Notes under the pieces: model-generated
Seen by the model: the letters and a program-made list of their open reading frames with translations, nothing else
Told to the model about the DNA's origin: nothing
The model's database searches: none
Shown here: piece by piece, positions 1 to 64,000 of the stretch
Numbering within the stretch: the stretch's first letter is position 1
Layout: every line of letters starts with the position of its first letter
Origin: Emticicia sp. CRIBPO
Lineage (GTDB): Bacteria > Bacteroidota > Bacteroidia > Cytophagales > Spirosomataceae
Direction of reading: 5' to 3'
Length of the DNA stretch: 64,000 nucleotides
NCBI RefSeq assembly: GCF_009905725.1
Contig: NZ_JAAAKV010000008.1
Location: 248,001 to 312,000, forward strand
Program-made: the position numbers and the translations under genes

Positions 1-1
1 G

Positions 2-961
2 TCTCTGAATACCCAGACCACGCCGAACGGTTATGAGTGGATCTCTAAACCTGTGTTGAAAGTTGGCTACGTCGATATTCCCCTGTCGCCGATTGTCGGA
101 AAGCTCATTGACAATAACCACGCGTCTTTTGCGAAACAGATAGACCAGGTGATTAAGGAAAACTACTCGCTGAAGCCCTACCTGATTGATGCCTGGAATA
201 TGGCTAAAAAGCCTTTCCTGGCCTCTGAGGAATACCACACCTGGGTGAAGGTTGAGCCGGTAGACATCTTTTTGACGCCGCTTAAAACCGTAGGGCAGGA
301 TCTTAAAACCACCATCGGGTTTAAGGTTTTTGTAGAAACCATCGTCGGAAAGGAGCCGGAGGCCCCCAAACCGGTCACGCAGATACCGCTTTTGAAGACC
401 GTCGATCAGATACCGGAAGTGTTTGAAGTTTCTCTTTTTAATGTGATTTCATACGAAGAGGCCACCAGGATCAGCAAAACCATGTTTGAAGGTCAGACTT
501 TTGAATTCAGAAAAGGGAAGTATAAGATCAGCATAACGGATATGTCTATTTATGGCAGTAAGGAATACCTGGTTATAGAGGTTCAGACCAAGGGAAACCT
601 GAAGGGCACGATTTATCTGAAAGGGATCCCCAAATATGATCCGGTAAGCAGGCAGGTAGTGCTGACCCAGACAGAACTTGACATTAAGTCCAAGAGTTTC
701 CTGGTGAAGGCCGCCAGCTGGTTACTGGAAGGCACCCTGGAGAAAAAGGTGGAAAAAGACTTCGGATTGCCGATGGATGATATCATTAAATTTGCCAAAG
801 CAAGTGTGGAAAGCACCATCAATACAGAGTTCAGCAAAGGCGTAAAAATGAGCGGGGTGATCACAGAAGTGGTGCCCGGTGAGGTACAGGTAAGCGAAGA
901 AGGCATCCTGGCCATTGTGAACTCAAAAGCGAAAGTGCAGTTAAAAGTGAAAGGTTTGTAA
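2..961 (+). CDS. DUF4403 family protein, 3' part (start lies before the window)
   Basis: The reading frame is open from base 2, so the visible 319 residues are the C-terminal part of a longer protein. The sequence resembles DUF4403, a family of exported lipid-binding-like (TULIP-type) proteins common in Bacteroidota whose exact role is not known. Visible support is an alternating hydrophobic/charged beta-rich pattern, a stretch built around PLSPIVGKLID near the start of the visible part, and no membrane segment in this portion. A GTG at base 53 could serve as a start but the coding pattern continues upstream of it, so I treat the gene as partial. Its stop codon overlaps the promoter region of the RNase P RNA gene. 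Family assignment is from recognition of the sequence, not from a search. Confidence 0.7.
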   Translation, partial: SLNTQTTPNGYEWISKPVLKVGYVDIPLSPIVGKLIDNNHASFAKQIDQVIKENYSLKPYLIDAWNMAKKPFLASEEYHTWVKVEPVDIFLTPLKTVGQDLKTTIGFKVFVETIVGKEPEAPKPVTQIPLLKTVDQIPEVFEVSLFNVISYEEATRISKTMFEGQTFEFRKGKYKISITDMSIYGSKEYLVIEVQTKGNLKGTIYLKGIPKYDPVSRQVVLTQTELDIKSKSFLVKAASWLLEGTLEKKVEKDFGLPMDDIIKFAKASVESTINTEFSKGVKMSGVITEVVPGEVQVSEEGILAIVNSKAKVQLKVKGL

Positions 962-970
962 AAAATAGCG

Positions 971-978
971 TAGTTTTG
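971..978 (+). promoter_or_regulatory. Likely -7 box of the rnpB promoter
   Basis: TAGTTTTG fits the Bacteroidota -7 consensus TAnnTTTG and ends four bases before the first base of the RNase P helix P1. No well-spaced -33 box is obvious. Confidence 0.55.
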
Positions 979-982
979 TAGC

Positions 983-1338
983 AGAAATAAGCCATCTTAT
1001 CGCTTCCCGGCAACGGGGGGAGGAAAGTCCGGACAGCGAAGAGCATCATGCTACCTAACGGGTAGGGACAGCGTTGGCGACGATACTGTTACAGCCAGTG
1101 CCACAGAAAATATACCGCCGTGAGCAATCAGGGTAAGGGTGAAATGGTGGGGTAAGAGCCCACCGGTTTGCCAGCAATGGCAGATGCAGGGTAAACCTCA
1201 TGAGCTGAAAGACCAAATATACCGGCGTTTAAGGGTTGCTCGCCCCAGCCGGAGGGTAGGTTGATAGAGGTACCGGGCGACCGGTATCCCAGATAAATGA
1301 TAAGTGAAATACAGAATTCGGCTTATAGGCTTATTTCT
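983..1338 (+). ncRNA. rnpB: RNase P RNA (catalytic subunit, bacterial type A)
   Basis: This RNA is the catalytic part of RNase P, which trims the 5' leader from precursor tRNAs. The conserved core GAGGAAAGTCCGGAC is present near base 1019, and the downstream conserved block with AGAGGTACCGGGCG and CCCAGATAAATGA lies near 1266-1300. The two ends form a perfect 11-bp helix P1 (AGAAATAAGCC at 983-993 with GGCTTATTTCT at 1328-1338), which sets the boundaries. The length of about 356 nt is normal for the type A RNA. It lies alone between a DUF4403 gene and rpsP. Confidence 0.95.
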
Positions 1339-1380
1339 ATTTTTATGGTATTAAAGCTTTTTTATATCGTAGATTGTTTG

Positions 1381-1388
1381 TACTTTTG
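1381..1388 (+). promoter_or_regulatory. Likely -7 box of the rpsP-rimM-trmD promoter
   Basis: TACTTTTG matches TAnnTTTG and lies 53 bases upstream of the rpsP start, leaving a leader of about 48 nt that contains an A-rich stretch before the start codon. Confidence 0.6.
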
Positions 1389-1441
1389 CACTCCAAATTT
1401 AAAAAAAACCGGGACGGGTTCCCGAATTTAAACAAACAATT

Positions 1442-2005
1442 ATGGCAGTTAAAATCAGATTAGCTAGAAAGGGTCGTAAAAAAATGCCTATTTACGATAT
1501 CGTTGTAGCAGATGCTAGAGCACCACGTGATGGTCGCTTTATTGAGAAATTAGGTCAGTACAATCCACATTCTACTCCTGCGACTATCGCACTTAAAGGA
1601 GACAGAGCTTTGTATTGGCTGATGGTTGGAGCTCAACCAACAGATACAACTAAAAAAATCCTTTCTGTAAACGGTATCATGTTCAAAAAACACCTTCAGA
1701 TAGGTGTGGACAAAGGAGCCATCACTCAGGAAGTTGCTGACAAGAGATTTGAAGACTGGTTGGCTGAAAAAGCACAGAAAAGAGAAAGCAAAATAGCGAA
1801 ATTATCATCTGATAAATCTGCTGTTAAAACTGCGATCTTCGAAGCTGAACGTAAGAAAAAAGAAGAAAAAGAAGCTGCAGCCCTTAAAGCTGAGCAGGAT
1901 CTGATTGCCGCTGCTGAAGCTGCTAATGCTCCTGTAGCTGAAGAAAGTGTTGAAGAAGCTCCTGCTGACGAAGCAGCTGATGCACCTGAAGCAACACAAG
2001 AATAA
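1442..2005 (+). CDS. rpsP: 30S ribosomal protein S16
   Basis: S16 is a small-subunit ribosomal protein needed for 30S assembly. Residues 1-80 form the S16 domain, with the typical opening [20 protein letters not shown], where the basic patch contacts 16S rRNA. At 187 residues it is about twice the length of the E. coli protein: after residue 115 there is a low-complexity tail rich in Lys/Glu and then Ala/Glu, ending in an acidic segment. Such tails are usual in Bacteroidota. It opens the rpsP-rimM-trmD ribosome/tRNA-maturation cluster. A hairpin with a T-run lies between rpsP and rimM and probably lets rpsP be made in excess over the two enzymes. Confidence 0.97.
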
Positions 2006-2024
2006 TTTTAATCGCATGATAATT

Positions 2025-2058
2025 AATCCCCTCCAGTTTATGCGGTGGGGATTTTTTT
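2025..2058 (+). terminator. Hairpin with T-run between rpsP and rimM
   Basis: AATCCCC (2025-2031) pairs with GGGGATT (2047-2053) and is followed by a run of T. As rimM and trmD follow closely, it more likely acts as a partial terminator or attenuator than as the end of the operon. Confidence 0.7.
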
Positions 2059-2070
2059 ATTTATTTGAAT

Positions 2071-2601
2071 ATGACTATTGAAGATTGTTTCTTTTTAGGT
2101 AAAGTCACAAAACCCCACGGTGTAAAAGGCGAGGTTGTTTTGTGGTTAGACGTTGATTTTCCTGAATATTATTCAGAAATGGACTCTGTATTTCTGAACA
2201 TCAAAGACGACCTGGTGCCTTTTTTTATTGATAATATTCAGATCAGGGGCAAAAAATCCATAGCAAAATTTGAAGACATGGACTCGATCGAAAAAACACA
2301 ACCGATCATCGGGTTAGACATGTACCTTCCTCTTAACCTCTTACCCAAACTGGAAGGAAATAAGTTTTATTACCACGAAGTAATAGGCTATACCATCTTT
2401 GATAAGGGTACCCGGCAAAACGTTGGAACACTCAAGGCCATTTACGAAGGTTCAGGACAGGATCTGCTGGCGGTGGACATTGAGGGAAAAGAAGCTTTGA
2501 TTCCGATCGTCGATGAAATTATCAGTTCTGTCGATCATGAAAATAAAAATATTACAGTCGATTTACCGTTAGGTTTAATAGACTTATATTTAAACCCATA
2601 A
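2071..2601 (+). CDS. rimM: Ribosome maturation factor RimM
   Basis: RimM binds ribosomal protein S19 in the 30S head and helps process 16S rRNA. The N-terminal barrel domain has the motif [14 protein letters not shown] (residues 10-23), which is a clear RimM signature, and a PRC-barrel domain follows with [11 protein letters not shown]. The length of 176 residues is normal. An in-frame TTG lies six bases upstream, but the ATG at 2071 matches the family N-terminus best. The gene sits between rpsP and trmD, its usual place, and its stop is 13 bases before the trmD start, so the two are probably co-translated. Confidence 0.93.
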
Positions 2602-2614
2602 AACTTTTCCAGTA

Positions 2615-3289
2615 TTGAGAATCGATATAATAAGTTGCCAGCCGGGTTTGTTAGAAGGCTTTTTTGCCCATTCTATCATGAAAAGAGCTGCTGAAAATGG
2701 TTCTGCTGAGGTCGTTATTCATGATTTGAGAGATTACGGACTCGGCAAAAACCGTCAGATTGACGATTATGCTTTCGGAGGAGGAGCGGGTATGGTCATG
2801 ATGATCGAGCCCCTTAGCAAAATCATCAGAAATCTCACGGCAGAGCGTCAGTATGATGAAATTATATACATGACTCCCGATGGTGAAAGATTAAACCAGA
2901 AAGCCGTCAACACACTTTCGCTCAGAACCAACCTCATGATCATCTGCGGCCATTATAAGGGCATTGATGAGCGGGTCAGACAACTCTTCGTGACCAGGGA
3001 AATCTCCATAGGTGATTATGTACTTTCAGGCGGAGAAATTGCCGCTGCAGCTCTGGCTGATGCCGTCATCCGCCTCATTCCGGGTGTTCTGAACGACGAA
3101 ACTTCCGCTCTGACCGATTCATTCCAGGATAATTTACTAGCCCCGCCGGTCTATACCAGGCCTGCCGTTTTCGAAGATAAGGCTGTTCCGGAGGTCTTAC
3201 TGTCTGGTAATGAAAAGCTTATCAACGAATGGAGGCTGGCAAAATCTGTGGAAAGAACCGAAGAACGAAGACCTGATTTATTGCAATAA
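2615..3289 (+). CDS. trmD: tRNA (guanine-N1)-methyltransferase TrmD
   Basis: TrmD methylates G37 next to the anticodon of tRNAs that read CNN codons, using S-adenosylmethionine, and so prevents +1 frameshifting. The deep trefoil-knot fold is visible as [13 protein letters not shown] (about residues 56-68), [23 protein letters not shown] and the SAM-binding loop [14 protein letters not shown]. At 224 residues it is a complete enzyme. The start is a TTG codon: the protein begins with RIDIISCQP, which fits the family, and no ATG or GTG is available upstream or nearby. The gene ends the rpsP operon. Confidence 0.95.
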
Positions 3290-3292
3290 TCA

Positions 3293-3323
3293 TTGGAAAA
3301 AGTGCAAAATTTTTGTATTTTTG
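3293..3323 (+). promoter_or_regulatory. Promoter of gyrA
   Basis: TTG (3293-3295), a 20-base spacer and TATTTTTG (3316-3323) match the Bacteroidota -33/-7 promoter pattern. It lies 67 bases upstream of the gyrA start codon and starts just after the trmD stop. Confidence 0.7.
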
Positions 3324-3390
3324 AACGAATAACAAATACTCAAAAGAATCTAATTTAATAAACTTTTAAAAGTATCTTCACAGATTTAGT

Positions 3391-5925
3391 ATGGCTGAGG
3401 AAAATGACAATTTAGACCTTAATTCCCACGATCACGGGACAATAATTCCAATAAATATTGAGGATGAAATGCGTGGAGCCTACATCGATTACTCGATGTC
3501 GGTGATTATCTCACGTGCTTTGCCTGACGTAAGAGACGGCTTTAAACCTGTTCACAGAAGGGTTTTGTATGGTATGTCTGAGCTCGGAGTATTCTACAAC
3601 AGACCTTACAAAAAGTCTGCACGTATTGTAGGAGAGGTTTTAGGTAAGTATCACCCGCACGGTGACAAGTCTGTATATGACACGATGGTCCGTATGGCCC
3701 AGCCGTGGTCTCTTCGTTATACTTTGGTTGATGGTCAGGGAAACTTCGGGTCTGTGGATGGTGATGAGCCGGCTGCGATGCGTTATACTGAGGCCAGGTT
3801 CAAGAGAATTGCCGAAGAAATGCTGGCAGATATCAATAAAGAGACGGTTGATTATCAACCTAACTTTGATGATTCCCTGACAGAACCTTCGGTATTGCCT
3901 GCCAGGATCCCCAATCTGCTTTTAAACGGTACTTCGGGTATCGCCGTTGGTATGGCGACGAATATGGCCCCTCACAACCTCAACGAGGTTGTAGACGGCA
4001 TTGTGGCTTATATCAACAACCCGGATATTGAAATAGAAGAGCTGATCCAGTATGTTAAAGCCCCTGATTTTCCTACAGGTGGTATTATCTACGGTTACAG
4101 CGGTGTTAAATCCGGGTTTGAAACCGGAAGAGGAAGGGTCGTTATCCGTTCTGTGGCCAATTTCGAAGTATCGAGAACAGGTAAAGAGCAGATCGTCGTA
4201 ACGGAGATTCCTTACATGGTCAACAAGGCGAATATGATCGAAAAAACCGCCCAGCTGATCAATGAAAAGAAAATAGAAGGTATCTCAGATCTTAGGGATG
4301 AGTCGGACCGTGACGGTTTGAGAATCGTTTATGATCTTAAAAGAGATGCAGTGCCTAATGTGGTACTGAACAACCTTTACAAACATACCCAGCTTCAGTC
4401 GTCTTTCAGTATCAACAACGTAGCCCTGGTTAAAGGAAGACCGGTTACCCTGAACCTGAAAGAACTGATCAAATATTATGTAGAGCACAGACTTGAGGTT
4501 ATCACCCGCAGAACGCAGTATGAGCTGAAAGAAGCGGAGAAAAGAGCTCATATTCTCGAAGGTTTACTGATTGCCCTTGATCACCTTGATGAGGTAATTG
4601 CATTAATCAGGAACTCAAAAGACCCTGAAACAGCCAAAAATGGTCTGATCGAGACCTTCAGTTTGTCTGAAATCCAGGCCAGGGCCATTCTTGACATGAG
4701 ACTTCAGCGTCTTACGGGTCTTGAAAGAGATAAGATCATCCAGGAATACAAAGAAATCAAAGAACTGATCGAAGATCTGAAAGCCATTCTTGCTTCGGAA
4801 GAAAGGAAAAAAGACATTATCAAGGAAGATCTTCAGGACATCAAAACCAAGTATGGTGATGCCAGACGTTCTAAAATCGAAATGGCCGGCGGTGAGTTCA
4901 ACATCGAGGACATGATTCCGGATGATGAAATGCTGGTTACCGTTTCAAACCAGGGATATATCAAGAGAACAGCTCTTAATGAATACAAAACACAAGGCAG
5001 GGGCGGTACCGGGTCAAGAGGCGTAAAAACCAAGGACGAGGATTACACCGAGCACCTGTTTATGGCCACTAACCATAATTACCTGCTGTTTTTCACTGAA
5101 AAAGGTAAACTATACTGGCTGAGGGTATTTGAAGTGCCTGAAGGCAGTAAAACGTCGAAAGGAAGGGCCATTCAAAACCTGATCAATATCGAGCAGGGAG
5201 ATAAAATCAAGGCGGTTCTGAATGTTAAGACACTTTCTGATGAGGATTATATCAACAATAACTATATTGTGATGTGTACTCAGGCCGGAACAGTGAAGAA
5301 AACGCTCCTTGAGGCTTATTCAAGACCAAGACAAAACGGTATCATAGCGATCAATATCAACGAAGGCGACACTCTTCTGGATGTGGCTCTGACCAACGGA
5401 AACGATTATATCATCATTGCGGCATCACAAGGTAAAGCGGTGAAATTCCACGAATCGGGCATCAGACCAATGGGTAGGGGAGCTACCGGGGTAAGGGGTA
5501 TAACCCTGGCACCGGACGATAAGGTAATCGGGATGATCTGTGCCGACCGCGAAGATGCCCAGTTACTGGTGGTTTCTGAAAACGGATACGGTAAACGTTC
5601 GGATATTTCTGAGTACAGAATCACTTCAAGAGGTGCAAAAGGTGTGAAAACACTTAACATTACCGACAAAGTGGGTAATCTCGTGGCCATCAAACAAGTG
5701 ACTGACGAAGATGATCTGATGATTATTTCAGTAAAAGGTATTGCCATTCGTATGAGTGTGTCTGAATTACGCGTTATGGGTAGAAATACACAGGGTGTGA
5801 AGCTGATCAAACTCAACGAAAAAGACGGAATCGCTTCTGTAACGAGGATCATCAGGGAAGAAGAAATTGAAGATGAGACAGAAAATGGAGAATCTTCATC
5901 AGAAAATGGTGAAAATGCCGTTTAA
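3391..5925 (+). CDS. gyrA: DNA gyrase subunit A
   Basis: GyrA is the DNA-cutting subunit of gyrase, which with GyrB adds negative supercoils using ATP. The breakage-reunion domain begins with the conserved block around [20 protein letters not shown]. The catalytic tyrosine is Tyr132 (AMRYTEARF). The C-terminal beta-pinwheel carries a GyrA box at residues 535-541 (QGRGGTG), which favours gyrase over topoisomerase IV ParC, as does the length of 844 residues. The tail is acidic. In the quinolone-determining region the motif reads [10 protein letters not shown], so the residue that aligns with E. coli Ser83 is Lys93; the acidic partner (E. coli Asp87) is kept as Asp97. It has its own promoter and is followed by a TPR gene. 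Confidence 0.96.
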
Positions 5926-6017
5926 ATGTTAATTTTGAGTTAATGCATTCAAATTTGATTATTTTTTGAATAAACTATAGTCTAAATAATAATTTTAATT
6001 ACCAAACCAAATCTAAA

Positions 6018-7103
6018 ATGAAGAAATTGTTTGTTCTGGCTCTAAGTTGTGCCACCTTCAGCTCTTACTCGCAGGGAGCCGTAGACCCGATAAAGGAAGC
6101 AACTTGTAAATCTTTTAAGGCAGCAGTAGAAGAGAACTTAAAAAATACAGAGAACCCGAAAAAGAATACAAAAAGTGCAACATGGGTTAAACTGGCTGAA
6201 TCTTACAGAGATTTTGCTGATCAGTGTGGAACCGATTCACTGGCTTCTATTAAGTCTTACGAAACTTATGTGAAAGCCCTGGAAGTTGAAAAAGCGGCAG
6301 GCGGAAAAAAAGCAGCCGAAATCGAAGAGGCTTTGAAAGGGGAGAGGTTGTTTACCTCACTGATGGCTCAGGGTGCAGCTCACTACAATAACAAAAATTT
6401 GGGTGTAGCTTCTAAAATGTTCGTTTTGGCTAACACTGTAAATCCTAAAGATACTACAGCTACTTTGTATGCGGGTATTGTTTCTCAGCAAAACAACGAC
6501 TACGCAACAGCCAAAGAAAGTTTCAACAAATACCTGGCTCAGGGAGCAAAAGACCCTGCGGTATTTTACAGTCTTGCAACGATTTACAAGAATGAAAAAA
6601 ATGTTGAAGAGTCTATCAATATCCTGAAAAAAGGTATTGCCGTTAATCCTGGTGATAAAGATTTGAGAGCTGAGCTCATCAACAGCTACCTGGCTACCAA
6701 CAAGTTAGAAGATGCCATCAAAGATCTTCAGCACCTGGTGCAGGCTGATCCTAAAAACATCAACAACAAATTGAACCTGGGTATCATCTATGACAACGCC
6801 GGTAAAAAAGAAGAAGCTAAAAAAGTGTACGAAGAAATCCTTCAGCAGGATGCTAAAAACTTTGACGCTAACTTCGGCTTAGGTGTTTTGTATTTCAACG
6901 AAGCTGTTGAGATCAAAAAAGCTGTAGATGCCATGGATATGAAAACCTACGCTAAAGAAGGTAAGGCGGTTGAGAAAAAAGTTTGTGAGAAATTCACACT
7001 GGCTAAACCGTATTTCACAGCTTCTCTTGCAGCAAAACCTACTGATGCTGACACTGTAGAAAACCTGAAAAACCTTGACAGAGTATTAGAGCAATGTAAA
7101 TAA
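6018..7103 (+). CDS. Exported tetratricopeptide-repeat protein
   Basis: The protein starts with a Sec signal peptide (about residues 1-20, MKKLFVLALSCATFSSYSQG), so it is probably periplasmic or outer-membrane associated. Residues from about 115 to 300 contain several TPR units, recognisable by the repeated pattern of Gly/Ala and Pro spacing such as NPKDTTATLYAGIVSQQNND, NPGDKDLRAELINSYLATNK and DPKNINNKLNLGIIYDNAGK. TPR arrays mediate protein-protein contacts; no catalytic motif is visible. It lies 92 bases after gyrA and may be co-transcribed with it. A strong terminator follows directly. The partner protein is not known. Confidence 0.85.
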   Translation: MKKLFVLALSCATFSSYSQGAVDPIKEATCKSFKAAVEENLKNTENPKKNTKSATWVKLAESYRDFADQCGTDSLASIKSYETYVKALEVEKAAGGKKAAEIEEALKGERLFTSLMAQGAAHYNNKNLGVASKMFVLANTVNPKDTTATLYAGIVSQQNNDYATAKESFNKYLAQGAKDPAVFYSLATIYKNEKNVEESINILKKGIAVNPGDKDLRAELINSYLATNKLEDAIKDLQHLVQADPKNINNKLNLGIIYDNAGKKEEAKKVYEEILQQDAKNFDANFGLGVLYFNEAVEIKKAVDAMDMKTYAKEGKAVEKKVCEKFTLAKPYFTASLAAKPTDADTVENLKNLDRVLEQCK

Positions 7104-7114
7104 TATGTTTTGAG

Positions 7115-7150
7115 AAAAAGGCCGGTTTGAATAAAACCGGCCTTTTTTTT
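7115..7150 (+). terminator. Rho-independent terminator after the TPR gene
   Basis: A GC-rich stem (GGCCGGTTT with AAACCGGCC, short A/T-rich loop) is followed by eight T. It is flanked by A-runs on the left, so it could also work on the minus strand. Confidence 0.9.
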
Positions 7151-7164
7151 ATATCAGAATTTTT

Positions 7165-7692
7165 ATGGCTGCAAAAAAACGAACCCTCAGTCCGGATACC
7201 ATCATCGCGATTTCCGCTACCATTGTCAGTGCCTGTGCATTGATCATCACGATTTACCAGACATCGCTCATGCGTGAGCAGCAACTGAAAACGGTCTGGC
7301 CATACCTGATTACCAGCGAGATGGTTGACGAAAACCAGAAAATGTCCATCATTATTACCAATAACGGCATTGGCCCGGCGATTGTTGACAGCGTCAGGAT
7401 TGAGTATAAAGAACAATCGTACAAAAGCTACGTGGAAGTGGTTAAACAGATCTCCAAAGAACTGAATCGCGGAGAATATGGATTAAGATGGAGTCATAAC
7501 AGTATCAGTAAAGGCTCTGTGATTCAGTCGGGTAACGGCTCGGAATGGATAACTGTCAACGGAGAAGAGGATAACAAGATATTTGCAGAAAGAATGAGAG
7601 ATGTCAAATCTTATATTTATTACCGGTCAATTTATGACGAGAAATGGTGCTCGCAATATCACGTGTCGGATAAGTCAGTAATCGAGCTATGA
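7165..7692 (+). CDS. Membrane-anchored protein of unknown function
   Basis: I do not recognise a named family. The 175-residue protein has one N-terminal membrane segment (about residues 13-31, IIAISATIVSACALIITIYQ) with a short basic N-terminus before it, so the remainder is probably outside the cytoplasm or on a membrane face, followed by a short coiled stretch (SLMREQQLKTVWPYL). The rest looks like a compact beta-rich domain (MSIIITNNGIGPAIVDSVRIEYK and YIYYRSIYDEKWCS). The pattern of a TM helix followed by a beta domain with ITNNGIGPA is seen in many anchored orphan proteins of bacteria. It starts 15 bases after a strong terminator, so it needs its own promoter, which I cannot identify. 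The downstream 860 bases hold only gene remnants. Confidence 0.6.
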   Translation: MAAKKRTLSPDTIIAISATIVSACALIITIYQTSLMREQQLKTVWPYLITSEMVDENQKMSIIITNNGIGPAIVDSVRIEYKEQSYKSYVEVVKQISKELNRGEYGLRWSHNSISKGSVIQSGNGSEWITVNGEEDNKIFAERMRDVKSYIYYRSIYDEKWCSQYHVSDKSVIEL

Positions 7693-7737
7693 TCGGTTCT
7701 GGTTTTTCTATTTAACATAATATAAATTATATAACAA

Positions 7738-8029
7738 ATAGATAATTGTCTTTTCATCCTTCTTCCGGCAGATCTTCAGGATTGCTGTTTATAAATTAAC
7801 TACAAAATTAATCCTGGTTCACAATCATCCCAGTGGTAATACCAATGTTTCTGATTTGGATAAAAGTTTAACCAATCGTCTGATAGATAATTGTCTTTTC
7901 ATCCTTCTTCCGGCAGATCTTCAGGATTGCTGTTTATAAATTAACTACAAAATTAATCCTGGTTCACAATCATCCCAGTGGTAATACCAATGTTTCTGAT
8001 TTGGATAAAAGTTTAACCAATCGTCTGAT
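7738..8029. repeat. 145-bp tandem direct duplication (two copies)
   Basis: The segment starting ATAGATAATTGTC at 7738 repeats from 7883 with a period of 145 bases, and the two copies are identical as far as I can compare them by eye. The match ends at about 8029. The unit encodes the JAMM-motif part of a RadC-like protein. Because 145 is not a multiple of three, the duplication itself shifts the frame. Confidence 0.95.
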
Positions 8030-8174
8030 GGTAGTTGGTCAGTTATTGGAAATCCAGGTAATCGATCAGTTGAAACTGGAAAATACACTTCACATCGCAA
8101 AGAAGATGAAATTAAAAGGCATGGATATAAAAACCATATCCGAAATCACCGGGCTGAGTCCTGAAGATATCTGA
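7887..8174 (+). pseudogene. Decayed radC fragment joined to an Rpn-type nuclease tail
   Basis: An open frame without a start codon (a TAG at 7884-7886 precedes it) encodes RQIFRIAVYKLTTKLILV followed by HNHPSGN, VSDLD and VVGQLLEIQVIDQL. This is the JAMM/MPN+ zinc-site region of RadC (His-x-His, Ser, Asp). At about base 8078 the sequence changes to HIAKKMKLKGMDIKTI followed by SEITGLSPEDI and a stop. That ending resembles the C-terminus of Rpn/PD-(D/E)XK recombination-promoting nucleases, not RadC. The N-terminal two thirds of RadC are missing. A second copy of the JAMM segment lies just upstream in another frame because of the 145-bp duplication. I read this as a fused, dead remnant of two mobile-DNA-associated genes. 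Confidence 0.75.
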
Positions 8175-8216
8175 TGATTTCAAATCTCACCGACATGCTC
8201 TTTTATTAAATTCCGA

Positions 8217-8317
8217 GCCATTTTTAACCAGATTTGATTCGCTCTGAGAATTGAATATCCTGCGTCAATCCCGGGGCTGGCACAAAATATTCAATTCTCG
8301 CGGGCTATGGAAAATGA
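8217..8317 (-). pseudogene. Remnant of a second copy of the neighbouring XRE regulator gene
   Basis: About 100 bases are clearly similar to positions 8818-8917 inside the intact regulator gene, at a distance of about 601 bases. The minus-strand translation gives SPRELNILCQP, an in-frame stop, then IFNSQSESNLVKNG. The intact gene has SRESNIFNQAG and IFNSQTESGQTKNG in the same order. No helix-turn-helix region is left. It is therefore a truncated, inactive paralogue fragment. Confidence 0.7.
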
Positions 8318-8558
8318 CCCGAAACGAGTGATTTTTCTTCTGTTTTTCCAGAAATGCAATTCACTTAAATGGTACTGCGGGTATTTTTGTCAGCCATGAA
8401 AACATCACCGGTTTTTTGCAAACTATTTTGCTTTGGGCAGATATTTAAACTTCCGCCTCAATTACTGAGCGGGGTACAATACCTGAGAAAGAATATCAGG
8501 CCGGGCCTCACAGATCGATACAAACTGTGAGCAGGTTTGATGATGTACAGCTCGTGAT
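8318..8558. other. Gene-free stretch, probably further decayed sequence
   Basis: I see no supported gene here. It holds one inverted repeat, CTCACAG (8507-8513) with CTGTGAG (8525-8531), without a T-run, just beyond the stop of the small membrane protein gene. Confidence 0.5.
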
Positions 8559-8738
8559 TTATCTCAGGTTAATTCTGCTCCCCAGATAAATGATCAGCAA
8601 CATGGACGGGATAATAAAATAAATAGGTGTCTGAACCGGGAGTCTGAAAATGAAGTCGATGATGAGTACTACAATACAAATGGCGATAGCGACTCCGGGC
8701 ATAATTCTGTAAACAAGTCTCTTAAAAAAATCGGACAT
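8559..8738 (-). CDS. Small two-helix membrane protein
   Basis: This 59-residue protein (start MSDFFKRLVYRIMPG) has two membrane segments, about residues 15-32 (VAIAICIVVLIIDFIF) and 37-53 (IYFIIPSMLLIIYLG), with a basic N-terminus and a short basic tail. I do not recognise its family. The frame is open upstream to 8792, but I chose the ATG at 8736-8738 because it lies one base after the stop codon of the XRE regulator gene, an arrangement typical of translational coupling. The pair may form a small regulator plus membrane-effector unit, but nothing in the sequence shows what it does. Confidence 0.6.
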   Translation of the reverse strand: MSDFFKRLVYRIMPGVAIAICIVVLIIDFIFRLPVQTPIYFIIPSMLLIIYLGSRINLR

Positions 8739-8739
8739 C

Positions 8740-9177
8740 TTAACCAGCAGCGTTAAATTCTGTAAATGTTTTGTCATTGTAAAAAACGACAATTTTTTCG
8801 ATTTTTCTCAGATCTTTGCCATTTTTAGTTTGACCCGATTCGGTCTGAGAATTGAATATACTGTGCATAGCCCCGGCCTGATTAAAAATATTCGATTCTC
8901 GCGAGCCTGAAAACTGGGTAAACAGGTCACTAAAATCCTGATTCTTAGCAATTTGCCCCACGATTTCCATGTCAATTTCTTCATCATCCAGGAACCATTT
9001 ATAGCCTAATTCCGGAAATTTACCCATAATTTTCTGTACAATCTCCAGACTGGGCTTGTTACGGCCTGACAATATATGGCTGATGATGGGCCGGCTGACT
9101 TCTATAAAATCAGCAAACCGCGTAGAGGTTAATCCCAGGCCAATAATTAACTTTTCTATTTTATCTTTCAACTCCAT
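8740..9177 (-). CDS. XRE/Cro-type helix-turn-helix transcriptional regulator
   Basis: The N-terminal 65 residues form an XRE-type DNA-binding domain: IEKLIIGLGLTSTRFADFIE, then VSRPIISHILSGRNKPSLEI, where SRPIISHILSG is the recognition helix region. The rest (about residues 70-145) is polar with an acidic stretch (DDEEIDMEIVG) and has no recognisable domain. It is typical of the short Bacteroidota XRE regulators that often sit with mobile or stress modules. It is followed after one base by a two-helix membrane protein gene. The upstream region has a fitting promoter whose -7 box ends three bases before the start codon, and inverted repeats that may be its operators. A truncated copy of its 3' half lies at 8217-8317. 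Confidence 0.8.
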   Translation of the reverse strand: MELKDKIEKLIIGLGLTSTRFADFIEVSRPIISHILSGRNKPSLEIVQKIMGKFPELGYKWFLDDEEIDMEIVGQIAKNQDFSDLFTQFSGSRESNIFNQAGAMHSIFNSQTESGQTKNGKDLRKIEKIVVFYNDKTFTEFNAAG

Positions 9178-9180
9178 TTA

Positions 9181-9207
9181 CAAAAGTAAACTAAGGATAA
9201 TTAACAA
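9181..9207 (-). promoter_or_regulatory. Promoter of the XRE regulator; suggests a leaderless mRNA
   Basis: On the minus strand TTG (9207-9205), a 16-base spacer and TACTTTTG (9188-9181) match the Bacteroidota pattern. Only three bases separate the -7 box from the ATG, so transcription would begin at or next to the start codon. Confidence 0.55.
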
Positions 9208-9229
9208 TTATAAATAATTATTTCCAAAT

Positions 9230-9278
9230 GTAAACATTAGTATTTACAATTGCAAATTTGACAATTAATAATTGTAAA
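9230..9278. promoter_or_regulatory. Overlapping inverted repeats, possible operators
   Basis: GTAAACATTAGTATTTAC (9230-9247) is an imperfect palindrome with GTAAA/TTTAC arms. TTTACAATT (9243-9251) and AATTGTAAA (9270-9278) form a perfect 9-bp inverted repeat with an 18-base spacer. They lie 50-100 bases upstream of the XRE regulator gene, so autoregulation is plausible. Confidence 0.4.
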
Positions 9279-9393
9279 CTCGACGTAAATATGCTCTGAG
9301 ATATTACCAAAGGCCATTTTTGTATTATTTTTATATTTCAAAAATATTTGAAAACTCAGAATTTAGAAAAGTAAAAATTAATTTGACAAAACA

Positions 9394-9426
9394 TTTGTTT
9401 TATAAAAAAGCTATTGTTTACATTTG
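9394..9426 (+). promoter_or_regulatory. Orphan promoter-like sequence
   Basis: TTTG (9394-9397), a 21-base spacer and TACATTTG (9419-9426) match the -33/-7 pattern on the plus strand. No gene follows; a transcript would meet the hairpin at 9476-9513 after about 80 bases. Confidence 0.35.
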
Positions 9427-9475
9427 TGAAGACTTTAGTGCTTTCTTATAAAAAAATTCGTGCTTCCTATAAAAC

Positions 9476-9513
9476 AAAAAAGGCTCTTCAAATCAATTTG
9501 AAGAGCCTTTTGC
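9476..9513 (-). terminator. Terminator of dapD
   Basis: AAAAGGCTCTTCAAA and TTTGAAGAGCCTTTT form a 15-bp stem with a four-base loop. On the minus strand it is followed by a strong T-run. The plus-strand T-run is weaker but the hairpin could act in both directions. Confidence 0.85.
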
Positions 9514-9528
9514 ATTAAAAAATGCCTG

Positions 9529-10347
9529 TTATACCGTCACATTATTCTCTCTCAGAGCTTCGTTAAGAGAAGTTTTCAGGTCTGTACTTGCCTTTCTTTT
9601 GCCGATAATCAGTGCACATGGCACACCATAATCACCTGCAGGGAATGATTTCGTGATAGTTCCTGGTATAACTACCGAGTTTTCAGGTACTACGCCAATG
9701 TACTGAACCGGTTCGTCGCCTGTCACATCAATGATCTTCGAACTTCCGGTGATGGTAACACCCGCACCCAACACGGCTCTCTTACCGATATGAGCTCCTT
9801 CCACCACGATACACCTGGATCCGATAAAAGCTCCGTCTTCGATAATAACCGGCGAAGCCTGAGGTGGTTCCAATACACCACCGATACCCACGCCACCGCT
9901 CAGGTGAACGTTCTTACCGATTTGTGCACAGCTTCCGACGGTTGCCCAGGTATCTACCATGGTTCCTTCGTCCACATAGGCACCGATATTGACATAACTT
10001 GGCATCAGAATCACACCTTTAGCCAAAAAAGCACCATATCTGGCCACAGCCGGTGGAACAACCCTTACACCCAGGGCGTCATAATTATTTTTTAATTGCA
10101 TTTTATCATGATACTGGAAGATACCTGACTCCTGAATTTCCATTTTTCTTAGTGGAAAATACAGGATAATGGCCTTTTTAACCCATTCGTTAGTAACCCA
10201 GGTACCATCTTCACCGGGATTAGCAACTCTAAGTTCTCCTTTGTCTACTAATGCCACTACCTCATTAATTACTTCAACGGTTTTAGGGTCGCTTAGTAAC
10301 TCACGATTGTCCCAGGCTTTTAAAATAAGGGCTTCTTTCTCTTTCAT
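9529..10347 (-). CDS. dapD: 2,3,4,5-tetrahydropyridine-2,6-dicarboxylate N-succinyltransferase
   Basis: DapD transfers a succinyl group from succinyl-CoA to tetrahydrodipicolinate in the succinylase branch of lysine and meso-diaminopimelate synthesis, in the cytoplasm. The 272-residue length is normal. The N-terminal helical domain (KEKEALILKAWDNRELL) is followed by hexapeptide repeats that build the left-handed beta-helix, including GAYVDEGTMVDTWATVGSCA and IEDGAFIGSRCIVVEGAHIG. The C-terminus has the typical YGVPCALIIGKR. The gene stands alone on the minus strand with a strong terminator; the last enzyme of the same pathway, lysA, lies 38 kb away in this window. Confidence 0.95.
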   Translation of the reverse strand: MKEKEALILKAWDNRELLSDPKTVEVINEVVALVDKGELRVANPGEDGTWVTNEWVKKAIILYFPLRKMEIQESGIFQYHDKMQLKNNYDALGVRVVPPAVARYGAFLAKGVILMPSYVNIGAYVDEGTMVDTWATVGSCAQIGKNVHLSGGVGIGGVLEPPQASPVIIEDGAFIGSRCIVVEGAHIGKRAVLGAGVTITGSSKIIDVTGDEPVQYIGVVPENSVVIPGTITKSFPAGDYGVPCALIIGKRKASTDLKTSLNEALRENNVTV

Positions 10348-10525
10348 TGAACAAACTAAAGATTATATATATTAATTAAAACTTTACGAATAAGTGACTA
10401 TTTTACTGGTTTACAGGCTGTTGTAATGTTAAATATCAGGCAGTTCGCAAAAACGGGCATTTGATTATTTTAAGCCAAATTATATTCTGCACAACGGTTA
10501 CAACTATCAAAAATACGGTATTTTA

Positions 10526-10992
10526 ATTAGTAAAACCAGAAAATAGAAATACTAATATAAGTAGTATTGTTAGCAATCTAAGGATATCTGTAGTCATTCA
10601 ATAGTTAGTATTACGGGAGGCATCCCTCCTATTTTAATATACTTTTACTAATTATAACATGCTAAAGGCTTAAATATAGCAGATTAACAGGCACATATAG
10701 GGTCAAATTTTCTTATATAAGTCTTATTTACCCCTTACACCAGCTCAGGAATCCGGCGAATGCTTATCAATACTCTGGACTATCTTTACAGAGATAATTT
10801 GGAGCTATATTATAACGGGTGAGAATGGAATGAGGCTTTCAGGGCTAACTAATATGTTAAAATTGCTTGATTAATAGAATGTTACAGGCATAATTAGTAT
10901 TATAAACAGTGGAATGTTCAATCTCAAAGTAATTACTAACAGGATGAATTCCGATTGATTTATATATTACTAATTTGAATAGTAATACTAAT
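10526..10992. repeat. Cluster of TACTAAT/ATTAGTA heptamers with two hairpins
   Basis: The exact heptamer occurs at 10526, 10550, 10646, 10893, 10968 and 10986, with near matches at 10605, 10847 and 10933. Two sets form inverted repeats with seven-base centres: AATACTA/TAGTATT (10548-10568) and TATTACTA/TAGTAATA (10965-10987), which share the core TACTA-N7-TAGTA. Confidence 0.6.
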
Positions 10993-11107
10993 ACGCTTTG
11001 ATTCGCTTGTTTTATGAGATTTCTTTCAGTGTCGTCATACGGCTCAGAATTGTCTAAAATAACAGAATTTAATCTTGTCTATATTTCATAATCCTGTATA
11101 ATCTCAT

Positions 11108-11115
11108 TATTTTTG
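11108..11115 (+). promoter_or_regulatory. Likely -7 box of the gapA promoter
   Basis: TATTTTTG fits TAnnTTTG and lies 31 bases upstream of the gapA start. No -33 box is found at the usual distance. Confidence 0.5.
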
Positions 11116-11146
11116 TGGTACTTTTACCAAAAATTGAAATAATCGA

Positions 11147-12157
11147 ATGAAAAACATCAAAGTTGCTATTAATGGTTTCGGACGTATCGGTCGTCTCGTT
11201 TATCGTCAGATTTATAACATGGAAGGGATAGACATCGTTGCCATCAATGATTTGACAAGCCCTAAGACTCTTGCTCACTTATTGAAATACGACACTGCTC
11301 AGGGAAGATTCGAACAAAAAGTTGAATCTACTGAAAATTCTATAGTTGTTAACGGTGATGTTATCAATATCTATGCTCAGAGAGATCCATCTCAAATTCC
11401 ATGGGGAAGCCACGATATCGACGTTGTTTTGGAATGTACAGGTTTCTTCACAAGTGCTGAAAGTGCTTCAGCTCACCTGAAAGCCGGTGCTAAAAAGGTA
11501 GTTATCTCTGCTCCTGCTACTGGTGACCTGAAAACTATCGTATTTAATGTTAACCATGAGATCCTTGACGGTTCAGAGACTATCATCAGCTGTGCATCAT
11601 GTACAACTAACTGTCTGGCTCCAATGGCTCAGGTTTTAGAAAAAGAATTTGGTATCGTTAACGGTATGATGACTACAGTTCATGCTTACACCAACGATCA
11701 GAATACACAAGATGCTCCGCACCCGAAAGGTGACTTGAGAAGAGCAAGAGCTGCTGCTCAGAACATCGTTCCGAACAGTACCGGTGCTGCTAAGGCCATC
11801 GGTCTGGTATTGCCTGAACTGAAAGGTAAACTGGATGGTTCTGCTCAACGTGTTCCTACCCTTACAGGTTCATTGACTGAGTTGACTGTTATTCTTGCCA
11901 AGAAAACAACTGCTGAAGAAATCAACACTGCTATGAAAAGTGCGGCTAACGAAAGTTTCGGATATACTGAAGACGAAATCGTAAGCGGTGATGTTGTAGG
12001 TATCAACTTCGGTTCATTGTTTGACGGAACTCAGACTAAGGTTCAGAATGTAGGCGATACTCAGTTGGTAAGAACTGTAAGCTGGTATGACAACGAAATG
12101 TCTTATGTTTCTCAACTGGTGAGAACAGTGAAATATTTTGCAGGATTGATCAAATAA
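11147..12157 (+). CDS. gapA: Glyceraldehyde-3-phosphate dehydrogenase, type I
   Basis: The enzyme oxidises and phosphorylates glyceraldehyde 3-phosphate to 1,3-bisphosphoglycerate with NAD in glycolysis, and works in reverse in gluconeogenesis. The N-terminal Rossmann motif is [14 protein letters not shown] (residues 8-21), with Asp in AINDL suggesting NAD preference. The catalytic cysteine is Cys152 in [12 protein letters not shown]. Further family motifs are [21 protein letters not shown] and [14 protein letters not shown] at the C-terminus. The length of 336 residues is normal and the gene is intact. It is monocistronic: a long non-coding region precedes it and a bidirectional terminator follows. 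Confidence 0.97.
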
Positions 12158-12180
12158 TTCTGGTCCTCCTTGCATTTCAT

Positions 12181-12210
12181 AAAAAAAGCTCCTTTACGGA
12201 GCTTTTTTTA
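12181..12210. terminator. Bidirectional terminator between gapA and trmB
   Basis: AAAAAAAGCTCC and GGAGCTTTTTTT form a stem with a short loop, with A and T runs on both sides. The minus-strand gene trmB uses part of this hairpin for its last codons: its stop codon at 12194-12196 lies in the loop. Confidence 0.9.
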
Positions 12211-12865
12211 TGAGTTTTGCTTTGATGTAATTGATGGTGCTACCCTGTTCATGAAAAAGTTTTTCATAATGGGTGATGATATTGTGATGCTCGTCCCACA
12301 AAGGAGAATGATACAGATCATTGGTGTGGTCCAGGATTTCAAAATCCGGATCCTGCTTTAAAACCTCCAGGGAATAGTCATAAAGAAAGCTGCTGTCTGT
12401 TTTAAGATGGAATATGCCTTCTTTCTTTAAATATTTTTTATATATATTGAGAAAATTCTGATTGGTCAGCCTTCTTTTCTCTTCTTTATCCCTCGGTTGC
12501 GGATCAGGATGCACCAGCCAGATTTCAGATACTTCATCAGGCTCAAAGAACTCATCCAGAAACTGTATGCCTGTTCTGAGAAAAGCCACATTGCTAAGGT
12601 TCAGCTGACCTGCAATTTTACTTCCTCTGGCTATCCTGTCGCCTTTGATGTCAATGCCGATAAAGTTTTTTTCGCTGAAGTTTTTACCCAGGCCTACCGT
12701 GTACTCGCCTTTACCGCAGGCCAGCTCCAGGGTAATCGGGTTCTGGTTTTTAAAGTACTCGTCGTTCCATTTGCCTTTGATGGTGGTATAGAGTGCTTTT
12801 CCACGTTCTATTACATTATTCGCCAGCTTATTATGATCAAATCTGTGTTGCTTTTTTCTAGACAC
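12194..12865 (-). CDS. trmB: tRNA (guanine-N7)-methyltransferase TrmB
   Basis: TrmB forms 7-methylguanosine at position 46 in the variable loop of tRNAs with S-adenosylmethionine. The SAM-binding region is LELACGKGEYTVGLG (about residues 46-60), followed by NFIGIDIKGDRIARG. The substrate/catalytic region has IWLVHPDPQPRDKEEKRRLT, a clear TrmB signature, and FHLKTDSS. The 223-residue length fits. The start is a GTG; no better upstream codon exists because the folC stop lies two bases before it. It is the last gene of the operon that begins at 20833. Confidence 0.92.
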   Translation of the reverse strand: MSRKKQHRFDHNKLANNVIERGKALYTTIKGKWNDEYFKNQNPITLELACGKGEYTVGLGKNFSEKNFIGIDIKGDRIARGSKIAGQLNLSNVAFLRTGIQFLDEFFEPDEVSEIWLVHPDPQPRDKEEKRRLTNQNFLNIYKKYLKKEGIFHLKTDSSFLYDYSLEVLKQDPDFEILDHTNDLYHSPLWDEHHNIITHYEKLFHEQGSTINYIKAKLIKKAP

Positions 12866-12867
12866 GC

Positions 12868-14163
12868 TTATAAATTGTTTATTTCTGCTACTAAATAGGT
12901 GCTGCCACCAATAAAAATAAAATCTTCGGGACCGGCATGTTCGCGGGCATTCTGAATGGCGTCGTTCACATTGTCAAAATAGTTCGCTTTCAGGTGATTT
13001 TCGTCTGCAACTCTGCGTAACTCGTCCTTATTCAATGCCCTGAATGAGTCGAAAGTACAAAAATAAAAACGGGCATCTGCCGGAAACAGGCCAATGACTT
13101 TATTGACATCTTTATCTTTGACAAAGCCCAGTATAAAATGACACCTGGATGATTCTTTAGATTGAAAATGGCGTGTGGTGATCTTCAGGGCGTGTTCGTT
13201 GTGACCTGTATCACAAATCATCAGCGGCTGTGTGCCAAGTACCTGCCAGCGGCCTTTAAGAGAAGTATTTTTGATGACATGGAGTAAGCCGTCGCTCAGT
13301 TGCTGCCCGGAGATACTCAAGCCGATTCCGTTGAGTGCTTCAGCCGCGGTTATGACACCCAGGATGTTGCTTTTCTGATAAGAACCGGTTAAACCTGAAT
13401 TGTACCTCTTTATTTCCCCGTTTGTTTTATTTCTTATGCTGAGCTCCAGGGCAATGCCCTCGCCGGAGTGTTCTTCTGTGATCTCAAAGCGGTCTTTTGC
13501 AAAAGTAATGGGTGCGTTTTTCGCCATGGCCATTTCTTTAAATACCATATGGGTTTCGTCCTGGTATTCTGAAACAACGACCGGAATATTTTCTTTGATG
13601 ATCCCGGCTTTTTCGAAAGCTATTTTTTCGAGTGTGTGTCCTAGCAGCTCCTGGTGGTCTAACCCGATATTGGTGATCAGCGAAAGTATGGGGGTTATGA
13701 TGTTGGTAGAATCAAACCTGCCTCCCAACCCTACTTCGATCACGGCAATGTCTACTTTTTCGTCTGAAAAATATTTGAATGCCAGGGCCACTGATAATTC
13801 GAAGAATGAGGGCTTTATTTCATCAATAAGATCGAGGTTTTGTTCTACAAACCCGTTCACATAAGATTCCGGGGCCATGTTTCCGTTAATCCTGAACCGT
13901 TCGCGGTAGTCTTTCAGATGTGGTGAGGTATAAAGACCGGTTTTGTAGCCAGCCTCATACAATATGGAGGCCAGAAAGTGAGAAGAACTGCCCTTTCCGT
14001 TGGTACCGGCCACATGAATGCTTTTAAAGTCATTCTGTGGGTTGCCCAAACGGTCACATAATTTGATTATGTTAAATAGCTTTGGGTTTATGGCTTTCGC
14101 TCCGATTTTCTGAAATGCCGGAAGTTTGTCGTATAAAAACCTGATAGTTTCCTGATAATTCAT
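12868..14163 (-). CDS. folC: Bifunctional folylpolyglutamate / dihydrofolate synthase
   Basis: FolC adds glutamate to dihydropteroate and then to folates, using ATP. It belongs to the Mur ligase superfamily. The ATP-binding P-loop HVAGTNGKGSSS lies at residues 50-61, followed by the characteristic YTSPHLKDYRERFRING, and the second conserved block VIEVGLGGRFDSTN. The C-terminal domain has ICDTGHNEHALK, the typical end-domain motif. I start at the ATG at 14163 (431 residues), because the longer frame begins with a TTG and the family N-terminus fits MNYQETIRFLYDKLP. It lies between a TonB-like gene and trmB in an operon. Confidence 0.92.
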   Translation of the reverse strand: MNYQETIRFLYDKLPAFQKIGAKAINPKLFNIIKLCDRLGNPQNDFKSIHVAGTNGKGSSSHFLASILYEAGYKTGLYTSPHLKDYRERFRINGNMAPESYVNGFVEQNLDLIDEIKPSFFELSVALAFKYFSDEKVDIAVIEVGLGGRFDSTNIITPILSLITNIGLDHQELLGHTLEKIAFEKAGIIKENIPVVVSEYQDETHMVFKEMAMAKNAPITFAKDRFEITEEHSGEGIALELSIRNKTNGEIKRYNSGLTGSYQKSNILGVITAAEALNGIGLSISGQQLSDGLLHVIKNTSLKGRWQVLGTQPLMICDTGHNEHALKITTRHFQSKESSRCHFILGFVKDKDVNKVIGLFPADARFYFCTFDSFRALNKDELRRVADENHLKANYFDNVNDAIQNAREHAGPEDFIFIGGSTYLVAEINNL

Positions 14164-14193
14164 TTGCTGCACTGAATTGAGCCGCAAAGATAA

Positions 14194-15147
14194 TCAATTT
14201 CCTCTGGTAATGTTAATGGTAATTGTTCCGGATGCTCTCGGAGGCGGCGTACCTTCGGGAACAAGGTAAGAACTGAGTTTCTGAGAGATATAATTTTTGT
14301 AGAAATTCGTTACAGAAGGGCTTAAACCGGTTTCCATGACGATGATACTTACTACATCACCTGTATCGTCGACGGTTACTTTGAAAACAATACGGCCTGT
14401 TTCGTCTGATTTATCTTTTGGTAATGAGAAGCTTTTTTTGTTCCAGCCTGAAATGCTGACAGATGCACCGCCGGTACCTCCTTTGCCGGGAGTTCCGTAA
14501 AGGCTTTTGCCGTCCAGTGTTCCTCTCGGGTCTCCCTTATCTCCTACTTCACCTTTTTTGCCATCTCCGTTGTTGTTCCCTCCTATTCCGTCACGGGTTC
14601 CGACTGTTCCGTTTGACGCACTGGAGTTTGAGCCGCCTTTTTTGAACAGTGAACCCTGATCTACAGTTCTTTGTGGTTGTGGCGGGGTTGGTTTTGTGGT
14701 GGTAGTCGTAGTAGGATTACTGACCGGGGCTGTATTTTTTACCGGGGCGTCAGTCGTCTTTTTGACAGTCACTTTACTTTCATCTGTTTCTGAACTGATC
14801 ACCGGTGGTTGTTTTGTTGGTGTCACTTTCTTTTCAGGAGCGGGAGGAGTTACGTTTTTTACCGGCTGAGGTTTCGGAGTTTCTTTTTTCTCTTCCTCTT
14901 TTTCAGCAGGCTTTACATCATAATTATTTTTGGAAGCATTGGCTTTGTTAAGCGTCTGGATATCTCCCGAACCTACCAGGTCTACACCATAGTTAAGGTC
15001 CACTCCCATGGCCAGCGGTTCCGCTATCGGCTCGTACATGATTTTGAAGAAAAACAGCAGGGCCAGGAATATTACATAAATAACAGCACTGATGCCCAGG
15101 GCCTGTCCTTTGAAGTCTTTATCGTCTAATTGAGAAGAAATGTTCAT
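14194..15147 (-). CDS. TonB-like energy-transducer family protein
   Basis: One membrane segment (about residues 17-40, LGISAVIYVIFLALLFFFKI) near the N-terminus anchors the protein in the inner membrane. Residues 80-165 are rich in Pro, Lys and Thr, as in TonB periplasmic linkers. A Gly/Asp/Lys-rich stretch follows (residues 175-225) with collagen-like GEVGDKGDPRG. The C-terminal 80 residues (GRIVFKVTVDDTGDVVSI to TITINITRG) resemble a TonB/TolA C-terminal domain. TonB links the proton-motive force to outer-membrane receptors. No exbB/exbD genes are adjacent, so it must borrow a motor or have another role. It lies in an operon with an outer-membrane barrel and a SPOR protein. Confidence 0.75.
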   Translation of the reverse strand: MNISSQLDDKDFKGQALGISAVIYVIFLALLFFFKIMYEPIAEPLAMGVDLNYGVDLVGSGDIQTLNKANASKNNYDVKPAEKEEEKKETPKPQPVKNVTPPAPEKKVTPTKQPPVISSETDESKVTVKKTTDAPVKNTAPVSNPTTTTTTKPTPPQPQRTVDQGSLFKKGGSNSSASNGTVGTRDGIGGNNNGDGKKGEVGDKGDPRGTLDGKSLYGTPGKGGTGGASVSISGWNKKSFSLPKDKSDETGRIVFKVTVDDTGDVVSIIVMETGLSPSVTNFYKNYISQKLSSYLVPEGTPPPRASGTITINITRGN

Positions 15148-15153
15148 GATCTT

Positions 15154-16131
15154 CTAGTTAATTTTATTATAAACGGCTTTATCTCCGGTTAATTGTTCAA
15201 TTTTTCTTACGATTTTCTGAGCTTCCTGCTCATCTCTGACCAAAACGTATACTTTGGTCAATTTATTCATTTTCTCGGTCTCAGCTACTATGCCATTTTC
15301 CTTCAACTGGTATTTGAGCTGATTGATATTGCTTTTATCTCTGAACACCCCTACTGTAATAATATAGTTGTATTCCGTATTTTCTTCAGAAGGTTTTATT
15401 ATTTTTTCCTGTTTTGGTTCGGGTTGCACCAGGTCCGCAATGACGGTGTCTGTCTGAAGACTGATGGTATCAAACAGCGGTTCGTTGAGTTTGGTAGAGT
15501 CGAAACTTTCTGCAATAGCCGATCTGTTCTTTTTATCTATGACAGGGTCTTTTTTCAGGAACAGGATATAAACCAGGCCTGAAATCAGGATCAGAATAGG
15601 AAGCAGATATAGTATGACACGTAATGCCTTGTGAGATTTAGGCTTTTTGTTATTGGGAATCGTATCGAAATAATCGTCACTCAGGGTGATCTCTTCCAGG
15701 TTGATTTTAGTCTTTACTCCTCCTGAAGTTTTCAGAGGAGAAATATTGTCTTCATAAAAGTTGATGCTTTTATAAATCTTAAAATCAATGTTTCCTGAAT
15801 TATTCACCTCAAAATACCCTAAATCACTCATATCAAAGCTGTTATTCTCAGATAACTCGGAAAAAACGCCCTGAAGGAAAACATGATATTGTTTTTCCAC
15901 CTCTTTTACCGGCTTGAAGTATTTCTCAGCGAGAATGTGGTAAAATTTCGAATTAAGGTCTTCCCTGATTAAAGGATTAAAATCAAAAGTTTTGTATGGA
16001 CCTTGTATCCCGGAGGTTTCCTCGTTGATTTTCGGCTGCTCGAACCTGGCTACAAAAGCTCCAAGTTCGGGTAGCACCAGAAAATCATTGCGATAGAGTT
16101 GCTCCAGTATCTCTTTTTCAAAAGAAATCAT
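15154..16131 (-). CDS. HU/CCDC81-like and SPOR-domain inner-membrane protein
   Basis: Residues 1-145 resemble the prokaryotic CCDC81-like HU domain pair found at the N-terminus of many Bacteroidota SPOR proteins (LYRNDFLVLPELGAFVARFE is the usual opening). A membrane helix follows at about 175-192 (LYLLPILILISGLVYILFL). The C-terminal domain (about residues 255-325, YIITVGVFRDKSNINQLKYQ then YVLVRDEQEAQKIVRKIE) is a SPOR domain, which binds denuded peptidoglycan at division sites. So the protein probably joins a cytoplasmic DNA- or protein-binding module to septal peptidoglycan. It lies 6 bases from the TonB-like gene and 12 bases after an outer-membrane barrel gene. Confidence 0.8.
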   Translation of the reverse strand: MISFEKEILEQLYRNDFLVLPELGAFVARFEQPKINEETSGIQGPYKTFDFNPLIREDLNSKFYHILAEKYFKPVKEVEKQYHVFLQGVFSELSENNSFDMSDLGYFEVNNSGNIDFKIYKSINFYEDNISPLKTSGGVKTKINLEEITLSDDYFDTIPNNKKPKSHKALRVILYLLPILILISGLVYILFLKKDPVIDKKNRSAIAESFDSTKLNEPLFDTISLQTDTVIADLVQPEPKQEKIIKPSEENTEYNYIITVGVFRDKSNINQLKYQLKENGIVAETEKMNKLTKVYVLVRDEQEAQKIVRKIEQLTGDKAVYNKIN

Positions 16132-16143
16132 TCATTAGTCATA

Positions 16144-17829
16144 TTAAAGGGCCACGTTAACCCCTATCAGGAAATTCAATCCTAACTGAGGATAGTTATA
16201 GTACCTTTGGTAATTTTTGCCGATAATGTTATTTAATTTAACAAAAGTCGAGAATTGTTTGCTAAATAAATAGGTAAATTCAGCGTTCAGGTCAGTTATA
16301 CCGGGTAATTTAACTACTTCCATCATGAAAGGGTCTTTGGCAAATGTACGACCAATATAGTAAAAATCTAAACTTGCGACTAATTTATTAGCAACAACGA
16401 AGGTATTGCCCCATCTGGCGGTGAAGTTCGGTTTGTGAAAAGGTTTCTCAAAATCAATCACCTGGTAGTAGAAATAATCTGCCTTGATATTGGTTTTCCA
16501 GTTTTCGAGATTCTGATAGTTCAGCTCTGTTGAAACGTTATAAAACTCGGTCTGATTCTGATCATACACCACTTCAAATCTTCTCTGGTACTCCTGAGGG
16601 TTACCGTCATAGGTATTGAAGAAGTAAAGACCCTGGTAGGTTCCGTAGGCAAATTTTGCGTTATAGTTAATACCCGAGAAAAGGTCTCCGCGGCTACCGA
16701 TATAATATTCCTGGTTTTTAACCGTGTTTCTCAGGTTGATCTGGGGAATCAGGAAAGGGTTTTCATTATAGAATGAGTGCAGGGTATTACGGATGATGTC
16801 TCCGTCAAATCCGGCAAAGAAGTAGATCAGACCAGGTGTTTTGTAAGACAGCGAGGCCACAGGGAATCCCTTGGTGCTGTTGATTTTTTCAATTTCGTCA
16901 AATTCGTTGACTGCCTTAAATCCAAGTTTGGCTGAGAAACGGCTGAAATTAAAACCAAATGAAGGTTCTACCCTGAACAAGTTTCTTTTTCTGACCGGGT
17001 TGACCTCATAGTTATCAGATCTCTGGGTCAGGTAAGCTTCGGCAGCAATTAAAGCGGTAACCTTATCCTGGATAATCGGGAAATGGGAATTGAACTGGGT
17101 TCCCCAGTCGATTTCTTCTGCGTCGTAACGGTCATTCAGCGATTTAATACCTGTTTTGAGCGAGTAATCGACCCTTGGTTTCGGGTTGGTGTTTTCAAAC
17201 AAAACAGAGAAATTATAAAGATTCAGGCGTTGCCTGATGTCTTCTTTGGCCGGCGGACTCACAAAAGTGGTGTCATAACCATAAAAATGATAAGCCCTTC
17301 TTTCGTAACCGGCGTCTACTTTCAGTTTGAAATTACCGCTGTGGTATTTTCCGTCCAGTTTGATCTGGTTGGTGCTTGATCCTGAATTCTCTCCGTTTAC
17401 CGGGCCCCTTTTGGCTGAATTATGTAATCCGTAAATCCCGAATACCAGTTTCTGGTCCTGGTTCGAGTTGATATAAGTTTCGGCAAAGAGCCTTCCGAAG
17501 TTTCCGGCTCCCAGCTTTACATAATTATTATAACTCGTCAGTTCGTCCAGCTTGGATTTTTTCGAATTCGGCTGTACTATATTCGGCGTAAACTTAATCT
17601 CTTCTATCCCGGTTGGTTTGCGGTCAAAAAATGAATAAACCATTTTCTTTTCTTTGACTTCGTTAGCTACCGGAGGTATTTTTTCAAAGATACGGTTGGC
17701 TTTAGGGAGTTCAACTTTCCGGTCTTTGGTAATGGTAATTTCTTCGTTCCCGATTTCTTTGGTCTGGGCGTGTGCCAGTAAAGAAGCCGAAACCAGTATA
17801 ACAGTTATTTGAATTGATTTATGGGTCAT
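16144..17829 (-). CDS. Outer-membrane beta-barrel protein
   Basis: A Sec signal peptide (about residues 1-21, ending SLLAHAQ) is followed by about 90 residues of linker and then a long alternating beta-strand pattern with aromatic girdles up to the C-terminus (NFLIGVNVAL). The sequence resembles the barrel half of TonB-dependent receptors but there is no plug domain and, at 561 residues, it is shorter than a full receptor. The motif KLGAGNFGRLFAETYINSN near residue 105 marks the start of the barrel. It is encoded 7 bases after a large TPR gene and before an HU/SPOR gene, so an envelope complex spanning both membranes is likely. The substrate is not known. Confidence 0.75.
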   Translation of the reverse strand: MTHKSIQITVILVSASLLAHAQTKEIGNEEITITKDRKVELPKANRIFEKIPPVANEVKEKKMVYSFFDRKPTGIEEIKFTPNIVQPNSKKSKLDELTSYNNYVKLGAGNFGRLFAETYINSNQDQKLVFGIYGLHNSAKRGPVNGENSGSSTNQIKLDGKYHSGNFKLKVDAGYERRAYHFYGYDTTFVSPPAKEDIRQRLNLYNFSVLFENTNPKPRVDYSLKTGIKSLNDRYDAEEIDWGTQFNSHFPIIQDKVTALIAAEAYLTQRSDNYEVNPVRKRNLFRVEPSFGFNFSRFSAKLGFKAVNEFDEIEKINSTKGFPVASLSYKTPGLIYFFAGFDGDIIRNTLHSFYNENPFLIPQINLRNTVKNQEYYIGSRGDLFSGINYNAKFAYGTYQGLYFFNTYDGNPQEYQRRFEVVYDQNQTEFYNVSTELNYQNLENWKTNIKADYFYYQVIDFEKPFHKPNFTARWGNTFVVANKLVASLDFYYIGRTFAKDPFMMEVVKLPGITDLNAEFTYLFSKQFSTFVKLNNIIGKNYQRYYNYPQLGLNFLIGVNVAL

Positions 17830-17836
17830 GAACTTA

Positions 17837-20833
17837 TTAGTTTATCAATTTAAGTTTTTGTTTAGCTTCTTCTACCGTTTGTTTGTTTTCTGAGTTATCA
17901 ATGATCGACTTCAGCGTGGCTTTGGCCATGAATGCGTCGTTTTTACCAATATAATTATCAGAAATCAATAAGAAGGCTTTTTCGTACCAGTAAGCAAAGT
18001 CGGCAAAATCCTGGGCTAACTCCTGCAGGGTTTTGATAGAAGTGTCGTATTGTTTTGCTTTGTACTGGATTTCACCGATATAATATTTCGCTTCAGCTCC
18101 GTTGACGTCTTTGGCCATGCTGATGGTTTTTTCAAACTCTTTGACAGCCGTTACGAAATCGGCTTTACCCATATAAGACTTGGCCAGGTAAAGCTGAGCC
18201 CTGTTTTCCGTACCGATTACGATATTTCCGCCATTAGCAAGGGCTTCGCGGCAATACTGGATGGCTTTGTCGTAGTTTCCGCTGAAATAGTAAGACTTGA
18301 ATAATCCTTCCCAGGCAGCCACGATCTCACGTTTGTTTGACGAAGAGCCGGCAACAGTAAGGTAATTAGGAATAGCCTGGGTGTAATTGCGGTCTTCAAA
18401 ATGGATGGCCGCAGTTCTTGACGCTGATTTGGTCAGGTAAGCCGTCTGGTTGTCTTCGATGATTTCACGGTAATATCTGAGGGCTTCGGCTTTGTTTTTA
18501 AGAATGTAATTAGACTCTGCAATCAGGAATTTAGCTTCCGGAACATTAGAGCTGGTCGGGTAAGTATGGATGTAACTCACCAACGCAGCTGCAGCTTTGT
18601 CGTATTTCTCGGCATAATAAAGGTTTTTAGCTGATTCGTACTGAATATTCACGATAGAACCGCTCTCAGGATTGCTTTTCTTGAACTGCTCAGCTACTTC
18701 AAAGAACTCTTCGCTCCTGTTCACCAGGTTAAGAACGTCTCTCAGACCGATCAGGGCTTCTTCAGCGGCTTCAGATTTTCCGAATTTGTTGATGATGACC
18801 TTGTAATCGCTGATGGCTTTGTCATAGTTTTTCAGGTTACTGAAAGCCAAGCCCCTTTTCATCAATGTGTTAGGTACCAGCAAACTGTTAGGTTTTTTTC
18901 TTAACAGGTCGGTAAATAGAGCCACCGCACCCTGGTAATTACTCTTTTCCATTTCGATCATCCCGTTCTGATACAGGGCGTCGTCAATCAGGCGTGAGTT
19001 TTCATATGTTTTTGAGAACTGGTCCAAAGTACGTTTGGCTTCATCGTCCCTGCCCATAAACCGGAGGGTTATCCCCTTCTGATACAAGGCGTAGTCTTTG
19101 TCAGTAGTATTCGAAACGATGGCACTTTCATAGTATTTAAGTGCTTCATTGTAGTTTTTAGCTGATAAATGGCAATCTGCCGCTCTCAATAAGGCATCTT
19201 CATAGTTTTGTCTCAGAGCCGTTTCGTTTTTGGTTTTTGCGACAAAATCCTCGAAGAAAGTAAGGGCTTTTGAATAGTTTTTCTGGTTGTAAAACAAATA
19301 ACCGAGGCTGTAAATACTTTTTAACCTGATTTTTGAATCAGATGCACTCAGCAGTTCACGGTACAGGCTCTCTGTTTCCGGTCTGTTGAGTTCAAAAGAA
19401 GATTCCGCTTTCCAGTATTTGGCTTCAAGTGCCAGGGATGCATTGGAAGGGTATTTTAATGACTTATCAAAGAACTGGATGGCCCTGTCGAATTTTTCGA
19501 GGTTAAAATCCACCACACCCTGATTGAAACACAGCTTTTGGTAAGCTTCGTTGATGGCCGGGGTTCTTTTTTTCAATCCTTCTATATAAGTAATGGCAGA
19601 ATTGTAATTGTTGGTTTCGAAAAGGATTTCACTCAGCAGTTCGTTAGACTGGTCCACGTATTTTCCGTTCGGGTATTCTGTCAGATAAGCCTGAAGCTCA
19701 GCAACAGCCTGCTGGTTGTTGTTTTGCTCTACCAGCACCTTGACAAAATTATAAGAGGCCTCTTCTTTGATCTGTGTATCAAACTTCATTTTTCTTGCGG
19801 CGTCGAAAGCTGCAGCGGCTGAGTTAAGATCGCCGGATTTTAATGCTGAAATACCTAAATAATAGGCCGCCTGCTGACCTATGGCGTCATTGAGGCTGGC
19901 AATACCTTTAAAAACGGTAACTGCTTTGGCGTAATTTTCTACCTTATATAAGCTGTATCCGTGTCTGAAGGTCACTTGCGGAGAAACGGTGCCTCTTCTG
20001 AGTTCTTTGAATTTTTCATAATAAACTGCTGCCCTGTCAAAATGGTCATTGAAGAAATGCACTTCTGCAGCTACGAGGCAGATATCGTCGATTTTTCTGC
20101 CGTTCGGATTGGCGATGATGGGCTCGGCATAACTCAGCAATTCATCATATTTTTTCTGACGGTAAAGGATCTGGGCAATCCAGTTCGGTACTTCTATCTT
20201 ATAAGGATTAACATTTTCCACTCTTTTCAGATCTGAAAGGGCTTCGTCGAAGTTTTCATTCTGGAAATTGATGACTGCGGCATAATAAGCGGCGTTCAGG
20301 GCATTGGGAGCCACGGTACCTTTTACATAATTGAATTCGCTCAGGGCACCTTTGTAATCTTTGAGGTTATAAAGCGAAAGACCGAGTTTGTAACGAAGTT
20401 CATAAGTGTCCAGGTTATCAGCCCGGTTTATGAGGGCTTTCTCGTAGTATTCTTTTGCACTTTTATAATCTCCCTTTTGAAAAAAGCTGTTGGCCAGATC
20501 GCTGAAAATGATTTTGGCTTTCGGGTGATCTGAGTTTTTAAGAACGAACCTTTCAACCTCAATATCAGCGTCTTTTGACTTTGAGTAAAGGGAGGATAAC
20601 GCGGAATAATATTCTGCATTTCCGATATTGAACTTGTTGGGGTTCAACGATCTCTCCGATTTTTCAATATAGTTCCTGAATTCTTTCCGGGAAGCTGAAA
20701 AAGCCTTTTTCTCGAACAATTCCACCCCATTATTGTAATGCGACTCAATTTCTGTGTAGCTTAAAGTATTCTGAGCCAGACCGGCGGTAGATATCAGGAG
20801 CGTTCCGAGAAGGTTTAAGGTGATTTTTTTCAT
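17837..20833 (-). CDS. Large exported tetratricopeptide-repeat protein
   Basis: The 998-residue protein has a Sec signal peptide (about residues 1-20, ending STAGLAQ) and then TPR-like units almost to the end, for example AKEYYEKALINRADNLDTYE, FDRAIQFFDKSLKYPSNASL and YDKAIQYCREALANGGNIVI. No membrane helix or enzyme motif is visible after the signal peptide. Such long periplasmic TPR solenoids act as scaffolds for envelope machines. It is the first gene of a six-gene operon with an outer-membrane barrel, an HU/SPOR protein, a TonB-like protein, folC and trmB. A promoter box lies 30 bases upstream of its start. A tail rich in Lys (EEAKQKLKLIN) ends the protein. Confidence 0.85.
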   Translation of the reverse strand: MKKITLNLLGTLLISTAGLAQNTLSYTEIESHYNNGVELFEKKAFSASRKEFRNYIEKSERSLNPNKFNIGNAEYYSALSSLYSKSKDADIEVERFVLKNSDHPKAKIIFSDLANSFFQKGDYKSAKEYYEKALINRADNLDTYELRYKLGLSLYNLKDYKGALSEFNYVKGTVAPNALNAAYYAAVINFQNENFDEALSDLKRVENVNPYKIEVPNWIAQILYRQKKYDELLSYAEPIIANPNGRKIDDICLVAAEVHFFNDHFDRAAVYYEKFKELRRGTVSPQVTFRHGYSLYKVENYAKAVTVFKGIASLNDAIGQQAAYYLGISALKSGDLNSAAAAFDAARKMKFDTQIKEEASYNFVKVLVEQNNNQQAVAELQAYLTEYPNGKYVDQSNELLSEILFETNNYNSAITYIEGLKKRTPAINEAYQKLCFNQGVVDFNLEKFDRAIQFFDKSLKYPSNASLALEAKYWKAESSFELNRPETESLYRELLSASDSKIRLKSIYSLGYLFYNQKNYSKALTFFEDFVAKTKNETALRQNYEDALLRAADCHLSAKNYNEALKYYESAIVSNTTDKDYALYQKGITLRFMGRDDEAKRTLDQFSKTYENSRLIDDALYQNGMIEMEKSNYQGAVALFTDLLRKKPNSLLVPNTLMKRGLAFSNLKNYDKAISDYKVIINKFGKSEAAEEALIGLRDVLNLVNRSEEFFEVAEQFKKSNPESGSIVNIQYESAKNLYYAEKYDKAAAALVSYIHTYPTSSNVPEAKFLIAESNYILKNKAEALRYYREIIEDNQTAYLTKSASRTAAIHFEDRNYTQAIPNYLTVAGSSSNKREIVAAWEGLFKSYYFSGNYDKAIQYCREALANGGNIVIGTENRAQLYLAKSYMGKADFVTAVKEFEKTISMAKDVNGAEAKYYIGEIQYKAKQYDTSIKTLQELAQDFADFAYWYEKAFLLISDNYIGKNDAFMAKATLKSIIDNSENKQTVEEAKQKLKLIN

Positions 20834-20862
20834 ACTATTTTTTGTCGGTAGTAAATAAAGCC

Positions 20863-20870
20863 CAAATTTA
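20863..20870 (-). promoter_or_regulatory. Likely -7 box of the TPR/barrel/SPOR/TonB operon
   Basis: Read on the minus strand the sequence is TAAATTTG, a match to TAnnTTTG, 29 bases upstream of the first gene of the operon. Confidence 0.5.
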
Positions 20871-20963
20871 AAAAAACTGTTCGGTTAAAAACTCTATTAA
20901 TTTCTAAAATGAACCCTTTATTTAAATTTCAATTGTGAAAACGACTGATTTGTAGAAAAATTG

Positions 20964-20971
20964 TAGATTTG
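20964..20971 (+). promoter_or_regulatory. Likely -7 box of the M61 peptidase gene
   Basis: TAGATTTG fits TAnnTTTG, 35 bases before the start codon. Confidence 0.5.
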
Positions 20972-21006
20972 TACTTCTCAAAGTTTCATTAACAAGCTAT
21001 CAGATT

Positions 21007-22824
21007 ATGGTTTACCTGCGTAAGTGTGTTTATTTTATCGGTGTTTTAGTGTTATGTTCTGTTTCTGAGGTCATGAGTCAGTCAAATTCAGCCCGGATCA
21101 GCTATGAATTGAGGATGTCTGAGCCTCATTCCCACTATTTTGAGGTCGGTATGATCCTCGAAGATATTCAGACACTTCCTTCTGTGAAGTCACAGGGATT
21201 TGTTGAAATTAAAATGCCGGTCTGGACACCGGGCTCTTACCTGGAGCGTGAATATGCCAAGAATGTGGAAGGTTTTACGGCCTCGTCTTCCAAAAAGCTG
21301 AAAACTGAAAAAGTCAGCAAAAATACCTGGCGGGTTTATACCGAAGGGGCTGCCAGGGTTACCGTCAATTATAAGGTATACTGTTATGAGCTCTCTGTCA
21401 GAAATGCTTACCTGGACGATTCCCATGCGTATCTGAACGGTGCCGCCGTGTTTATGTTTGTGCCGGGATTAACAGAGAAAAAGTCTTATTTAAGCGTTTT
21501 TCCGCATGAAAGCTTTAAAAAGGTATCTGTTGCTTTGCCTGAAGTAGCTCCCAATAAATTTGAGGTTGAAAACTTTGACCTCCTGGTCGACAGTCCTTTT
21601 GAAATCGGGAATCACGAAATCATTGAGTTTGAAGCACTTGGGGTTAAGCATAAGATCGCGAACTACTCGAATATCAAAATCGATTATGATACCAAAAAGC
21701 TGATCGCAGATTATAAAAAGGTAGTGGAAGCTGCAGCATCGGTTGTTGGTGAGCATCCGTGCAAAAACTACCTGTTCATCGTTCACCATATGCCGAATTC
21801 AGGTGGCGGGCTGGAACACCTCAACTCCACGACCTGTCAGACATCAACCGGAGTATATAAAACGGAAGCGACTTACAGGAGTTTTATGGGACTGATCGCC
21901 CATGAATACTTCCATTTGTGGAATGTCAAACGGATCAGGCCATTCGCATTAGGACCATTTAATTACGAAAAAGAGAACTATAGCCATATGCTGTGGGTTT
22001 CTGAAGGTTTTACTTCTTTTTACCAGGACGACATCCTGAGAAGAGCGGATATGATGAGTGAGGAATTGTTTACAGGATACCTGGCCAGCAAAATCAATTC
22101 GATTGAAAACGTACCCGGAAATAAAGTACAATCTGTGGCCGAGTCTTCTTTCGATGCCTGGATCAAGTACTACAGACCGAATGAGAATTCCAATAACAGC
22201 ACGGTTTCTTATTATAACAAAGGTGGTGTGCTGGCCAACATCATTAACCTGATCATACTCAAGGAAACCAAAGCTGAAAAGTCGCTGGATGATGTGTTCA
22301 GGTATTTATGGACAGAGTATTATAAGAAAAAAGATGTGGGCTATACCGATGAGCAGTTTCAGCAGGCTTGCGAGAAAGTGGCCGGAATAAGCCTGAAGAG
22401 TTTCTTTGAAAAACATATTTACGATACGGAAGCTATTGATTATCAGAAATATTACGCCTATGCCGGTTTGGAATTGGTGGACGAAAAAGCCGAAGATAAT
22501 CTTCCGTATTTCGGAGCTTTGGTGAGAACAGGTTCAGGTACGGTAACCCGGGTGGACAAAGGCAGTGGAGCTTACGAAAACGGTATTTATGTTAATGACG
22601 AGATCATCAGCGTAGACGGAAAGGATTTTGAAGGGATTGCACAATGTACTAAAAATAAGTCGGTTGGAGATTCTGTCCTGATCAAACTGAAAAGATCAGG
22701 TAAGATCATGGAATACAATATTCCGCTTAAAAAGAATCCTGAAGTCAGGTATGTCCTTAAAAAAATGGATAAGGTCAATAAAGACCAGGAGAAAGTTTAT
22801 CAGAAAATGGTTCACAGTAAATAA
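21007..22824 (+). CDS. M61-family metallopeptidase with PDZ domain
   Basis: M61 peptidases (glycyl aminopeptidase type) are zinc enzymes. A Sec signal peptide spans about residues 1-24 (ending EVMSQS), so the enzyme is periplasmic or secreted. The N-terminal beta domain (residues 30-180) is followed by the catalytic domain with the zinc motif H299-E-Y-F-H303 inside IAHEYFHLWNVKRIRP and the third ligand Glu333 in WVSEGFTSFY. A C-terminal PDZ domain (about 505-580) has DKGSGAYENGIYVNDEIIS. The length of 605 residues is normal. The gene stands alone between a divergent operon and a convergent epimerase gene, with a bidirectional terminator at its end. Confidence 0.9.
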   Translation: MVYLRKCVYFIGVLVLCSVSEVMSQSNSARISYELRMSEPHSHYFEVGMILEDIQTLPSVKSQGFVEIKMPVWTPGSYLEREYAKNVEGFTASSSKKLKTEKVSKNTWRVYTEGAARVTVNYKVYCYELSVRNAYLDDSHAYLNGAAVFMFVPGLTEKKSYLSVFPHESFKKVSVALPEVAPNKFEVENFDLLVDSPFEIGNHEIIEFEALGVKHKIANYSNIKIDYDTKKLIADYKKVVEAAASVVGEHPCKNYLFIVHHMPNSGGGLEHLNSTTCQTSTGVYKTEATYRSFMGLIAHEYFHLWNVKRIRPFALGPFNYEKENYSHMLWVSEGFTSFYQDDILRRADMMSEELFTGYLASKINSIENVPGNKVQSVAESSFDAWIKYYRPNENSNNSTVSYYNKGGVLANIINLIILKETKAEKSLDDVFRYLWTEYYKKKDVGYTDEQFQQACEKVAGISLKSFFEKHIYDTEAIDYQKYYAYAGLELVDEKAEDNLPYFGALVRTGSGTVTRVDKGSGAYENGIYVNDEIISVDGKDFEGIAQCTKNKSVGDSVLIKLKRSGKIMEYNIPLKKNPEVRYVLKKMDKVNKDQEKVYQKMVHSK

Positions 22825-22825
22825 G

Positions 22826-22865
22826 AAAAAAGGCCTTCAGAATTAATCCTGAGGGCCTTTTTTTA
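22826..22865. terminator. Bidirectional terminator between the M61 and epimerase genes
   Basis: AAAAAAGGCCTTCAG pairs with CTGAGGGCCTTTTTTT (one bulge) around a short loop, with A and T runs that serve both converging genes. Confidence 0.85.
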
Positions 22866-24047
22866 TTTTTCCAGCCTGTGCCAGATTTCCATGCAGGCAC
22901 GCCCGTTGTGATAGGGACATTTCCAGAAATTGACCTTATCTCTTGATTTCACAACATTCTGAGCGTCCAGGGTACCGAACCATTCACCGTTTTCGTGGTC
23001 AATCATGTATTTTTTTATCCAGTTCCAGGTATTTTCGGATTTTTCAAGGAAATTTACCTTGCCTGTCAGCTGATAAGCATTGAAAAAACCGACCATGGCT
23101 TCTGCCTGAGGCCACCAGTCTTTGTTGGTATGCAGCTTTTTGGTTTCCGGTTCGTACTCATAATAGATAGAGCCGTCTCCGGCCAGACCATCTGAAGCGG
23201 CCTTGGCCATTTCTATGGCGATTGTTTTACACCTTTTGATCAATTCTTCATTTCCGAGTACTTCTGCCGCTTCCCAGATGAGCCAAGAGGCCTCAATGTC
23301 ATGCCCGTATGAAATAATGGTTGATCTTGGCTCCCATTTATCTGTAAAGAACAAGGTCATCCTGTAGGTTTCGGGATCGGTGATGCGGTTGATCATGATT
23401 TCGAGACAATGCTTCAGGTGAAACTCGGATGATTTATCTTTCCAGACTCTATACAGATTGGTGAACGATTCCAGCAGATGTAAGTGGGTGTTCATAGACT
23501 TCCGGCTGTCTCCTTTGCTCAGGATGTAATCGTCGGTGTCGGACCAATCGTTGTTTAAGGCTTCCACATAGCCGCCGTTGACGGGATCAAAGCTGTGTTT
23601 TACAACCTGCCCGAAAATATCCTTCGCCAGATCCAGAACTTCCTGTGACTTTGAGATTTTGTAATATTCAGCCAGACCGTAAATCGCAAAAGCATGTCCG
23701 TAAATCTGTTTTTTCTTTTCGAGGGGTTCTCCTGTAGCTGTTACCGACCAGTAAACGCCGCCATTGAGGGGATCAACAAAATATTTCCTGATGTAATCAT
23801 ACGCTCTTTTGGCCATCACGGGATATTGCGGATCCGGGAAAAGCTGCTGGGCTGCAGCATACGTCCAAAGGATGCGGCTGTTGATCACAATGCCTTTCGG
23901 GGCTTTGGGATTGGGTTGATTAAGATGGTTTACAGCTCCGTAAAAACCGCCGTTCTCCTGGTCAATGTCGTATCTGATCCAATAATTGAGGATATTGAGG
24001 AGCTCGTTACGGACTTCCTGCCGGAAGTTGGTAAAGGTTAAGGCCAT
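22863..24047 (-). CDS. AGE-family epimerase, probably cellobiose 2-epimerase
   Basis: The protein belongs to the N-acylglucosamine 2-epimerase family with an (alpha/alpha)6 barrel. The motifs point to cellobiose 2-epimerase, which turns beta-1,4-linked glucose disaccharides into the mannose-ended epimers: GGFYGAVNH near the start, QIYGHAFAIYGLAEYY (about residues 113-128), SYGHDIEASWLIWEAA, WWPQAEAMVGFFNAYQLTG, and the C-terminal VNFWKCPYHNGRACMEIWHR. The histidines in these blocks are the expected acid/base residues. At 394 residues it has normal length and no signal peptide, so it is cytoplasmic. It lies next to the acidic-sugar locus but has its own transcription unit. Confidence 0.85.
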   Translation of the reverse strand: MALTFTNFRQEVRNELLNILNYWIRYDIDQENGGFYGAVNHLNQPNPKAPKGIVINSRILWTYAAAQQLFPDPQYPVMAKRAYDYIRKYFVDPLNGGVYWSVTATGEPLEKKKQIYGHAFAIYGLAEYYKISKSQEVLDLAKDIFGQVVKHSFDPVNGGYVEALNNDWSDTDDYILSKGDSRKSMNTHLHLLESFTNLYRVWKDKSSEFHLKHCLEIMINRITDPETYRMTLFFTDKWEPRSTIISYGHDIEASWLIWEAAEVLGNEELIKRCKTIAIEMAKAASDGLAGDGSIYYEYEPETKKLHTNKDWWPQAEAMVGFFNAYQLTGKVNFLEKSENTWNWIKKYMIDHENGEWFGTLDAQNVVKSRDKVNFWKCPYHNGRACMEIWHRLEK

Positions 24048-24354
24048 GTATAAGGTTGATAATAATAGGAAAATAATTTCTCTTTATAATTATATTTTAT
24101 CCGAATTAGGAAGCAATGTTCATTTCTGTCAGTATCTGCCTCCTGCGTGGACATGATATGATGAGATAAAATAAACTATTCAATGTAAAAATATAATATT
24201 TTACAGATTAATGAGGTTTACAGCAAATTTAAATTAGCCCGTTCCTGAATGATTCCGTGGTCTTGACGCTGCGATCTGGATTCAGATGCTTGTTTATAAT
24301 GCTTTAAAAAGAGTAAAAATTGTGGGATTCAGTTCTAAATAACCGATTAAAATA
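24048..24354. other. Gene-free stretch between epimerase and sugar-acid genes
   Basis: AT-rich sequence of about 300 bases. It must contain the epimerase promoter on the minus strand, but I see no clear TAnnTTTG box. No gene or strong terminator is visible. Confidence 0.5.
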
Positions 24355-25629
24355 TTATTCAAAGAAAGGCACGCCGGGTGTGGCATACTTTTTCATTCCT
24401 TCTTCGTTGATTTCTACACCTACGCCGGGTTTGTTGGATAGGGTAATAAATCCGTTTTCGACCTGTTCTCCATCATAAGTGACGATTTCCTTAAACATAG
24501 GGTCTGTGTGGAAATAGGTCTGCCATTCCAAGATCAGGAAGTTTGGTACTGAGGCACAGACATGACAGGAAGCCATAGCCCCCAGGTATGAGGCCACCAT
24601 GTGCGGAGCAAACGGCACATAATAAAGATTGGACAGATTGGCAATTCTCTGCCCTTCGCCCAATCCACCGGCTTTTTGGAGATCGGGCATGATGATGTCT
24701 ACAGCTCCCGTTTCCAGCAACCTTCTGAATCCAAAGGCCAGGTAGTGATTTTCTCCGGCACAAATGGGTGTGCTGGTTGAATCTGTGATCTTTTTATAAG
24801 CTTCAGGGTTTTCGGCCGGGATGGGTTCTTCCAGCCACATCAGATTAAGGGGCTCGAGGAGTTTGGCTACTTTTTCGCCTGTGATGGCATCGTACCGGCC
24901 GTGCATATCCACACAAATGTCTATGTTGGGTCCTACGGCCTTGCGGGCGGCGGAAATCTGGTCGTACATCCTGGTTAATTCAGCCGGGCTGGCTGTCCAG
25001 TTGTATCTGTCATATTTATTGGGGTCATTGGCCTGATCAATGTCAAATTTGATGGCATTGAAACCCATTTTGACAGCATTTTTAGCGGCTGTGGCAAAGT
25101 CCTCAGGTTTGGGAAGGGTATTCTGATACAAGGCGGTATCCATGTAAACCCTGATTTTGTCACGGAATTTCCCGCCGAGCAACTGGTAAACGGGAAGATC
25201 AAGGGCTTTCCCGGCCAGATCCCAGAGGGCGGATTCTACGGCTGAAAGTACGGCCACATACATGCCCGATTGGGCTCCTTCAAAAAAACCTCCCTTGCGG
25301 ATGTCCTCAAAAAGACGGTGGACATTGAGCGGACTCTTGCCTTTGAGTCTTTGTCCGAATAGTTTGACCAGGTGGTAGGTACCCGGAGTGGCGTCAACGC
25401 CCTCCCCGCAGCCCCAGATGTTCTGGTTGGTGTGGATTTTGACGAAAAGGCTGTGTCCGCCCCTGATAAATCCACATTTGACGTCGGTGATTTTCAGGTC
25501 TGTGGGAATGGAATTTTTAGAGGTGTCCCGGATGGTCTCCTCGTATCCTTTTCCGAAACTTAGCATGGGAAGTGCGGCCAGGGCAGCCCCTGCGGCCATA
25601 AAATTTCTTCTTGATTGATTTTTTTTCAT
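24355..25629 (-). CDS. Exported enolase-superfamily enzyme (mandelate racemase type), sugar-acid dehydratase-like, copy 1
   Basis: Members abstract the proton alpha to a carboxylate, and many are acid-sugar dehydratases giving 2-keto-3-deoxy acids. Magnesium ligands are Asp241 (CVDMHGRYD), Glu267 (WLEEPIP) and Glu293 (CAGENHY). Lys194 (AIKFD) and His343 (APHM) are the likely catalytic pair, and Glu368 (ILEWQ) closes the barrel. The spacing, and the DMHGR motif, look more like sugar-acid dehydratases than racemases, but the substrate cannot be read off. The N-terminus has a Tat-type signal (SRRNFMAAGAALAALPML, residues 6-23), so the enzyme is probably exported folded. Its start is 12 bases after the stop of an RraA-type gene with which it forms a module. 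Confidence 0.85.
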   Translation of the reverse strand: MKKNQSRRNFMAAGAALAALPMLSFGKGYEETIRDTSKNSIPTDLKITDVKCGFIRGGHSLFVKIHTNQNIWGCGEGVDATPGTYHLVKLFGQRLKGKSPLNVHRLFEDIRKGGFFEGAQSGMYVAVLSAVESALWDLAGKALDLPVYQLLGGKFRDKIRVYMDTALYQNTLPKPEDFATAAKNAVKMGFNAIKFDIDQANDPNKYDRYNWTASPAELTRMYDQISAARKAVGPNIDICVDMHGRYDAITGEKVAKLLEPLNLMWLEEPIPAENPEAYKKITDSTSTPICAGENHYLAFGFRRLLETGAVDIIMPDLQKAGGLGEGQRIANLSNLYYVPFAPHMVASYLGAMASCHVCASVPNFLILEWQTYFHTDPMFKEIVTYDGEQVENGFITLSNKPGVGVEINEEGMKKYATPGVPFFE

Positions 25630-25641
25630 GATATTGTGATT

Positions 25642-26583
25642 TTACCAGGTCCTGGTTTTAAGTAATTCCTGAATTTGTTCTTTGGGTACCGGAAGTTTAT
25701 CAATGTGCTGGTTGAGCCATTGGGAAAAATCCCTTTCTATGTCGTCTGACCACCGGGAATCGATCTGTCCGGGTGTATATTTCTGCTCACGAAGCCTCTG
25801 ATGTCCGAAAAGGTCTCTTAACCTGACGATTTCGGAGGTTTTGACTACTTTTTCGGCCATGTGGGGCGGAATAAAAATAACACCCCCATCCCTGCCCAGA
25901 ACGACGTCACCGGGCATTACGGTGGCCTTACCGATCCTTGTCGGGGTATTGATCCCTATCAGCGTGGTGTTTAATTCGCCATCAGCATTGTTGAGGTGGT
26001 GAGAAGGGTGATAAGTTTTGAAAAATGAGGTAAACGAGCCTATTTCCTTCAGCCCGTTGATGTCCCGGACTGCTCCGTAATAGACGATGCCATTGCCTGA
26101 TTTCGTGAAAATGGAGTTTCCGAGGTTGTCACCGATGGTTGGGCCGTCTTCGTGGGCTTCAAACTGGTCTACGACATACACATCGCCTTTGACGAGCATG
26201 TCAATGGGCCAAGAGTTCTGGGATTTGATCCTTCCGTCTTTGTTGTGCCCTCGGTCGTCGGTTACCCGCTGTATATCCGGTCTGCCTGGCATAAATGTTG
26301 CGGTCAGAGCCCTGCCTACCAGTACACTGTCGGGGTTAATGGTTTGCCAGCCGTCTTCATACTGGTGTTTGTAGTTGGAGCCTTTCAATACAGCCCAGGC
26401 TTCTTCCAAAGTGACGAGTTTCATGCGTTTCAGAATTTCGTCAGGTACTTTCGGGCGGCCGTCGGGAAATCTTTCGCCTTTCCACTCGGGTGTCAGGAAA
26501 AGCAATTCTGCCTTACTGATCTGCTGGGAAAATGACGCGAATCCAGCCAGTAAAAAGCAAACAAGTGAAAATAATATTTTCAT
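25642..26583 (-). CDS. Exported RraA-family protein (aldolase-like), copy 1
   Basis: The RraA fold includes metal-dependent 4-hydroxy-2-oxo-acid aldolases that release pyruvate, and also non-catalytic RNase E inhibitors. The conserved GDNLGN is at residues 151-156 and the Arg173-Asp174 pair (YGAVRDINGL) is where the aldolases bind substrate and metal, so activity is likely. A Sec signal peptide covers residues 1-20 (MKILFSLVCFLLAGFASFSQ), which is unusual for this family. An N-terminal extension with FPDGRPKVPDE is shared with the second copy at 29278. The gene directly precedes the Tat-exported enolase-superfamily gene, which supports dehydration and aldol cleavage in one compartment. Confidence 0.83.
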   Translation of the reverse strand: MKILFSLVCFLLAGFASFSQQISKAELLFLTPEWKGERFPDGRPKVPDEILKRMKLVTLEEAWAVLKGSNYKHQYEDGWQTINPDSVLVGRALTATFMPGRPDIQRVTDDRGHNKDGRIKSQNSWPIDMLVKGDVYVVDQFEAHEDGPTIGDNLGNSIFTKSGNGIVYYGAVRDINGLKEIGSFTSFFKTYHPSHHLNNADGELNTTLIGINTPTRIGKATVMPGDVVLGRDGGVIFIPPHMAEKVVKTSEIVRLRDLFGHQRLREQKYTPGQIDSRWSDDIERDFSQWLNQHIDKLPVPKEQIQELLKTRTW

Positions 26584-26635
26584 GATTTTGGTATTTTGAG
26601 TAAATAATTGAAAAGTAAAGGCACAGAGAGTCCAT

Positions 26636-26689
26636 TTGTTGAAACAAACCTTTCAGGAGTATATACTCCCGTTAAGTTTGTTTCAACAA
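26636..26689. promoter_or_regulatory. Nested palindrome between BASS and RraA genes
   Basis: TTGTTGAAACAAAC (26636-26649) and GTTTGTTTCAACAA (26676-26689) form a perfect 14-bp inverted repeat. Exactly centred between them, with six bases on each side, is the perfect 14-bp palindrome GGAGTATATACTCC (26656-26669). There is no T-run, so it looks like an operator and not a terminator. It lies 53 bases upstream of the RraA copy 1 start. Confidence 0.6.
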
Positions 26690-26713
26690 TGAAGATGCTG
26701 ACCTGATAGAGAA

Positions 26714-27652
26714 TTATTCAGGTATGGTAGATCCTTCGGGCTGCTTCTTGCTCCACCAACTGGCTAGTAAAGAGCCGGTTATGTTCATGATAGGTCCGAA
26801 AAGTGCAGGTGCCAGGCCGACAGTGGCCAGTTTACCCATTTGAAGTGCCAGTCCCGATGCCAGCCCACCGTTTTGAAGTCCCACTTCTATTGCCACTGTT
26901 CTGCAGTCCTGCTCAGGGAGTTTAAAGGCTCTTGCCGACCAATAGCCAAATAAAAATCCTCCGAGATTGTGTAAAAGAACCGCGACGATCAGTAAAATAC
27001 CGACACTGGAAAGCGAAGCCTGGCCGGCTGCTGTAATGACTACCAGAATAAGGGCAATGCCGACCATCGAAATCAAAGGCAGATAGCTCTGAAGAAAGGC
27101 TGCTACGGGCTTAAGGTATTGGTTGATGATGAAACCGATCCCCAACGGAATAATGATGATTTTCATGATATCCCATACCATTGCCAGAAAATCAATCTCC
27201 ACATATTGTCCGCCCAGCAATTTCATCAGCAGGGGTGTCATCAATGGTGCCATTAAGGTCGCAAAGGTCGTAATGGTAATTGACAACGCTACATTGGCTT
27301 TGGCAATCAGGGCCATCACATTAGAGGCAAGGCCACTCGGGCTGCTTCCTATGAGAATGATCCCGGCCGCAATTTCCGGAGGGAAACTGAAAATTTTTGT
27401 CAGACCGAATCCTAAAAACGGCATGATGGCAAACTGACAGCATAAGCCGATAATTACGGGCTTAGGAGTTTTAATTATTCCGGTAAAGTCATTGAAGGTC
27501 ATGGTGGTACCCATGCCGAACATGATGACCTGGAGCAAAGGAACTATCAGCTTACTAAGCTTATAGTCTCCTATCTGAATAAAATATTCCGGGAAATTAT
27601 AGGCAATGACAACAGAAATAAGAATACAAATGGTGTACAAATAATTTTTCAT
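26714..27652 (-). CDS. BASS-family (bile acid:sodium symporter type) transporter
   Basis: The 312-residue protein consists of about nine to ten hydrophobic segments, beginning YLYTICILISVVIAYNFPEY. It carries the family motif region GTTMTFNDF (about residues 54-62), IGSSPSGLASNVMALIAKAN and GLQNGGLASGLAL, the crossover motifs of the BASS fold. The family includes sodium-driven carriers for pyruvate, pantoate, 2-keto acids and other monocarboxylates as well as bile acids. Between two RraA/enolase-superfamily modules, import of the small acid made outside the inner membrane is the most reasonable role. This is inference: substrate residues cannot be read here. Confidence 0.85.
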   Translation of the reverse strand: MKNYLYTICILISVVIAYNFPEYFIQIGDYKLSKLIVPLLQVIMFGMGTTMTFNDFTGIIKTPKPVIIGLCCQFAIMPFLGFGLTKIFSFPPEIAAGIILIGSSPSGLASNVMALIAKANVALSITITTFATLMAPLMTPLLMKLLGGQYVEIDFLAMVWDIMKIIIIPLGIGFIINQYLKPVAAFLQSYLPLISMVGIALILVVITAAGQASLSSVGILLIVAVLLHNLGGFLFGYWSARAFKLPEQDCRTVAIEVGLQNGGLASGLALQMGKLATVGLAPALFGPIMNITGSLLASWWSKKQPEGSTIPE

Positions 27653-27730
27653 CTGGTTGAATTTGATTTTGGGACAATTTAAGTGCTCAGTATATTTTCC
27701 GCTTCACTGATGTGGGAAATATCTGTTTTT

Positions 27731-29227
27731 TTAACTCCAGCTTCTGTCCCAGGTATCTATTTTGTCCCATTCGTTGGTTGGGGCAAAATACAATTCACCC
27801 GATTTCAAATGTTCTTTAACCACTTTTTCGTTGATTTCGACTCCCAAACCCGGTGCATCAGGCACTTTGGCAAAACCTTTGTTGTAGATCGGTTTTTCGA
27901 TTCCTGTCACCAGGTCTTCCCACCACGGGATGTCCATGGAGTGGTGTTCGAGGGCCACGAAGTTTTCTGTTGCCGCTGCACAGTGGACATTCGCCATGAA
28001 AGAAATCGGTGTGCCGGCAAAGTGCATGGCCATCGGAATACCTCTTTCTTCGGCATAATCCCCGATTTTTTTGGTTTCAAGCAGACCTCCGGAACTTGCC
28101 AGATCCGGCTGAATCATATCCACTGCCCGGGCGTCTACCAGTTTGATGAATTCTTCTTTGAGGAAAATGTCTTCGCCTGTCAGGGTTGGTGTGTCAATGG
28201 CGTCCGAAATTTGTTTCCACTGGTCGGTATAAAACCACGGGATCATGTCCTCAAGCCAGGCCATCTGGTATTTATCAAGGGCTTTTCCAAGACGGATAGC
28301 CGTATTGACATCAAAATGGCCGAAGTGATCGGCTGCCAGGGGCACCTCATATCCTACGGCGTCCCTTACTTTGCTGACGTGGTTGGCCAGGATGTCGATC
28401 CCTTTGTCAGTGATCTGAACCCTGGTAAAAGGGTGTTTGGTCTGGGCGTAACTCCTGGCAGAACCTTTGGTTTCAGGAGGATTGCCCCATTGCCTTTTTA
28501 CATCCCAGGCCCCTGCTCCTACCAAAGCTCCGGGAACGTCAGCAAGCAGCTCAATACCAAAGTCCATTTTAAGGAATGTGAGCCCGGTATCGTAGCGTTC
28601 TTTCATCTTTTTGGCAAAAACATCAGAGTCTTTATCCTGAGGAGTGTCACCGTAGCAACGGATGTAGTCACGGTATTTGCCGCCCAGCATCATGTATGCA
28701 GGAACGCCGAAAGCTTTCCCGGCCAGATCCCACAGGGCCATTTCAACCCCGCAAACCCCACCGGCCGCACGGCCCTGGCCTCCGAATTGTTTTATTTCTT
28801 TAAATATTTTCTCTACGTTACAAGGGTTTTTGCCCAAAAGCCTGCTCTTAAGAAACAGACCATATCTGGCACTTGCCCCGTCCCTGATTTCTCCGTAACC
28901 CGAGATGCCCTGGTTGGTATCAATCCTGATGATCGGACAGGTCATGGGGGCTCCGGCTACGACAGCTATTCTCAGGTCTGTGATTTTCAGTTCAGAAGGT
29001 TTTCCTGCCCTGCTTACTTTTTGGGTGACATAGGCGATTTCTTCGGCAGGATTTTTATCGAGCATGTATCCGAGACTCAGTCCGCCTAAAGAGGCTTTGC
29101 GGATGAAATCGCGGCGGTTGTCTCCTCCGGATGCCGGAGCAGGTTTGTGGTTTTCAACAGGTGTGTCTTCAACGGGACCCGAAGGAATGTGTCCGTTGAA
29201 TTTAAAGCGATCCAGGATTGGTTTCAT
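27731..29227 (-). CDS. Exported enolase-superfamily enzyme (mandelate racemase type), copy 2
   Basis: This 498-residue protein has the capping domain (YGEIRDGASARYGLF) and barrel of the enolase superfamily. Metal ligands are Asp300 (LAADHFGHF), Glu326 (WLEDMIP) and Glu352 (TGEDIF); the likely acid/base residues are Lys220 (FLKMDFG) and His402 (MHFAGTP). It differs from copy 1 in length and active-site surroundings, so the two probably act on different acids. A twin-arginine motif (NRRDFIRKASLGGLSLGYML) is at residues 37-56, after an unusual hydrophilic lead of 36 residues, so export by Tat is likely but less certain. Residues 19-35 are Pro-rich. It follows the RraA copy 2 gene by 50 bases. 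Confidence 0.83.
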   Translation of the reverse strand: MKPILDRFKFNGHIPSGPVEDTPVENHKPAPASGGDNRRDFIRKASLGGLSLGYMLDKNPAEEIAYVTQKVSRAGKPSELKITDLRIAVVAGAPMTCPIIRIDTNQGISGYGEIRDGASARYGLFLKSRLLGKNPCNVEKIFKEIKQFGGQGRAAGGVCGVEMALWDLAGKAFGVPAYMMLGGKYRDYIRCYGDTPQDKDSDVFAKKMKERYDTGLTFLKMDFGIELLADVPGALVGAGAWDVKRQWGNPPETKGSARSYAQTKHPFTRVQITDKGIDILANHVSKVRDAVGYEVPLAADHFGHFDVNTAIRLGKALDKYQMAWLEDMIPWFYTDQWKQISDAIDTPTLTGEDIFLKEEFIKLVDARAVDMIQPDLASSGGLLETKKIGDYAEERGIPMAMHFAGTPISFMANVHCAAATENFVALEHHSMDIPWWEDLVTGIEKPIYNKGFAKVPDAPGLGVEINEKVVKEHLKSGELYFAPTNEWDKIDTWDRSWS

Positions 29228-29277
29228 AAATAAGGTTGAATTTTATAGTTAATATTAAGGTTTAAAGACATCAGTAT

Positions 29278-30210
29278 TTACCAGTTTCTTTCTTTCATGA
29301 TCTGGTCTAGCTGCTCTTTTGACATGGGCACTTTGCCGGGATTATCCTTGATCCACTGCATAAAATCTGCTTTAATGGCTTCTGTCCATGCCTGGTCTAT
29401 TTCGCCGGGGGTGTATTTTCCTTCTCTCAGACGCTGGTGCCCGAACTGGTCTCTGAGTCCTACAAACTCAGAAGTAATGATCAGGTTTTCGGCCAGGTGG
29501 GCGGGAATAAAGATGACGCCTTCTTCCTTACCAAGAATGAGGTCACCGGGTAAAGCCGTTGCCCTGCCTATCCTGATCGGGCAGTTGATGCAGGTCATCA
29601 TCATGTCTTTGATGTATGAAGGGTCAAAACCGCGTACAAATCCCACAAAACCATCAATGGCTTCCAGCCCTTCAAGGTCGCGGATACCACCGTCGAAGAC
29701 CACACCTGTTTTTGACTTGGCGTAAATTGAATTGCCCAGGTTATCGCCTATGAGTGTTCCGTCTATGATTTTACCGAAACCGTCGGCCACGTAAACATCG
29801 CCGGTTTTAAGGACGTCGATCGGCCATGAGTTGGAAGAACCTTTCCTGTTCTCCACTTTTCCTTTTTCTTTGATTTTATTGTCTACATCCGGACGGGCGG
29901 GCATATACTGTGCCGTAACAACCCTTCCGGCCAATGCTTTTTTGGGATTTATGATTTTCCAGCCTGCTTCAAACTGGTTATTGTAGCCTTTGTTTTTCAG
30001 ATAACCCCAGGCTTCTTCAATAGAGATGTTGGCCAGGCGTCTGATCAGGTCATCGGATACTTTGGGTCTGCCGTCCGGATCCCTGGGGCCCGTCCATTCG
30101 GAGGAATAAACTTTGATTTGTTCCGGAGTAGCCTGGATCTGCTGTGCCTGAGCCTGATACGACATGCCGGCGATGGAAAATAACGCCGTAATTTTTAAGG
30201 TGAGTCTCAT
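29278..30210 (-). CDS. Exported RraA-family protein (aldolase-like), copy 2
   Basis: The 310-residue protein has a Sec signal peptide (about residues 1-23, ending MSYQAQAQ) and the RraA core with GDNLGN at 155-160 and Arg177-Asp178 (DGGIRDLEGL). It is a clear paralogue of the gene at 25642: both carry PDGRPKV in the N-terminal extension, SSNSWPID or SQNSWPID, and FGHQRLRE with TPGEID or TPGQID near the end. Likely reaction: retro-aldol cleavage of a hydroxy-keto acid to pyruvate plus an aldehyde, in the periplasm. It starts the RraA-enolase-superfamily-BASS run downstream of susD, separated from it by a hairpin. Confidence 0.83.
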   Translation of the reverse strand: MRLTLKITALFSIAGMSYQAQAQQIQATPEQIKVYSSEWTGPRDPDGRPKVSDDLIRRLANISIEEAWGYLKNKGYNNQFEAGWKIINPKKALAGRVVTAQYMPARPDVDNKIKEKGKVENRKGSSNSWPIDVLKTGDVYVADGFGKIIDGTLIGDNLGNSIYAKSKTGVVFDGGIRDLEGLEAIDGFVGFVRGFDPSYIKDMMMTCINCPIRIGRATALPGDLILGKEEGVIFIPAHLAENLIITSEFVGLRDQFGHQRLREGKYTPGEIDQAWTEAIKADFMQWIKDNPGKVPMSKEQLDQIMKERNW

Positions 30211-30280
30211 TGATTATAATTAATTATGGTTGAATAAAATCTAGAATAAATATAATCTTTATCAGTGGATTTAAAGAAGA

Positions 30281-30304
30281 AACCGGATAGAAATCTATCC
30301 GGTT
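30281..30304 (-). terminator. Hairpin between susD and the RraA copy 2 gene
   Basis: AACCGGATAG and CTATCCGGTT form a perfect 10-bp stem with a four-base loop. On the minus strand it is followed by a T-rich but interrupted run, so it is probably a partial terminator that lets less transcript pass into the enzyme genes. Confidence 0.6.
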
Positions 30305-30322
30305 CTCGTGTTTCAAGCGGGT

Positions 30323-31843
30323 TTATTTATCCCACCAGACTTTGGTATCCAGGTCATCTGCTCCCTGACGTCCTATGGCTTCTTTGACATGGACGCTGTT
30401 GACAGAAATTTCAGAGTTAGGGTAAGTTAACCTTCTGATGAAATCACCTTTTATACTTTTGCCCGGGAAGGGGTTCGGTGTTAATTTAGGAAAACCGCTT
30501 CTTCTGAAATTAGCGAACGCCTCAGGTCCGTTAAGGAAAGAAGATACCCAGTATTGGGTGTTGATCTGCTCTAAAGCAGAAGCACTTACATACGGATGGG
30601 CGGTCAGGTAGGCAGTGATAGCGTCCGGAGCGATAGCAGAATTGGCATCGTACAGGGCCATTTGTTCCATGTGGGCTCTCACGCCCTTGTTGTAATAGTC
30701 TTCAGCAGAACCGGTGGTCCAGCCTCTCTGGGCAGCTTCAGCCAACAATAACTGGGTCTGGGAATAAGTCACCAGGAACATCGGCGAGGTGGTTTTTACC
30801 AGACGGGTACGGTCTACCTGGGTATAATCGTAGAAACTGGCCAGTTTTGCGGCGGCTACAGGGGTTTTGATAGAGCCGTTGTCATATCCGAACGGCATAC
30901 CGATCTGTATGGCCGGGTCGGTGTTGCCTTTGGCAGGAATCATATCAGATCCTGACAAAGCACCTACATAGCGAATGGCGATCGACTTCAGTCTCGGATC
31001 ATTGTTCTTCTGAAGAAAATCAACAAACGGGGCTCCCATAAAGAAGTTGTTAGCCTCTGTGGCATTGAGCATCTGCCCGATGCCGTTGACATAGTTGGCA
31101 TCATGTTTTATGAAGCAATTGTCGGCATTCGACGCAAAGACACCACCCTGCACGGCCTTGGCTACGGTAGACTGGGCTGTGGCGGCGTCAACCTTGCTCA
31201 GTCTCATACCGGCCCTCAGCAGCAACGAATAGGAAAGTTTTTTCCATTTGCTCACATCCCCGCCGTATAAAACATCGGCGGTTTCGATGGTTTTGGATGC
31301 ATCAAGGGCCGCAGCGGCTTCTGTAAGCTCTTTGATGATGTCGGTATAAATGACCTGCTGGGTCTCATACTTCGGCAAAACGATCTGATCAGAATAGCCC
31401 TTTCCTGCTTCTGAGTAAGGAATTTCGCCATAAGTATCCGTCAGTACCATAAACGCGTAAGCCTGCAGTATCCTGGCCATATTATAAAGGTTGGTCCTGG
31501 CCGGGGCATCTTTGGTGCTGGCAATCACGTCCTTGGTGTTCCTGATGACGTTACGGTAGTACCTCTGCCAGTTGGTCATGGTACCTTCGCGGTTGTCCTG
31601 GTTAAAATTGGCTCCGGCCAGTACGCCCGAGTTAGGAGAGACCATTTGCTGAACAATCCCCACTTCATAGGCCACCACACCACTCTGAATAGAGGTGTTG
31701 ATCGTGGCGTTATTTAAGGTAAAGACGGGATTGATGGCTGTTGCGGCGGTTTTGTTGATGTTGAGTTCATCAAAACCCTTATCACATGCCGTAATAAAAA
31801 CGCAGCTGACAGATATAAAAAACAGACTGATTATTTTTTTCAT
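30323..31843 (-). CDS. SusD/RagB-type outer-membrane lipoprotein
   Basis: SusD-like proteins are surface lipoproteins that bind the nutrient and close over the SusC channel like a lid. The lipobox is FITAC with Cys20 as the lipidated residue, after MKKIISLFFISVSCVFITAC. The sequence fits the SusD-like group 2: DKGFDELNINKTAATAINP after the lipobox, QAYAFMVLTDTYGEIPYSEA in the TPR-like helix region, and EAFANFRRSGFPKL near the C-terminus. Length 506 is normal. It lies 5 bases after susC and is co-transcribed with it. The genes downstream suggest that the ligand is an acidic sugar or an oligosaccharide that contains one. Confidence 0.9.
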   Translation of the reverse strand: MKKIISLFFISVSCVFITACDKGFDELNINKTAATAINPVFTLNNATINTSIQSGVVAYEVGIVQQMVSPNSGVLAGANFNQDNREGTMTNWQRYYRNVIRNTKDVIASTKDAPARTNLYNMARILQAYAFMVLTDTYGEIPYSEAGKGYSDQIVLPKYETQQVIYTDIIKELTEAAAALDASKTIETADVLYGGDVSKWKKLSYSLLLRAGMRLSKVDAATAQSTVAKAVQGGVFASNADNCFIKHDANYVNGIGQMLNATEANNFFMGAPFVDFLQKNNDPRLKSIAIRYVGALSGSDMIPAKGNTDPAIQIGMPFGYDNGSIKTPVAAAKLASFYDYTQVDRTRLVKTTSPMFLVTYSQTQLLLAEAAQRGWTTGSAEDYYNKGVRAHMEQMALYDANSAIAPDAITAYLTAHPYVSASALEQINTQYWVSSFLNGPEAFANFRRSGFPKLTPNPFPGKSIKGDFIRRLTYPNSEISVNSVHVKEAIGRQGADDLDTKVWWDK

Positions 31844-31848
31844 ATTGA

Positions 31849-34800
31849 TTAGAATTTAACATTTAAATTGAAGCCTAAACTGCGGGTGGTCGGAAGGCCC
31901 GTAGATTCCATACCTACGAGGTTATCAGAACTGTACCCGAATGATTCAGGGTCAATGTTATCCACCCATTTCTTCAACATTAAAACATTGTTGGCTACGA
32001 AGCTGAGTTTAACGCCTTTGATCGCGGATTTGGCCGGAAGGAATTTGCCGAAATCATATCCTGCGGTAATCTGACGAAGTTTCCAGTACCCGCCGTTGTA
32101 AATTACCGGTTCCACAAGGGCAAGTGACCTGACCACCGACCAGTAGTCCTGCACTGCCGCTTTAGCAGCATTTACTTCGCCTTTTTCATTTACACCGACA
32201 CCCACAACCCCGCCTTCGCGGCCTTCAAGTGTCGCCTGGTGCAATCCGTGTCTGTAGAGGTTAAAGTTTGTACCGGAAAGCATCTTGTTGCCCAATTTAA
32301 AGTCTACTAAAGCAGACAGAGAGATGCCTTTGTAAACAAAGGTATTGTTGATCCCTCCTACCCATTTAGGCAAGGCACTTCCGAAAGAGATGAGGTCGGT
32401 GGTTCTTAAAGGAATACCGTTGCCGCCGAAAATCTTTCTGCCCTGATCGTCTCTTTTGTAACCAAAACCATAGATCTGGCCCATTTCCTGACCTACTACC
32501 TGTCTTAGTTCACCGTTGAAAACGTGCGTTCCGACAGTAATTCTTTCGCCCGGAGTGTCGGTTAGCAGGCTTAATACTTTAGTGATGTTATAAGAGCCGT
32601 TGAAGCTGATATCCCACTGGAAATCCCTGGTCTTAACCGGAACAAAGTTGATCAGCATTTCCATACCCTGGTTTCTGCTTTTACCGCTGTTGATCAGCGT
32701 GGTAATGAAGCCGGAAGCATCCGAAATCTGGGCAGATACGATCTGGTCAGTCGTAATTTTCCTGTAAACGGCTGCGTCGATGGTTACCCTGCTGTTAAAC
32801 AATCTAAGGTCAATACCGATTTCAGATTCCGCTGTTCTCATAGGTCTCAGGCCCGCATTCGGAACAGTGGTTCCCTGAGGTCCGCCGACCGGCTGTGCAG
32901 CTCCGGCAGGATTAGGGAATAAGTTGGCATTGATACCATAGAAAAGATTGTTGGCATAAGGGCTCACGTCGGTATCGCTACCCACTTGTGCATAAGCTGC
33001 CCTGATCTTACCGAAAGACAACCATTCAGGCGTAGAATCAAACGCCTGGGAGAAAACAAAACTACCGGAAACAGACGGATACAAAATGCTTCTGTTCTCA
33101 GGAGATAGTGTTGAGAACCAGTCGTTTCTGGCGGTTACGTTTAAGAAAAGGAAGTTTTTGTAAGAAAACTCTCCCGAACCGTAAACGGAGTTAACCGCCC
33201 TTTCAGACAAGCCGTAAAGCGGATCCTTTACCCTGCCGTTCATCACGGTGTAAAGGCCGCGTACAACAAAATCAGTTACCTGTACACTGTTGAGGTCCGA
33301 TCTTCTGTACATCTGGTTACCACCCAAGTTGAAGTCAAAGCCGAAATCACCGAATTTCTGTGTTCCGGAAATCAGGATGTCGGTGTTGGTTTCTCTGAAT
33401 CTTCTCGATTCCTGGGTGTACATACCGTTCACAAAACCTGCAGGAGCAGCTGCCAGAGAGGCGTGGCCTGTAGGGAAGTTGTTATAATCCTGGTCTCTTG
33501 ACCAGTAATCCTGTCCTACCCTGACCTGGGCAAATAACCACGGCAAAATGTTGTATTTCGCTGATAGGTTACCAAAGATCCTGTCGCGTCTGATGTTCTG
33601 AAACTGTTCCGCGATTACCCAGTAAGGGTTGGTACGGTTCATAAATCTCGAATAAACATACTCATTGCCGGCCGCATTGTATTTTTTCTGATCAAGCAGG
33701 TCCAGCGGCATAGAATTGGCCATGTTGGCAATAGACGTGGGAATCGAGTTGTCCTGGTTGGCTATGTTCGGCGGGTTTTTGTTGTACTCGTTAGAATAGT
33801 TGATGTTACCCGAAAAACTCAGTTTTTTGGATAAATCGTAGCCAAAGCCTAAGTTAATAGTCTTTCTGTTAAAGGTATTGTTAGACACAACCCCTTTGTT
33901 GTCCATGTTTGAAATAGACAGGTTAAATCCTCCTTTTTCTGTGGCTGACGAAAGGCTGATGGTGTTCGTAAAGTTGGAACCGTTTCTGTAAAATTTCTTA
34001 ATGCGGTCATATACAGGTTCATACGGCACTGAAACACCGTCAAAAAGCACCTGGGTCATGCCCGGCTGGAATTTCTCTCCGAACGACCACTGACCTGAAG
34101 TCGGATTGGGTGTCGTAGGTCTTATCCCGTTCTCACCCTGTCCGTAAACGTATTGGTAATCTGTGAAGTCAAGCGGGGTTTCGTTCGTAAAGTTCGTATT
34201 ATAACTTACGCCTATTCCTTTGCTGGTTCCTCTTGATTTTGTGGTGATCATCAATACACCGTCTTTCGCCCTTGATCCGTAAAGGGCCGCGGCCGTAGCT
34301 CCTTTCAAAATCGTCATGCTTTCAATGTCATCAGGGTTGATGCTCGAAAGCCCGTCACCACCATCAGAGGTATTACCGCCGCCTCTCACGCCAATGGAGT
34401 TATCTGCTCCGGCATTATTGGGATTGGTTCCGAAGTTCGTATTATCAATAGGAACACCATTGATTACGATTAAAGGGTTGTTCTGACCCGAGATGGACGA
34501 CTGACCCCTGATCCTGATTTTTGACGTTCCTGCAGGACCGGTACCCATGCCTGAGATGTTGACACCCGCAATTTTACCTTGCAGGGTATTCACAAAATTC
34601 GGCGATCTGTTTTCTGTGATCTGCTCAGCACTCACGGTCGTCGTCGAATAGCCCAGTTTCTTTGCATCCTTTTTGATACCCAATGCGGTGACCACGACCT
34701 CGTCAAGGTTTTGAGCGTCTTCATCCAGACTTACATTCAGAATGGTCTGATTGGCCAGTTTTATCTCTGAGGTCTTGTATCCCAGATAGCTGAAAACGAG

Positions 34801-35010
34801 GACGGCTCCCGGGCTGGCATTGATACTGAATTTTCCATCGGTATCAGAGGTTGTACCTGTGAAGGTGCCTTTGACGGTGACTGAGACGCCCGGGATGGTT
34901 GCATTATCTTTCGATGAACTGATCGTTCCTTTGATGTTTTGTGCCATGGCTGCCCCGGACAAAACACAAAAAGTCAGAAAAACATAAAAAGATTGTAGTT
35001 TTTGCTTCAT
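31849..35010 (-). CDS. SusC/RagA-type TonB-linked outer-membrane transporter
   Basis: SusC proteins are TonB-dependent channels that import glycans or peptides with their SusD lid. The 1053-residue protein has a signal peptide (about 1-23), a carboxypeptidase-D-like regulatory domain (about 25-100, NIKGTISSSKDNATIPGVSV), the TonB-box region with LDEVVVTALGI, a plug domain (to about residue 230, containing GVPIDNTNFG and ESMTILKGATAAALYGSRA), and a barrel of about 800 residues that ends in LGFNLNVKF with a C-terminal Phe. No anti-sigma-contacting N-terminal domain is present. It is the first gene of the locus and faces the divergent AraC gene across an intergenic region with inverted repeats. 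Confidence 0.93.
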   Translation of the reverse strand: MKQKLQSFYVFLTFCVLSGAAMAQNIKGTISSSKDNATIPGVSVTVKGTFTGTTSDTDGKFSINASPGAVLVFSYLGYKTSEIKLANQTILNVSLDEDAQNLDEVVVTALGIKKDAKKLGYSTTTVSAEQITENRSPNFVNTLQGKIAGVNISGMGTGPAGTSKIRIRGQSSISGQNNPLIVINGVPIDNTNFGTNPNNAGADNSIGVRGGGNTSDGGDGLSSINPDDIESMTILKGATAAALYGSRAKDGVLMITTKSRGTSKGIGVSYNTNFTNETPLDFTDYQYVYGQGENGIRPTTPNPTSGQWSFGEKFQPGMTQVLFDGVSVPYEPVYDRIKKFYRNGSNFTNTISLSSATEKGGFNLSISNMDNKGVVSNNTFNRKTINLGFGYDLSKKLSFSGNINYSNEYNKNPPNIANQDNSIPTSIANMANSMPLDLLDQKKYNAAGNEYVYSRFMNRTNPYWVIAEQFQNIRRDRIFGNLSAKYNILPWLFAQVRVGQDYWSRDQDYNNFPTGHASLAAAPAGFVNGMYTQESRRFRETNTDILISGTQKFGDFGFDFNLGGNQMYRRSDLNSVQVTDFVVRGLYTVMNGRVKDPLYGLSERAVNSVYGSGEFSYKNFLFLNVTARNDWFSTLSPENRSILYPSVSGSFVFSQAFDSTPEWLSFGKIRAAYAQVGSDTDVSPYANNLFYGINANLFPNPAGAAQPVGGPQGTTVPNAGLRPMRTAESEIGIDLRLFNSRVTIDAAVYRKITTDQIVSAQISDASGFITTLINSGKSRNQGMEMLINFVPVKTRDFQWDISFNGSYNITKVLSLLTDTPGERITVGTHVFNGELRQVVGQEMGQIYGFGYKRDDQGRKIFGGNGIPLRTTDLISFGSALPKWVGGINNTFVYKGISLSALVDFKLGNKMLSGTNFNLYRHGLHQATLEGREGGVVGVGVNEKGEVNAAKAAVQDYWSVVRSLALVEPVIYNGGYWKLRQITAGYDFGKFLPAKSAIKGVKLSFVANNVLMLKKWVDNIDPESFGYSSDNLVGMESTGLPTTRSLGFNLNVKF

Positions 35011-35077
35011 AGTTAACGCTGGTTTTGGTTATTTTACTTAATCTTTCAAAAATCTAGAATTATTTCTATAAAAACTT

Positions 35078-35125
35078 TCATTATTTTACGGTGAATGATT
35101 TTGTAAAAATGATTCCCGGATCATT
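35078..35125. promoter_or_regulatory. Two overlapping inverted repeats in the susC-araC promoter region
   Basis: TCATTATTTTAC (35078-35089) and GTAAAAATGA (35103-35112) form a long imperfect repeat. AATGAT (35108-35113) and ATCATT (35120-35125) form a perfect repeat around TCCCGG. They lie between the divergent susC and AraC genes, a plausible binding site for that regulator. Confidence 0.4.
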
Positions 35126-35148
35126 TGCCATATTAAACCCCTTAATGG

Positions 35149-36030
35149 ATGTCATCATTTACTCTGAATAAAGAAAAATCGGCTGAATTGCAGGCTTTTC
35201 CTTATATTATTGAGTTTGAGAGGGTCAAAAACTCCTCCATGAAACACCGTTGCTTCGAGGTAGAAAAGGTGAAGTATTTTTCAATTTATTTTTTCCTGGA
35301 GGGAAAATTTGAATGGATGGTCAATGATGCCATGCAGCACTTTTTCCCGAATGACGTCCTGATAGCCAAACCCAACGAAACACTGGGCAACAGGGAGGGT
35401 ATGCTGGAAGTAGGATTGTTTTATAAACTCTCCCTTGAAATTGAAAATTTTGATGAAGATGATGATTTTACCTTCGGAAAATGGACCAAACTGGCAGAGT
35501 CTGACATGAAGATCATCTGCAAGCTGCTGGCCCTTAAAAAACCGCTGATATTACAGGATTTCAGAAAGGGAATCGAGCTTTTTCAGAGCCTGGAATATGA
35601 ACTGATGAATGAAGAAATCGGGTATATAGTCAGGGTCAACTCGATTATTGAAGAAATGATCATTAAATCGGCCAGGGCGGTCAGCAAACAGGAAAGCCAC
35701 CGCTTTGATTTCCAGAAAATGTTTCAGAAACTTGACCTGATGCTCAGGGAAAACCTGTCACATCACTGGACTGTCGGTGAGATGGCCGGCGTGGTGGGTC
35801 TGGGTAATACCGCCTTTACGGAAAAACTGAAATACTATTCCGGTTTTTCGCCTTTAAACTACCTCATCAATTTAAGGATTTCAGAATCGATCAGGCTCCT
35901 CAAAACCACCAATATTTCAATGACGGAAATAGCTTTGGAAACAGGATTTTACTCCTCACAGCATTTTTCAACGACCTTTAAAAAACTAACCGGGTATTCC
36001 CCTAAAATTTACAGAAAAAACAGTTTGTGA
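35149..36030 (+). CDS. AraC-family transcriptional regulator
   Basis: The C-terminal 100 residues form the double helix-turn-helix of AraC: LSHHWTVGEMAGVVGLGNTA for the first, and ISMTEIALETGFYSSQHFST then FKKLTGYSPKIYRK for the second. The N-terminal 170 residues look like a cupin-type ligand domain (FSIYFFLEGKFEWMVNDAMQ). Length 293 residues, cytoplasmic. It is divergent from susC, and its stop codon is separated by one base from the kinase start, so regulator and kinase are translated together. Its likely role is induction of the susC/D locus by a sugar acid, which is inference from position. The start ATG at 35149 fits the family length. Confidence 0.88.
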   Translation: MSSFTLNKEKSAELQAFPYIIEFERVKNSSMKHRCFEVEKVKYFSIYFFLEGKFEWMVNDAMQHFFPNDVLIAKPNETLGNREGMLEVGLFYKLSLEIENFDEDDDFTFGKWTKLAESDMKIICKLLALKKPLILQDFRKGIELFQSLEYELMNEEIGYIVRVNSIIEEMIIKSARAVSKQESHRFDFQKMFQKLDLMLRENLSHHWTVGEMAGVVGLGNTAFTEKLKYYSGFSPLNYLINLRISESIRLLKTTNISMTEIALETGFYSSQHFSTTFKKLTGYSPKIYRKNSL

Positions 36031-36031
36031 T

Positions 36032-37552
36032 ATGGAATGTGTAATTACGATTGAAATTGGAACATCTGCGGCTAAGGTCGTGGCTTTTGATTACCACGGC
36101 AACGAGATTGTGTATAAAAAAGGTTCTTACCCGACATTTCACCCACAGCCGGACTTTAGTGAGCAGGATCCTGAACAGGTATTTATTACGGTACTTTTTG
36201 TGCTTAAGAGCATTCTTAACGATCCGGCATTCAATAAAAAATACGTGGTTACTTCCATTTGTCTGAGTTCGGCGATGCACAGCGTTTTGCCGGTCGATAA
36301 CAAGGGTGTACCGCTTGGAAACGCCATTATCTGGGCTGACAACCGGGCCGATGAAATTGCCAACGAACTTAAAAACTCATCCGTCGGCAAGCAGATTTAC
36401 CAGAATACGGGAACACCGATTCATGCGATGTCTCCCCTCGCTAAAATCACCTGGATTAAAAGACAGGACCCCAAAAGATTTGAAAAGACTTCCAGGTTCA
36501 TTTCGCTCAAGGAATATTTTATTTTCCAGCTCACCGGCGAATACATGATTGACTACAGTCTGGCGTCGGCTACAGGTTTTTTCAATTTCAATACGCTCGC
36601 CTGGGAAGAAGAATCGCTGAAGTTTGCGGGCGTGGATAAAAGCTATTTCTCGACCCCCGTCCCTATTTTTGATTCTTCGCTGAAAATCAAGGATACATTT
36701 ATCAAGTCGCTGAGGCTCCTGCCCAATACCCGGCTGATCATCGGAAGTACAGACGGCTGCCTGGCCACCCTGAGCTCAGGAGTGCTGAATGACAGGCAGG
36801 CCACCATCTCCATCACCTCAAGCGGAGCGGTAAGGACTGTAGGAAAAGAATGCCTGACAGATGAAAAAGGCCAGTTTTTTAATTATTTGCTGGATAAGAA
36901 TTTCTTTATTTCCGGCGGACCTACCAACAACGGTGGTGTGGCCTTTGAATGGGCAACCCGGCTGCTTGGCTATGTGGATGTCACCAACGAATTTGAAAGT
37001 TCATTCAATAAAATCCTGAACGAAGTGTCAAAAGTAAAACCCGGATCTGAAGGGGTGTTGTTTTTGCCCTATTTATTGGGAGAGCGGTCGCCGATCTGGA
37101 ATTCGGATGCCAGAGGCATGTTTTTCGGTCTGAATATCACGCACGAACCCAAGCATCTGATCAGGGCTACCATCGAAGGGATCATTTTTGAAATCCTGAG
37201 TATCGGCAATGCCATCCGCAAATACCGCAGTTTTGACTATCTGCATGTGACGGGAAGCTATGCTACGCACCCTTTCTGGGCACAATTGATTTCTGATATA
37301 TTCGGGATGACCGTTTCGGTGAGCAACTACAGGCAAAGCTCCAACCTGGGGGCTGCCATGGTGGCTTTGACTTCTATGGGGGTGTATGACAACCTGGAAT
37401 CAGCCGGCGACCTGGTCATCAAAGGAATAGACCTGCATCCTTCTATGGACAACAACAAAGTCTATGACAAATACCATAGGATTTTCGAAAGCCTGACCCA
37501 GAAACTCGGGGATGAATTTCACGAGATATCGAAATTGCAGAATAACGACTGA
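36032..37552 (+). CDS. FGGY-family carbohydrate kinase, gluconokinase type
   Basis: FGGY kinases phosphorylate sugars and sugar acids. This one resembles the gluconokinase group: GTSAAKVVAFD (residues 9-19) for the phosphate loop, DFSEQDPEQVF, IWADNRADEIA, GTPIHAMSPLAKITWIK (about residues 128-144), GSTDGCLATLSSGVL with the catalytic Asp, and TNNGGVAFEW. The likely reaction is gluconate to 6-phosphogluconate with ATP, feeding the pentose phosphate or Entner-Doudoroff route, but another aldonate is possible. Length 506, cytoplasmic. It overlaps translationally with the AraC gene (gap of one base) and ends at a strong bidirectional terminator. Confidence 0.85.
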   Translation: MECVITIEIGTSAAKVVAFDYHGNEIVYKKGSYPTFHPQPDFSEQDPEQVFITVLFVLKSILNDPAFNKKYVVTSICLSSAMHSVLPVDNKGVPLGNAIIWADNRADEIANELKNSSVGKQIYQNTGTPIHAMSPLAKITWIKRQDPKRFEKTSRFISLKEYFIFQLTGEYMIDYSLASATGFFNFNTLAWEEESLKFAGVDKSYFSTPVPIFDSSLKIKDTFIKSLRLLPNTRLIIGSTDGCLATLSSGVLNDRQATISITSSGAVRTVGKECLTDEKGQFFNYLLDKNFFISGGPTNNGGVAFEWATRLLGYVDVTNEFESSFNKILNEVSKVKPGSEGVLFLPYLLGERSPIWNSDARGMFFGLNITHEPKHLIRATIEGIIFEILSIGNAIRKYRSFDYLHVTGSYATHPFWAQLISDIFGMTVSVSNYRQSSNLGAAMVALTSMGVYDNLESAGDLVIKGIDLHPSMDNNKVYDKYHRIFESLTQKLGDEFHEISKLQNND

Positions 37553-37554
37553 TA

Positions 37555-37582
37555 AAAAAAGCTCCGGTAAGGAGCTTTTTTG
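37555..37582. terminator. Bidirectional terminator after the kinase gene
   Basis: AAAAAAGCTCC and GGAGCTTTTTT form the stem with a five-base loop, followed by further T. It can also stop the converging small gene at 37586. Confidence 0.9.
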
Positions 37583-37585
37583 TTT

Positions 37586-37828
37586 TTAATCAATGACGTC
37601 GATGATCATTTCGAAGTCGTCCTGCATTTCTTTGAACCTGTTGACTACTTTAAGGTAAAAAGTATCTCCCAGCATTTCTTCAATATCTTCTTCTCCCGAC
37701 ACATCCAATTCAGAAACTTTATATATTTGCTCGTACATTCCGGCCTCGAACTTAATGATGAACTTATTATTGAATGAATAAAGCGAGGTTTTGCAATAAT
37801 CATTCGGGATGTCTTTAACGTATCTCAT
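37586..37828 (-). CDS. Small conserved-type acidic protein of unknown function
   Basis: An 80-residue soluble acidic protein (MRYVKDIPNDYCKTSLYSFN at the start, EMQDDFEMIIDVID at the end) with no signal peptide or membrane segment. I do not recognise a named family. I accept it as a gene because it fills the space between a terminator and a divergent lipoprotein gene, has an ATG start with normal codon use, and has a mixed alpha/beta pattern that looks like a folded domain (NKFIIKFEAGMYEQIYKVSE). Its start is 30 bases from that of the divergent TPR lipoprotein, so the two may share a regulatory region. It may be a small adaptor or regulator; nothing shows its role. Confidence 0.65.
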   Translation of the reverse strand: MRYVKDIPNDYCKTSLYSFNNKFIIKFEAGMYEQIYKVSELDVSGEEDIEEMLGDTFYLKVVNRFKEMQDDFEMIIDVID

Positions 37829-37858
37829 GTTGTTTGTTGATTAATAATTTTCTGAATA

Positions 37859-38875
37859 ATGAAAAAAACTGTGCTTTATTGTTTAATTCTCATGACAATT
37901 TTTGCTTGCAAAAGTAAAGAAAAAAGTGAATCCGCAGAATTCTTTAAGCGTGCAAATTACCATTTTAAAAAGAATGAACTGGATAAAGCCCTTTCTTTTT
38001 TTAATGAAGCCATTGAAAAAACACCTGATTTTTCGGATGCCTATAATAACCGGGGCGTGCTTTACCTGAGGCTCGACCAGCTGAAAGAAGCACAGGCAGA
38101 TTTTGAAAAAGCCCTGCAAATCGACCCTGATTTTACACAGGCCCGGTTTAACCTGGCCAAGTTGTACAGCGAGATCGGGAAAACAGAAGAAAGTAATGCC
38201 CTTTTCAGTGAAATCGCTAAGGATTATAAAGACTCATCGGATTATCATAACTTTTACGGACAGAATTTCGTGCGGATGAATAAAACGACGGAGGCCCTGG
38301 AGTCACTGAACAAATCGATTCAGCTCAATCCGAAAAATGTGGAAGCCCTGACAAACATCGGTTATGTTTATTTTCTGCAAAATGACCTGAAAATATCCAA
38401 AGAATACCTGAACAAGGCCCTGGCCATCAAACCGGGTTTCGGATTTGCCCTGAATAACCTCGCCGTGATATCCGAAAAAGAAAATGACCTTAAAAAAGCG
38501 ATCGATCTTGGCAAAAAAGCTTTATTGAGCGATCCCACCTCGATCATCTATCTGAACAACCTGACTTTGTTCTCATTTATTGATAACGACCTTAAAGCAG
38601 GAAATGAGTACCTGCAGCAGGCCCTCAAGATTGATGATAAAAACCCTTACACCCGCAGAAACGAAGCTATAAGTAGCTTTTTGTCAGGGGATTATCAGAA
38701 ATCGAAGATTATACTGACAGAAATTGAAGATAAAAACCCTGAAGTGGATTATGTTTATTTCTACCTGGGACTGGTTTCTCAGAAACTCAATGAAAAAGAT
38801 CAGGCTTGTAAGTTTTTCAGTACGGGTCAGAAGTTAAAAGATGGAAAATCAGCAGATTATCTCAAAGGATGTTAA
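37859..38875 (+). CDS. Tetratricopeptide-repeat lipoprotein
   Basis: The N-terminus MKKTVLYCLILMTIFACKSK is a lipoprotein signal with Cys17 as the lipid-bearing residue (lipobox IFAC). From residue 25 to the end there are TPR units, for example DKALSFFNEAIEKTPDFSDA and TEALESLNKSIQLNPKNVEA, eight or so in total. It is a scaffold protein on the periplasmic side of the outer (or inner) membrane, with no enzyme motif. Length 338 residues. A convergent terminator separates it from the M3 peptidase gene. It is divergent from a small gene with a 30-base gap. No partner can be named from the context. Confidence 0.85.
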   Translation: MKKTVLYCLILMTIFACKSKEKSESAEFFKRANYHFKKNELDKALSFFNEAIEKTPDFSDAYNNRGVLYLRLDQLKEAQADFEKALQIDPDFTQARFNLAKLYSEIGKTEESNALFSEIAKDYKDSSDYHNFYGQNFVRMNKTTEALESLNKSIQLNPKNVEALTNIGYVYFLQNDLKISKEYLNKALAIKPGFGFALNNLAVISEKENDLKKAIDLGKKALLSDPTSIIYLNNLTLFSFIDNDLKAGNEYLQQALKIDDKNPYTRRNEAISSFLSGDYQKSKIILTEIEDKNPEVDYVYFYLGLVSQKLNEKDQACKFFSTGQKLKDGKSADYLKGC

Positions 38876-38880
38876 AAATA

Positions 38881-38906
38881 TAAGCCGGTAGTTTGCTACC
38901 GGCTTA
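38881..38906. terminator. Convergent terminator between TPR lipoprotein and M3 peptidase
   Basis: TAAGCCGGTAG and CTACCGGCTTA form a perfect 11-bp stem with the loop TTTG, flanked by A and T rich sequence. Confidence 0.8.
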
Positions 38907-38912
38907 AAATAC

Positions 38913-40955
38913 TCAGTTATTTTCCAGCAAGCCGGACCGTTTAAACATGGCCTCTGCTTTCGGGGCTCTTCCTCTGAACTTCCTGTACAGCTCCATCGGT
39001 TTCTCGCTTCCGCCTTTTGATAAGATATTGTCTCTGAATGATTCAGCTACTTCTTTGTTGAAAATTCCTTTTTCTTTAAACAACTCAAAAGCATCTGCAT
39101 CCAGCACCTCCGACCACTTGTAACTATAATACCCGGCAGAATATCCGCCCGAGAAAATATGACTGAAGGCCGTGCTGACAGAAATACCCTCTACTTTCGG
39201 ATAAACGGCGGCTCCAGTGTCATTTTTAGCTTCAAATTCTTCAATGCTTTCATTATCTGGTGCTTTGCTGTGCCATTTCATGTCAATGGTACCCAGGCCC
39301 AACTGCCTGATGTTGCCAAGACCGGCCATAAAATTAGAGCTGTCCTTTATTTTCCGGATGTACTCATCAGGAATGAGCTCACCTGTTTCGTAATGTCTGG
39401 CAAAAAGCTTCAGTACTTCGGGCTCAGCTGCAAAATTTTCCATGATCTGGCTCGGAAGCTCCACAAAATCCCAGGCTACACTTGTGCCTGACAGCGAAGA
39501 ATACTTGCCTTTGGCCAGCATAGCGTGCAACGCATGGCCGAATTCATGGAACAATGTCGTCACTTCATTGAAAGTCAGTAAAGAAGGTTTGGTTTCTGTC
39601 GGACGCGAAAAATTGCAGACATTGACCACATGCGGACGAAACTCCACCCCGTTCTCTATCCATTGACTCTGAATCGTATTGTTCCAGGCTCCTGCCCTTT
39701 TACCGGTCCGCGGGAAATAGTCTCCGTACCAAACCGACAATAATTCTCCGTTTTCATCAAAAACTTCGAAGGCTTTTACTTCATCATGCCAGCCGGCGAT
39801 ATCCGGATTTTCTTTGAAAGTAATGCCATAAAGCTTGTCTGCCAGTGTAAATATGCCTTCTAAAACGTTTTCCAGCTTAAAATACGGCTTCAATAACTCG
39901 TCATTGATGGCAAATTTCTCTTTTTTGAGTTTTTCGGAATAGTACGAAACATCCCATCTCTGAAGTTTTTCGTCCTGAAAGCCATTATTTCGAGCGTATA
40001 TGGTCAGTTCATCCAGTTCTTTGGCTGCAGCCGGTTCGGCATATTGCCTGATATCGGCCAGAAAATCCTCAACGATCTTCACTGAATCAGCCATTCTTTC
40101 TTCCAGGATATAATCAGCCCAGGTTTTATAACCCAACAGCCTGGCTTTTTCATATCTCAGTTTTACGATCTGATATACATTTTCCTGGTTGTCATTCTTA
40201 TTCCCCAGGTATCCCCTTGAATTAAAAGCCATGAAAAGTTCTTTTCTCAGCTCTCTGTTTTCAGCATACTGCATAAAAGGCAGATAGCTCGGAGCCTGCA
40301 GCGTTATGATCCAGCCTTCTTTCTGCTGGCTGGCTGCTGTAGCTTTTGCTGCCTCTTTTGCAAAGTCAGGTAAACCCGTTAAATCGCTTTCCTGTGTAAT
40401 ATGAAGGGCATATTCGTTGGTTTCATGTAGCACATTTTCAGAAAAACTGATGGACAGCTGAGAAAGTTCTTTATTGATTTCCCTGAATCTTTCCTTGTCT
40501 TTTTCATCAAGATTGGCCCCGTTTCTGGCAAAACCCTTGTAAGTGTTATCGAGGAGCATTTTACTTTCCTGGTCAAGTTTGAGATGATCCATTTGTTCCC
40601 AAACGGCCTTCACCCTCTTAAAAAGCTCAGGGTTAAGAGAAATGTCGTTCGAAAACTCTGTCAGCAGTGGAGAGGCTTCTCTCACATTGTTCTGAATTTC
40701 AGGACTGGTTTCGGCACCGTTCAGATGAAAAAGGATGTGACTGACTTTGTTTAGCAGCTGCCCCGAATGCTCCAAAGCCAGGATCGTATTCTCAAAATCA
40801 GGCTGATCAGTGTTATTGACAATGGTTTCTATTTCCTTCTTACCTTCTTCTATCGCCATTTTAATAGCAGGAATGAAATGTTCGGGTTTGATTTTGTCGT
40901 AAGGGGCGGTTTGATGTAAAGTATCAAAGGAGTTTAAAAGAGGATTATCAGACAT
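38913..40955 (-). CDS. M3-family oligopeptidase (oligopeptidase A / dipeptidyl carboxypeptidase type)
   Basis: M3 enzymes are zinc metallopeptidases that cut short peptides in a closed cavity. The zinc motif H470-E-F-G-H474 lies in FHEFGHALHAML, and the third ligand is the Glu about 25 residues further on (VELPSQIMENFA). The opening NSFDTLHQTAPYDKIKPEHF and KIKDSSNFMAGLGNIRQLGL are typical of the PrlC/Dcp group. Length 680 is normal. There is no signal peptide, so it is probably cytoplasmic, degrading imported or signal peptides. It stands alone with terminators on its 3' side. Confidence 0.93.
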   Translation of the reverse strand: MSDNPLLNSFDTLHQTAPYDKIKPEHFIPAIKMAIEEGKKEIETIVNNTDQPDFENTILALEHSGQLLNKVSHILFHLNGAETSPEIQNNVREASPLLTEFSNDISLNPELFKRVKAVWEQMDHLKLDQESKMLLDNTYKGFARNGANLDEKDKERFREINKELSQLSISFSENVLHETNEYALHITQESDLTGLPDFAKEAAKATAASQQKEGWIITLQAPSYLPFMQYAENRELRKELFMAFNSRGYLGNKNDNQENVYQIVKLRYEKARLLGYKTWADYILEERMADSVKIVEDFLADIRQYAEPAAAKELDELTIYARNNGFQDEKLQRWDVSYYSEKLKKEKFAINDELLKPYFKLENVLEGIFTLADKLYGITFKENPDIAGWHDEVKAFEVFDENGELLSVWYGDYFPRTGKRAGAWNNTIQSQWIENGVEFRPHVVNVCNFSRPTETKPSLLTFNEVTTLFHEFGHALHAMLAKGKYSSLSGTSVAWDFVELPSQIMENFAAEPEVLKLFARHYETGELIPDEYIRKIKDSSNFMAGLGNIRQLGLGTIDMKWHSKAPDNESIEEFEAKNDTGAAVYPKVEGISVSTAFSHIFSGGYSAGYYSYKWSEVLDADAFELFKEKGIFNKEVAESFRDNILSKGGSEKPMELYRKFRGRAPKAEAMFKRSGLLENN

Positions 40956-41188
40956 AATTTCTGTTTTTTGTCAAAGGCAAGCTTCATGCTCACCGGGATT
41001 ATTTTTATGGATAACATTAAAAGTCCGGATAATAGTTTTGATCCGGGCAACAATAATTCAGGACGTGAAAATAAGTCTTACTTTGAAATTTCCCTGTTTC
41101 CGGACCAGGGAAACATAAAAATTCTGATTCCGTATGAAATGAAATATCCAATAAAGCTGCAATAAATTCTCATATTGTAAATAAAATG

Positions 41189-41229
41189 CGAAAAAAAAGC
41201 CGGAAAAGGAGAATTTCCTGATCCGGCTT
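41189..41229 (-). terminator. Terminator of the propeller/azurin operon
   Basis: AAGCCGGA (41197-41204) and TCCGGCTT (41222-41229) form the stem, and on the minus strand a run of eight T follows. Confidence 0.85.
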
Positions 41230-41251
41230 CATCATAGGTTAGTGTATTAAA

Positions 41252-43255
41252 TTATCTGACTCTGATGGTTCCCTGCATTAAAGTGTAGTGGCCCGGGAAT
41301 GTACAAACAAAAGTGTAATTTCCAGGCTTCGACGGAGCCGTGAAATAGATCGTCTCAGAAGTCTCAGGTTCAAGAATCGCAGAATGGAACAAAACTTCTT
41401 CCAGATCCGGAACATAGTTTTTAGTGGCTCCTTCCAGTCCCAGTTCAAAAGCCGCCATACCTACTTTATCCACCGTACCCGGTTTAAGGATCAGTAAATT
41501 ATGAAGCATATCGTCGTTGTTGTTAAACTGCAACCTGATCTTTGCTCCTGCTTTTACCTGTATTTTATCGATATCAAATTTTAAACCCGGTTTTGTACCG
41601 ATTTTGATGGTCTGATCAACGACACCATTCCACTCAGCCGGCATCACCACGATTCTTTTGGCAGAATTGGCTGCTTTGGCGTCTGTTTTGGGCATATTGG
41701 CATGCTGGCTGTGATCCACAGCAGCTACTTTTTCTTTTACGGCATATTTTACAACATCCAGTTTCGGAGCCACAGTGCTGATCTGGTTCAGGGTATAGTA
41801 CCCTACATTGTGCAGCAACGGCTGGTTGGCCTTGTTCTGAACACCTTCCAGTTTGAACTCATGGATGTAGCCCAGACGAAGTGAATCCATTACTAATCTT
41901 GCACTTAAACCGTCTTCGGCTACCTGGATGGCCTTGATTTTCAATTTCATGGAATTGATGATCGGGCTTCCGTAAAAATGATGATACTTGTAAGTGAAGC
42001 TGTTCAGTTCATAACTTTCAGGGTTAAGGGCCGTTTCTTTGTTGACTTCCTGGGTAAATTCCAGGAGGAAACCATCCGGCATCGATTTGATCGTTTTGAT
42101 CTCGAAAGGCGTTTTGCCTGTCCAGGCCAGTCTCTGCAGGCCAAACTTGTCTTTACCGGTAGAAGACCATCCGCGACTGGTCATCCCGACAAACATGGAT
42201 CCGTCAATACCCCATTTCATTCTCAGGATACCCGAACTGAAACCTTCTCTGAACGGGAAACAAGCTCCCTGGTACACACCATTTACTTTTTCAAGGTACA
42301 TTCTCATGATCTTGCTGTGTCCCTGGTCGCCGACAAACATTTGTCCATCAAAAGGTCCGAATTTACCGTCATTGCCGCTTTCGATGATGTCTGAAAGTGA
42401 AATTCCCATCAATGTATGCGGGAACCACACTGCAGGAGGCTTGATGCCCGGTACTCTTTTGGCTACATCATAAAGCGGTTCGCCCGTATCCGGAATATCG
42501 CTTACTTTCAGTTTCACCGGTGAGCCTTCTTCGCCTGACCACAACAAACCTGATGGGTTTCCGGCAAAATCACCTTTTTCAAGATGGGTAATACGGCCTG
42601 AACCTACCCAGTCACCCTGGTTTTCAGTGTAAAAAATATCTCCGGCTTTGTTGAGTCCGAATCCTGCAGGCGAACGAAGTCCTGTAGCCCACGGCGTCAT
42701 TTTACCGTCCGGGGTCATTCTCAGCATCCAGCCTCTCCATTTTGATAAACTGGCTCCTCTTCCGATCCAGTCAAGGTTCAGCGTAAAAATCATATCGCCA
42801 TCCGGCATTTCCAGCGGTCCGTAAGAATACTGGTGGTAGTTACCCGATAAAGGCCATTTGTAGAAAGTCTGGTATTCATCTGTGATGTTGTCGCCGTTCA
42901 GGTCATTCAGAATGGTAACTTCACCCCTTTGGGTTACCCAAAGCTTGTTTTTCAGGTAGTTTAGACCCAGAGCTTCATGTAATCCTTCTGCGATTTTTTT
43001 GTAGCTCGGCATGCTGTTATTCAGCATATAAGGGTTTTTGATCATCCAGACATCACCTCTCCTGGTCGATGCCGCCAGGTTTCCTTCCGGAAGAATGGCC
43101 AGCCCGCCCACTTCAAGCTCAAGGCCCTCAGGTGAAGGAATAGTGATGATCTTATAGAAATCGTCTTCTGTCAAAGGCCTGTTCTGTGCTGAAGCCACTC
43201 CGCCGAAAAGCAGAATGCCCGCCATAAATCCCTTTATTAAAGTTCTTTTTTGCAT
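41252..43255 (-). CDS. Secreted sugar-dehydrogenase-like beta-propeller fused to an azurin-type copper domain
   Basis: A signal peptide (about residues 1-24, ending GVASAQ) leads into a propeller of the sorbosone/PQQ-dependent dehydrogenase type, with EVGGLAILPEGNLAASTRRG and WATGLRSPAGFGLNKAGDIF as recurrent blade motifs. The C-terminal 125 residues are a cupredoxin: the copper ligands are a His in DMLHNLLIL and the Cys, His and Met of FVCTFPGHYTLMQG, a type 1 (blue) copper site like azurin or auracyanin. So the protein may oxidise a sugar and pass electrons to its own copper centre. Length 667 residues. No heme-binding CxxCH is seen. It follows a DUF1080/PA14 gene with a 6-base gap and is the last gene of that operon. 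Confidence 0.8.
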   Translation of the reverse strand: MQKRTLIKGFMAGILLFGGVASAQNRPLTEDDFYKIITIPSPEGLELEVGGLAILPEGNLAASTRRGDVWMIKNPYMLNNSMPSYKKIAEGLHEALGLNYLKNKLWVTQRGEVTILNDLNGDNITDEYQTFYKWPLSGNYHQYSYGPLEMPDGDMIFTLNLDWIGRGASLSKWRGWMLRMTPDGKMTPWATGLRSPAGFGLNKAGDIFYTENQGDWVGSGRITHLEKGDFAGNPSGLLWSGEEGSPVKLKVSDIPDTGEPLYDVAKRVPGIKPPAVWFPHTLMGISLSDIIESGNDGKFGPFDGQMFVGDQGHSKIMRMYLEKVNGVYQGACFPFREGFSSGILRMKWGIDGSMFVGMTSRGWSSTGKDKFGLQRLAWTGKTPFEIKTIKSMPDGFLLEFTQEVNKETALNPESYELNSFTYKYHHFYGSPIINSMKLKIKAIQVAEDGLSARLVMDSLRLGYIHEFKLEGVQNKANQPLLHNVGYYTLNQISTVAPKLDVVKYAVKEKVAAVDHSQHANMPKTDAKAANSAKRIVVMPAEWNGVVDQTIKIGTKPGLKFDIDKIQVKAGAKIRLQFNNNDDMLHNLLILKPGTVDKVGMAAFELGLEGATKNYVPDLEEVLFHSAILEPETSETIYFTAPSKPGNYTFVCTFPGHYTLMQGTIRVR

Positions 43256-43261
43256 AATATA

Positions 43262-44977
43262 TTACCAGATAATAGAATAATTCAATTGTTTATTAAGGCC
43301 AGTCACCAGTTGTTTCGATTTTCCGGCAGAGATAATTTCCGGCTTCAGTTTCGGATCTGTTTTGATGTAATGATCATCGACCTGGTACAAGCCGTTTTCA
43401 ATTTTCACAATTTCCTGTCCCTGGTCAAGCAAAATAGAAAAACCATTGTAGTCAGAGGCATTGACGGATACATTCAGGTCAGAACCACTCGGTGTATATT
43501 CAAGGCTAAAGGTGCTGTTTTTCCATTTATAGTTGAATTTCGGCAGGCCCTGGTCATTCAGCGAATAGCTGGTATTGATAAATTCCCTGTAAACATCTAC
43601 GGAATCAAGCGGCGAACCTCCGTTGGCATAAAAAGGCACTCTGCCCGACAATTCTGTTTTTAATCCTATCGGTTTGATTACCTGCGGTTCTCCCCTGTCC
43701 AGCCACATGTCGGTCACATTGGCAAATTCCCCTCTCCAGGCGTATAAAAGAGCAGCGTTGTCAAGGTCAAAAGTGTAGTGAACCTGCTGAGGAGTTCCCA
43801 CAGAAATCACCTTCGTTCTTTTTTTGTCTTTGAAAAATACAAATGATCTTATGAGCTGGGCTTTGTCACCGGAAGGTTCTGCAAAAACACCGCCTTTCAT
43901 TTCAGGCAAAGGAAGCGAGCTGGACACATGTAAGGCATAAGGCCTGATTTTGCCGCTTGAAACGAACAAGCCCATGGCCGGTCTCCAGAAAATAGTCTGA
44001 TATTGGTATTCAAAATCATGTTCTCCGGCAGTCAGATCAATCATTCCTGTCATCGGTTCCCTGTAAGTCCATTCTTTTGAACCCGTCACCTGTTTTCCGT
44101 CGATCTTCAGATATCCTGCACCCTGGTAATCCATCGTGAACGCATATTTACCGGCTTCATCTACCTTCAGTTTACCTTTAAAGTTGATGATATAACGATT
44201 GTAGTCATTAGGCACGTCATAACTCAGCACCGGTGTTTTGCCGCTTACCGGAGGAGTGGCTTTGGCTTCGAATGAACGGTCAAAACCATTGGTTTCCTGA
44301 AGGGTATAGCTCAGTTCACTCAGTGAAACCGGTTTGTTATTACCAAACTGAAGATATTCGAAATCTTTGACGGCAAAAAAGCCCTGCTGGTTATCAAAAG
44401 TGAATTTGTCATTTACAGAAGAAGCCTTTTGGTTACTGATAAATACGTTCTCATGAATAGTGAGGCCGTTCAGGACCAGCTTTTCGATTACTGTCGACTC
44501 ACTGGCAGTTTTTGCCGGTGAATATACCAGTTCGAGTGTCTGCCATAGCCCTACCGATTTACCCGCGTCAGCCAGCGGCGTGATTATTTTTCCGTTGTCA
44601 ATGCTGATGCTGCCGGTCACACCGCTTGTCTTACCTGTATTCTCAAGTAAAACAGCGATTCCGTTTCCGAGATTGAAACGGGTATCTGCCCCCGCTCCCA
44701 AAACAAATCTGAATTTCAACTTGATATCCTGCGTTGCGAGACCAGAGGAAAGCACACCTGAACTTGCTTTGGCAACAAGAATACCATTACCTGGCGTAAT
44801 GACACTTTTTTTAGTGTTCAAGGGGTTGAGAACAACATTCCCTGCTGTCTCCCATTTAGAGCCTTGTATCTGCCAGTTCTCCTGAGGTAGCTTTTGCATA
44901 GGAAAGTCAGAACCTTCCTGAGCAAAAACGCTCACACTGAAAAGAATGCAAATGCTTGCAAAAATTGATTTGATCAT
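43262..44977 (-). CDS. Secreted DUF1080-like and PA14-like carbohydrate-associated protein
   Basis: A signal peptide (about residues 1-19, ending SVSVFAQ) is followed by a jelly-roll domain that resembles DUF1080 (3-keto-disaccharide hydrolase type; GNGIAVLLENTGKTSGVTGS). Residues of about 230-345 look like a PA14 carbohydrate-binding domain (VDEAGKYAFTMDYQGAGYLK, then GEHDFEYQYQTIFWRPAMGL). The remaining C-terminal part is beta-rich with no domain that I recognise. Length 571. It lies directly upstream of the propeller/azurin gene, so the two likely act together on a sugar outside the inner membrane. Domain calls are by recognition; hydrolase activity is not shown by a clear catalytic motif. 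Confidence 0.65.
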   Translation of the reverse strand: MIKSIFASICILFSVSVFAQEGSDFPMQKLPQENWQIQGSKWETAGNVVLNPLNTKKSVITPGNGILVAKASSGVLSSGLATQDIKLKFRFVLGAGADTRFNLGNGIAVLLENTGKTSGVTGSISIDNGKIITPLADAGKSVGLWQTLELVYSPAKTASESTVIEKLVLNGLTIHENVFISNQKASSVNDKFTFDNQQGFFAVKDFEYLQFGNNKPVSLSELSYTLQETNGFDRSFEAKATPPVSGKTPVLSYDVPNDYNRYIINFKGKLKVDEAGKYAFTMDYQGAGYLKIDGKQVTGSKEWTYREPMTGMIDLTAGEHDFEYQYQTIFWRPAMGLFVSSGKIRPYALHVSSSLPLPEMKGGVFAEPSGDKAQLIRSFVFFKDKKRTKVISVGTPQQVHYTFDLDNAALLYAWRGEFANVTDMWLDRGEPQVIKPIGLKTELSGRVPFYANGGSPLDSVDVYREFINTSYSLNDQGLPKFNYKWKNSTFSLEYTPSGSDLNVSVNASDYNGFSILLDQGQEIVKIENGLYQVDDHYIKTDPKLKPEIISAGKSKQLVTGLNKQLNYSIIW

Positions 44978-45005
44978 TAAAGTTATAGTTTTTATTTATT
45001 TTGTT

Positions 45006-45013
45006 CAAAAATA
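45006..45013 (-). promoter_or_regulatory. Likely -7 box of the DUF1080/azurin operon
   Basis: On the minus strand TATTTTTG matches TAnnTTTG, 28 bases before the start codon at 44977. No well-spaced -33 box is seen. Confidence 0.45.
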
Positions 45014-45051
45014 ATAATAATTGTTAAATGTACACTTAAAAATTAAAACTT

Positions 45052-45079
45052 TTTGATTCGAACATAATCTTTAATTTTG
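45052..45079 (+). promoter_or_regulatory. Likely promoter of the nucleotidyltransferase gene
   Basis: TTTG (45052-45055), a 16-base spacer and TAATTTTG (45072-45079) resemble the -33/-7 pattern, 25 bases upstream of the start codon. Confidence 0.5.
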
Positions 45080-45104
45080 CGAATCATTTTTTTAATACTA
45101 TTCA

Positions 45105-46004
45105 ATGAAACCAACACTATTGATCCTGGCTGCAGGAATGGGCAGCAGATATGGCGGAATTAAACAACTGGACGGCTTCGGGCCAAACGGTGAAACCATT
45201 ATAGATTACTCACTTTATGATGCCATACGTGCCGGTTTCGGCAAGGTGGTGTTTATCATCAGGGAAGAGCTGAAGCAGGATTTTCAGGACCTTTTCGGGC
45301 CTAAGCTCGACGGTAAAATTGATTACGATTTTGCGATCCAGGGTTTTGGTTCTTATGTTCCGGCAGACCTGGGTGTAGTAGAAAGAAGCAAGCCATGGGG
45401 AACGGGTCACGCTGTTTTGTGTGCCTGGGATCAGACAAAGGCTCCGTTTGCGGTCATCAATGCCGATGATTTTTACGGATATGAGGCTTTTAAAACGATG
45501 GCTGATTTCCTTTCTTCCAACACCGATGAAACAGTACACGCCATGATCGGTTACCAGATTAAGAACACCTTGTCTGAAAACGGTTCTGTGTCAAGAGGCG
45601 TCTGCGTTACGAATGACAACGACTTCCTGATCACGGTGACAGAAAGAACCCAGATCATCAGGAAAGAAGGTGGTCAGATTGTGTTCATAGAAGGTGAAGA
45701 AGAGACTATTTTGGGAGAAAATACGCCTGTTTCAATGAATTTCTGGGGCTTTATGCCTTCAGTTTTCCCTGAGATCAAGCAATTGTTTGAAACGTATGCC
45801 AGGGAGAATTACAATGCTCCCAAAGCTGAATTTTATATTCCCCGCGTGATGAGCCACCTGATTGAGTCGGATAAAGGGCAGTGCAAGGTTTTTGAGAGTG
45901 AAGCGGAATGGTTCGGGGTGACTTATCCTGAAGATAAGCCAACCGTCTCCCAATCCATTGAAAATCTTGTGAATTCCGGAAAATATCCAAATGAACTCTG
46001 GTAA
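45105..46004 (+). CDS. Sugar-phosphate nucleotidyltransferase family protein
   Basis: The N-terminal motif LILAAGMGSRYGGIKQLDGF (residues 6-25) is the nucleotide-binding signature of the NTP_transferase family, which makes NDP-sugars from sugar phosphates. The second metal-binding Asp is in FAVINADDFYGYEAF. Length 299 residues; the C-terminal part lacks a left-handed beta-helix. Many Bacteroidota have this stand-alone protein annotated only as nucleotidyltransferase; substrate and nucleotide cannot be named from sequence. Cytoplasmic. It has a fitting promoter and a convergent terminator, so it is monocistronic. Confidence 0.8.
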   Translation: MKPTLLILAAGMGSRYGGIKQLDGFGPNGETIIDYSLYDAIRAGFGKVVFIIREELKQDFQDLFGPKLDGKIDYDFAIQGFGSYVPADLGVVERSKPWGTGHAVLCAWDQTKAPFAVINADDFYGYEAFKTMADFLSSNTDETVHAMIGYQIKNTLSENGSVSRGVCVTNDNDFLITVTERTQIIRKEGGQIVFIEGEEETILGENTPVSMNFWGFMPSVFPEIKQLFETYARENYNAPKAEFYIPRVMSHLIESDKGQCKVFESEAEWFGVTYPEDKPTVSQSIENLVNSGKYPNELW

Positions 46005-46017
46005 TTCTTCGCTAATT

Positions 46018-46047
46018 AAAGTCTCGTGATATTTTTTACGAGACTTT
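46018..46047. terminator. Convergent terminator
   Basis: AAAGTCTCGT and ACGAGACTTT form a 10-bp stem; the loop ATATTTTTT-like segment contains the stop codon region of the convergent Gfo/Idh/MocA gene (stop at 46036-46038). Confidence 0.8.
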
Positions 46048-47049
46048 ACTTTTTATCTGTTCAATGACCTCGATTTGGGTCAATATCTGCTCAGGTTGTA
46101 TGATCAGTTCGTTTTTGCCATAAATTACGAAAGCCAGGTTATCGTACAGCTGGTTCCATTCTCCTGCAATCGTCTCCACCCTTCCATAGTATTCAAGGCC
46201 TCCTATTTCGGTTCTTAAGTGCCCGTCAAACTGACTTTCTTCTTTTCCGAAGCCTTCCTGATCAGGTGTCATACCTGCTTTCAGCTGATCTTCCTGCACA
46301 TCCAGGCCATATTTGATGAATGAACCCTTTGTTCCGTTTACCACATACTTAGGAACCTGTTCTTTGATCATCAGGCTTGATTTTAAAGTCACCCTCAGGT
46401 TTTTATAGTTTAGTCTCAGGTCAAAAGCATCGTCGATTTCCGAACCGGCCCTTTCTATAAACACTTCGCCTTCAGCTCCTTCAGGTTTGCCGAAAAGGTA
46501 GATGGCCTGATCGATCAGGTGTGAGCCAAGATCATATAAAACGCCGCTGCCGGGAGCTACGGTTTCTTTCCATTTTTTAGGATTAAGAATCGGCTTAAAG
46601 CGGTCAAAATGAGCCTCATACGACAATATTTCTCCCAAAACACCGGATTCAATGACTTTCTTAACGGTCATAAAATCACCGTCAAAGCGTCTGTTCTGAA
46701 ACACACACATCACCAGGCCCTTTGATTTCGCAATCTCAATCAGGTCTCTGGCTTCAGCGGCTGTTGAAGTCATCGGCTTCTCCAGGAGGATGTGTTTGCC
46801 TGCCAGCAGGCACTTTTTAGCGTATTCATAGTGTGTGGGATTGGGCGAAGCGATGGAAATGAGATGAATTTCCGGATCATTGATCAGTTCGTCCAGGCTT
46901 TCCGCTTTTTTGGTATCAGGAAATATGTATTTGGGTATTTCCTGAGACGTCACCAGCGACTTCAAAACGAAATTACGGTTAGACATAAAAAACGGTGCCT
47001 GAAGAAATCTTCCGGACAATCCGAAACCAACTAAACCTACATTAATCAT
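46036..47049 (-). CDS. Gfo/Idh/MocA-family oxidoreductase
   Basis: The N-terminal Rossmann fold starts MINVGLVGFGLSGRFLQAPF (residues 1-20), and the conserved EKPMTSTAAEARDLIEIAK follows, where the Lys-Pro pair is the family's catalytic/cofactor motif. The C-terminal alpha/beta domain has LYDLGSHLIDQAIYLFGKP (Asp and His typical of the active site). Such enzymes use NAD(P) to oxidise or reduce sugars or inositols; the substrate cannot be read. Length 337 residues, cytoplasmic. It is the last gene of the lysA operon, 9 bases after the acyl-CoA dehydrogenase gene. Confidence 0.88.
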   Translation of the reverse strand: MINVGLVGFGLSGRFLQAPFFMSNRNFVLKSLVTSQEIPKYIFPDTKKAESLDELINDPEIHLISIASPNPTHYEYAKKCLLAGKHILLEKPMTSTAAEARDLIEIAKSKGLVMCVFQNRRFDGDFMTVKKVIESGVLGEILSYEAHFDRFKPILNPKKWKETVAPGSGVLYDLGSHLIDQAIYLFGKPEGAEGEVFIERAGSEIDDAFDLRLNYKNLRVTLKSSLMIKEQVPKYVVNGTKGSFIKYGLDVQEDQLKAGMTPDQEGFGKEESQFDGHLRTEIGGLEYYGRVETIAGEWNQLYDNLAFVIYGKNELIIQPEQILTQIEVIEQIKSKVS

Positions 47050-47058
47050 AAGGATATA

Positions 47059-48267
47059 TTATTTAAATGCTTGAATTCCAGTTATTTCATTCCCTAATAT
47101 CAGCAAATGTATGTCATGTGTACCTTCGTAAGTGACTACCGATTCGAGGTTCATCAGATGCCTCATGACCGGGTAATCTCCCGAAATGCCGTTTCCTCCG
47201 AGTATCTGACGGGCTTCGCGGGCTATTTTCAGGGCCGTTTCCACATTATTTCTTTTCGCCATGGATATCTGGGCAGTGGTGGCTTTGCCTTCGTTCTTTA
47301 AGGTGCCTAATCTCCAGCTTACCAGCTGTGCTTTGGTGATTTCGGTGAGCATCTCCGCCAGCTTCTTTTGGGTGAGCTGAAAGGCCGCAATGGGCTTTCC
47401 GAACTGAATTCTTTCCAAAGCATACCTCCTGGCGGCTTCGTAGCAATCCATCGCCGCTCCCAAAGCACCCCAGGATATACCGTAACGGGCGTTATCGAGG
47501 CATTTCATGGGTGATTTCAGGCCGTCGGCCAGGGGAAGCAGGTTTTCTTTCGGTATTTTCACATTATTAAAGACCAGTTCACCGGTGATGCTGGTCCTGA
47601 GAGACCATTTATGGTGTATTTCAGGTGCTGAGAAGCCCTCCATACCTTTTTCGAGGATGAGCCCTTTGATTCTACCCTCTGCATTTCTGGCCCACACGAC
47701 TGCAATATCGGCCACCGGGGCATTGGAAATCCACATTTTAGATCCGTTCAGTACAAAATGGTCTTCTTCTTCCTTAAAATGAGACAACATTCCGCTGGGA
47801 TTGGACCCATGATCGGGTTCTGTCAGACCAAAACAACCCAGAAGCTCGCCTGAGGCCAGTTTGGGCAGGTATTTTAGTTTCTGAGCTTCTGATCCAAACT
47901 CAAAAATGGGAAACATGACCAGCGAACCCTGCACAGAGGCCGTAGACCGCATGCCTGAGTCCCCCCTTTCGATTTCCTGCATCATGAGGCCATAGGCAAT
48001 ATAGTCAAGTCCTTGACTACCATAGGTTTGTGGAATAGTAGGACCAAAAACGCCCATTTCTCCCATTTTACGTACGATGTAGTAAGGAAACTCTGCCTTC
48101 TGAGCCGCATCTTCAATGATGGGGGAAATTTCCTTCTTAACAAAATCACGTACCGCCGACCTGATCATCTTATGCTCTTCAGACAAAAGGTCGTCTAAAG
48201 CATACAGATCAGGAGATTCAAAAGTATCCTGTACAGATGACCTTTTAAAATCGTCGGGAGAGCTCAT
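47059..48267 (-). CDS. Acyl-CoA dehydrogenase, glutaryl-CoA dehydrogenase-like
   Basis: The protein is an FAD-dependent acyl-CoA dehydrogenase of 402 residues. Motifs: CFGLTEPDHGSNPSGM (FAD binding), WISNAPVADIAVVWARNAEG, QLTQKKLAEMLTEITKAQL, and near the C-terminus VTYEGTHDIHLLILG, where the Glu is the expected catalytic base. SVQGSLVMFPIFEFGSEAQK and the overall pattern fit glutaryl-CoA dehydrogenase, which oxidises and decarboxylates glutaryl-CoA to crotonyl-CoA in lysine and tryptophan breakdown. Other short-chain substrates remain possible. It lies 11 bases after lysA and 9 bases before the Gfo/Idh/MocA gene. Confidence 0.85.
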   Translation of the reverse strand: MSSPDDFKRSSVQDTFESPDLYALDDLLSEEHKMIRSAVRDFVKKEISPIIEDAAQKAEFPYYIVRKMGEMGVFGPTIPQTYGSQGLDYIAYGLMMQEIERGDSGMRSTASVQGSLVMFPIFEFGSEAQKLKYLPKLASGELLGCFGLTEPDHGSNPSGMLSHFKEEEDHFVLNGSKMWISNAPVADIAVVWARNAEGRIKGLILEKGMEGFSAPEIHHKWSLRTSITGELVFNNVKIPKENLLPLADGLKSPMKCLDNARYGISWGALGAAMDCYEAARRYALERIQFGKPIAAFQLTQKKLAEMLTEITKAQLVSWRLGTLKNEGKATTAQISMAKRNNVETALKIAREARQILGGNGISGDYPVMRHLMNLESVVTYEGTHDIHLLILGNEITGIQAFK

Positions 48268-48278
48268 ATGATTACATT

Positions 48279-49517
48279 TTAGAATTCAACTTCGATCTGG
48301 TTTTTAAGAATATCTTCAAAAGTCTCTCTTTTACGAATCAGCTGGGCTTTACCGTGATAAATCAGCACTTCTGCAGGTTTTATCCTCGAATTGTAGTTGG
48401 ATGACATCGAGAAAGCATAAGCCCCGGCGTTTTTAATGCCTAGTACGTGTCCTTCTTCTACCTTGGGAAGACTTCTGTCTTTTCCCAGGGTGTCGGTTTC
48501 ACAGATATATCCGACCACATCGTAGGTTTCTTTTACTTCTCCGGCAGGATTTGAAATGTTCACGATCTCGTGATAGGCATCATACATCATCGGGCGGATC
48601 AGGTGGTTAAGCCCCGAGTCCACATGCACGAAGTTGCGGGTAGGATTGTATTTCACCACATTGGTATTGACCAGTAAAATACCACACTCACTCACCAGGA
48701 ACTTGCCCGGTTCAAACCATAACTGTACATTTTTACCGTATTCTTTTACAAAATGGTTAAAAGTGCTTACCACATCTTTTCCAAGATCTTCCATGTCGGT
48801 GACATGGTCGTCTTCAGAATAAGCCACTTTAAATCCTGAACCCATATCGATGAATTCGAGGTCCGGAAAATATTTGAAAGCCACTTCAAACGACTTTTTC
48901 ATGGCATCTACGATCACACTTGCACTTTTAAAGTCTGAGCCATTGTGCTGATGAAGGCCGGTTACTTTCAGGTCATATTTTTTAACCAGCTCTACGACGG
49001 TTTCGATTTGTTCAATGGATATCCCGAATTTGGAATCGGCATGTCCGGTAGAAATCTTAAGGTTTCCCCCGGCCATGATGGAAGGATTAAGGCGGATGGC
49101 GATCGGCAGGCTGTTGCCGTAAGTTTCACCAAACTTTTCTAAAAGCGGAATGGAATCCAGGTTGATTCTCAGGCCCAGTTCAACAGCCTTCTGAACTTCA
49201 GAAAAAGCAACGCCGCTGGGGGTATACTGAATTTGTGCAGGCAGATAACCTACTTTCAGGGCCAGAAGGGCTTCTTCGATAGAAACCACATCAATGTCGA
49301 TGCCGTTTTTACGCATCAGCTTCAGGATCGAAAGGTTAGTCAGGGCCTTACAGGCATATTTAAGCTTAAGATCGACGCCTTCAAAGGCCGACCTCATTTT
49401 TATGATCTGTTCTTCAATTTTGTGTCCGTCATATACATAAAGTGGCGTACCGAACTCTTTTGTCAAATTTTCTACTTCGAACTCCTGGATATAATACTTC
49501 CCGTTTACTAAGTGCAT
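48279..49517 (-). CDS. lysA: Diaminopimelate decarboxylase
   Basis: LysA removes CO2 from meso-diaminopimelate to give L-lysine, with pyridoxal phosphate. The PLP lysine is Lys57 in LKYACKALTNLSILKLMRKN. Further conserved blocks are LRLNPSI-type GLRINLDSIP and AIRLNPSIMAGG, GLHQHNGSDF, FIDMGSGFKV, WFEPGKFLVSECG, HVDSGLNHLIRPMMYDAYH and the active-site Cys in VGYICETDTLGKDR. The length of 412 residues is normal. It is the first gene of an operon with a glutaryl-CoA-dehydrogenase-like gene, and a -7 box lies 28 bases upstream. Confidence 0.95.
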   Translation of the reverse strand: MHLVNGKYYIQEFEVENLTKEFGTPLYVYDGHKIEEQIIKMRSAFEGVDLKLKYACKALTNLSILKLMRKNGIDIDVVSIEEALLALKVGYLPAQIQYTPSGVAFSEVQKAVELGLRINLDSIPLLEKFGETYGNSLPIAIRLNPSIMAGGNLKISTGHADSKFGISIEQIETVVELVKKYDLKVTGLHQHNGSDFKSASVIVDAMKKSFEVAFKYFPDLEFIDMGSGFKVAYSEDDHVTDMEDLGKDVVSTFNHFVKEYGKNVQLWFEPGKFLVSECGILLVNTNVVKYNPTRNFVHVDSGLNHLIRPMMYDAYHEIVNISNPAGEVKETYDVVGYICETDTLGKDRSLPKVEEGHVLGIKNAGAYAFSMSSNYNSRIKPAEVLIYHGKAQLIRKRETFEDILKNQIEVEF

Positions 49518-49544
49518 CAGTGTTATTTAAAAGATTAATTTCTG

Positions 49545-49552
49545 CAAAGATA
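49545..49552 (-). promoter_or_regulatory. Likely -7 box of the lysA operon
   Basis: On the minus strand TATCTTTG matches TAnnTTTG, 27 bases upstream of the lysA start. No clear -33 box. Confidence 0.45.
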
Positions 49553-49625
49553 GGAATTAGCGGTTAGCAGTCAGCTTTTAGCACTTAGCTTTTTTTCAGA
49601 CGATGGATATGCCAGTGAACCCATG

Positions 49626-49669
49626 ATTTAAATCACAGGCAACCGGGCCTTCAGGCCGGGGATTTAAAT
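49626..49669. other. Long hairpin in the lysA-phoD intergenic region
   Basis: Two identical palindromic octamers ATTTAAAT (49626-49633 and 49662-49669) can pair around a GC-rich inner stem (GGGCC/GGCC) with the loop TTCA. Just before it a degenerate TTAGC-type repeat occurs several times (49558-49592). Function unknown. Confidence 0.45.
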
Positions 49670-49782
49670 TATGTTTTGATTAAATGATCATCTTCTCAGC
49701 AGGTGCTGTATTGTAAACCTTCAAAGCTTCTTATATCTTTACAAAAATCTGGCATTCGTTAAATTAATCCTTAAAATAAAAA

Positions 49783-51102
49783 ATGAACAAATTGAAATTT
49801 ACCTTATTGTGCTTATTGGTGGCCGGCTTTTGCCAGGCTCAGATCAAATCCGGACCGATGCTGGGTTATTCTGAGATGCGTGAAGTACTGCTTTGGGTAC
49901 AGACAGAAAAATCGGAAGCGGTTAAATTTGCTTACTGGGAGAAAGATGTTCCTGCGGTTAAATTTTTTACCGACGAGATCGTCACCACCAAAGACCAGGC
50001 TTTTGTGGCTAAACTGGTAGCTGACGAAGTGCTTCCCGGCAAGAAATACGGGTACGAAGTGTATGTTAACAAGAAAAAAGTCAATATTCCTTACCCGATG
50101 GAGTTTCAGACCCAGACCTTGTGGAACTACAGAACGGACCCTCCGGCCTTTACTTTTGCGGTCGGAAGCTGTACTTATACCAACGAGCCCCGTTTCGACA
50201 GACCGGGTGATCCGTATGGCAAGTCGATCAAGATTTTTGAGAAAATATATGAGCATAAGCCTAACTTCATGGTTTGGGGCGGAGACAACATTTACCTGAG
50301 AGAGGTTGACTGGAACACCCGCAGTGGCGTGCAGAAGCGTTATACCGATTTCAAAAGACAGCCGGAATTGCAGAAACTCTGGGCTAATGTGCACCATTAT
50401 GCTGTCTGGGATGATCATGATTTCGGGCCGAACGATGCCGACAGGAGCTATTGGGGCAAAGACTGGACCCTGGAAGCTTTTAAAAACAACTGGGGCAATC
50501 CTAACTACATTTTCAAAGATGAGGCTATTACGGGGACGTTTTTCTGGGAAGACTGCCAGTTTTTCCTGATGGACGACCGCTGGTTCAGGGCTCCGAACAT
50601 GCTACAGGATTCGACGAAAGACTATTTCGGTCAGAAACAACTTAACTGGCTGATTGATGCCCTGAGAAGTTCGAGTGCACCGTTTAAATTTGTCGTAACG
50701 GGTGGGCAGATTGTCAATCCTGCTGCCGTTTTTGAGAATTATTCGACGTATCCCGTAGAAAGGAAACAGATGCTGGACAAGATCAAAGAGAACAAAATAC
50801 CGGGTGTGATCATCATTTCCGGTGACAGGCACCACACCAACCTGCAGAAACTGGACCGCGAAGGCACGTATCCTTTGTATGACTTCACTATTTCGCCGCT
50901 GACCTCGGGGGCCGGGTCGCCGGTTGAGGCGGAATACAAAGCGGGAACGATAGTGCCTGGTACAGAAGTCAATAAAATGCAAACCTACGGCATCATGGAA
51001 ATATCCGGAAAAAGACTGGAAAGGGTATTGAAAATCAATGTTTTTGATGCTTCAGGCGTTAAGAAGTGGGATTATGTAATTAATGCGAAGGATTTGAAGT
51101 AA
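49783..51102 (+). CDS. PhoD-like metallophosphatase
   Basis: An exported phosphatase of the PhoD/alkaline phosphatase D type with a Sec signal peptide (about residues 1-19, ending AGFCQA). PhoD family members cut phosphomono- or diesters with iron/calcium. Visible motifs: the N-terminal beta domain, then FTFAVGSCTYTNEP, VWGGDNIYLREVDW, YAVWDDHDFGPNDAD (residues 206-220, typical His/Asp metal ligands), FFLMDDRWFR and ISGDRHHTNLQKL. Length 439. The gene stands alone with a terminator after it. The substrate is not known; Bacteroidota have many such secreted phosphatases. Confidence 0.88.
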   Translation: MNKLKFTLLCLLVAGFCQAQIKSGPMLGYSEMREVLLWVQTEKSEAVKFAYWEKDVPAVKFFTDEIVTTKDQAFVAKLVADEVLPGKKYGYEVYVNKKKVNIPYPMEFQTQTLWNYRTDPPAFTFAVGSCTYTNEPRFDRPGDPYGKSIKIFEKIYEHKPNFMVWGGDNIYLREVDWNTRSGVQKRYTDFKRQPELQKLWANVHHYAVWDDHDFGPNDADRSYWGKDWTLEAFKNNWGNPNYIFKDEAITGTFFWEDCQFFLMDDRWFRAPNMLQDSTKDYFGQKQLNWLIDALRSSSAPFKFVVTGGQIVNPAAVFENYSTYPVERKQMLDKIKENKIPGVIIISGDRHHTNLQKLDREGTYPLYDFTISPLTSGAGSPVEAEYKAGTIVPGTEVNKMQTYGIMEISGKRLERVLKINVFDASGVKKWDYVINAKDLK

Positions 51103-51144
51103 GCTGGGGAAAGGACAAAGGAACAAGGAGAACGGTTTTTTTAT

Positions 51145-51184
51145 AATGCCCTGAAGTGCAAAGCATTTTCAGGGCATTTCTTTT
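51145..51184 (+). terminator. Terminator after the PhoD-like gene
   Basis: AATGCCCTGAA (51145-51155) and TTCAGGGCATT (51168-51178) form an 11-bp stem, followed by TCTTTT. Confidence 0.8.
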
Positions 51185-51264
51185 ATCACCCGAATCCATC
51201 ATCCTTTTTCCGTTATCCTTTCTCCTTTTTTTACCATTTCTTTCAATAAATCCCAATTCCCTCT

Positions 51265-51272
51265 TATGTTTG
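51265..51272 (+). promoter_or_regulatory. Likely -7 box of the M42 aminopeptidase gene
   Basis: TATGTTTG matches TAnnTTTG, 21 bases upstream of the start codon at 51294. Confidence 0.5.
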
Positions 51273-51293
51273 CAAATACTTAAAAATTAAAGC

Positions 51294-52364
51294 ATGGATA
51301 AAAATATTGAATTCCTTTACAAATACCTTAATAACGCCTCGCCAACGGGCTTTGAATCTACGGGACAACAGATCTGGCTGGACTATCTGAGACCTTATAT
51401 TGACGAAACCATTATAGATGTGTACGGAACAGCCGTGGGTGTCATCAATCCCGGAAAACCTTATAAAGTGGTCATTGAGGCCCATTCTGATGAGATTTCA
51501 TGGTTTGTGAATTACATCACAGACTCAGGTTATATTTATGTAAGGAGAAACGGTGGTTCTGATCACCAGATCGCCCCATCCATGAGGGTCAACATCCATA
51601 CCCGTAAAAATGGTATTGTTAAAGGCATTTTCGGCTGGCCGGCCATCCATGTGCGTGACTCCGGTAAAGAAGAGCAGCCTTCAATGAAGAATATTTTTAT
51701 TGACGTAGGAGCTTCATCTAAAGCAGAAGTAGAAGAAATGGGTATCCATGTGGGCACAGTCATCACTTTTGAAGACGGCCTGATGGAGTTGAACGACAAA
51801 TTTTATGTGGGTCGTGCCCTGGACAACCGCATGGGTGGTTACATCATTGCTGAAGTGGCCAGAAGACTGAAGGAGAATAATATTGAACTGCCTTATACCT
51901 TATACATTGTCAATGCGGTGCAGGAAGAAATCGGGCTGAGGGGTTCTGAAATGATCTCGAGAAGATTGAAACCGAATGTGGCGGTGTGTTGCGACGTTAC
52001 CCATGATACCCAATCACCGATGTATGACAAGAAAAAGGACGGGGACATTGCCTGCGGTAAGGGTCCTACCCTGTCTTATGGTCCTGCGGTGCAGAACAAC
52101 CTCCTGAATTTTATCATTGATACCGCTGAAGAAAAGAATATTCCCTTCCAGCGGGCTGCCGTGAGCCGTTCAACAGGTACAGATACCGATTCATTCGCCT
52201 ATTCAGGTGAAGGTGTGGCGTCTGCATTGATCTCATTACCACAAAAATACATGCATACCACAGTAGAAACCTGTCATAAAGACGATATCCAGGCTTGTAT
52301 TGATCTGTATTATGAGTTCCTGCTGAAATTAGAGGCCGGGCAGGATTTTAATTATTTGAAGTAG
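51294..52364 (+). CDS. M42-family metalloaminopeptidase
   Basis: M42 enzymes are di-metal aminopeptidases that form large cages and trim peptides in the cytoplasm. Motifs: VIEAHSDEISWFV (about residues 60-72, first metal His), YVGRALDNRMGGYIIAEVA (bridging Asp), VNAVQEEIGLRGSEM (catalytic Glu pair), CCDVTHDTQSP (Asp ligand) and the last His in QKYMHTTVETCHKDDIQ. Length 356 is normal; no signal peptide. It starts with MDKNIEFLYKYLNNASPTGF, typical of the family. It has its own promoter and ends before a remarkable palindrome. Confidence 0.93.
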   Translation: MDKNIEFLYKYLNNASPTGFESTGQQIWLDYLRPYIDETIIDVYGTAVGVINPGKPYKVVIEAHSDEISWFVNYITDSGYIYVRRNGGSDHQIAPSMRVNIHTRKNGIVKGIFGWPAIHVRDSGKEEQPSMKNIFIDVGASSKAEVEEMGIHVGTVITFEDGLMELNDKFYVGRALDNRMGGYIIAEVARRLKENNIELPYTLYIVNAVQEEIGLRGSEMISRRLKPNVAVCCDVTHDTQSPMYDKKKDGDIACGKGPTLSYGPAVQNNLLNFIIDTAEEKNIPFQRAAVSRSTGTDTDSFAYSGEGVASALISLPQKYMHTTVETCHKDDIQACIDLYYEFLLKLEAGQDFNYLK

Positions 52365-52402
52365 ATTTGATTAGCTTTTGGCTATTGGTTTCTGTTTAAT
52401 CT

Positions 52403-52455
52403 GATCTCAGTAGATACGCACGGCCGGCCGTGCGTATCTACTGAGATCTTTTTTT
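52403..52455. terminator. 46-bp perfect palindrome followed by a T-run
   Basis: Positions 52403-52448 read the same on both strands, with the centre CGGCCGGCCG. The left arm contains GATCTCAGTAGATACGCACG and the right arm is its exact complement. A T-run follows on the plus strand, so it can end the M42 gene transcript and faces the convergent GlxA-type gene. Terminators rarely lack a loop sequence, so another role is possible. Confidence 0.75.
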
Positions 52456-52487
52456 GCTGGCCATCTCTTCGATAAATGAATCTGAGA

Positions 52488-53459
52488 TCAAACCGCTTCT
52501 TTGTTAAATCTTGCTTTGTAATCTAAAGGAGATAGTCCCGTGATCTTTTTGAATACCTCTCTGAAGGCCTTATCGTCAGAATAGCCTACCTCCAACATTA
52601 CCTCAAAAATACTCTTCCGGCCTTCTTCCAGGGTGCTTTTCGCTACTTCTACTTTTACTCTCTGAAGATATTCCACCGGGGTATTGCCTGTGGCTTTTAT
52701 AAAACGCCTGTCAAAATTTCTGCGGCTGGTGGCCAGTTTGAAGGCCAGGTCTTCAAAAGAGATTTTTTCAGCCAGGTTTTCTTCTATATAATTCTGAGCT
52801 TTGCTGATCAGTTCGTCACCGTGGGTTTTTTGTGTCCTGAAAATGTGGAAAGGAGATTGTGATGACCTCTCAATATCGATCTGGAAGATTTTGGAGCAGT
52901 AAATGGCGGTGGGCCGGTCAAAGAATTTTTCGACCAGGAATATGATCAGGTTCAGGAAGGAATACCCGCCGCCGTTGGTATAAATTCCTTTTTCAATGGT
53001 GATGAGTTTATCGATCTGCAGGTCAACATTCGGGAACAGCCGCCTGAAATCAGCTTCTACGTTCCAGTGCGTTGAGCAAGTCCGGCCTTCCAGCAAGCCG
53101 GTGGCGGCCAGCAAAAAGGCCCCTGAGCATACACTGGCTATTTCTGCACCACTTTTATATTGGTCTCTGAGCCAGCTGATCAGTACGGTGTTTTGCTCTA
53201 TGATGTTTTCGTTGTAATAGATGGAAGGGATAATGACCAGGTCGGTTTTTTGTATTTCATGGATATTTAAAGGATTAACCGAAAAAAAGCCGCCGTCCAT
53301 TTTCAATTCTTTTACAAAACCCGCAATGTGGATTTCCATCATGGATTTGTTGCCCAGCTTCTGCCAGTAAGCATTGGCCCGGCTCAGTATCTCATAGGTA
53401 CCTGTGATGCTGCTGAGGTTGACATTCCCTTCCGGAACTACGATCGTCACATGTTTCAT
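52488..53459 (-). CDS. GlxA-type transcriptional regulator (DJ-1/PfpI plus AraC domain)
   Basis: Residues 1-190 form a DJ-1/PfpI-like domain with the nucleophile-elbow sequence IASVCSGAFLLAATGLLEGR (about 107-126) and the following CSTHW, as in GlxA. The C-terminal 100 residues are an AraC helix-turn-helix domain: FEDLAFKLATSRRNFDRRFI and SIFEVMLEVGYSDDKAFREV then FKKITGLSPLDYKARF. GlxA-type proteins respond to metabolites or amino acids, but the ligand here is not known. Length 323. A well-spaced promoter lies just upstream. It is divergent from two SRPBCC genes, which it may control. Confidence 0.9.
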   Translation of the reverse strand: MKHVTIVVPEGNVNLSSITGTYEILSRANAYWQKLGNKSMMEIHIAGFVKELKMDGGFFSVNPLNIHEIQKTDLVIIPSIYYNENIIEQNTVLISWLRDQYKSGAEIASVCSGAFLLAATGLLEGRTCSTHWNVEADFRRLFPNVDLQIDKLITIEKGIYTNGGGYSFLNLIIFLVEKFFDRPTAIYCSKIFQIDIERSSQSPFHIFRTQKTHGDELISKAQNYIEENLAEKISFEDLAFKLATSRRNFDRRFIKATGNTPVEYLQRVKVEVAKSTLEEGRKSIFEVMLEVGYSDDKAFREVFKKITGLSPLDYKARFNKEAV

Positions 53460-53475
53460 GGCAAAGTTTTTTCAA

Positions 53476-53506
53476 CAAAGATATTGTATTGTTTTGTCCG
53501 GATCAA
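53476..53506 (-). promoter_or_regulatory. Promoter of the GlxA-type regulator
   Basis: On the minus strand TTG (53506-53504), a 20-base spacer and TATCTTTG (53483-53476) match the consensus well. The leader would be only about ten bases. Confidence 0.65.
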
Positions 53507-53554
53507 CCCCACAGAATGTCTATTTAACACCCTGAGAGTCCGGAATTAAGACAG

Positions 53555-53562
53555 TAACTTTG
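53555..53562 (+). promoter_or_regulatory. Likely -7 box of the SRPBCC gene pair
   Basis: TAACTTTG matches TAnnTTTG, 30 bases before the ATG at 53593. It overlaps an upstream TTG that could be mistaken for a start. Confidence 0.5.
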
Positions 53563-53592
53563 TCTTATTCATTTACAAAACCTTTTAAGAAA

Positions 53593-54087
53593 ATGACAAC
53601 ATCAGATTTTACCACCACAATCTGGGTGGATCAGAGCCCTGCTGAAGCTTTTAATGCCGTCAATAACGTACGTGGCTGGTGGTCGGAACAAGTGGAAGGC
53701 GGAACAGAAAAGGTCAACGAGGAGTTTAAGTATCATTTTCAGGATGTTCATCGCTGTCAGATGAGGTTAACGGAAGTCATCCCCAATAAGAAAGTGGTCT
53801 GGCAGGTGCTGGACAACTACTTTAAATTTGCACAGGATCAGACTGAATGGATGGACACCGACATCAGTTTTGAGATTTATGAAAAAGAGGGAAAAACGCA
53901 GGTTGTTTTTACACACCATGGCTTGCTGCCTGAGCACGAATGCTATGAGATCTGCAGTAACGCCTGGACAGGATACATACAGAAAAGCCTGTTTAACCTG
54001 ATCACGACAGGTCAGGGACAGCCAAACGGTAAGGATAAGCCTCAGACTGAGGATGAAAGAAGATTGGGACAGCTTAATGAAAACTGA
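53593..54087 (+). CDS. SRPBCC/AHSA1-type protein, copy 1
   Basis: The 164-residue protein has the helix-grip fold of the START-like/AHSA1 group, which binds hydrophobic ligands or acts as a co-chaperone. Typical features: the opening FTTTIWVDQSPAEAFNAVNN, RGWWSEQVEGG near residue 30, a strand pattern ending in TQVVFTHHGLLPEHECYEIC, and the C-terminal helix NAWTGYIQKSLFNLI. I start at the ATG 33 bases inside the open frame because the upstream TTG lies on the -7 box. It is followed by a close paralogue in tandem; the pair probably arose by duplication. Confidence 0.8.
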   Translation: MTTSDFTTTIWVDQSPAEAFNAVNNVRGWWSEQVEGGTEKVNEEFKYHFQDVHRCQMRLTEVIPNKKVVWQVLDNYFKFAQDQTEWMDTDISFEIYEKEGKTQVVFTHHGLLPEHECYEICSNAWTGYIQKSLFNLITTGQGQPNGKDKPQTEDERRLGQLNEN

Positions 54088-54091
54088 TAAA

Positions 54092-54538
54092 ATGATTGCA
54101 GAAGAGGATTTTACGCTCAGTTTTACGGTGAATGCCTCGCCGCAGGAAGCATTCAAGAGCATTAATGAGGTCAGGAAATGGTGGACAGAAAATCTGGAAG
54201 GCCGCTCAGAAAGACTGAATGACGAATTTACAGTCCGTTTTGGGGATATTCATGCTTCAACGCAGAAGTTAACGGAGTTCGTCCCGGATCAGAAAGTAAG
54301 CTGGCTGATCACTGACAGTCAGCTTAATTTTATTGAGAACAAACAGGAATGGAACGGGACCCGCATCAGTTTTGAAATTACGGAAGAGAACGGCAAAACC
54401 CGGATACTCTTCACACATCAGGGCCTCGTACCTGCTATTGAGTGTTTTAGTGCTTGTTCGGGTGCCTGGACTGATTACCTGGAAAACAGTTTGAAGAGCC
54501 TGATTGACGAAGGAAAAGGGCAGCCAGGTAAAACCTAG
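54092..54538 (+). CDS. SRPBCC/AHSA1-type protein, copy 2
   Basis: This is a paralogue of the preceding gene. The shared pattern is FTLSFTVNASPQEAFKSINE, VRKWWTENLEG, and RILFTHQGLVPAIECFSACS with NAWT-type GAWTDYLENSLKSLI at the end. The ATG at 54092 lies 4 bases after the stop of copy 1 and aligns with the start of copy 1; an ATG at 54077 overlapping copy 1 by 11 bases is also possible. Length 148 residues. START-like proteins bind lipophilic small molecules; the ligand is not known. The divergent GlxA-type gene may regulate both. Confidence 0.8.
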   Translation: MIAEEDFTLSFTVNASPQEAFKSINEVRKWWTENLEGRSERLNDEFTVRFGDIHASTQKLTEFVPDQKVSWLITDSQLNFIENKQEWNGTRISFEITEENGKTRILFTHQGLVPAIECFSACSGAWTDYLENSLKSLIDEGKGQPGKT

Positions 54539-54740
54539 TTCCCGTTGTTTGATCTTCAGCTGAATCGACGGGCCGGAACCACCGTAGTTCTTTCCTCTGA
54601 TGCTTTCGGTACGATAATTTGTTGTGTATTGAATTCCAGCCCTTTCGCAGACAATTTCTTTCTTTTTAAGGTACATTTTGTATCAGTTTATTGCTTACCT
54701 TAGTGTTGGCTTGAAGTTTGGTAAAGAGACATTCAATTTT

Positions 54741-55565
54741 ATGTTTATGGAAAGGTTCGCAGCAGAGGGTCTACGGATTTTCAGCATTTTAACGGTCCGC
54801 TATTTTATTATTGCAGGCATAGCCTTTGTGCTTTTTTATTGGTTGGTACCGCGGAAGCTGAACCGGTTTAAGATTCAGCAACGATTCGCCAAAAGAAAAG
54901 ACTTTCTAAGGGAAATCTGGTATTCAATCCAGAGTACCCTGGTGTTTGCCCTGATTGCTGTTTCCCTGATGTTTACGCCATTCCGTAATTATACCTTGAT
55001 TTATGATAACATCGGTAACTTTGGCGGATGGTACATCGTTTTCAGTCTTGTGGTCAGCCTGATCATTCATGATACCTATTTTTACTGGATGCACCGGTTG
55101 CTGCATCACAAGAGGCTGTTTAACCTCGCACACCTGGTGCATCATCAAAGTACCAACCCTTCGCCCTGGACTTCGTACAGTTTTCATTTACTGGAGGCAC
55201 TGACGGAAGGTGCTGTACTGTTACCGATCGTATTTTTATTGCCCATGCATCCGGTCACGATCATATTATTTACACTTATCGGGTTCATTATCAATGTGTA
55301 CGGGCACCTGGGCTATGAAATTGCCCCGAAGTGGTTCCGTAAAACCTGGCTTTTTGAGATTGTGAACACTTCTGTCCATCATAACCTGCACCACAGCAGG
55401 TTTAACGGCAATTACGGACTGTATTTCCGGATCTGGGACCGCATAATGGGCACTGAAAACCCGGATTATGTGAAAGAATACGACAGGATGCAGGAGCAGC
55501 GGTTCGGGTCTGACGAAAAAACATATGCCGGTCCGGTTAATGAACCGATACAAAACCTGTCTTGA
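54741..55565 (+). CDS. Membrane di-iron sterol desaturase / fatty acid hydroxylase family protein
   Basis: The family uses a histidine-bound di-iron centre in the membrane to hydroxylate or desaturate lipids with oxygen. All histidine boxes are present: HDTYFYWMHRLLHH, LVHHQS and NTSVHHNLHHSRFNGNYG, followed by FRIWDRIMGT. Four or more membrane segments are visible (FIIAGIAFVLFYWLV, IQSTLVFALIAVSLMF, WYIVFSLVVSLII, TIILFTLIGFIINVYG). The frame is open from 54678 with a TTG, but the ATG at 54741 gives a typical N-terminus. The stop is 6 bases from that of a convergent histidine kinase gene, with no room for a terminator. Confidence 0.9.
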   Translation: MFMERFAAEGLRIFSILTVRYFIIAGIAFVLFYWLVPRKLNRFKIQQRFAKRKDFLREIWYSIQSTLVFALIAVSLMFTPFRNYTLIYDNIGNFGGWYIVFSLVVSLIIHDTYFYWMHRLLHHKRLFNLAHLVHHQSTNPSPWTSYSFHLLEALTEGAVLLPIVFLLPMHPVTIILFTLIGFIINVYGHLGYEIAPKWFRKTWLFEIVNTSVHHNLHHSRFNGNYGLYFRIWDRIMGTENPDYVKEYDRMQEQRFGSDEKTYAGPVNEPIQNLS

Positions 55566-55571
55566 AAGTAT

Positions 55572-56816
55572 TTATTTTACCGGGAATGTAACCTGAAAGA
55601 AATGAATCCCGTTTTCATAATGATAAGCCAGATCCCATTTATTTAAGGTGCAAATCTCCTTGCAAATGGCCAGCCCGAGTCCGGTTGACGTAATGTTCGT
55701 TGCGTTTTTTGTGAACCTCTGAAAGATCTGCTCCTCAGAAAACTCGGGTTTCGTTCCGGTATTGGAGATCATCAGGCTGTTGCCTTTTACGATGACTTCT
55801 ACCATCCCGTTTTTCAGGGTATATTTCAAAGCATTGGATAAAAGATTGGAAACTAGGGTTTCTATAAGGTATTTGTTGCAAAATACCGACTCTTTACGGA
55901 GGTTTTCTTTCAGGGTGATTTGTTTGTTGGCCCACAGGTCTTCCATATTTCTGAGCTGGGTAAAGACAATCTCATCTACCATGACCTGTTCCTGGTCTTT
56001 GAAAACATTGTTGTCCAGTTTTGCCAGCAGCAGAAGACTCTTATTCATCTTGGAGAGCCTTTCCACCCCTGATTTCGCCTGCACGATATAGTCGGACATT
56101 TCTTCATTCATCTCCATCTGACTCATCCTGTCCAGTTTTGACTGTATGATGCTGAGAGGGGTCTGGATTTCGTGGGAGGCATTTTCTGTGAATTCCCGTA
56201 ACGCCAGGTATTCCTTACGGCTTCTGTCTGTCAGGTCTTTGAGCGTGCTGTTTAGTTCTTTAAATTCAGTGATCGGGGTTTCCAGTAAGCCCAGTGAGTC
56301 AGGAGAGCTTACCGAAAAAGCCTTGATCTTTTTCAGATTACCAAAGAAAGGGCCCCATACTTTCCGGTTTGACAGGTAATTGATCAGCACGCCCGATCCT
56401 GTCAGGAGGATGGCCATCAGCACAAAAATGTAGAAAATACTGAGATAATACTGATCCCAACCGATGTGGGACGTCATCACTGTGGCCTGGTAGCGGTCTT
56501 GGCCGATGTCCTGCACTTCACGGATGTAGTGGTATTCCTCCATCTTTTTCTGAACACGGTCGTACAGCAATGAGTCTCCATAGGTCTGACCCGGGGAAGT
56601 CCGGCCGGAAACTTTTTCGATTTTGATAAAAGGAGCATTGATAAAGTTGCCGGAATGAGCGTTTTCGAAAATCTTGTCGGCCTGCAGGGCCAGCTGTTCA
56701 TTCATCTCATCCCCCACTTCTTTTCTGAGCAGGGTAAATAGGGCTATCCCGGTGATGACCAGGATGGAAATAGAAGCAATCAGGTAGTCTCTTGTAGTTT
56801 TATAGAGTAATTTCAT
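55572..56816 (-). CDS. Sensor histidine kinase
   Basis: The protein has two membrane segments (about residues 11-30 and 124-147) around a periplasmic domain of about 90 residues, so it senses a signal outside the cytoplasm. The dimerisation domain carries the phosphorylated His215 in FTENASHEIQTPLSIIQSKL. The ATPase domain has the N box (LLSNALKYTLKNG), the G1 box SNTGTKPEFSEE (Asp is replaced by Asn in the usual D-x-G) and the G2 box TGLGLAICKEIC. Length 414. The gene lies 12 bases after its response regulator and is the last gene of the barrel-RR-HK operon. Confidence 0.92.
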   Translation of the reverse strand: MKLLYKTTRDYLIASISILVITGIALFTLLRKEVGDEMNEQLALQADKIFENAHSGNFINAPFIKIEKVSGRTSPGQTYGDSLLYDRVQKKMEEYHYIREVQDIGQDRYQATVMTSHIGWDQYYLSIFYIFVLMAILLTGSGVLINYLSNRKVWGPFFGNLKKIKAFSVSSPDSLGLLETPITEFKELNSTLKDLTDRSRKEYLALREFTENASHEIQTPLSIIQSKLDRMSQMEMNEEMSDYIVQAKSGVERLSKMNKSLLLLAKLDNNVFKDQEQVMVDEIVFTQLRNMEDLWANKQITLKENLRKESVFCNKYLIETLVSNLLSNALKYTLKNGMVEVIVKGNSLMISNTGTKPEFSEEQIFQRFTKNATNITSTGLGLAICKEICTLNKWDLAYHYENGIHFFQVTFPVK

Positions 56817-56828
56817 TTCTGCAGGTGA

Positions 56829-57506
56829 TTATGCTGACGCCCATTTGTAACCCATGCCGTGTATGGTTTTGATATAATCCACATTCATATGATAAGCCAG
56901 TTTTTTACGCAGGTTTTTGGTATGAACATACACCGTGTCATAATTATCAGCCATGTCGTAATGATCTCCCCAAAGGTGTTCTGCGATCGATTGCCTGCTG
57001 ACCACCCTGTTTTTGTTGACAATAAAATACAAGAGCAGTTCATATTCTTTTTTGGTCAGCAGGATTGGTTCGTTTCCGTAGACTACCGTTTTTGCCGTCA
57101 GGTTGATGACCAGCTGATCGAAACGGATCTCATTTTCCCCTTCAAAGGACCTTCTTCTCAGCAAGGCAAAAATCCTGGCGTTGAGTTCTTCCATGTGGAA
57201 AGGCTTGGTGATATAATCGTCTGCTCCCATCTGAAGTCCGTCTACTTTATCTCTCAGCGAGTTTTTAGCGGATACGATCAATACCCCCGAGTTTTTATGT
57301 TCAGACTTCAATATCTGTAATAAATGAAGCCCGTTGCCGCCCGGAAGGGTGATGTCAAGCACTACCAGGTCATACTCATACAGGTGCAGTTTTTCCTGAC
57401 CTTCCTCAAAAGTGGTGGCTTTCTCGCATCTGTAACCCTGTTCCGTAAGATAGGTTTCCATCTCATCCAGCAGGAAAGGCTCGTCTTCTACCAATAACAG
57501 CTTCAT
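56829..57506 (-). CDS. OmpR/PhoB-type response regulator
   Basis: The receiver domain (residues 1-120) has the acidic pair in LLLVEDEPFLLDEMETYL, the phosphorylated Asp51 (LVVLDITLPGGNGLHLLQ) and the Lys in IVSAKNSLRDKVDG. The C-terminal winged helix of the OmpR type has IAEHLWGDHYDMADNYDTVY and YVHTKNLRKKLAYHM, ending in IKTIHGMGYKWA. Length 225. It pairs with the kinase that follows 12 bases later. Target genes are not known; the outer-membrane barrel gene upstream in the same operon is a likely one. Confidence 0.93.
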   Translation of the reverse strand: MKLLLVEDEPFLLDEMETYLTEQGYRCEKATTFEEGQEKLHLYEYDLVVLDITLPGGNGLHLLQILKSEHKNSGVLIVSAKNSLRDKVDGLQMGADDYITKPFHMEELNARIFALLRRRSFEGENEIRFDQLVINLTAKTVVYGNEPILLTKKEYELLLYFIVNKNRVVSRQSIAEHLWGDHYDMADNYDTVYVHTKNLRKKLAYHMNVDYIKTIHGMGYKWASA

Positions 57507-57545
57507 ATTGAACAGTTTAGATAAACGGGATCTCCGGCATCAGTC

Positions 57546-59951
57546 TCAGAACTTATAGCTATAACCAATCCTGTAGACCTGCGTTTCGTAATAATCATGG
57601 CTAATATAATGAAATCCTGCTCCGTTTATGGTCTTTCTGATCACCAGGGTGTTGAAAACATCCGTTGCATTGGCAAATAGCTCTCCTTTTGTCAGTTGTT
57701 TTTTGATTCCGGCATCAACTGAAAACCTCGCCCCTGTTCTGCCCTGCGGAATTAGGTCAGGAGCCAGGTAAACAGCAGACACCTGGGCTTCAATCGATTT
57801 GCTTAACCTGAGATTTGCATTTATTTTTCCGCTTCCTGAGGTCAATGATTCCCTGTCTGCTTTAAAAGTAACGGGTACAGGATACAGGTTTTTCACGGTG
57901 AAAGCGTTGATGACGCTTTTGTAAACATTAAAATTGGTATTCAAGGCCAGCCAGGGCGTCACCTGCTGTTGCCAGATGAGCTCAACGCCGGAATTATGGC
58001 TTCTTCCGGCATTCTGGAAGATGTTATAAATGATGGTGCTGCCCGGAACGGTGCTCCCGATCCTCGCGATGGTGGCATTGTCCATTTTCCGGTAAAGGGC
58101 TGCATAAAAATACCCGCCCTGCCAGCTGGTTTTGTATCCGGCCTCCAGGGTATTGGTAAACTGCGGCCGCAGGGCCGGATTACCCACTTTGATGATCTCT
58201 GCATCATCATATTTAGGGAATATCCTGATATCCACCTCGTTAGGTCGGTCTACCCTCCTGTTGTAAAACAACGAAAGTTTATGGTGTTCGTTGATTTTAT
58301 AGGCCAACCTGACATTCGGAAAAGGCTGCACATAATCATACCCGCTGCTTTTGTATGTCGGGTGATCGGGATTGACAGAATAACGAAGGTCGACATATTC
58401 GAATCTCAGTCCTGCTTCCAGTTCAAAGTTCTTGTTTTCGAGAACGTAGTTACCGTATACCGCCGGAATGGTCTCATTATAATTGGCCCAGCCGCCGGCC
58501 AGGCTGTCGATGGGTGAATTCAGGCCCGGAAAGAACTGCATGTTCGTCGGAATATAACGCTTACGGATCTTGATTCCTCCTTCAAAATGACCGTATTTCA
58601 ATGGTTTTACGTAGTCGGCGGTGAGATCGAAAACACTTTCGTCAGACAAGAGTTTAAAGGCGTCTTTGCCTGTAAAAGTGGGCATGACATTGGTAAAAAA
58701 GTATTTCTCGTCCTCTCTGTGGAAGGTATAGTTAAAACCTATGGTAAACAAATGGCCGGGTTGCTGAAACTTATGCTGGAATGAACCCGAGGCTGTCACG
58801 GTGGTTTTCAATTCGTCTTCCAGGAACTTCCACAGTCGGAATCTCTCCGTCAGTGTGGCGTTAAAAAAGGGTTCATCCCCGTTATCAATAATTTTCTCGC
58901 TGCTGAAAAGTCCTGAAATGTTAAAGGTATTGCTGCTGCTGATGTTCCAGTCCAGACCTGCTTTGGTGGTGATGATATTGGTGTTGCGGTTTCTTTTGGT
59001 TTGTTGCCTCACCACTTTCCCGTCATCGTAGTACCGGTCTACAAATTCGTTTTTATTCAGTGTAGGCGTATGGAGATAGTCTCCCTGGAAAAAGATATTT
59101 GTATTTTTCTTCCTGTAATTCAGTGATACCGACGGATTCATTTTCAGGGTGTTGCGGTATTGCGGCCTGATATCCGGCAGGTTGTCTTTCTTGATCCAGA
59201 GGGCTCCGAGGCCTGCAGACATCCCGATTTTACCGTTGAATCCTTCCTGTTTGTTCTTTTTATAGATGATGTTGATGATTCCGGCGTTGCCGTTGGCATC
59301 ATATTTTGCCGATGGATTATTGATCACTTCTATCTTTTCTATGGCCGAGGCCGGAATGTTATCCAGGCCGGTCTGATTGCCAAACCCCGTGAGGGCTGTT
59401 TGTTTACCGTCAATCAGGACAGTTACGCGGTCGTTGCCCCTGATCAGTACTTTTCCGTCCTGGTCGGTGGTCACACCCGGCAGGTTTTTCATTACCTGTA
59501 GCAGCGATCCGCCGCTTTGACTGACCATGTCGGTGACAGAAAAGGTCTTCTTGTCCATTTTATTGTTGAGCCCCTCCCCGTCTGTGCCTTTGACGACCAC
59601 TTCACCGAGCTGTGTCACATCTTCTTCCAGCATAACATGCCCCAGGTCAAGAAATGTACTGAGCACCCCGACAGAAACAGCCTGACTCAATGTTTTATAG
59701 CCGATATAGGATACTTCAAGGGTATAGTTTCCGCTTTTAACATCAGTAAAGGTGAAAAGGCCCTCTTCATTGCTGATGGTACCTGCCACAAAAGATTTGT
59801 CACCGCTGTTTTTAAGGGCAACGGTCACAAAAGCCAGGCCTTTATTGTCTTTCCTGTCTTTGACGGTGCCTGATAAGGTAACCTTGACAGATTGGGAATA
59901 AACTGTTGAAAATGAGCTGATAAACAGGAGCAGAAAAAGTAATTGCTTCAT
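57546..59951 (-). CDS. Outer-membrane TonB-dependent-receptor-like barrel with carboxypeptidase-like domain
   Basis: The 801-residue protein starts with a signal peptide (MKQLLFLLLFISSFSTVYSQ), followed by a carboxypeptidase-regulatory-like domain (VKVTLSGTVKDRKDNKGLAF), a plug domain with PGVTTDQDGKVLIRGNDRVT and PSAKYDANGNAGIINIIYKK, and a C-terminal barrel ending in YRIGYSYKF. It fits the outer-membrane protein family with a TonB-dependent plug common in Bacteroidota. The frame is open upstream to 60059, but the ATG at 59951 is the start of a typical signal peptide. The response regulator gene starts 39 bases after its stop, so they form one operon. Ligand unknown. Confidence 0.85.
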   Translation of the reverse strand: MKQLLFLLLFISSFSTVYSQSVKVTLSGTVKDRKDNKGLAFVTVALKNSGDKSFVAGTISNEEGLFTFTDVKSGNYTLEVSYIGYKTLSQAVSVGVLSTFLDLGHVMLEEDVTQLGEVVVKGTDGEGLNNKMDKKTFSVTDMVSQSGGSLLQVMKNLPGVTTDQDGKVLIRGNDRVTVLIDGKQTALTGFGNQTGLDNIPASAIEKIEVINNPSAKYDANGNAGIINIIYKKNKQEGFNGKIGMSAGLGALWIKKDNLPDIRPQYRNTLKMNPSVSLNYRKKNTNIFFQGDYLHTPTLNKNEFVDRYYDDGKVVRQQTKRNRNTNIITTKAGLDWNISSSNTFNISGLFSSEKIIDNGDEPFFNATLTERFRLWKFLEDELKTTVTASGSFQHKFQQPGHLFTIGFNYTFHREDEKYFFTNVMPTFTGKDAFKLLSDESVFDLTADYVKPLKYGHFEGGIKIRKRYIPTNMQFFPGLNSPIDSLAGGWANYNETIPAVYGNYVLENKNFELEAGLRFEYVDLRYSVNPDHPTYKSSGYDYVQPFPNVRLAYKINEHHKLSLFYNRRVDRPNEVDIRIFPKYDDAEIIKVGNPALRPQFTNTLEAGYKTSWQGGYFYAALYRKMDNATIARIGSTVPGSTIIYNIFQNAGRSHNSGVELIWQQQVTPWLALNTNFNVYKSVINAFTVKNLYPVPVTFKADRESLTSGSGKINANLRLSKSIEAQVSAVYLAPDLIPQGRTGARFSVDAGIKKQLTKGELFANATDVFNTLVIRKTINGAGFHYISHDYYETQVYRIGYSYKF

Positions 59952-60069
59952 TGATTTCTTGTTTGATAATCGCAAATAAGCAAACCAAATCTGAATTTCT
60001 TTTAAACAAGCGGCTGATTCTGAAAATAAAAACATGAAGAAGTATAAGAGTAATTTCATATCAACAAAA

Positions 60070-60100
60070 AACCGCCTGACCTCTTAAAGATCAGGCGGTT
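60070..60100 (-). terminator. Terminator of the tmRNA gene
   Basis: AACCGCCTGA and TCAGGCGGTT form a 10-bp stem; on the minus strand a run of six T follows. Confidence 0.9.
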
Positions 60101-60106
60101 ATACAG

Positions 60107-60480
60107 TGGAGACGCAGGGATTCGAACCCTGGTCCGAACATGGCCACCGTCAGGCCTTCTACATGTTTAGCCAATCATAGTTTTCGAAGATTGCAAGCCG
60201 TTTGGCATACCTAAACAATCCCTTATCTTCTCGTGTACTATTCTGAGATCAGAAGTCCGTCTCTGAACGCCTCTCTATTTACGACGCCCCTAAACCCAAC
60301 GCAACAGAGGTTAGCTTTGGAGGAACGTGGCGAATGCTAATTTACTCCGAAATTAAGCAGCCATGGCATACTGAGTATTGCCAGTTGTTGTTCGGTAGAT
60401 TTTTTGAATGGAGACCTTCCACCAACTCCATACATGCTTATACCTGCAGCCGCATCACGCCGTCAAAACCAGTCGCCCCC
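60107..60480 (-). ncRNA. ssrA: Transfer-messenger RNA (tmRNA)
   Basis: tmRNA rescues stalled ribosomes by tagging the unfinished protein. The 5' end GGGGGCG pairs with CGTCTCC near the 3' end to form the acceptor stem, allowing G-U pairs, which sets the boundaries (374 nt). The T arm GGGTTCGAATCCC is clear. The 5' region contains GACTGGTTTTGACGG. The tag reading frame lies at 60382-60353: codons for Gly-Asn-Thr-Gln-Tyr-Ala-Met-Ala-Ala, then TAA. After the discriminator base the sequence continues as CTG, so CCA is not encoded. A strong terminator follows. Confidence 0.95.
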
Positions 60481-60758
60481 GGATTGCAGTAGATAGGAAA
60501 CGTCCTGTTTGCGTTGAAAAGTTCCGGTTGATGAAAAGAAATTTATGAACTCCTGGCATTTTTCGGATGGTTTACTGTTAAAATTCTTATAACTAGTTGG
60601 TTATGGAAAGCTTTTTTTAGAATTTTCCTGAGTGAATTTAAATACGTCCGCCAGTGCTTATCAACAATTCAGTCCCAAGGCTATTTTGCCGATATTATAC
60701 GCATTGCATAGTCTATTTATACGATATCAGAAACAAACTCATATTTCTGATACAAGAA

Positions 60759-60790
60759 AATCCCTGCAGAACCTATTTTCAGCAGGGATT
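60759..60790 (-). terminator. Terminator of the hypothetical gene at 60807
   Basis: AATCCCTGC (60759-60767) and GCAGGGATT (60782-60790) form the stem, and on the minus strand TTTTC follows. The remaining 300 bases between ssrA and this gene hold no supported gene. Confidence 0.7.
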
Positions 60791-60806
60791 AGTTCCCGGA
60801 AGTGTC

Positions 60807-61214
60807 TCAATCATCGTCCATGAGGCCGTAATCTTTTTCTTCTTCCACTGTTTCGATGGTAGTTTGTTCGCCTGCCTCGTTGAGTTTTTCCAGTGTCCAG
60901 TCGTCTGTTTTGATGGTTTGTATCCAGATGCCCCCGGCCTGTCTGAATAGCTGCACATTCAGCCCGAAAATATCATAAAATGCCTTTTCAACTTCTCCGG
61001 CTGTGTGTTGTGGTTCTATGCTGATGGTATCGAGCGTATATTTTGTCCTGATGCCGTCAATCATCGTGGCCGCAGGCCAGATCAGTGTATCCTCCGAACC
61101 CTCGTCGTGCTGATGTGGAATTTTGTAGAACTTCAGCTTCAGATACGGAAATGCCTCTCTGAAACTTTTCTGAAGGGTACTTACCTGATCTCCTTTTTTA
61201 ATATTGATTTCCAT
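60807..61214 (-). CDS. Conserved-type hypothetical acidic protein
   Basis: A 135-residue soluble protein without a signal peptide. I do not recognise a named domain. The first 115 residues look like a compact alpha/beta fold (EINIKKGDQVSTLQKSFREA, then PYLKLKFYKIPHQHDEGSED, and AGEVEKAFYDIFGLNVQLFR). The last 20 residues are strongly acidic (EEEKDYGLMDDD). The start ATG at 61214 fits the first strand. It has a -7 box 23 bases upstream and its own terminator, so it is expressed alone. Such short proteins next to ssrA are found in other Bacteroidota, but I cannot name a function from sequence. Confidence 0.75.
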   Translation of the reverse strand: MEINIKKGDQVSTLQKSFREAFPYLKLKFYKIPHQHDEGSEDTLIWPAATMIDGIRTKYTLDTISIEPQHTAGEVEKAFYDIFGLNVQLFRQAGGIWIQTIKTDDWTLEKLNEAGEQTTIETVEEEKDYGLMDDD

Positions 61215-61237
61215 GATCGTGCTATTTGATATGTAAT

Positions 61238-61245
61238 CAAAGTTA
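61238..61245 (-). promoter_or_regulatory. Likely -7 box of the hypothetical gene
   Basis: On the minus strand TAACTTTG matches TAnnTTTG, 24 bases upstream of the start codon at 61214. Confidence 0.5.
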
Positions 61246-61616
61246 AAATATCATTCCGCGGTATATGATGACGGATGCAATACAGGAATATGATTTGTGT
61301 CATTTTTCGGCTGTCGGCTTCCCCGCGTCTTCAAACGCTCCAGATGAGAACGCCTAGTAAGCGTACTTCGGTCTTTGACCGGGATTGTTGAAGTGAAAAT
61401 GAGATGGTGTCTTCAACGAATGAGTTTCATATATTTATCATAACATCGATATATTATTGTGAGGTGCTAATTGATAAACAATTGCTCGCTTTAAGACTAT
61501 CACAGTCAGAGTTTTTGAAAATATTTTTCCGTAAAATAAGTTTCTATAAAAAAAAGATTTGCCTAATAGTTTTTTTTTACTTGTTTTGCGAACACATAAA
61601 TATTAACGACATACAT
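61246..61616. other. Gene-free stretch upstream of the SGNH gene pair
   Basis: About 370 bases with no supported gene. Base composition shifts here from balanced to AT-rich, which continues through the two genes that follow. I find no clear TAnnTTTG box for the downstream genes. Confidence 0.5.
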
Positions 61617-62867
61617 ATGCACAAAACTTTATTCTTGCTCACGTTAGCAGCGAGTATGCAATTTAGCAAAACTTATAGTCAGACTACTGACTTAGGAAAG
61701 CTCACTAAGGTTAATGGCTCTTCACCCGTTTATATTGCTATCGGGTCTTCCCTGTCGGCAGGGGTACGTGATGGTGGCGTATATGCCGCGGCACAACAAA
61801 CTTCATTTCCTGCTTTGCTCGCCCAACAAATGGGAATCAACGATTTTAAACTACCGATACTTGAGGGTAATGGAACCGGAAAAAAGACAGTTACATCTAG
61901 TAAAAATGGTCTTCTAAAATTTCAGGAAATTAAGGGCTTAGATGACACAAATAGAGATACTAAACTACCGAAAGTAACTACCGAAGTAAATAATTTGGCA
62001 ATACCATATCAGAAGGTATTAAGTCTGGCTCTATCAGAAGAAGATACTAAAGATTGGTTTCCCACCTTCAGTAAGAGAGAATTTAAGCATTTAGATAGGT
62101 TGCTTGAAAATGGGAATGAAAAAAAACAAAATTATTATAAAAGCCTCGATGCTCGATTAAAGCAAATTGACTTTTTTACATATGAGCTTGGCATGCAGGA
62201 TTTTATAGAACTATTTAACTTCGGAACTTACCTTCAGGATATTAGTTTTCTGACTTTTGACCGGGAAGGTTATTTCCCGGAAGATGAAATCTTGCAATTA
62301 CTTATAAGAAAAGGGGCAAAGGGGGTCATTGCCAATGTACCAGAGGTTTTCAAATTACCATATTATAATACTTATACTTATGATCAATTGGAAGAAAATT
62401 TTGGGAAACAATTTTTTATTCAGCGATACAATAAAAACGATGTTAGGATAGCAAAAAAGGGTGATTTATTTCTGCCATCAAAAAATATTACTAATATACT
62501 GGAAGGAGGAAGTTCTCAAGGGTTAAACATTGATAACCCCATTTTTGATGAAGATGTAATAGGTGTGGAAGAACGCTGGAGTGTTCGAACTTATAATGAA
62601 TGGTTAAATTATTTAGCAAAAAAAAATAATTTGCCTTTAGTCGACTTGTATGCTCTTTATGAAAAGATTCTGGAGGGTAATTACATAACAGATGATGGTA
62701 TACCCGTAAATCCAAAGTATCCTCAAGGGAACTTTTTTTCATCTGACGGTCTAACACCTACTTCTTTTGGGCAAGCAGTAATTACAAATGAGTTTATTAA
62801 GGTGATAAATTCGTCTTATAGCTCTAATATTCCTTTAGTAGCCACCAAGTTATATTTGGCAAAATAA
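61617..62867 (+). CDS. Exported SGNH/GDSL-like hydrolase with altered active-site motifs
   Basis: A Sec signal peptide (about residues 1-21, MHKTLFLLTLAASMQFSKTY) leads into an SGNH-type fold: YIAIGSSLSAGVRDGG (residues 39-54) has the nucleophile Ser45 of the GDS motif, with Asp replaced by Ser. Block III reads LGMQDFIELF where GxND is expected. The C-terminal block is SSDGLTPTSFGQAVITNEF: Asp377 is present but the usual catalytic His three residues on is Thr380. Activity is therefore uncertain. The frame is open upstream to 61404, but the ATG at 61617 begins a good signal peptide. Length 416. Codon use is AT-rich compared with the rest of the window, which suggests transfer. A second SGNH-type gene follows after 24 bases. 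Confidence 0.7.
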   Translation: MHKTLFLLTLAASMQFSKTYSQTTDLGKLTKVNGSSPVYIAIGSSLSAGVRDGGVYAAAQQTSFPALLAQQMGINDFKLPILEGNGTGKKTVTSSKNGLLKFQEIKGLDDTNRDTKLPKVTTEVNNLAIPYQKVLSLALSEEDTKDWFPTFSKREFKHLDRLLENGNEKKQNYYKSLDARLKQIDFFTYELGMQDFIELFNFGTYLQDISFLTFDREGYFPEDEILQLLIRKGAKGVIANVPEVFKLPYYNTYTYDQLEENFGKQFFIQRYNKNDVRIAKKGDLFLPSKNITNILEGGSSQGLNIDNPIFDEDVIGVEERWSVRTYNEWLNYLAKKNNLPLVDLYALYEKILEGNYITDDGIPVNPKYPQGNFFSSDGLTPTSFGQAVITNEFIKVINSSYSSNIPLVATKLYLAK

Positions 62868-62891
62868 TTTCAACACTGAAAGTTTAAAATA

Positions 62892-64000
62892 ATGAAAAGT
62901 ACCATAATATTATTTATTATATCGATAGTCATAGGATCAAATACCTATTCACAAGATATTTCATTTCCTATAGACAGAGCTGTTTTTCAAAGAAGTTCAA
63001 ATGCAGCAACGGCCACTGCAACAGTTACATTTGCGGGGGAATTTACGGAATCTGCAAGTGGTTCAGGAACAACAAACAATGCCACTTATGAAATAAGAAG
63101 ACTGCGAATTGATGGAGTGGATTTAGGAGCATATACTGGTCCAGTTTCATTTAGTGGTACAGAGAAAACCAGAATAGGTACAAGTGTTGGATATACCTAT
63201 TATTTTACCTTAAATATACCTACTGGCTGGTACCAGTTTAACTTAAAGAACGGCTCAAATAGTGTAGTAAAATCAATAAAGTTTGGCGTGGGGGAAGTAT
63301 TTATCATAGCAGGGCAAAGCAATGCACAAGGTTATGGGGCAACAGGTTTTGGTTATTCGGGCGTTAATAATACTTTTGATTGTGTAGTATCTCTTAAGAA
63401 TGTTCAAAATATAAGTACGGATGGTGGAGGAGTAGGATATGTGTCAGACTATGTAAATCTAGAACGTCCGGTTTTTGGCTTACTTCGATATACTACAGAT
63501 ATTGCTAATCCAGGTAATAATAATCCATGGATCGGGCCTAATTGTACGAGAACATGGTATTACCTTCATTTAGGAGAATGGCTAGCTAAAATGCACGGGG
63601 TTAATCCCCTTACCACAACAAATGGTAACTATACTACTCAACCACCAGTTCCTATCATGTTTTATAATGTGGCAGTAGCCGGAACAAGTATTAATAATTG
63701 GGAGGGGGCTATGAAAAAAACGAAAGGTTTTTTTAACAGTACTTATACTAATCCTTTAAACAACACAAACAATCCTTATTCTATTCCTAATATAACAGAT
63801 TATCCGTCAGTAATTCCCTGGGGTTTTACTACAGATTATGATAAACTGTTTACTGTCTTTAAAAACGTTCTTAGTTTTTATGGTGGAATGTTTGGTGTAA
63901 GGACAGTCATTTGGCATCAGGGGGAAGCCGAAACAAAAACATTATTAAATATAAATAAGTCAGGTATTTATAAGTTACAAGGCACTGTTCCCTCTGGTTA
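62892..64000 (+). CDS. Exported SGNH-type carbohydrate esterase (sialate O-acetylesterase-like), 5' part
   Basis: The gene starts at the ATG at 62892 and the frame is open to the window edge, so the C-terminus is missing. A signal peptide (MKSTIILFIISIVIGSNTYS) is followed by a beta-rich N-terminal domain of about 110 residues (Ser/Thr/Ala-rich ATATATVTFAGEFTESASG), then the esterase block GEVFIIAGQSNAQGYG (the Ser of GQSN is the nucleophile), YNVAVAGTSINNW and TVIWHQGEAET, which is the typical block of the sialate O-acetylesterase/CE family (oxyanion region). The last His/Asp block would lie beyond the window. It probably removes acetyl groups from glycans. Like its upstream neighbour it is AT-rich. 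Confidence 0.8.
   Translation, partial: MKSTIILFIISIVIGSNTYSQDISFPIDRAVFQRSSNAATATATVTFAGEFTESASGSGTTNNATYEIRRLRIDGVDLGAYTGPVSFSGTEKTRIGTSVGYTYYFTLNIPTGWYQFNLKNGSNSVVKSIKFGVGEVFIIAGQSNAQGYGATGFGYSGVNNTFDCVVSLKNVQNISTDGGGVGYVSDYVNLERPVFGLLRYTTDIANPGNNNPWIGPNCTRTWYYLHLGEWLAKMHGVNPLTTTNGNYTTQPPVPIMFYNVAVAGTSINNWEGAMKKTKGFFNSTYTNPLNNTNNPYSIPNITDYPSVIPWGFTTDYDKLFTVFKNVLSFYGGMFGVRTVIWHQGEAETKTLLNINKSGIYKLQGTVPSG

Follow-up and report, generated by a model that had tools for sequence, protein, structure and literature searches.

Sugars can be oxidized in the periplasm, and breakdown of the carbon skeleton normally takes place in the cytoplasm. The non-phosphorylative Entner-Doudoroff-type pathways for sugar acids are cytoplasmic. 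In these pathways, the acid is dehydrated to a 2-keto-3-deoxy acid, which is then converted without phosphorylation. The locus described here resembles them in its predicted reactions but differs in that both enzymes of each of its two modules carry export signals. Several described systems are close to its parts. HMG/CHA aldolase (3NOJ) is a structural relative of its RraA-family proteins, and E. coli DgoD is a relative of its enolase-superfamily proteins. FlDet, according to the available part of its report, is an RraA-family protein from Bacteroidota that acts on a 2-keto-3-deoxy sugar acid; it differs from the proteins described here in having 237 residues and a native N-terminus at Met, with no cleaved signal (PMC8563752). 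The FlDet gene is flanked by an alginate lyase gene, and that part of the report mentions no paired enolase-superfamily gene (PMC8563752). No description of an exported RraA protein with an enolase-superfamily enzyme was found in the open-access literature, among the matches listed.

The window, i.e., the whole stretch of 64,000 nucleotides that was analyzed, contains a nine-gene locus at 24355-37552. All nine open reading frames (ORFs) and families named in a preliminary description of this DNA were recovered by ORF calls and profile searches. On the minus strand, the gene for a SusC/RagA-family TonB-dependent transporter (31849-35010, profile match) and that for a SusD-family protein with a lipoprotein-like start (30323-31843) precede the two modules, each of which consists of an RraA-family gene and a partner gene of the enolase superfamily (MR_MLE). 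Module 2 comprises RraA2 (29278-30210) and Enol2 (27731-29227), and module 1 comprises RraA1 (25642-26583) and Enol1 (24355-25629), all on the same strand. Between susD and RraA2 lies a terminator-like hairpin with an 11-bp stem (30280-30305, minus strand), although shuffled sequence yields such hairpins at nearly the same frequency. The gene between the modules (26714-27652, minus strand) encodes a PanS-like BASS carrier recognized by its SBF-family profile match. It belongs to the same family as PanS and ASBT-NM (PMC10645422), and its top NCBIfam match is PanS, with 250 bits, below the equivalog cut-off of 400. On the plus strand, divergent from these genes, are an AraC-family regulator (35149-36030) and a gluconokinase-like FGGY-family kinase (36032-37552). 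The kinase scored 419 bits against gntK_FGGY, where the cut-off is 648, so the gluconokinase assignment of the preliminary description is at most tentative.

Both RraA proteins belong to Pfam PF03737, with 65.0 bits for RraA2 and 59.3 bits for RraA1 against a cut-off of 24.5. A Foldseek search with the RraA2 model matched 5X15, 3K4I and 3NOJ, the last with an E-value of 4.4e-13 and 17% identity in the fold match. G155, D156, R177 and D178 of RraA2 align with G101, D102, R123 and D124 of 3NOJ. The catalytic Arg-Asp pair of the aldolase, R123/D124, is therefore present as R177/D178, and the RraA fold and the Arg/Asp enolate and metal site are shared. The spacing D-x20-R-D, a form of the RraA/HMG-CHA class II aldolase motif, occurs in 121 of 127 RraA sequences among the matches listed; five full-length relatives and one fragment are without it. 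However, RraA2 is about 70 residues longer than the aldolase, carries an export signal, and is encoded next to sugar-acid genes instead of genes of an aromatic pathway. The equivalent of K147 is also lost: D202 of RraA2 takes its place, at a non-conserved position where the loop alignment is uncertain. Replacement of K147 lowers the kcat of the aldolase from 15.6 to 0.014 per second, according to the available part of the source (PMC5065237). RraA2 was thus rejected as an HMG/CHA aldolase as such, subject to the uncertain loop alignment.

The active sites of the enolase-superfamily partners differ. In Enol1, the DgoD metal and catalytic residues D183, H185, E209, E235, D258 and H285 are retained in 24 of 24 sequences. 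In Enol2, the other five are retained in 67 of 67 sequences, but the equivalent of H185 is missing from all 67, being Tyr in 37 and Phe in 30. The variant active site reads DH(F/Y)GH, with His residues one position before and two positions after the H185 equivalent. The two enolases scored 247 and 197 bits against the galactonate dehydratase equivalog PRK14017 (NCBIfam), whose cut-off is 311, and both also differ from DgoD in their Tat-type N-termini.

Export-type N-termini had been proposed for all four enzymes, and this proposal was confirmed. RraA1 starts with MKILFSLVCFLLAGFASFS and RraA2 with MRLTLKITALFSIAGMSYQAQA; both are Sec-type, with QQ following the probable cut site, in agreement with the Bacteroidetes Q-rule for Sec/SPI substrates as applied by a motif rule. 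Twin-arginine N-termini are found in Enol1, SRRNFMAAGAALAALPML, and in Enol2, NRRDFIRKASLGGLSLGYML, the latter preceded by a long n-region of 36 residues. Both enolases have RRxF and a hydrophobic stretch, and TatC is encoded in the source genome. The Pfam TAT_signal profile gave 19.9 for Enol1, below its cut-off of 22.7, and no match was reported for Enol2.

These signals are conserved in relatives. An initial motif rule passed 75 of 82 RraA2 and 22 of 23 RraA1 sequences and was loosened after inspection of similar-looking misses. The loosened rule, Sec plus [AGSC]Q, which scans upstream of the DGRP motif, was passed by 125 of 125 RraA relatives of at least 280 residues among the matches listed (127 sequences, two shorter ones excluded). 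In a control form that scans the first 70 residues, it was passed by 103 of 105 RraA proteins versus 213 of 849 other ORFs from the same sequences. RRxF was found in 96 of 98 enolase relatives versus 17 of 849 other ORFs (among the matches listed), and the start is missing from the remaining two enolase ORFs.

The pairing of the genes, which the preliminary description had named along with the export signals as a test of its proposal, is also conserved, so both tests favor that proposal. RraA2 adjoins Enol2 in 73 of 81 loci among the matches listed, on the same strand in 59 and divergently in 14. Enol1 lies within 1.5 kb of RraA1 in 34 of 35 cases in the same set. In a sample of 395 genomes across the phylum, match coordinates place an RraA gene within 400 bp of Enol2 in 14 of 15 Enol2-bearing genomes, including the source genome itself. 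Chance clustering of RraA and enolase genes was rejected on these counts. A BASS gene is present in 41 of 81 loci, lying within 5 kb of RraA in 36 of 80, and an MFS carrier (264 bits, below the NCBIfam cut-off of 395) is found in six (all among the matches listed). The scan loci comprise the best 80 of at least 562 confirmed matches, so their neighbor counts are biased to close relatives. Twenty further stretches, which cover 21 of the 37 matches from the 395-genome search, were hand-chosen rather than random, mostly for the absence of Enol2 beside RraA; three do have Enol2. Neighbor families were assigned by HMM on examples and by BLAST clustering for the others.

Some loci lack the enolase and have another front end. 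In six (L038, L043, L114, L115, L116 and L119), no enolase match occurs within 5 kb of RraA. All six contain a DgaE-like lyase with an RR start (192-199 bits, below the NCBIfam cut-off of 385), an amidohydrolase with a Sec+Q signal, RraA and BASS, and L043, L114, L116 and L119 additionally contain a Rid-family protein (59-63 bits, below the cut-off of 106). Since another exported enzyme from a family that forms 2-keto-3-deoxy acids replaces the dehydratase in these loci, the exchange lends independent support to an extracytoplasmic pathway. In L124, two UxuA-family genes with RR starts are located beside Enol2, RraA2 and BASS. None of the three front ends lies within 5 kb in 5 of the 80 scan loci (the best 80 of at least 562) and in 3 of the 20 chosen loci; in two such loci, L073 and L095, the sequence stops shortly after RraA.

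From these observations, we infer as the probable function of the locus the uptake of one or two sugar acids and their extracytoplasmic, non-phosphorylative breakdown. SusCD would import the acid, or its glycoside, through the outer membrane. Enol1 and Enol2, exported by the Tat route, would remove water in the periplasm to form a 2-keto-3-deoxy acid, the substrate of Enol2 being configured differently from that of Enol1. The Sec-exported, metal-dependent RraA of each module would convert this product, with retro-aldol cleavage to pyruvate and an aldehyde as the most likely reaction. The acid thus formed would then enter the cytoplasm through the BASS carrier, and there the FGGY kinase would act on an accompanying sugar or acid. 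Periplasmic dehydration and cleavage followed by import had been suggested before. Dehydration outside, conversion by RraA and import by BASS form the best-supported version of that suggestion, in which RraA is probably an aldolase and the cargo may be pyruvate or the 2-keto-3-deoxy acid. The substrates described for plant BASS relatives include pyruvate, glycolate, pantoate and 2-keto acids (PMC10645422).

The aldolase role is in question because FlDet of Flavobacterium acts as a dehydratase/decarboxylase, converting 2-keto-3-deoxy-glucarate to alpha-ketoglutaric semialdehyde (PMC8563752, available part). RraA may likewise be a dehydratase, with or without decarboxylation, in an exported Weimberg-like pathway whose 2-oxoglutarate-semialdehyde-type product is imported; we regard this as unlikely, though it retains appreciable weight. 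IlvD/EDD genes, found in 12 of 81 loci, and FAH genes, found in 4 (among the matches listed), are consistent with it, and the IlvD/EDD protein of L066 scored 848 against the L-arabinonate dehydratase model, whose cut-off is 882. However, an export signal was detected by the motif rule in 0 of the 12 IlvD/EDD proteins (among the matches listed), and the DgoD-like, DgaE-like and UxuA front ends point to aldonates. FlDet itself came from a cell extract, with an aldarate-derived substrate, and was inactive on KDG, as stated in the available part of its report (PMC8563752). The starts of the IlvD/EDD proteins of L046, L047, L050 and L051 resemble another subgroup, and these may be biosynthetic.

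It is quite improbable that the dehydratase acts outside and BASS imports the 2-keto-3-deoxy acid itself, with RraA having a different task, e.g., on a side substrate or epimer. L124 has a KDG/KDGal-kinase-like gene (213 bits, below the NCBIfam cut-off of 440) near a PQQ dehydrogenase (PQQ assignments of 453 and 438 bits, below the cut-off of 833), Enol2, BASS and RraA2, which suggests that the 2-keto-3-deoxy acid may itself enter the cytoplasm there. The locus in the window contains no KDG-kinase-type gene, however, and RraA stays in the six loci where the dehydratase is exchanged. The bacterial BASS protein ASBT-NM bound pantoate and not ketopantoate (PMC10645422), which makes a 2-keto acid a less likely cargo. 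The conserved long n-region of Enol2, which has no known role, would leave room for enzymes that alter envelope or extracellular glycans and have no catabolic role, but the presence of SusCD, a carrier, an AraC regulator and a sugar kinase in the cluster makes this very improbable, as do the sugar-dehydrogenase and gluconolactonase-like genes that accompany some relatives. Barely credible is a cytoplasmic location with N-termini that do not function as signals. The low or absent TAT_signal matches might favor it, but the conserved export signals argue against it for both families, and the Sec+Q rule is passed in the same loci by 0 of 18 GntK, 0 of 20 AraC and 0 of 12 IlvD proteins, albeit also by 1 of 3 PfkB and 2 of 3 zinc dehydrogenase proteins.

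The extracytoplasmic breakdown pathway can be extended, tentatively and with somewhat less than even confidence, to a complete, modular, exported and non-phosphorylative Entner-Doudoroff-type pathway in Bacteroidota, in which interchangeable front ends feed one RraA aldolase and BASS imports only the three-carbon acid. The front end may be an enolase-superfamily dehydratase for aldonates, a UxuA-type dehydratase or, for amino-aldonates, a set of sugar dehydrogenase, lactonase, amidohydrolase, DgaE-like lyase and Rid protein. Under this reading, the first steps of central-type carbon metabolism would lie outside the inner membrane, with exported RraA as the marker enzyme. The simpler pathway, if correct, would assign a function to the exported RraA proteins, a family with known relatives that are catalogued as RNase regulators, methyltransferases or aromatic-pathway aldolases. 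It would also provide candidate substrates for SusCD systems without an adjacent glycoside hydrolase. The dehydrate-and-convert step is apparently exported twice in this locus, and the pair is retained across Bacteroidota.

The two modules had been described as duplicates. Two RraA/enolase pairs are indeed present, but they are not equivalent copies, as Enol2 lacks H185 and the modules also occur singly: among the matches listed, 54 of 101 loci have module 2 alone and 11 have module 1 alone, although contig ends may conceal a partner. In the enolase tree, Enol1 and Enol2 join weakly (88/70) on branches flagged as long, so they may have arisen by joint duplication or by separate recruitment. 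RraA1 and RraA2 are 46% identical and Enol1 and Enol2 31% identical. These values do not support a recent duplication of one module, and by sequence comparison the two pairs are old paralogues.

The locus at positions 24355-37552 of the window is built around two enolase-superfamily proteins, Enol1 and Enol2, each encoded next to an RraA-family protein, RraA1 (module 1) or RraA2 (module 2). According to ORF calls and family matches, the genes for Enol1, RraA1, a BASS carrier, Enol2, RraA2, SusD, and SusC lie on the minus strand from left to right, and an AraC regulator followed by an FGGY kinase is divergent from SusC. Intergenic gaps from SusC through Enol1 are 5-130 bases by ORF coordinates. 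Terminator-like hairpins are located between susD and RraA2 and past the kinase; 22 terminator-like sites were found, while 17.8 were expected in shuffles.

The pairing is conserved. Enol2 adjoins RraA2 in 73 of 81 loci, which comprise the window and 80 genome-scan loci (L-numbers; the best 80 of at least 562 confirmed matches, with close relatives favoured). In a phylum sample of 395 genomes, including the source genome, Enol2 (E up to 1e-60) was found in 15 and RraA in 24. All 15 Enol2 genomes also have RraA, which lies within 400 bases of Enol2 in 14 of them; in the fifteenth, Enol2 sits at a contig end. The pair is thus widespread yet not common across the phylum. Within the window's own family, matches to RraA2 (E up to 0.001) were obtained in 109 of 150 genomes, a count that includes distant RraA proteins. 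Of 35 RraA1 cases, 34 have Enol1 within 1.5 kb; the other is a contig-end fragment. When 20 further stretches (also given L-numbers), picked mostly for having no Enol2 beside RraA, are added to the 81 loci, module 2 occurs alone in 54, module 1 alone in 11, both in 22, and neither in 14. Neighbours among the 81 loci include relatives of SusC (38), SusD (39), BASS (41), AraC (20), and the kinase (17). The gene order of the window recurs in L025, L027, and L029, and with SusCD inverted in L065, L066, L084, L093, and L098. In L120, a 220-residue ORF (10054-10716) adjoining RraA1, Enol1, and BASS matches exported RraA2 at its N-terminus and Enol2 at its C-terminus, and would be a natural deletion remnant of the RraA2-Enol2 pair.

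Both partners carry export-type N-termini. Those of RraA1 and RraA2 are Sec-type peptides ending in Ser or Ala and followed by Gln, and their sequences fit the Bacteroidetes Q-rule, in which Gln follows the signal peptide cleavage site (PMC5837995). Among RraA proteins of at least 280 residues from all 101 loci, [AGSC]Q comes after a hydrophobic stretch in 125 of 125, under a rule relaxed after the initial one had passed 97 of 105. A control form of the rule, applied to the first 70 residues, matches 103 of 105 RraA proteins versus 213 of 849 other ORFs. By family, it matches SusC (31/38), zinc dehydrogenases (2/3), PfkB (1/3), SusD (1/39), GntK (0/18), AraC (0/20), and IlvD (0/12). RRxF is present in all 24 Enol1 ORFs, 72 of 74 Enol2 ORFs, and 17 of 849 other ORFs; the two remaining Enol2 ORFs are missing the N-terminus. 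TatC is encoded in the source genome (6.06 Mb assembly). The twin arginine of Enol2 is preceded by 15-67 residues in first-start ORFs, the upper end perhaps being inflated, and by 36 residues ahead of NRRDF in the window (27731-29227). The n-region sequence MKxxLDRFKFNG is common to close relatives, and the long n-region is therefore real; MTPSQKxLxKLGLK is common to others. Residues 1-56 of the Enol2 AlphaFold model have pLDDT below 50.

In 24 of 24 sequences, Enol1 retains the metal-binding and catalytic positions of E. coli DgoD (D183, H185, E209, E235, D258, and H285). Enol2 retains five of the six in 67 of 67, with H185 replaced by Tyr (37) or Phe (30) and His located one before and two after this position in all 67, giving DH(F/Y)GH. 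On the basis of the positions kept and changed, Enol1 is a good candidate for an acid-sugar dehydratase and Enol2 a divergent one. The top solved-structure match of both is 2QQ6, which is listed without a tested function. Since 5OLC, a 3,6-anhydro-galactonate cycloisomerase, appears lower in the list, cycloisomerase chemistry may be an alternative activity.

The functional clue that we rate strongest comes from RraA loci with no enolase match within 5 kb. In six such loci (L038, L043, L114, L115, L116, and L119), exported RraA and BASS occur together with two further proteins: a DgaE-like PLP protein whose start contains RR and an amidohydrolase whose N-terminus is of the Sec+Q kind. L043, L114, L116, and L119 additionally hold a Rid-family protein. 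DgaE-type lyases convert glucosaminate-6-phosphate to a 2-keto-3-deoxy acid via an enamine, and Rid proteins hydrolyse enamine intermediates of that sort. In HMM searches, the DgaE-like proteins of L081, L038, and L114 reached 192-199 bits (cut-off 385), and the amidohydrolases of L081 and L116 scored 452 and 436 bits (cut-off 371). The Rid proteins passed Pfam (L043) and missed the NCBIfam cut-off (L081, L114); the remaining assignments were made by BLAST. PQQ sugar-dehydrogenase or gluconolactonase-like genes are close by in some of these loci. Twin-arginine-like N-termini are seen in Rid-family (YjgF-type) proteins of L043, L081, L114, L116, and L119 (RR start in five of six Rid ORFs), which are apparently exported enamine hydrolases.

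In another locus, L124, two genes of the UxuA (mannonate dehydratase) family, both with RR starts, lie upstream of RraA2, alongside two copies of Enol2, BASS, and genes for a PQQ dehydrogenase and a KDG-kinase-like protein; BLAST matches to one of these UxuA-family genes lie near RraA in L070 and L122. A front end, an exported enzyme of the enolase superfamily, DgaE-like, or UxuA type presumed to supply the RraA substrate, is located within 5 kb of RraA in 75 of 80 scan loci and 17 of 20 chosen stretches; among these 100, none was found within that distance in L048, L062, L073, L080, L095, L112, L126, and L127. Three enzyme families of common product type occupy one position beside RraA. Because they interchange, the RraA substrate is quite probably a 2-keto-3-deoxy sugar acid.

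If so, we lean towards aldol cleavage as the RraA reaction. The RraA2 model has the RraA fold (mean pLDDT 88.5; Foldseek matches 5X15, 3K4I, and 3NOJ), and R177 and D178 are the aligned counterparts of the HMG/CHA aldolase residues R123 and D124, which act in enolate stabilisation and metal binding (PMC5065237). However, K147, reported as important in that aldolase (PMC5065237), has no retained counterpart in RraA2. The family includes true aldolases as well as FlDet of Flavobacterium, which acts on 2-keto-3-deoxy-glucarate as a dehydratase/decarboxylase and showed no action on KDG (PMC8563752); dehydration of a 2-keto-3-deoxy sugar acid by RraA seems rather unlikely. The BASS carrier gives no guidance between aldol cleavage and dehydration: its plant relatives transport pyruvate, glycolate, pantoate, and 2-keto acids, but bacterial ASBT-NM bound pantoate but not ketopantoate (PMC10645422). 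In six of the 81 loci, BASS is replaced by an MFS gene of a single cluster; the member that was scanned is similar to D-galactonate transporters, at 264 bits against a cut-off of 395.

The individual chemical steps are each of a known kind. Among the matches listed, no description of exported RraA-enolase pairs was found in the open-access literature; as far as seen, the novelty lies in their apparent location, in the pairing, and in a front end that can be exchanged.

Tandem exported RraA paralogues with Ser or Ala in place of the Asp of D-x20-R-D are encoded in L123 (8215-10227), and similarly in L085 and L112; these are possibly altered or inactive partner subunits. An AGE-family epimerase with a Sec+Q N-terminus adjoins the modules in L034, L036, L037, L039, and L040, and the AGE gene of the window (22863-24047) has no such N-terminus. 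Also in the window, a cupredoxin-ended protein with a Sec+Q start (41252-43255) is followed by a protein weakly like 3-keto-disaccharide hydrolases (43262-44977; 20.4 bits, cut-off 26.8), and the two are possibly an electron-transferring sugar dehydrogenase. Eight loci of Dyadobacter encode relatives of the cupredoxin-ended protein upstream of the SusCD-RraA2-Enol2 genes.
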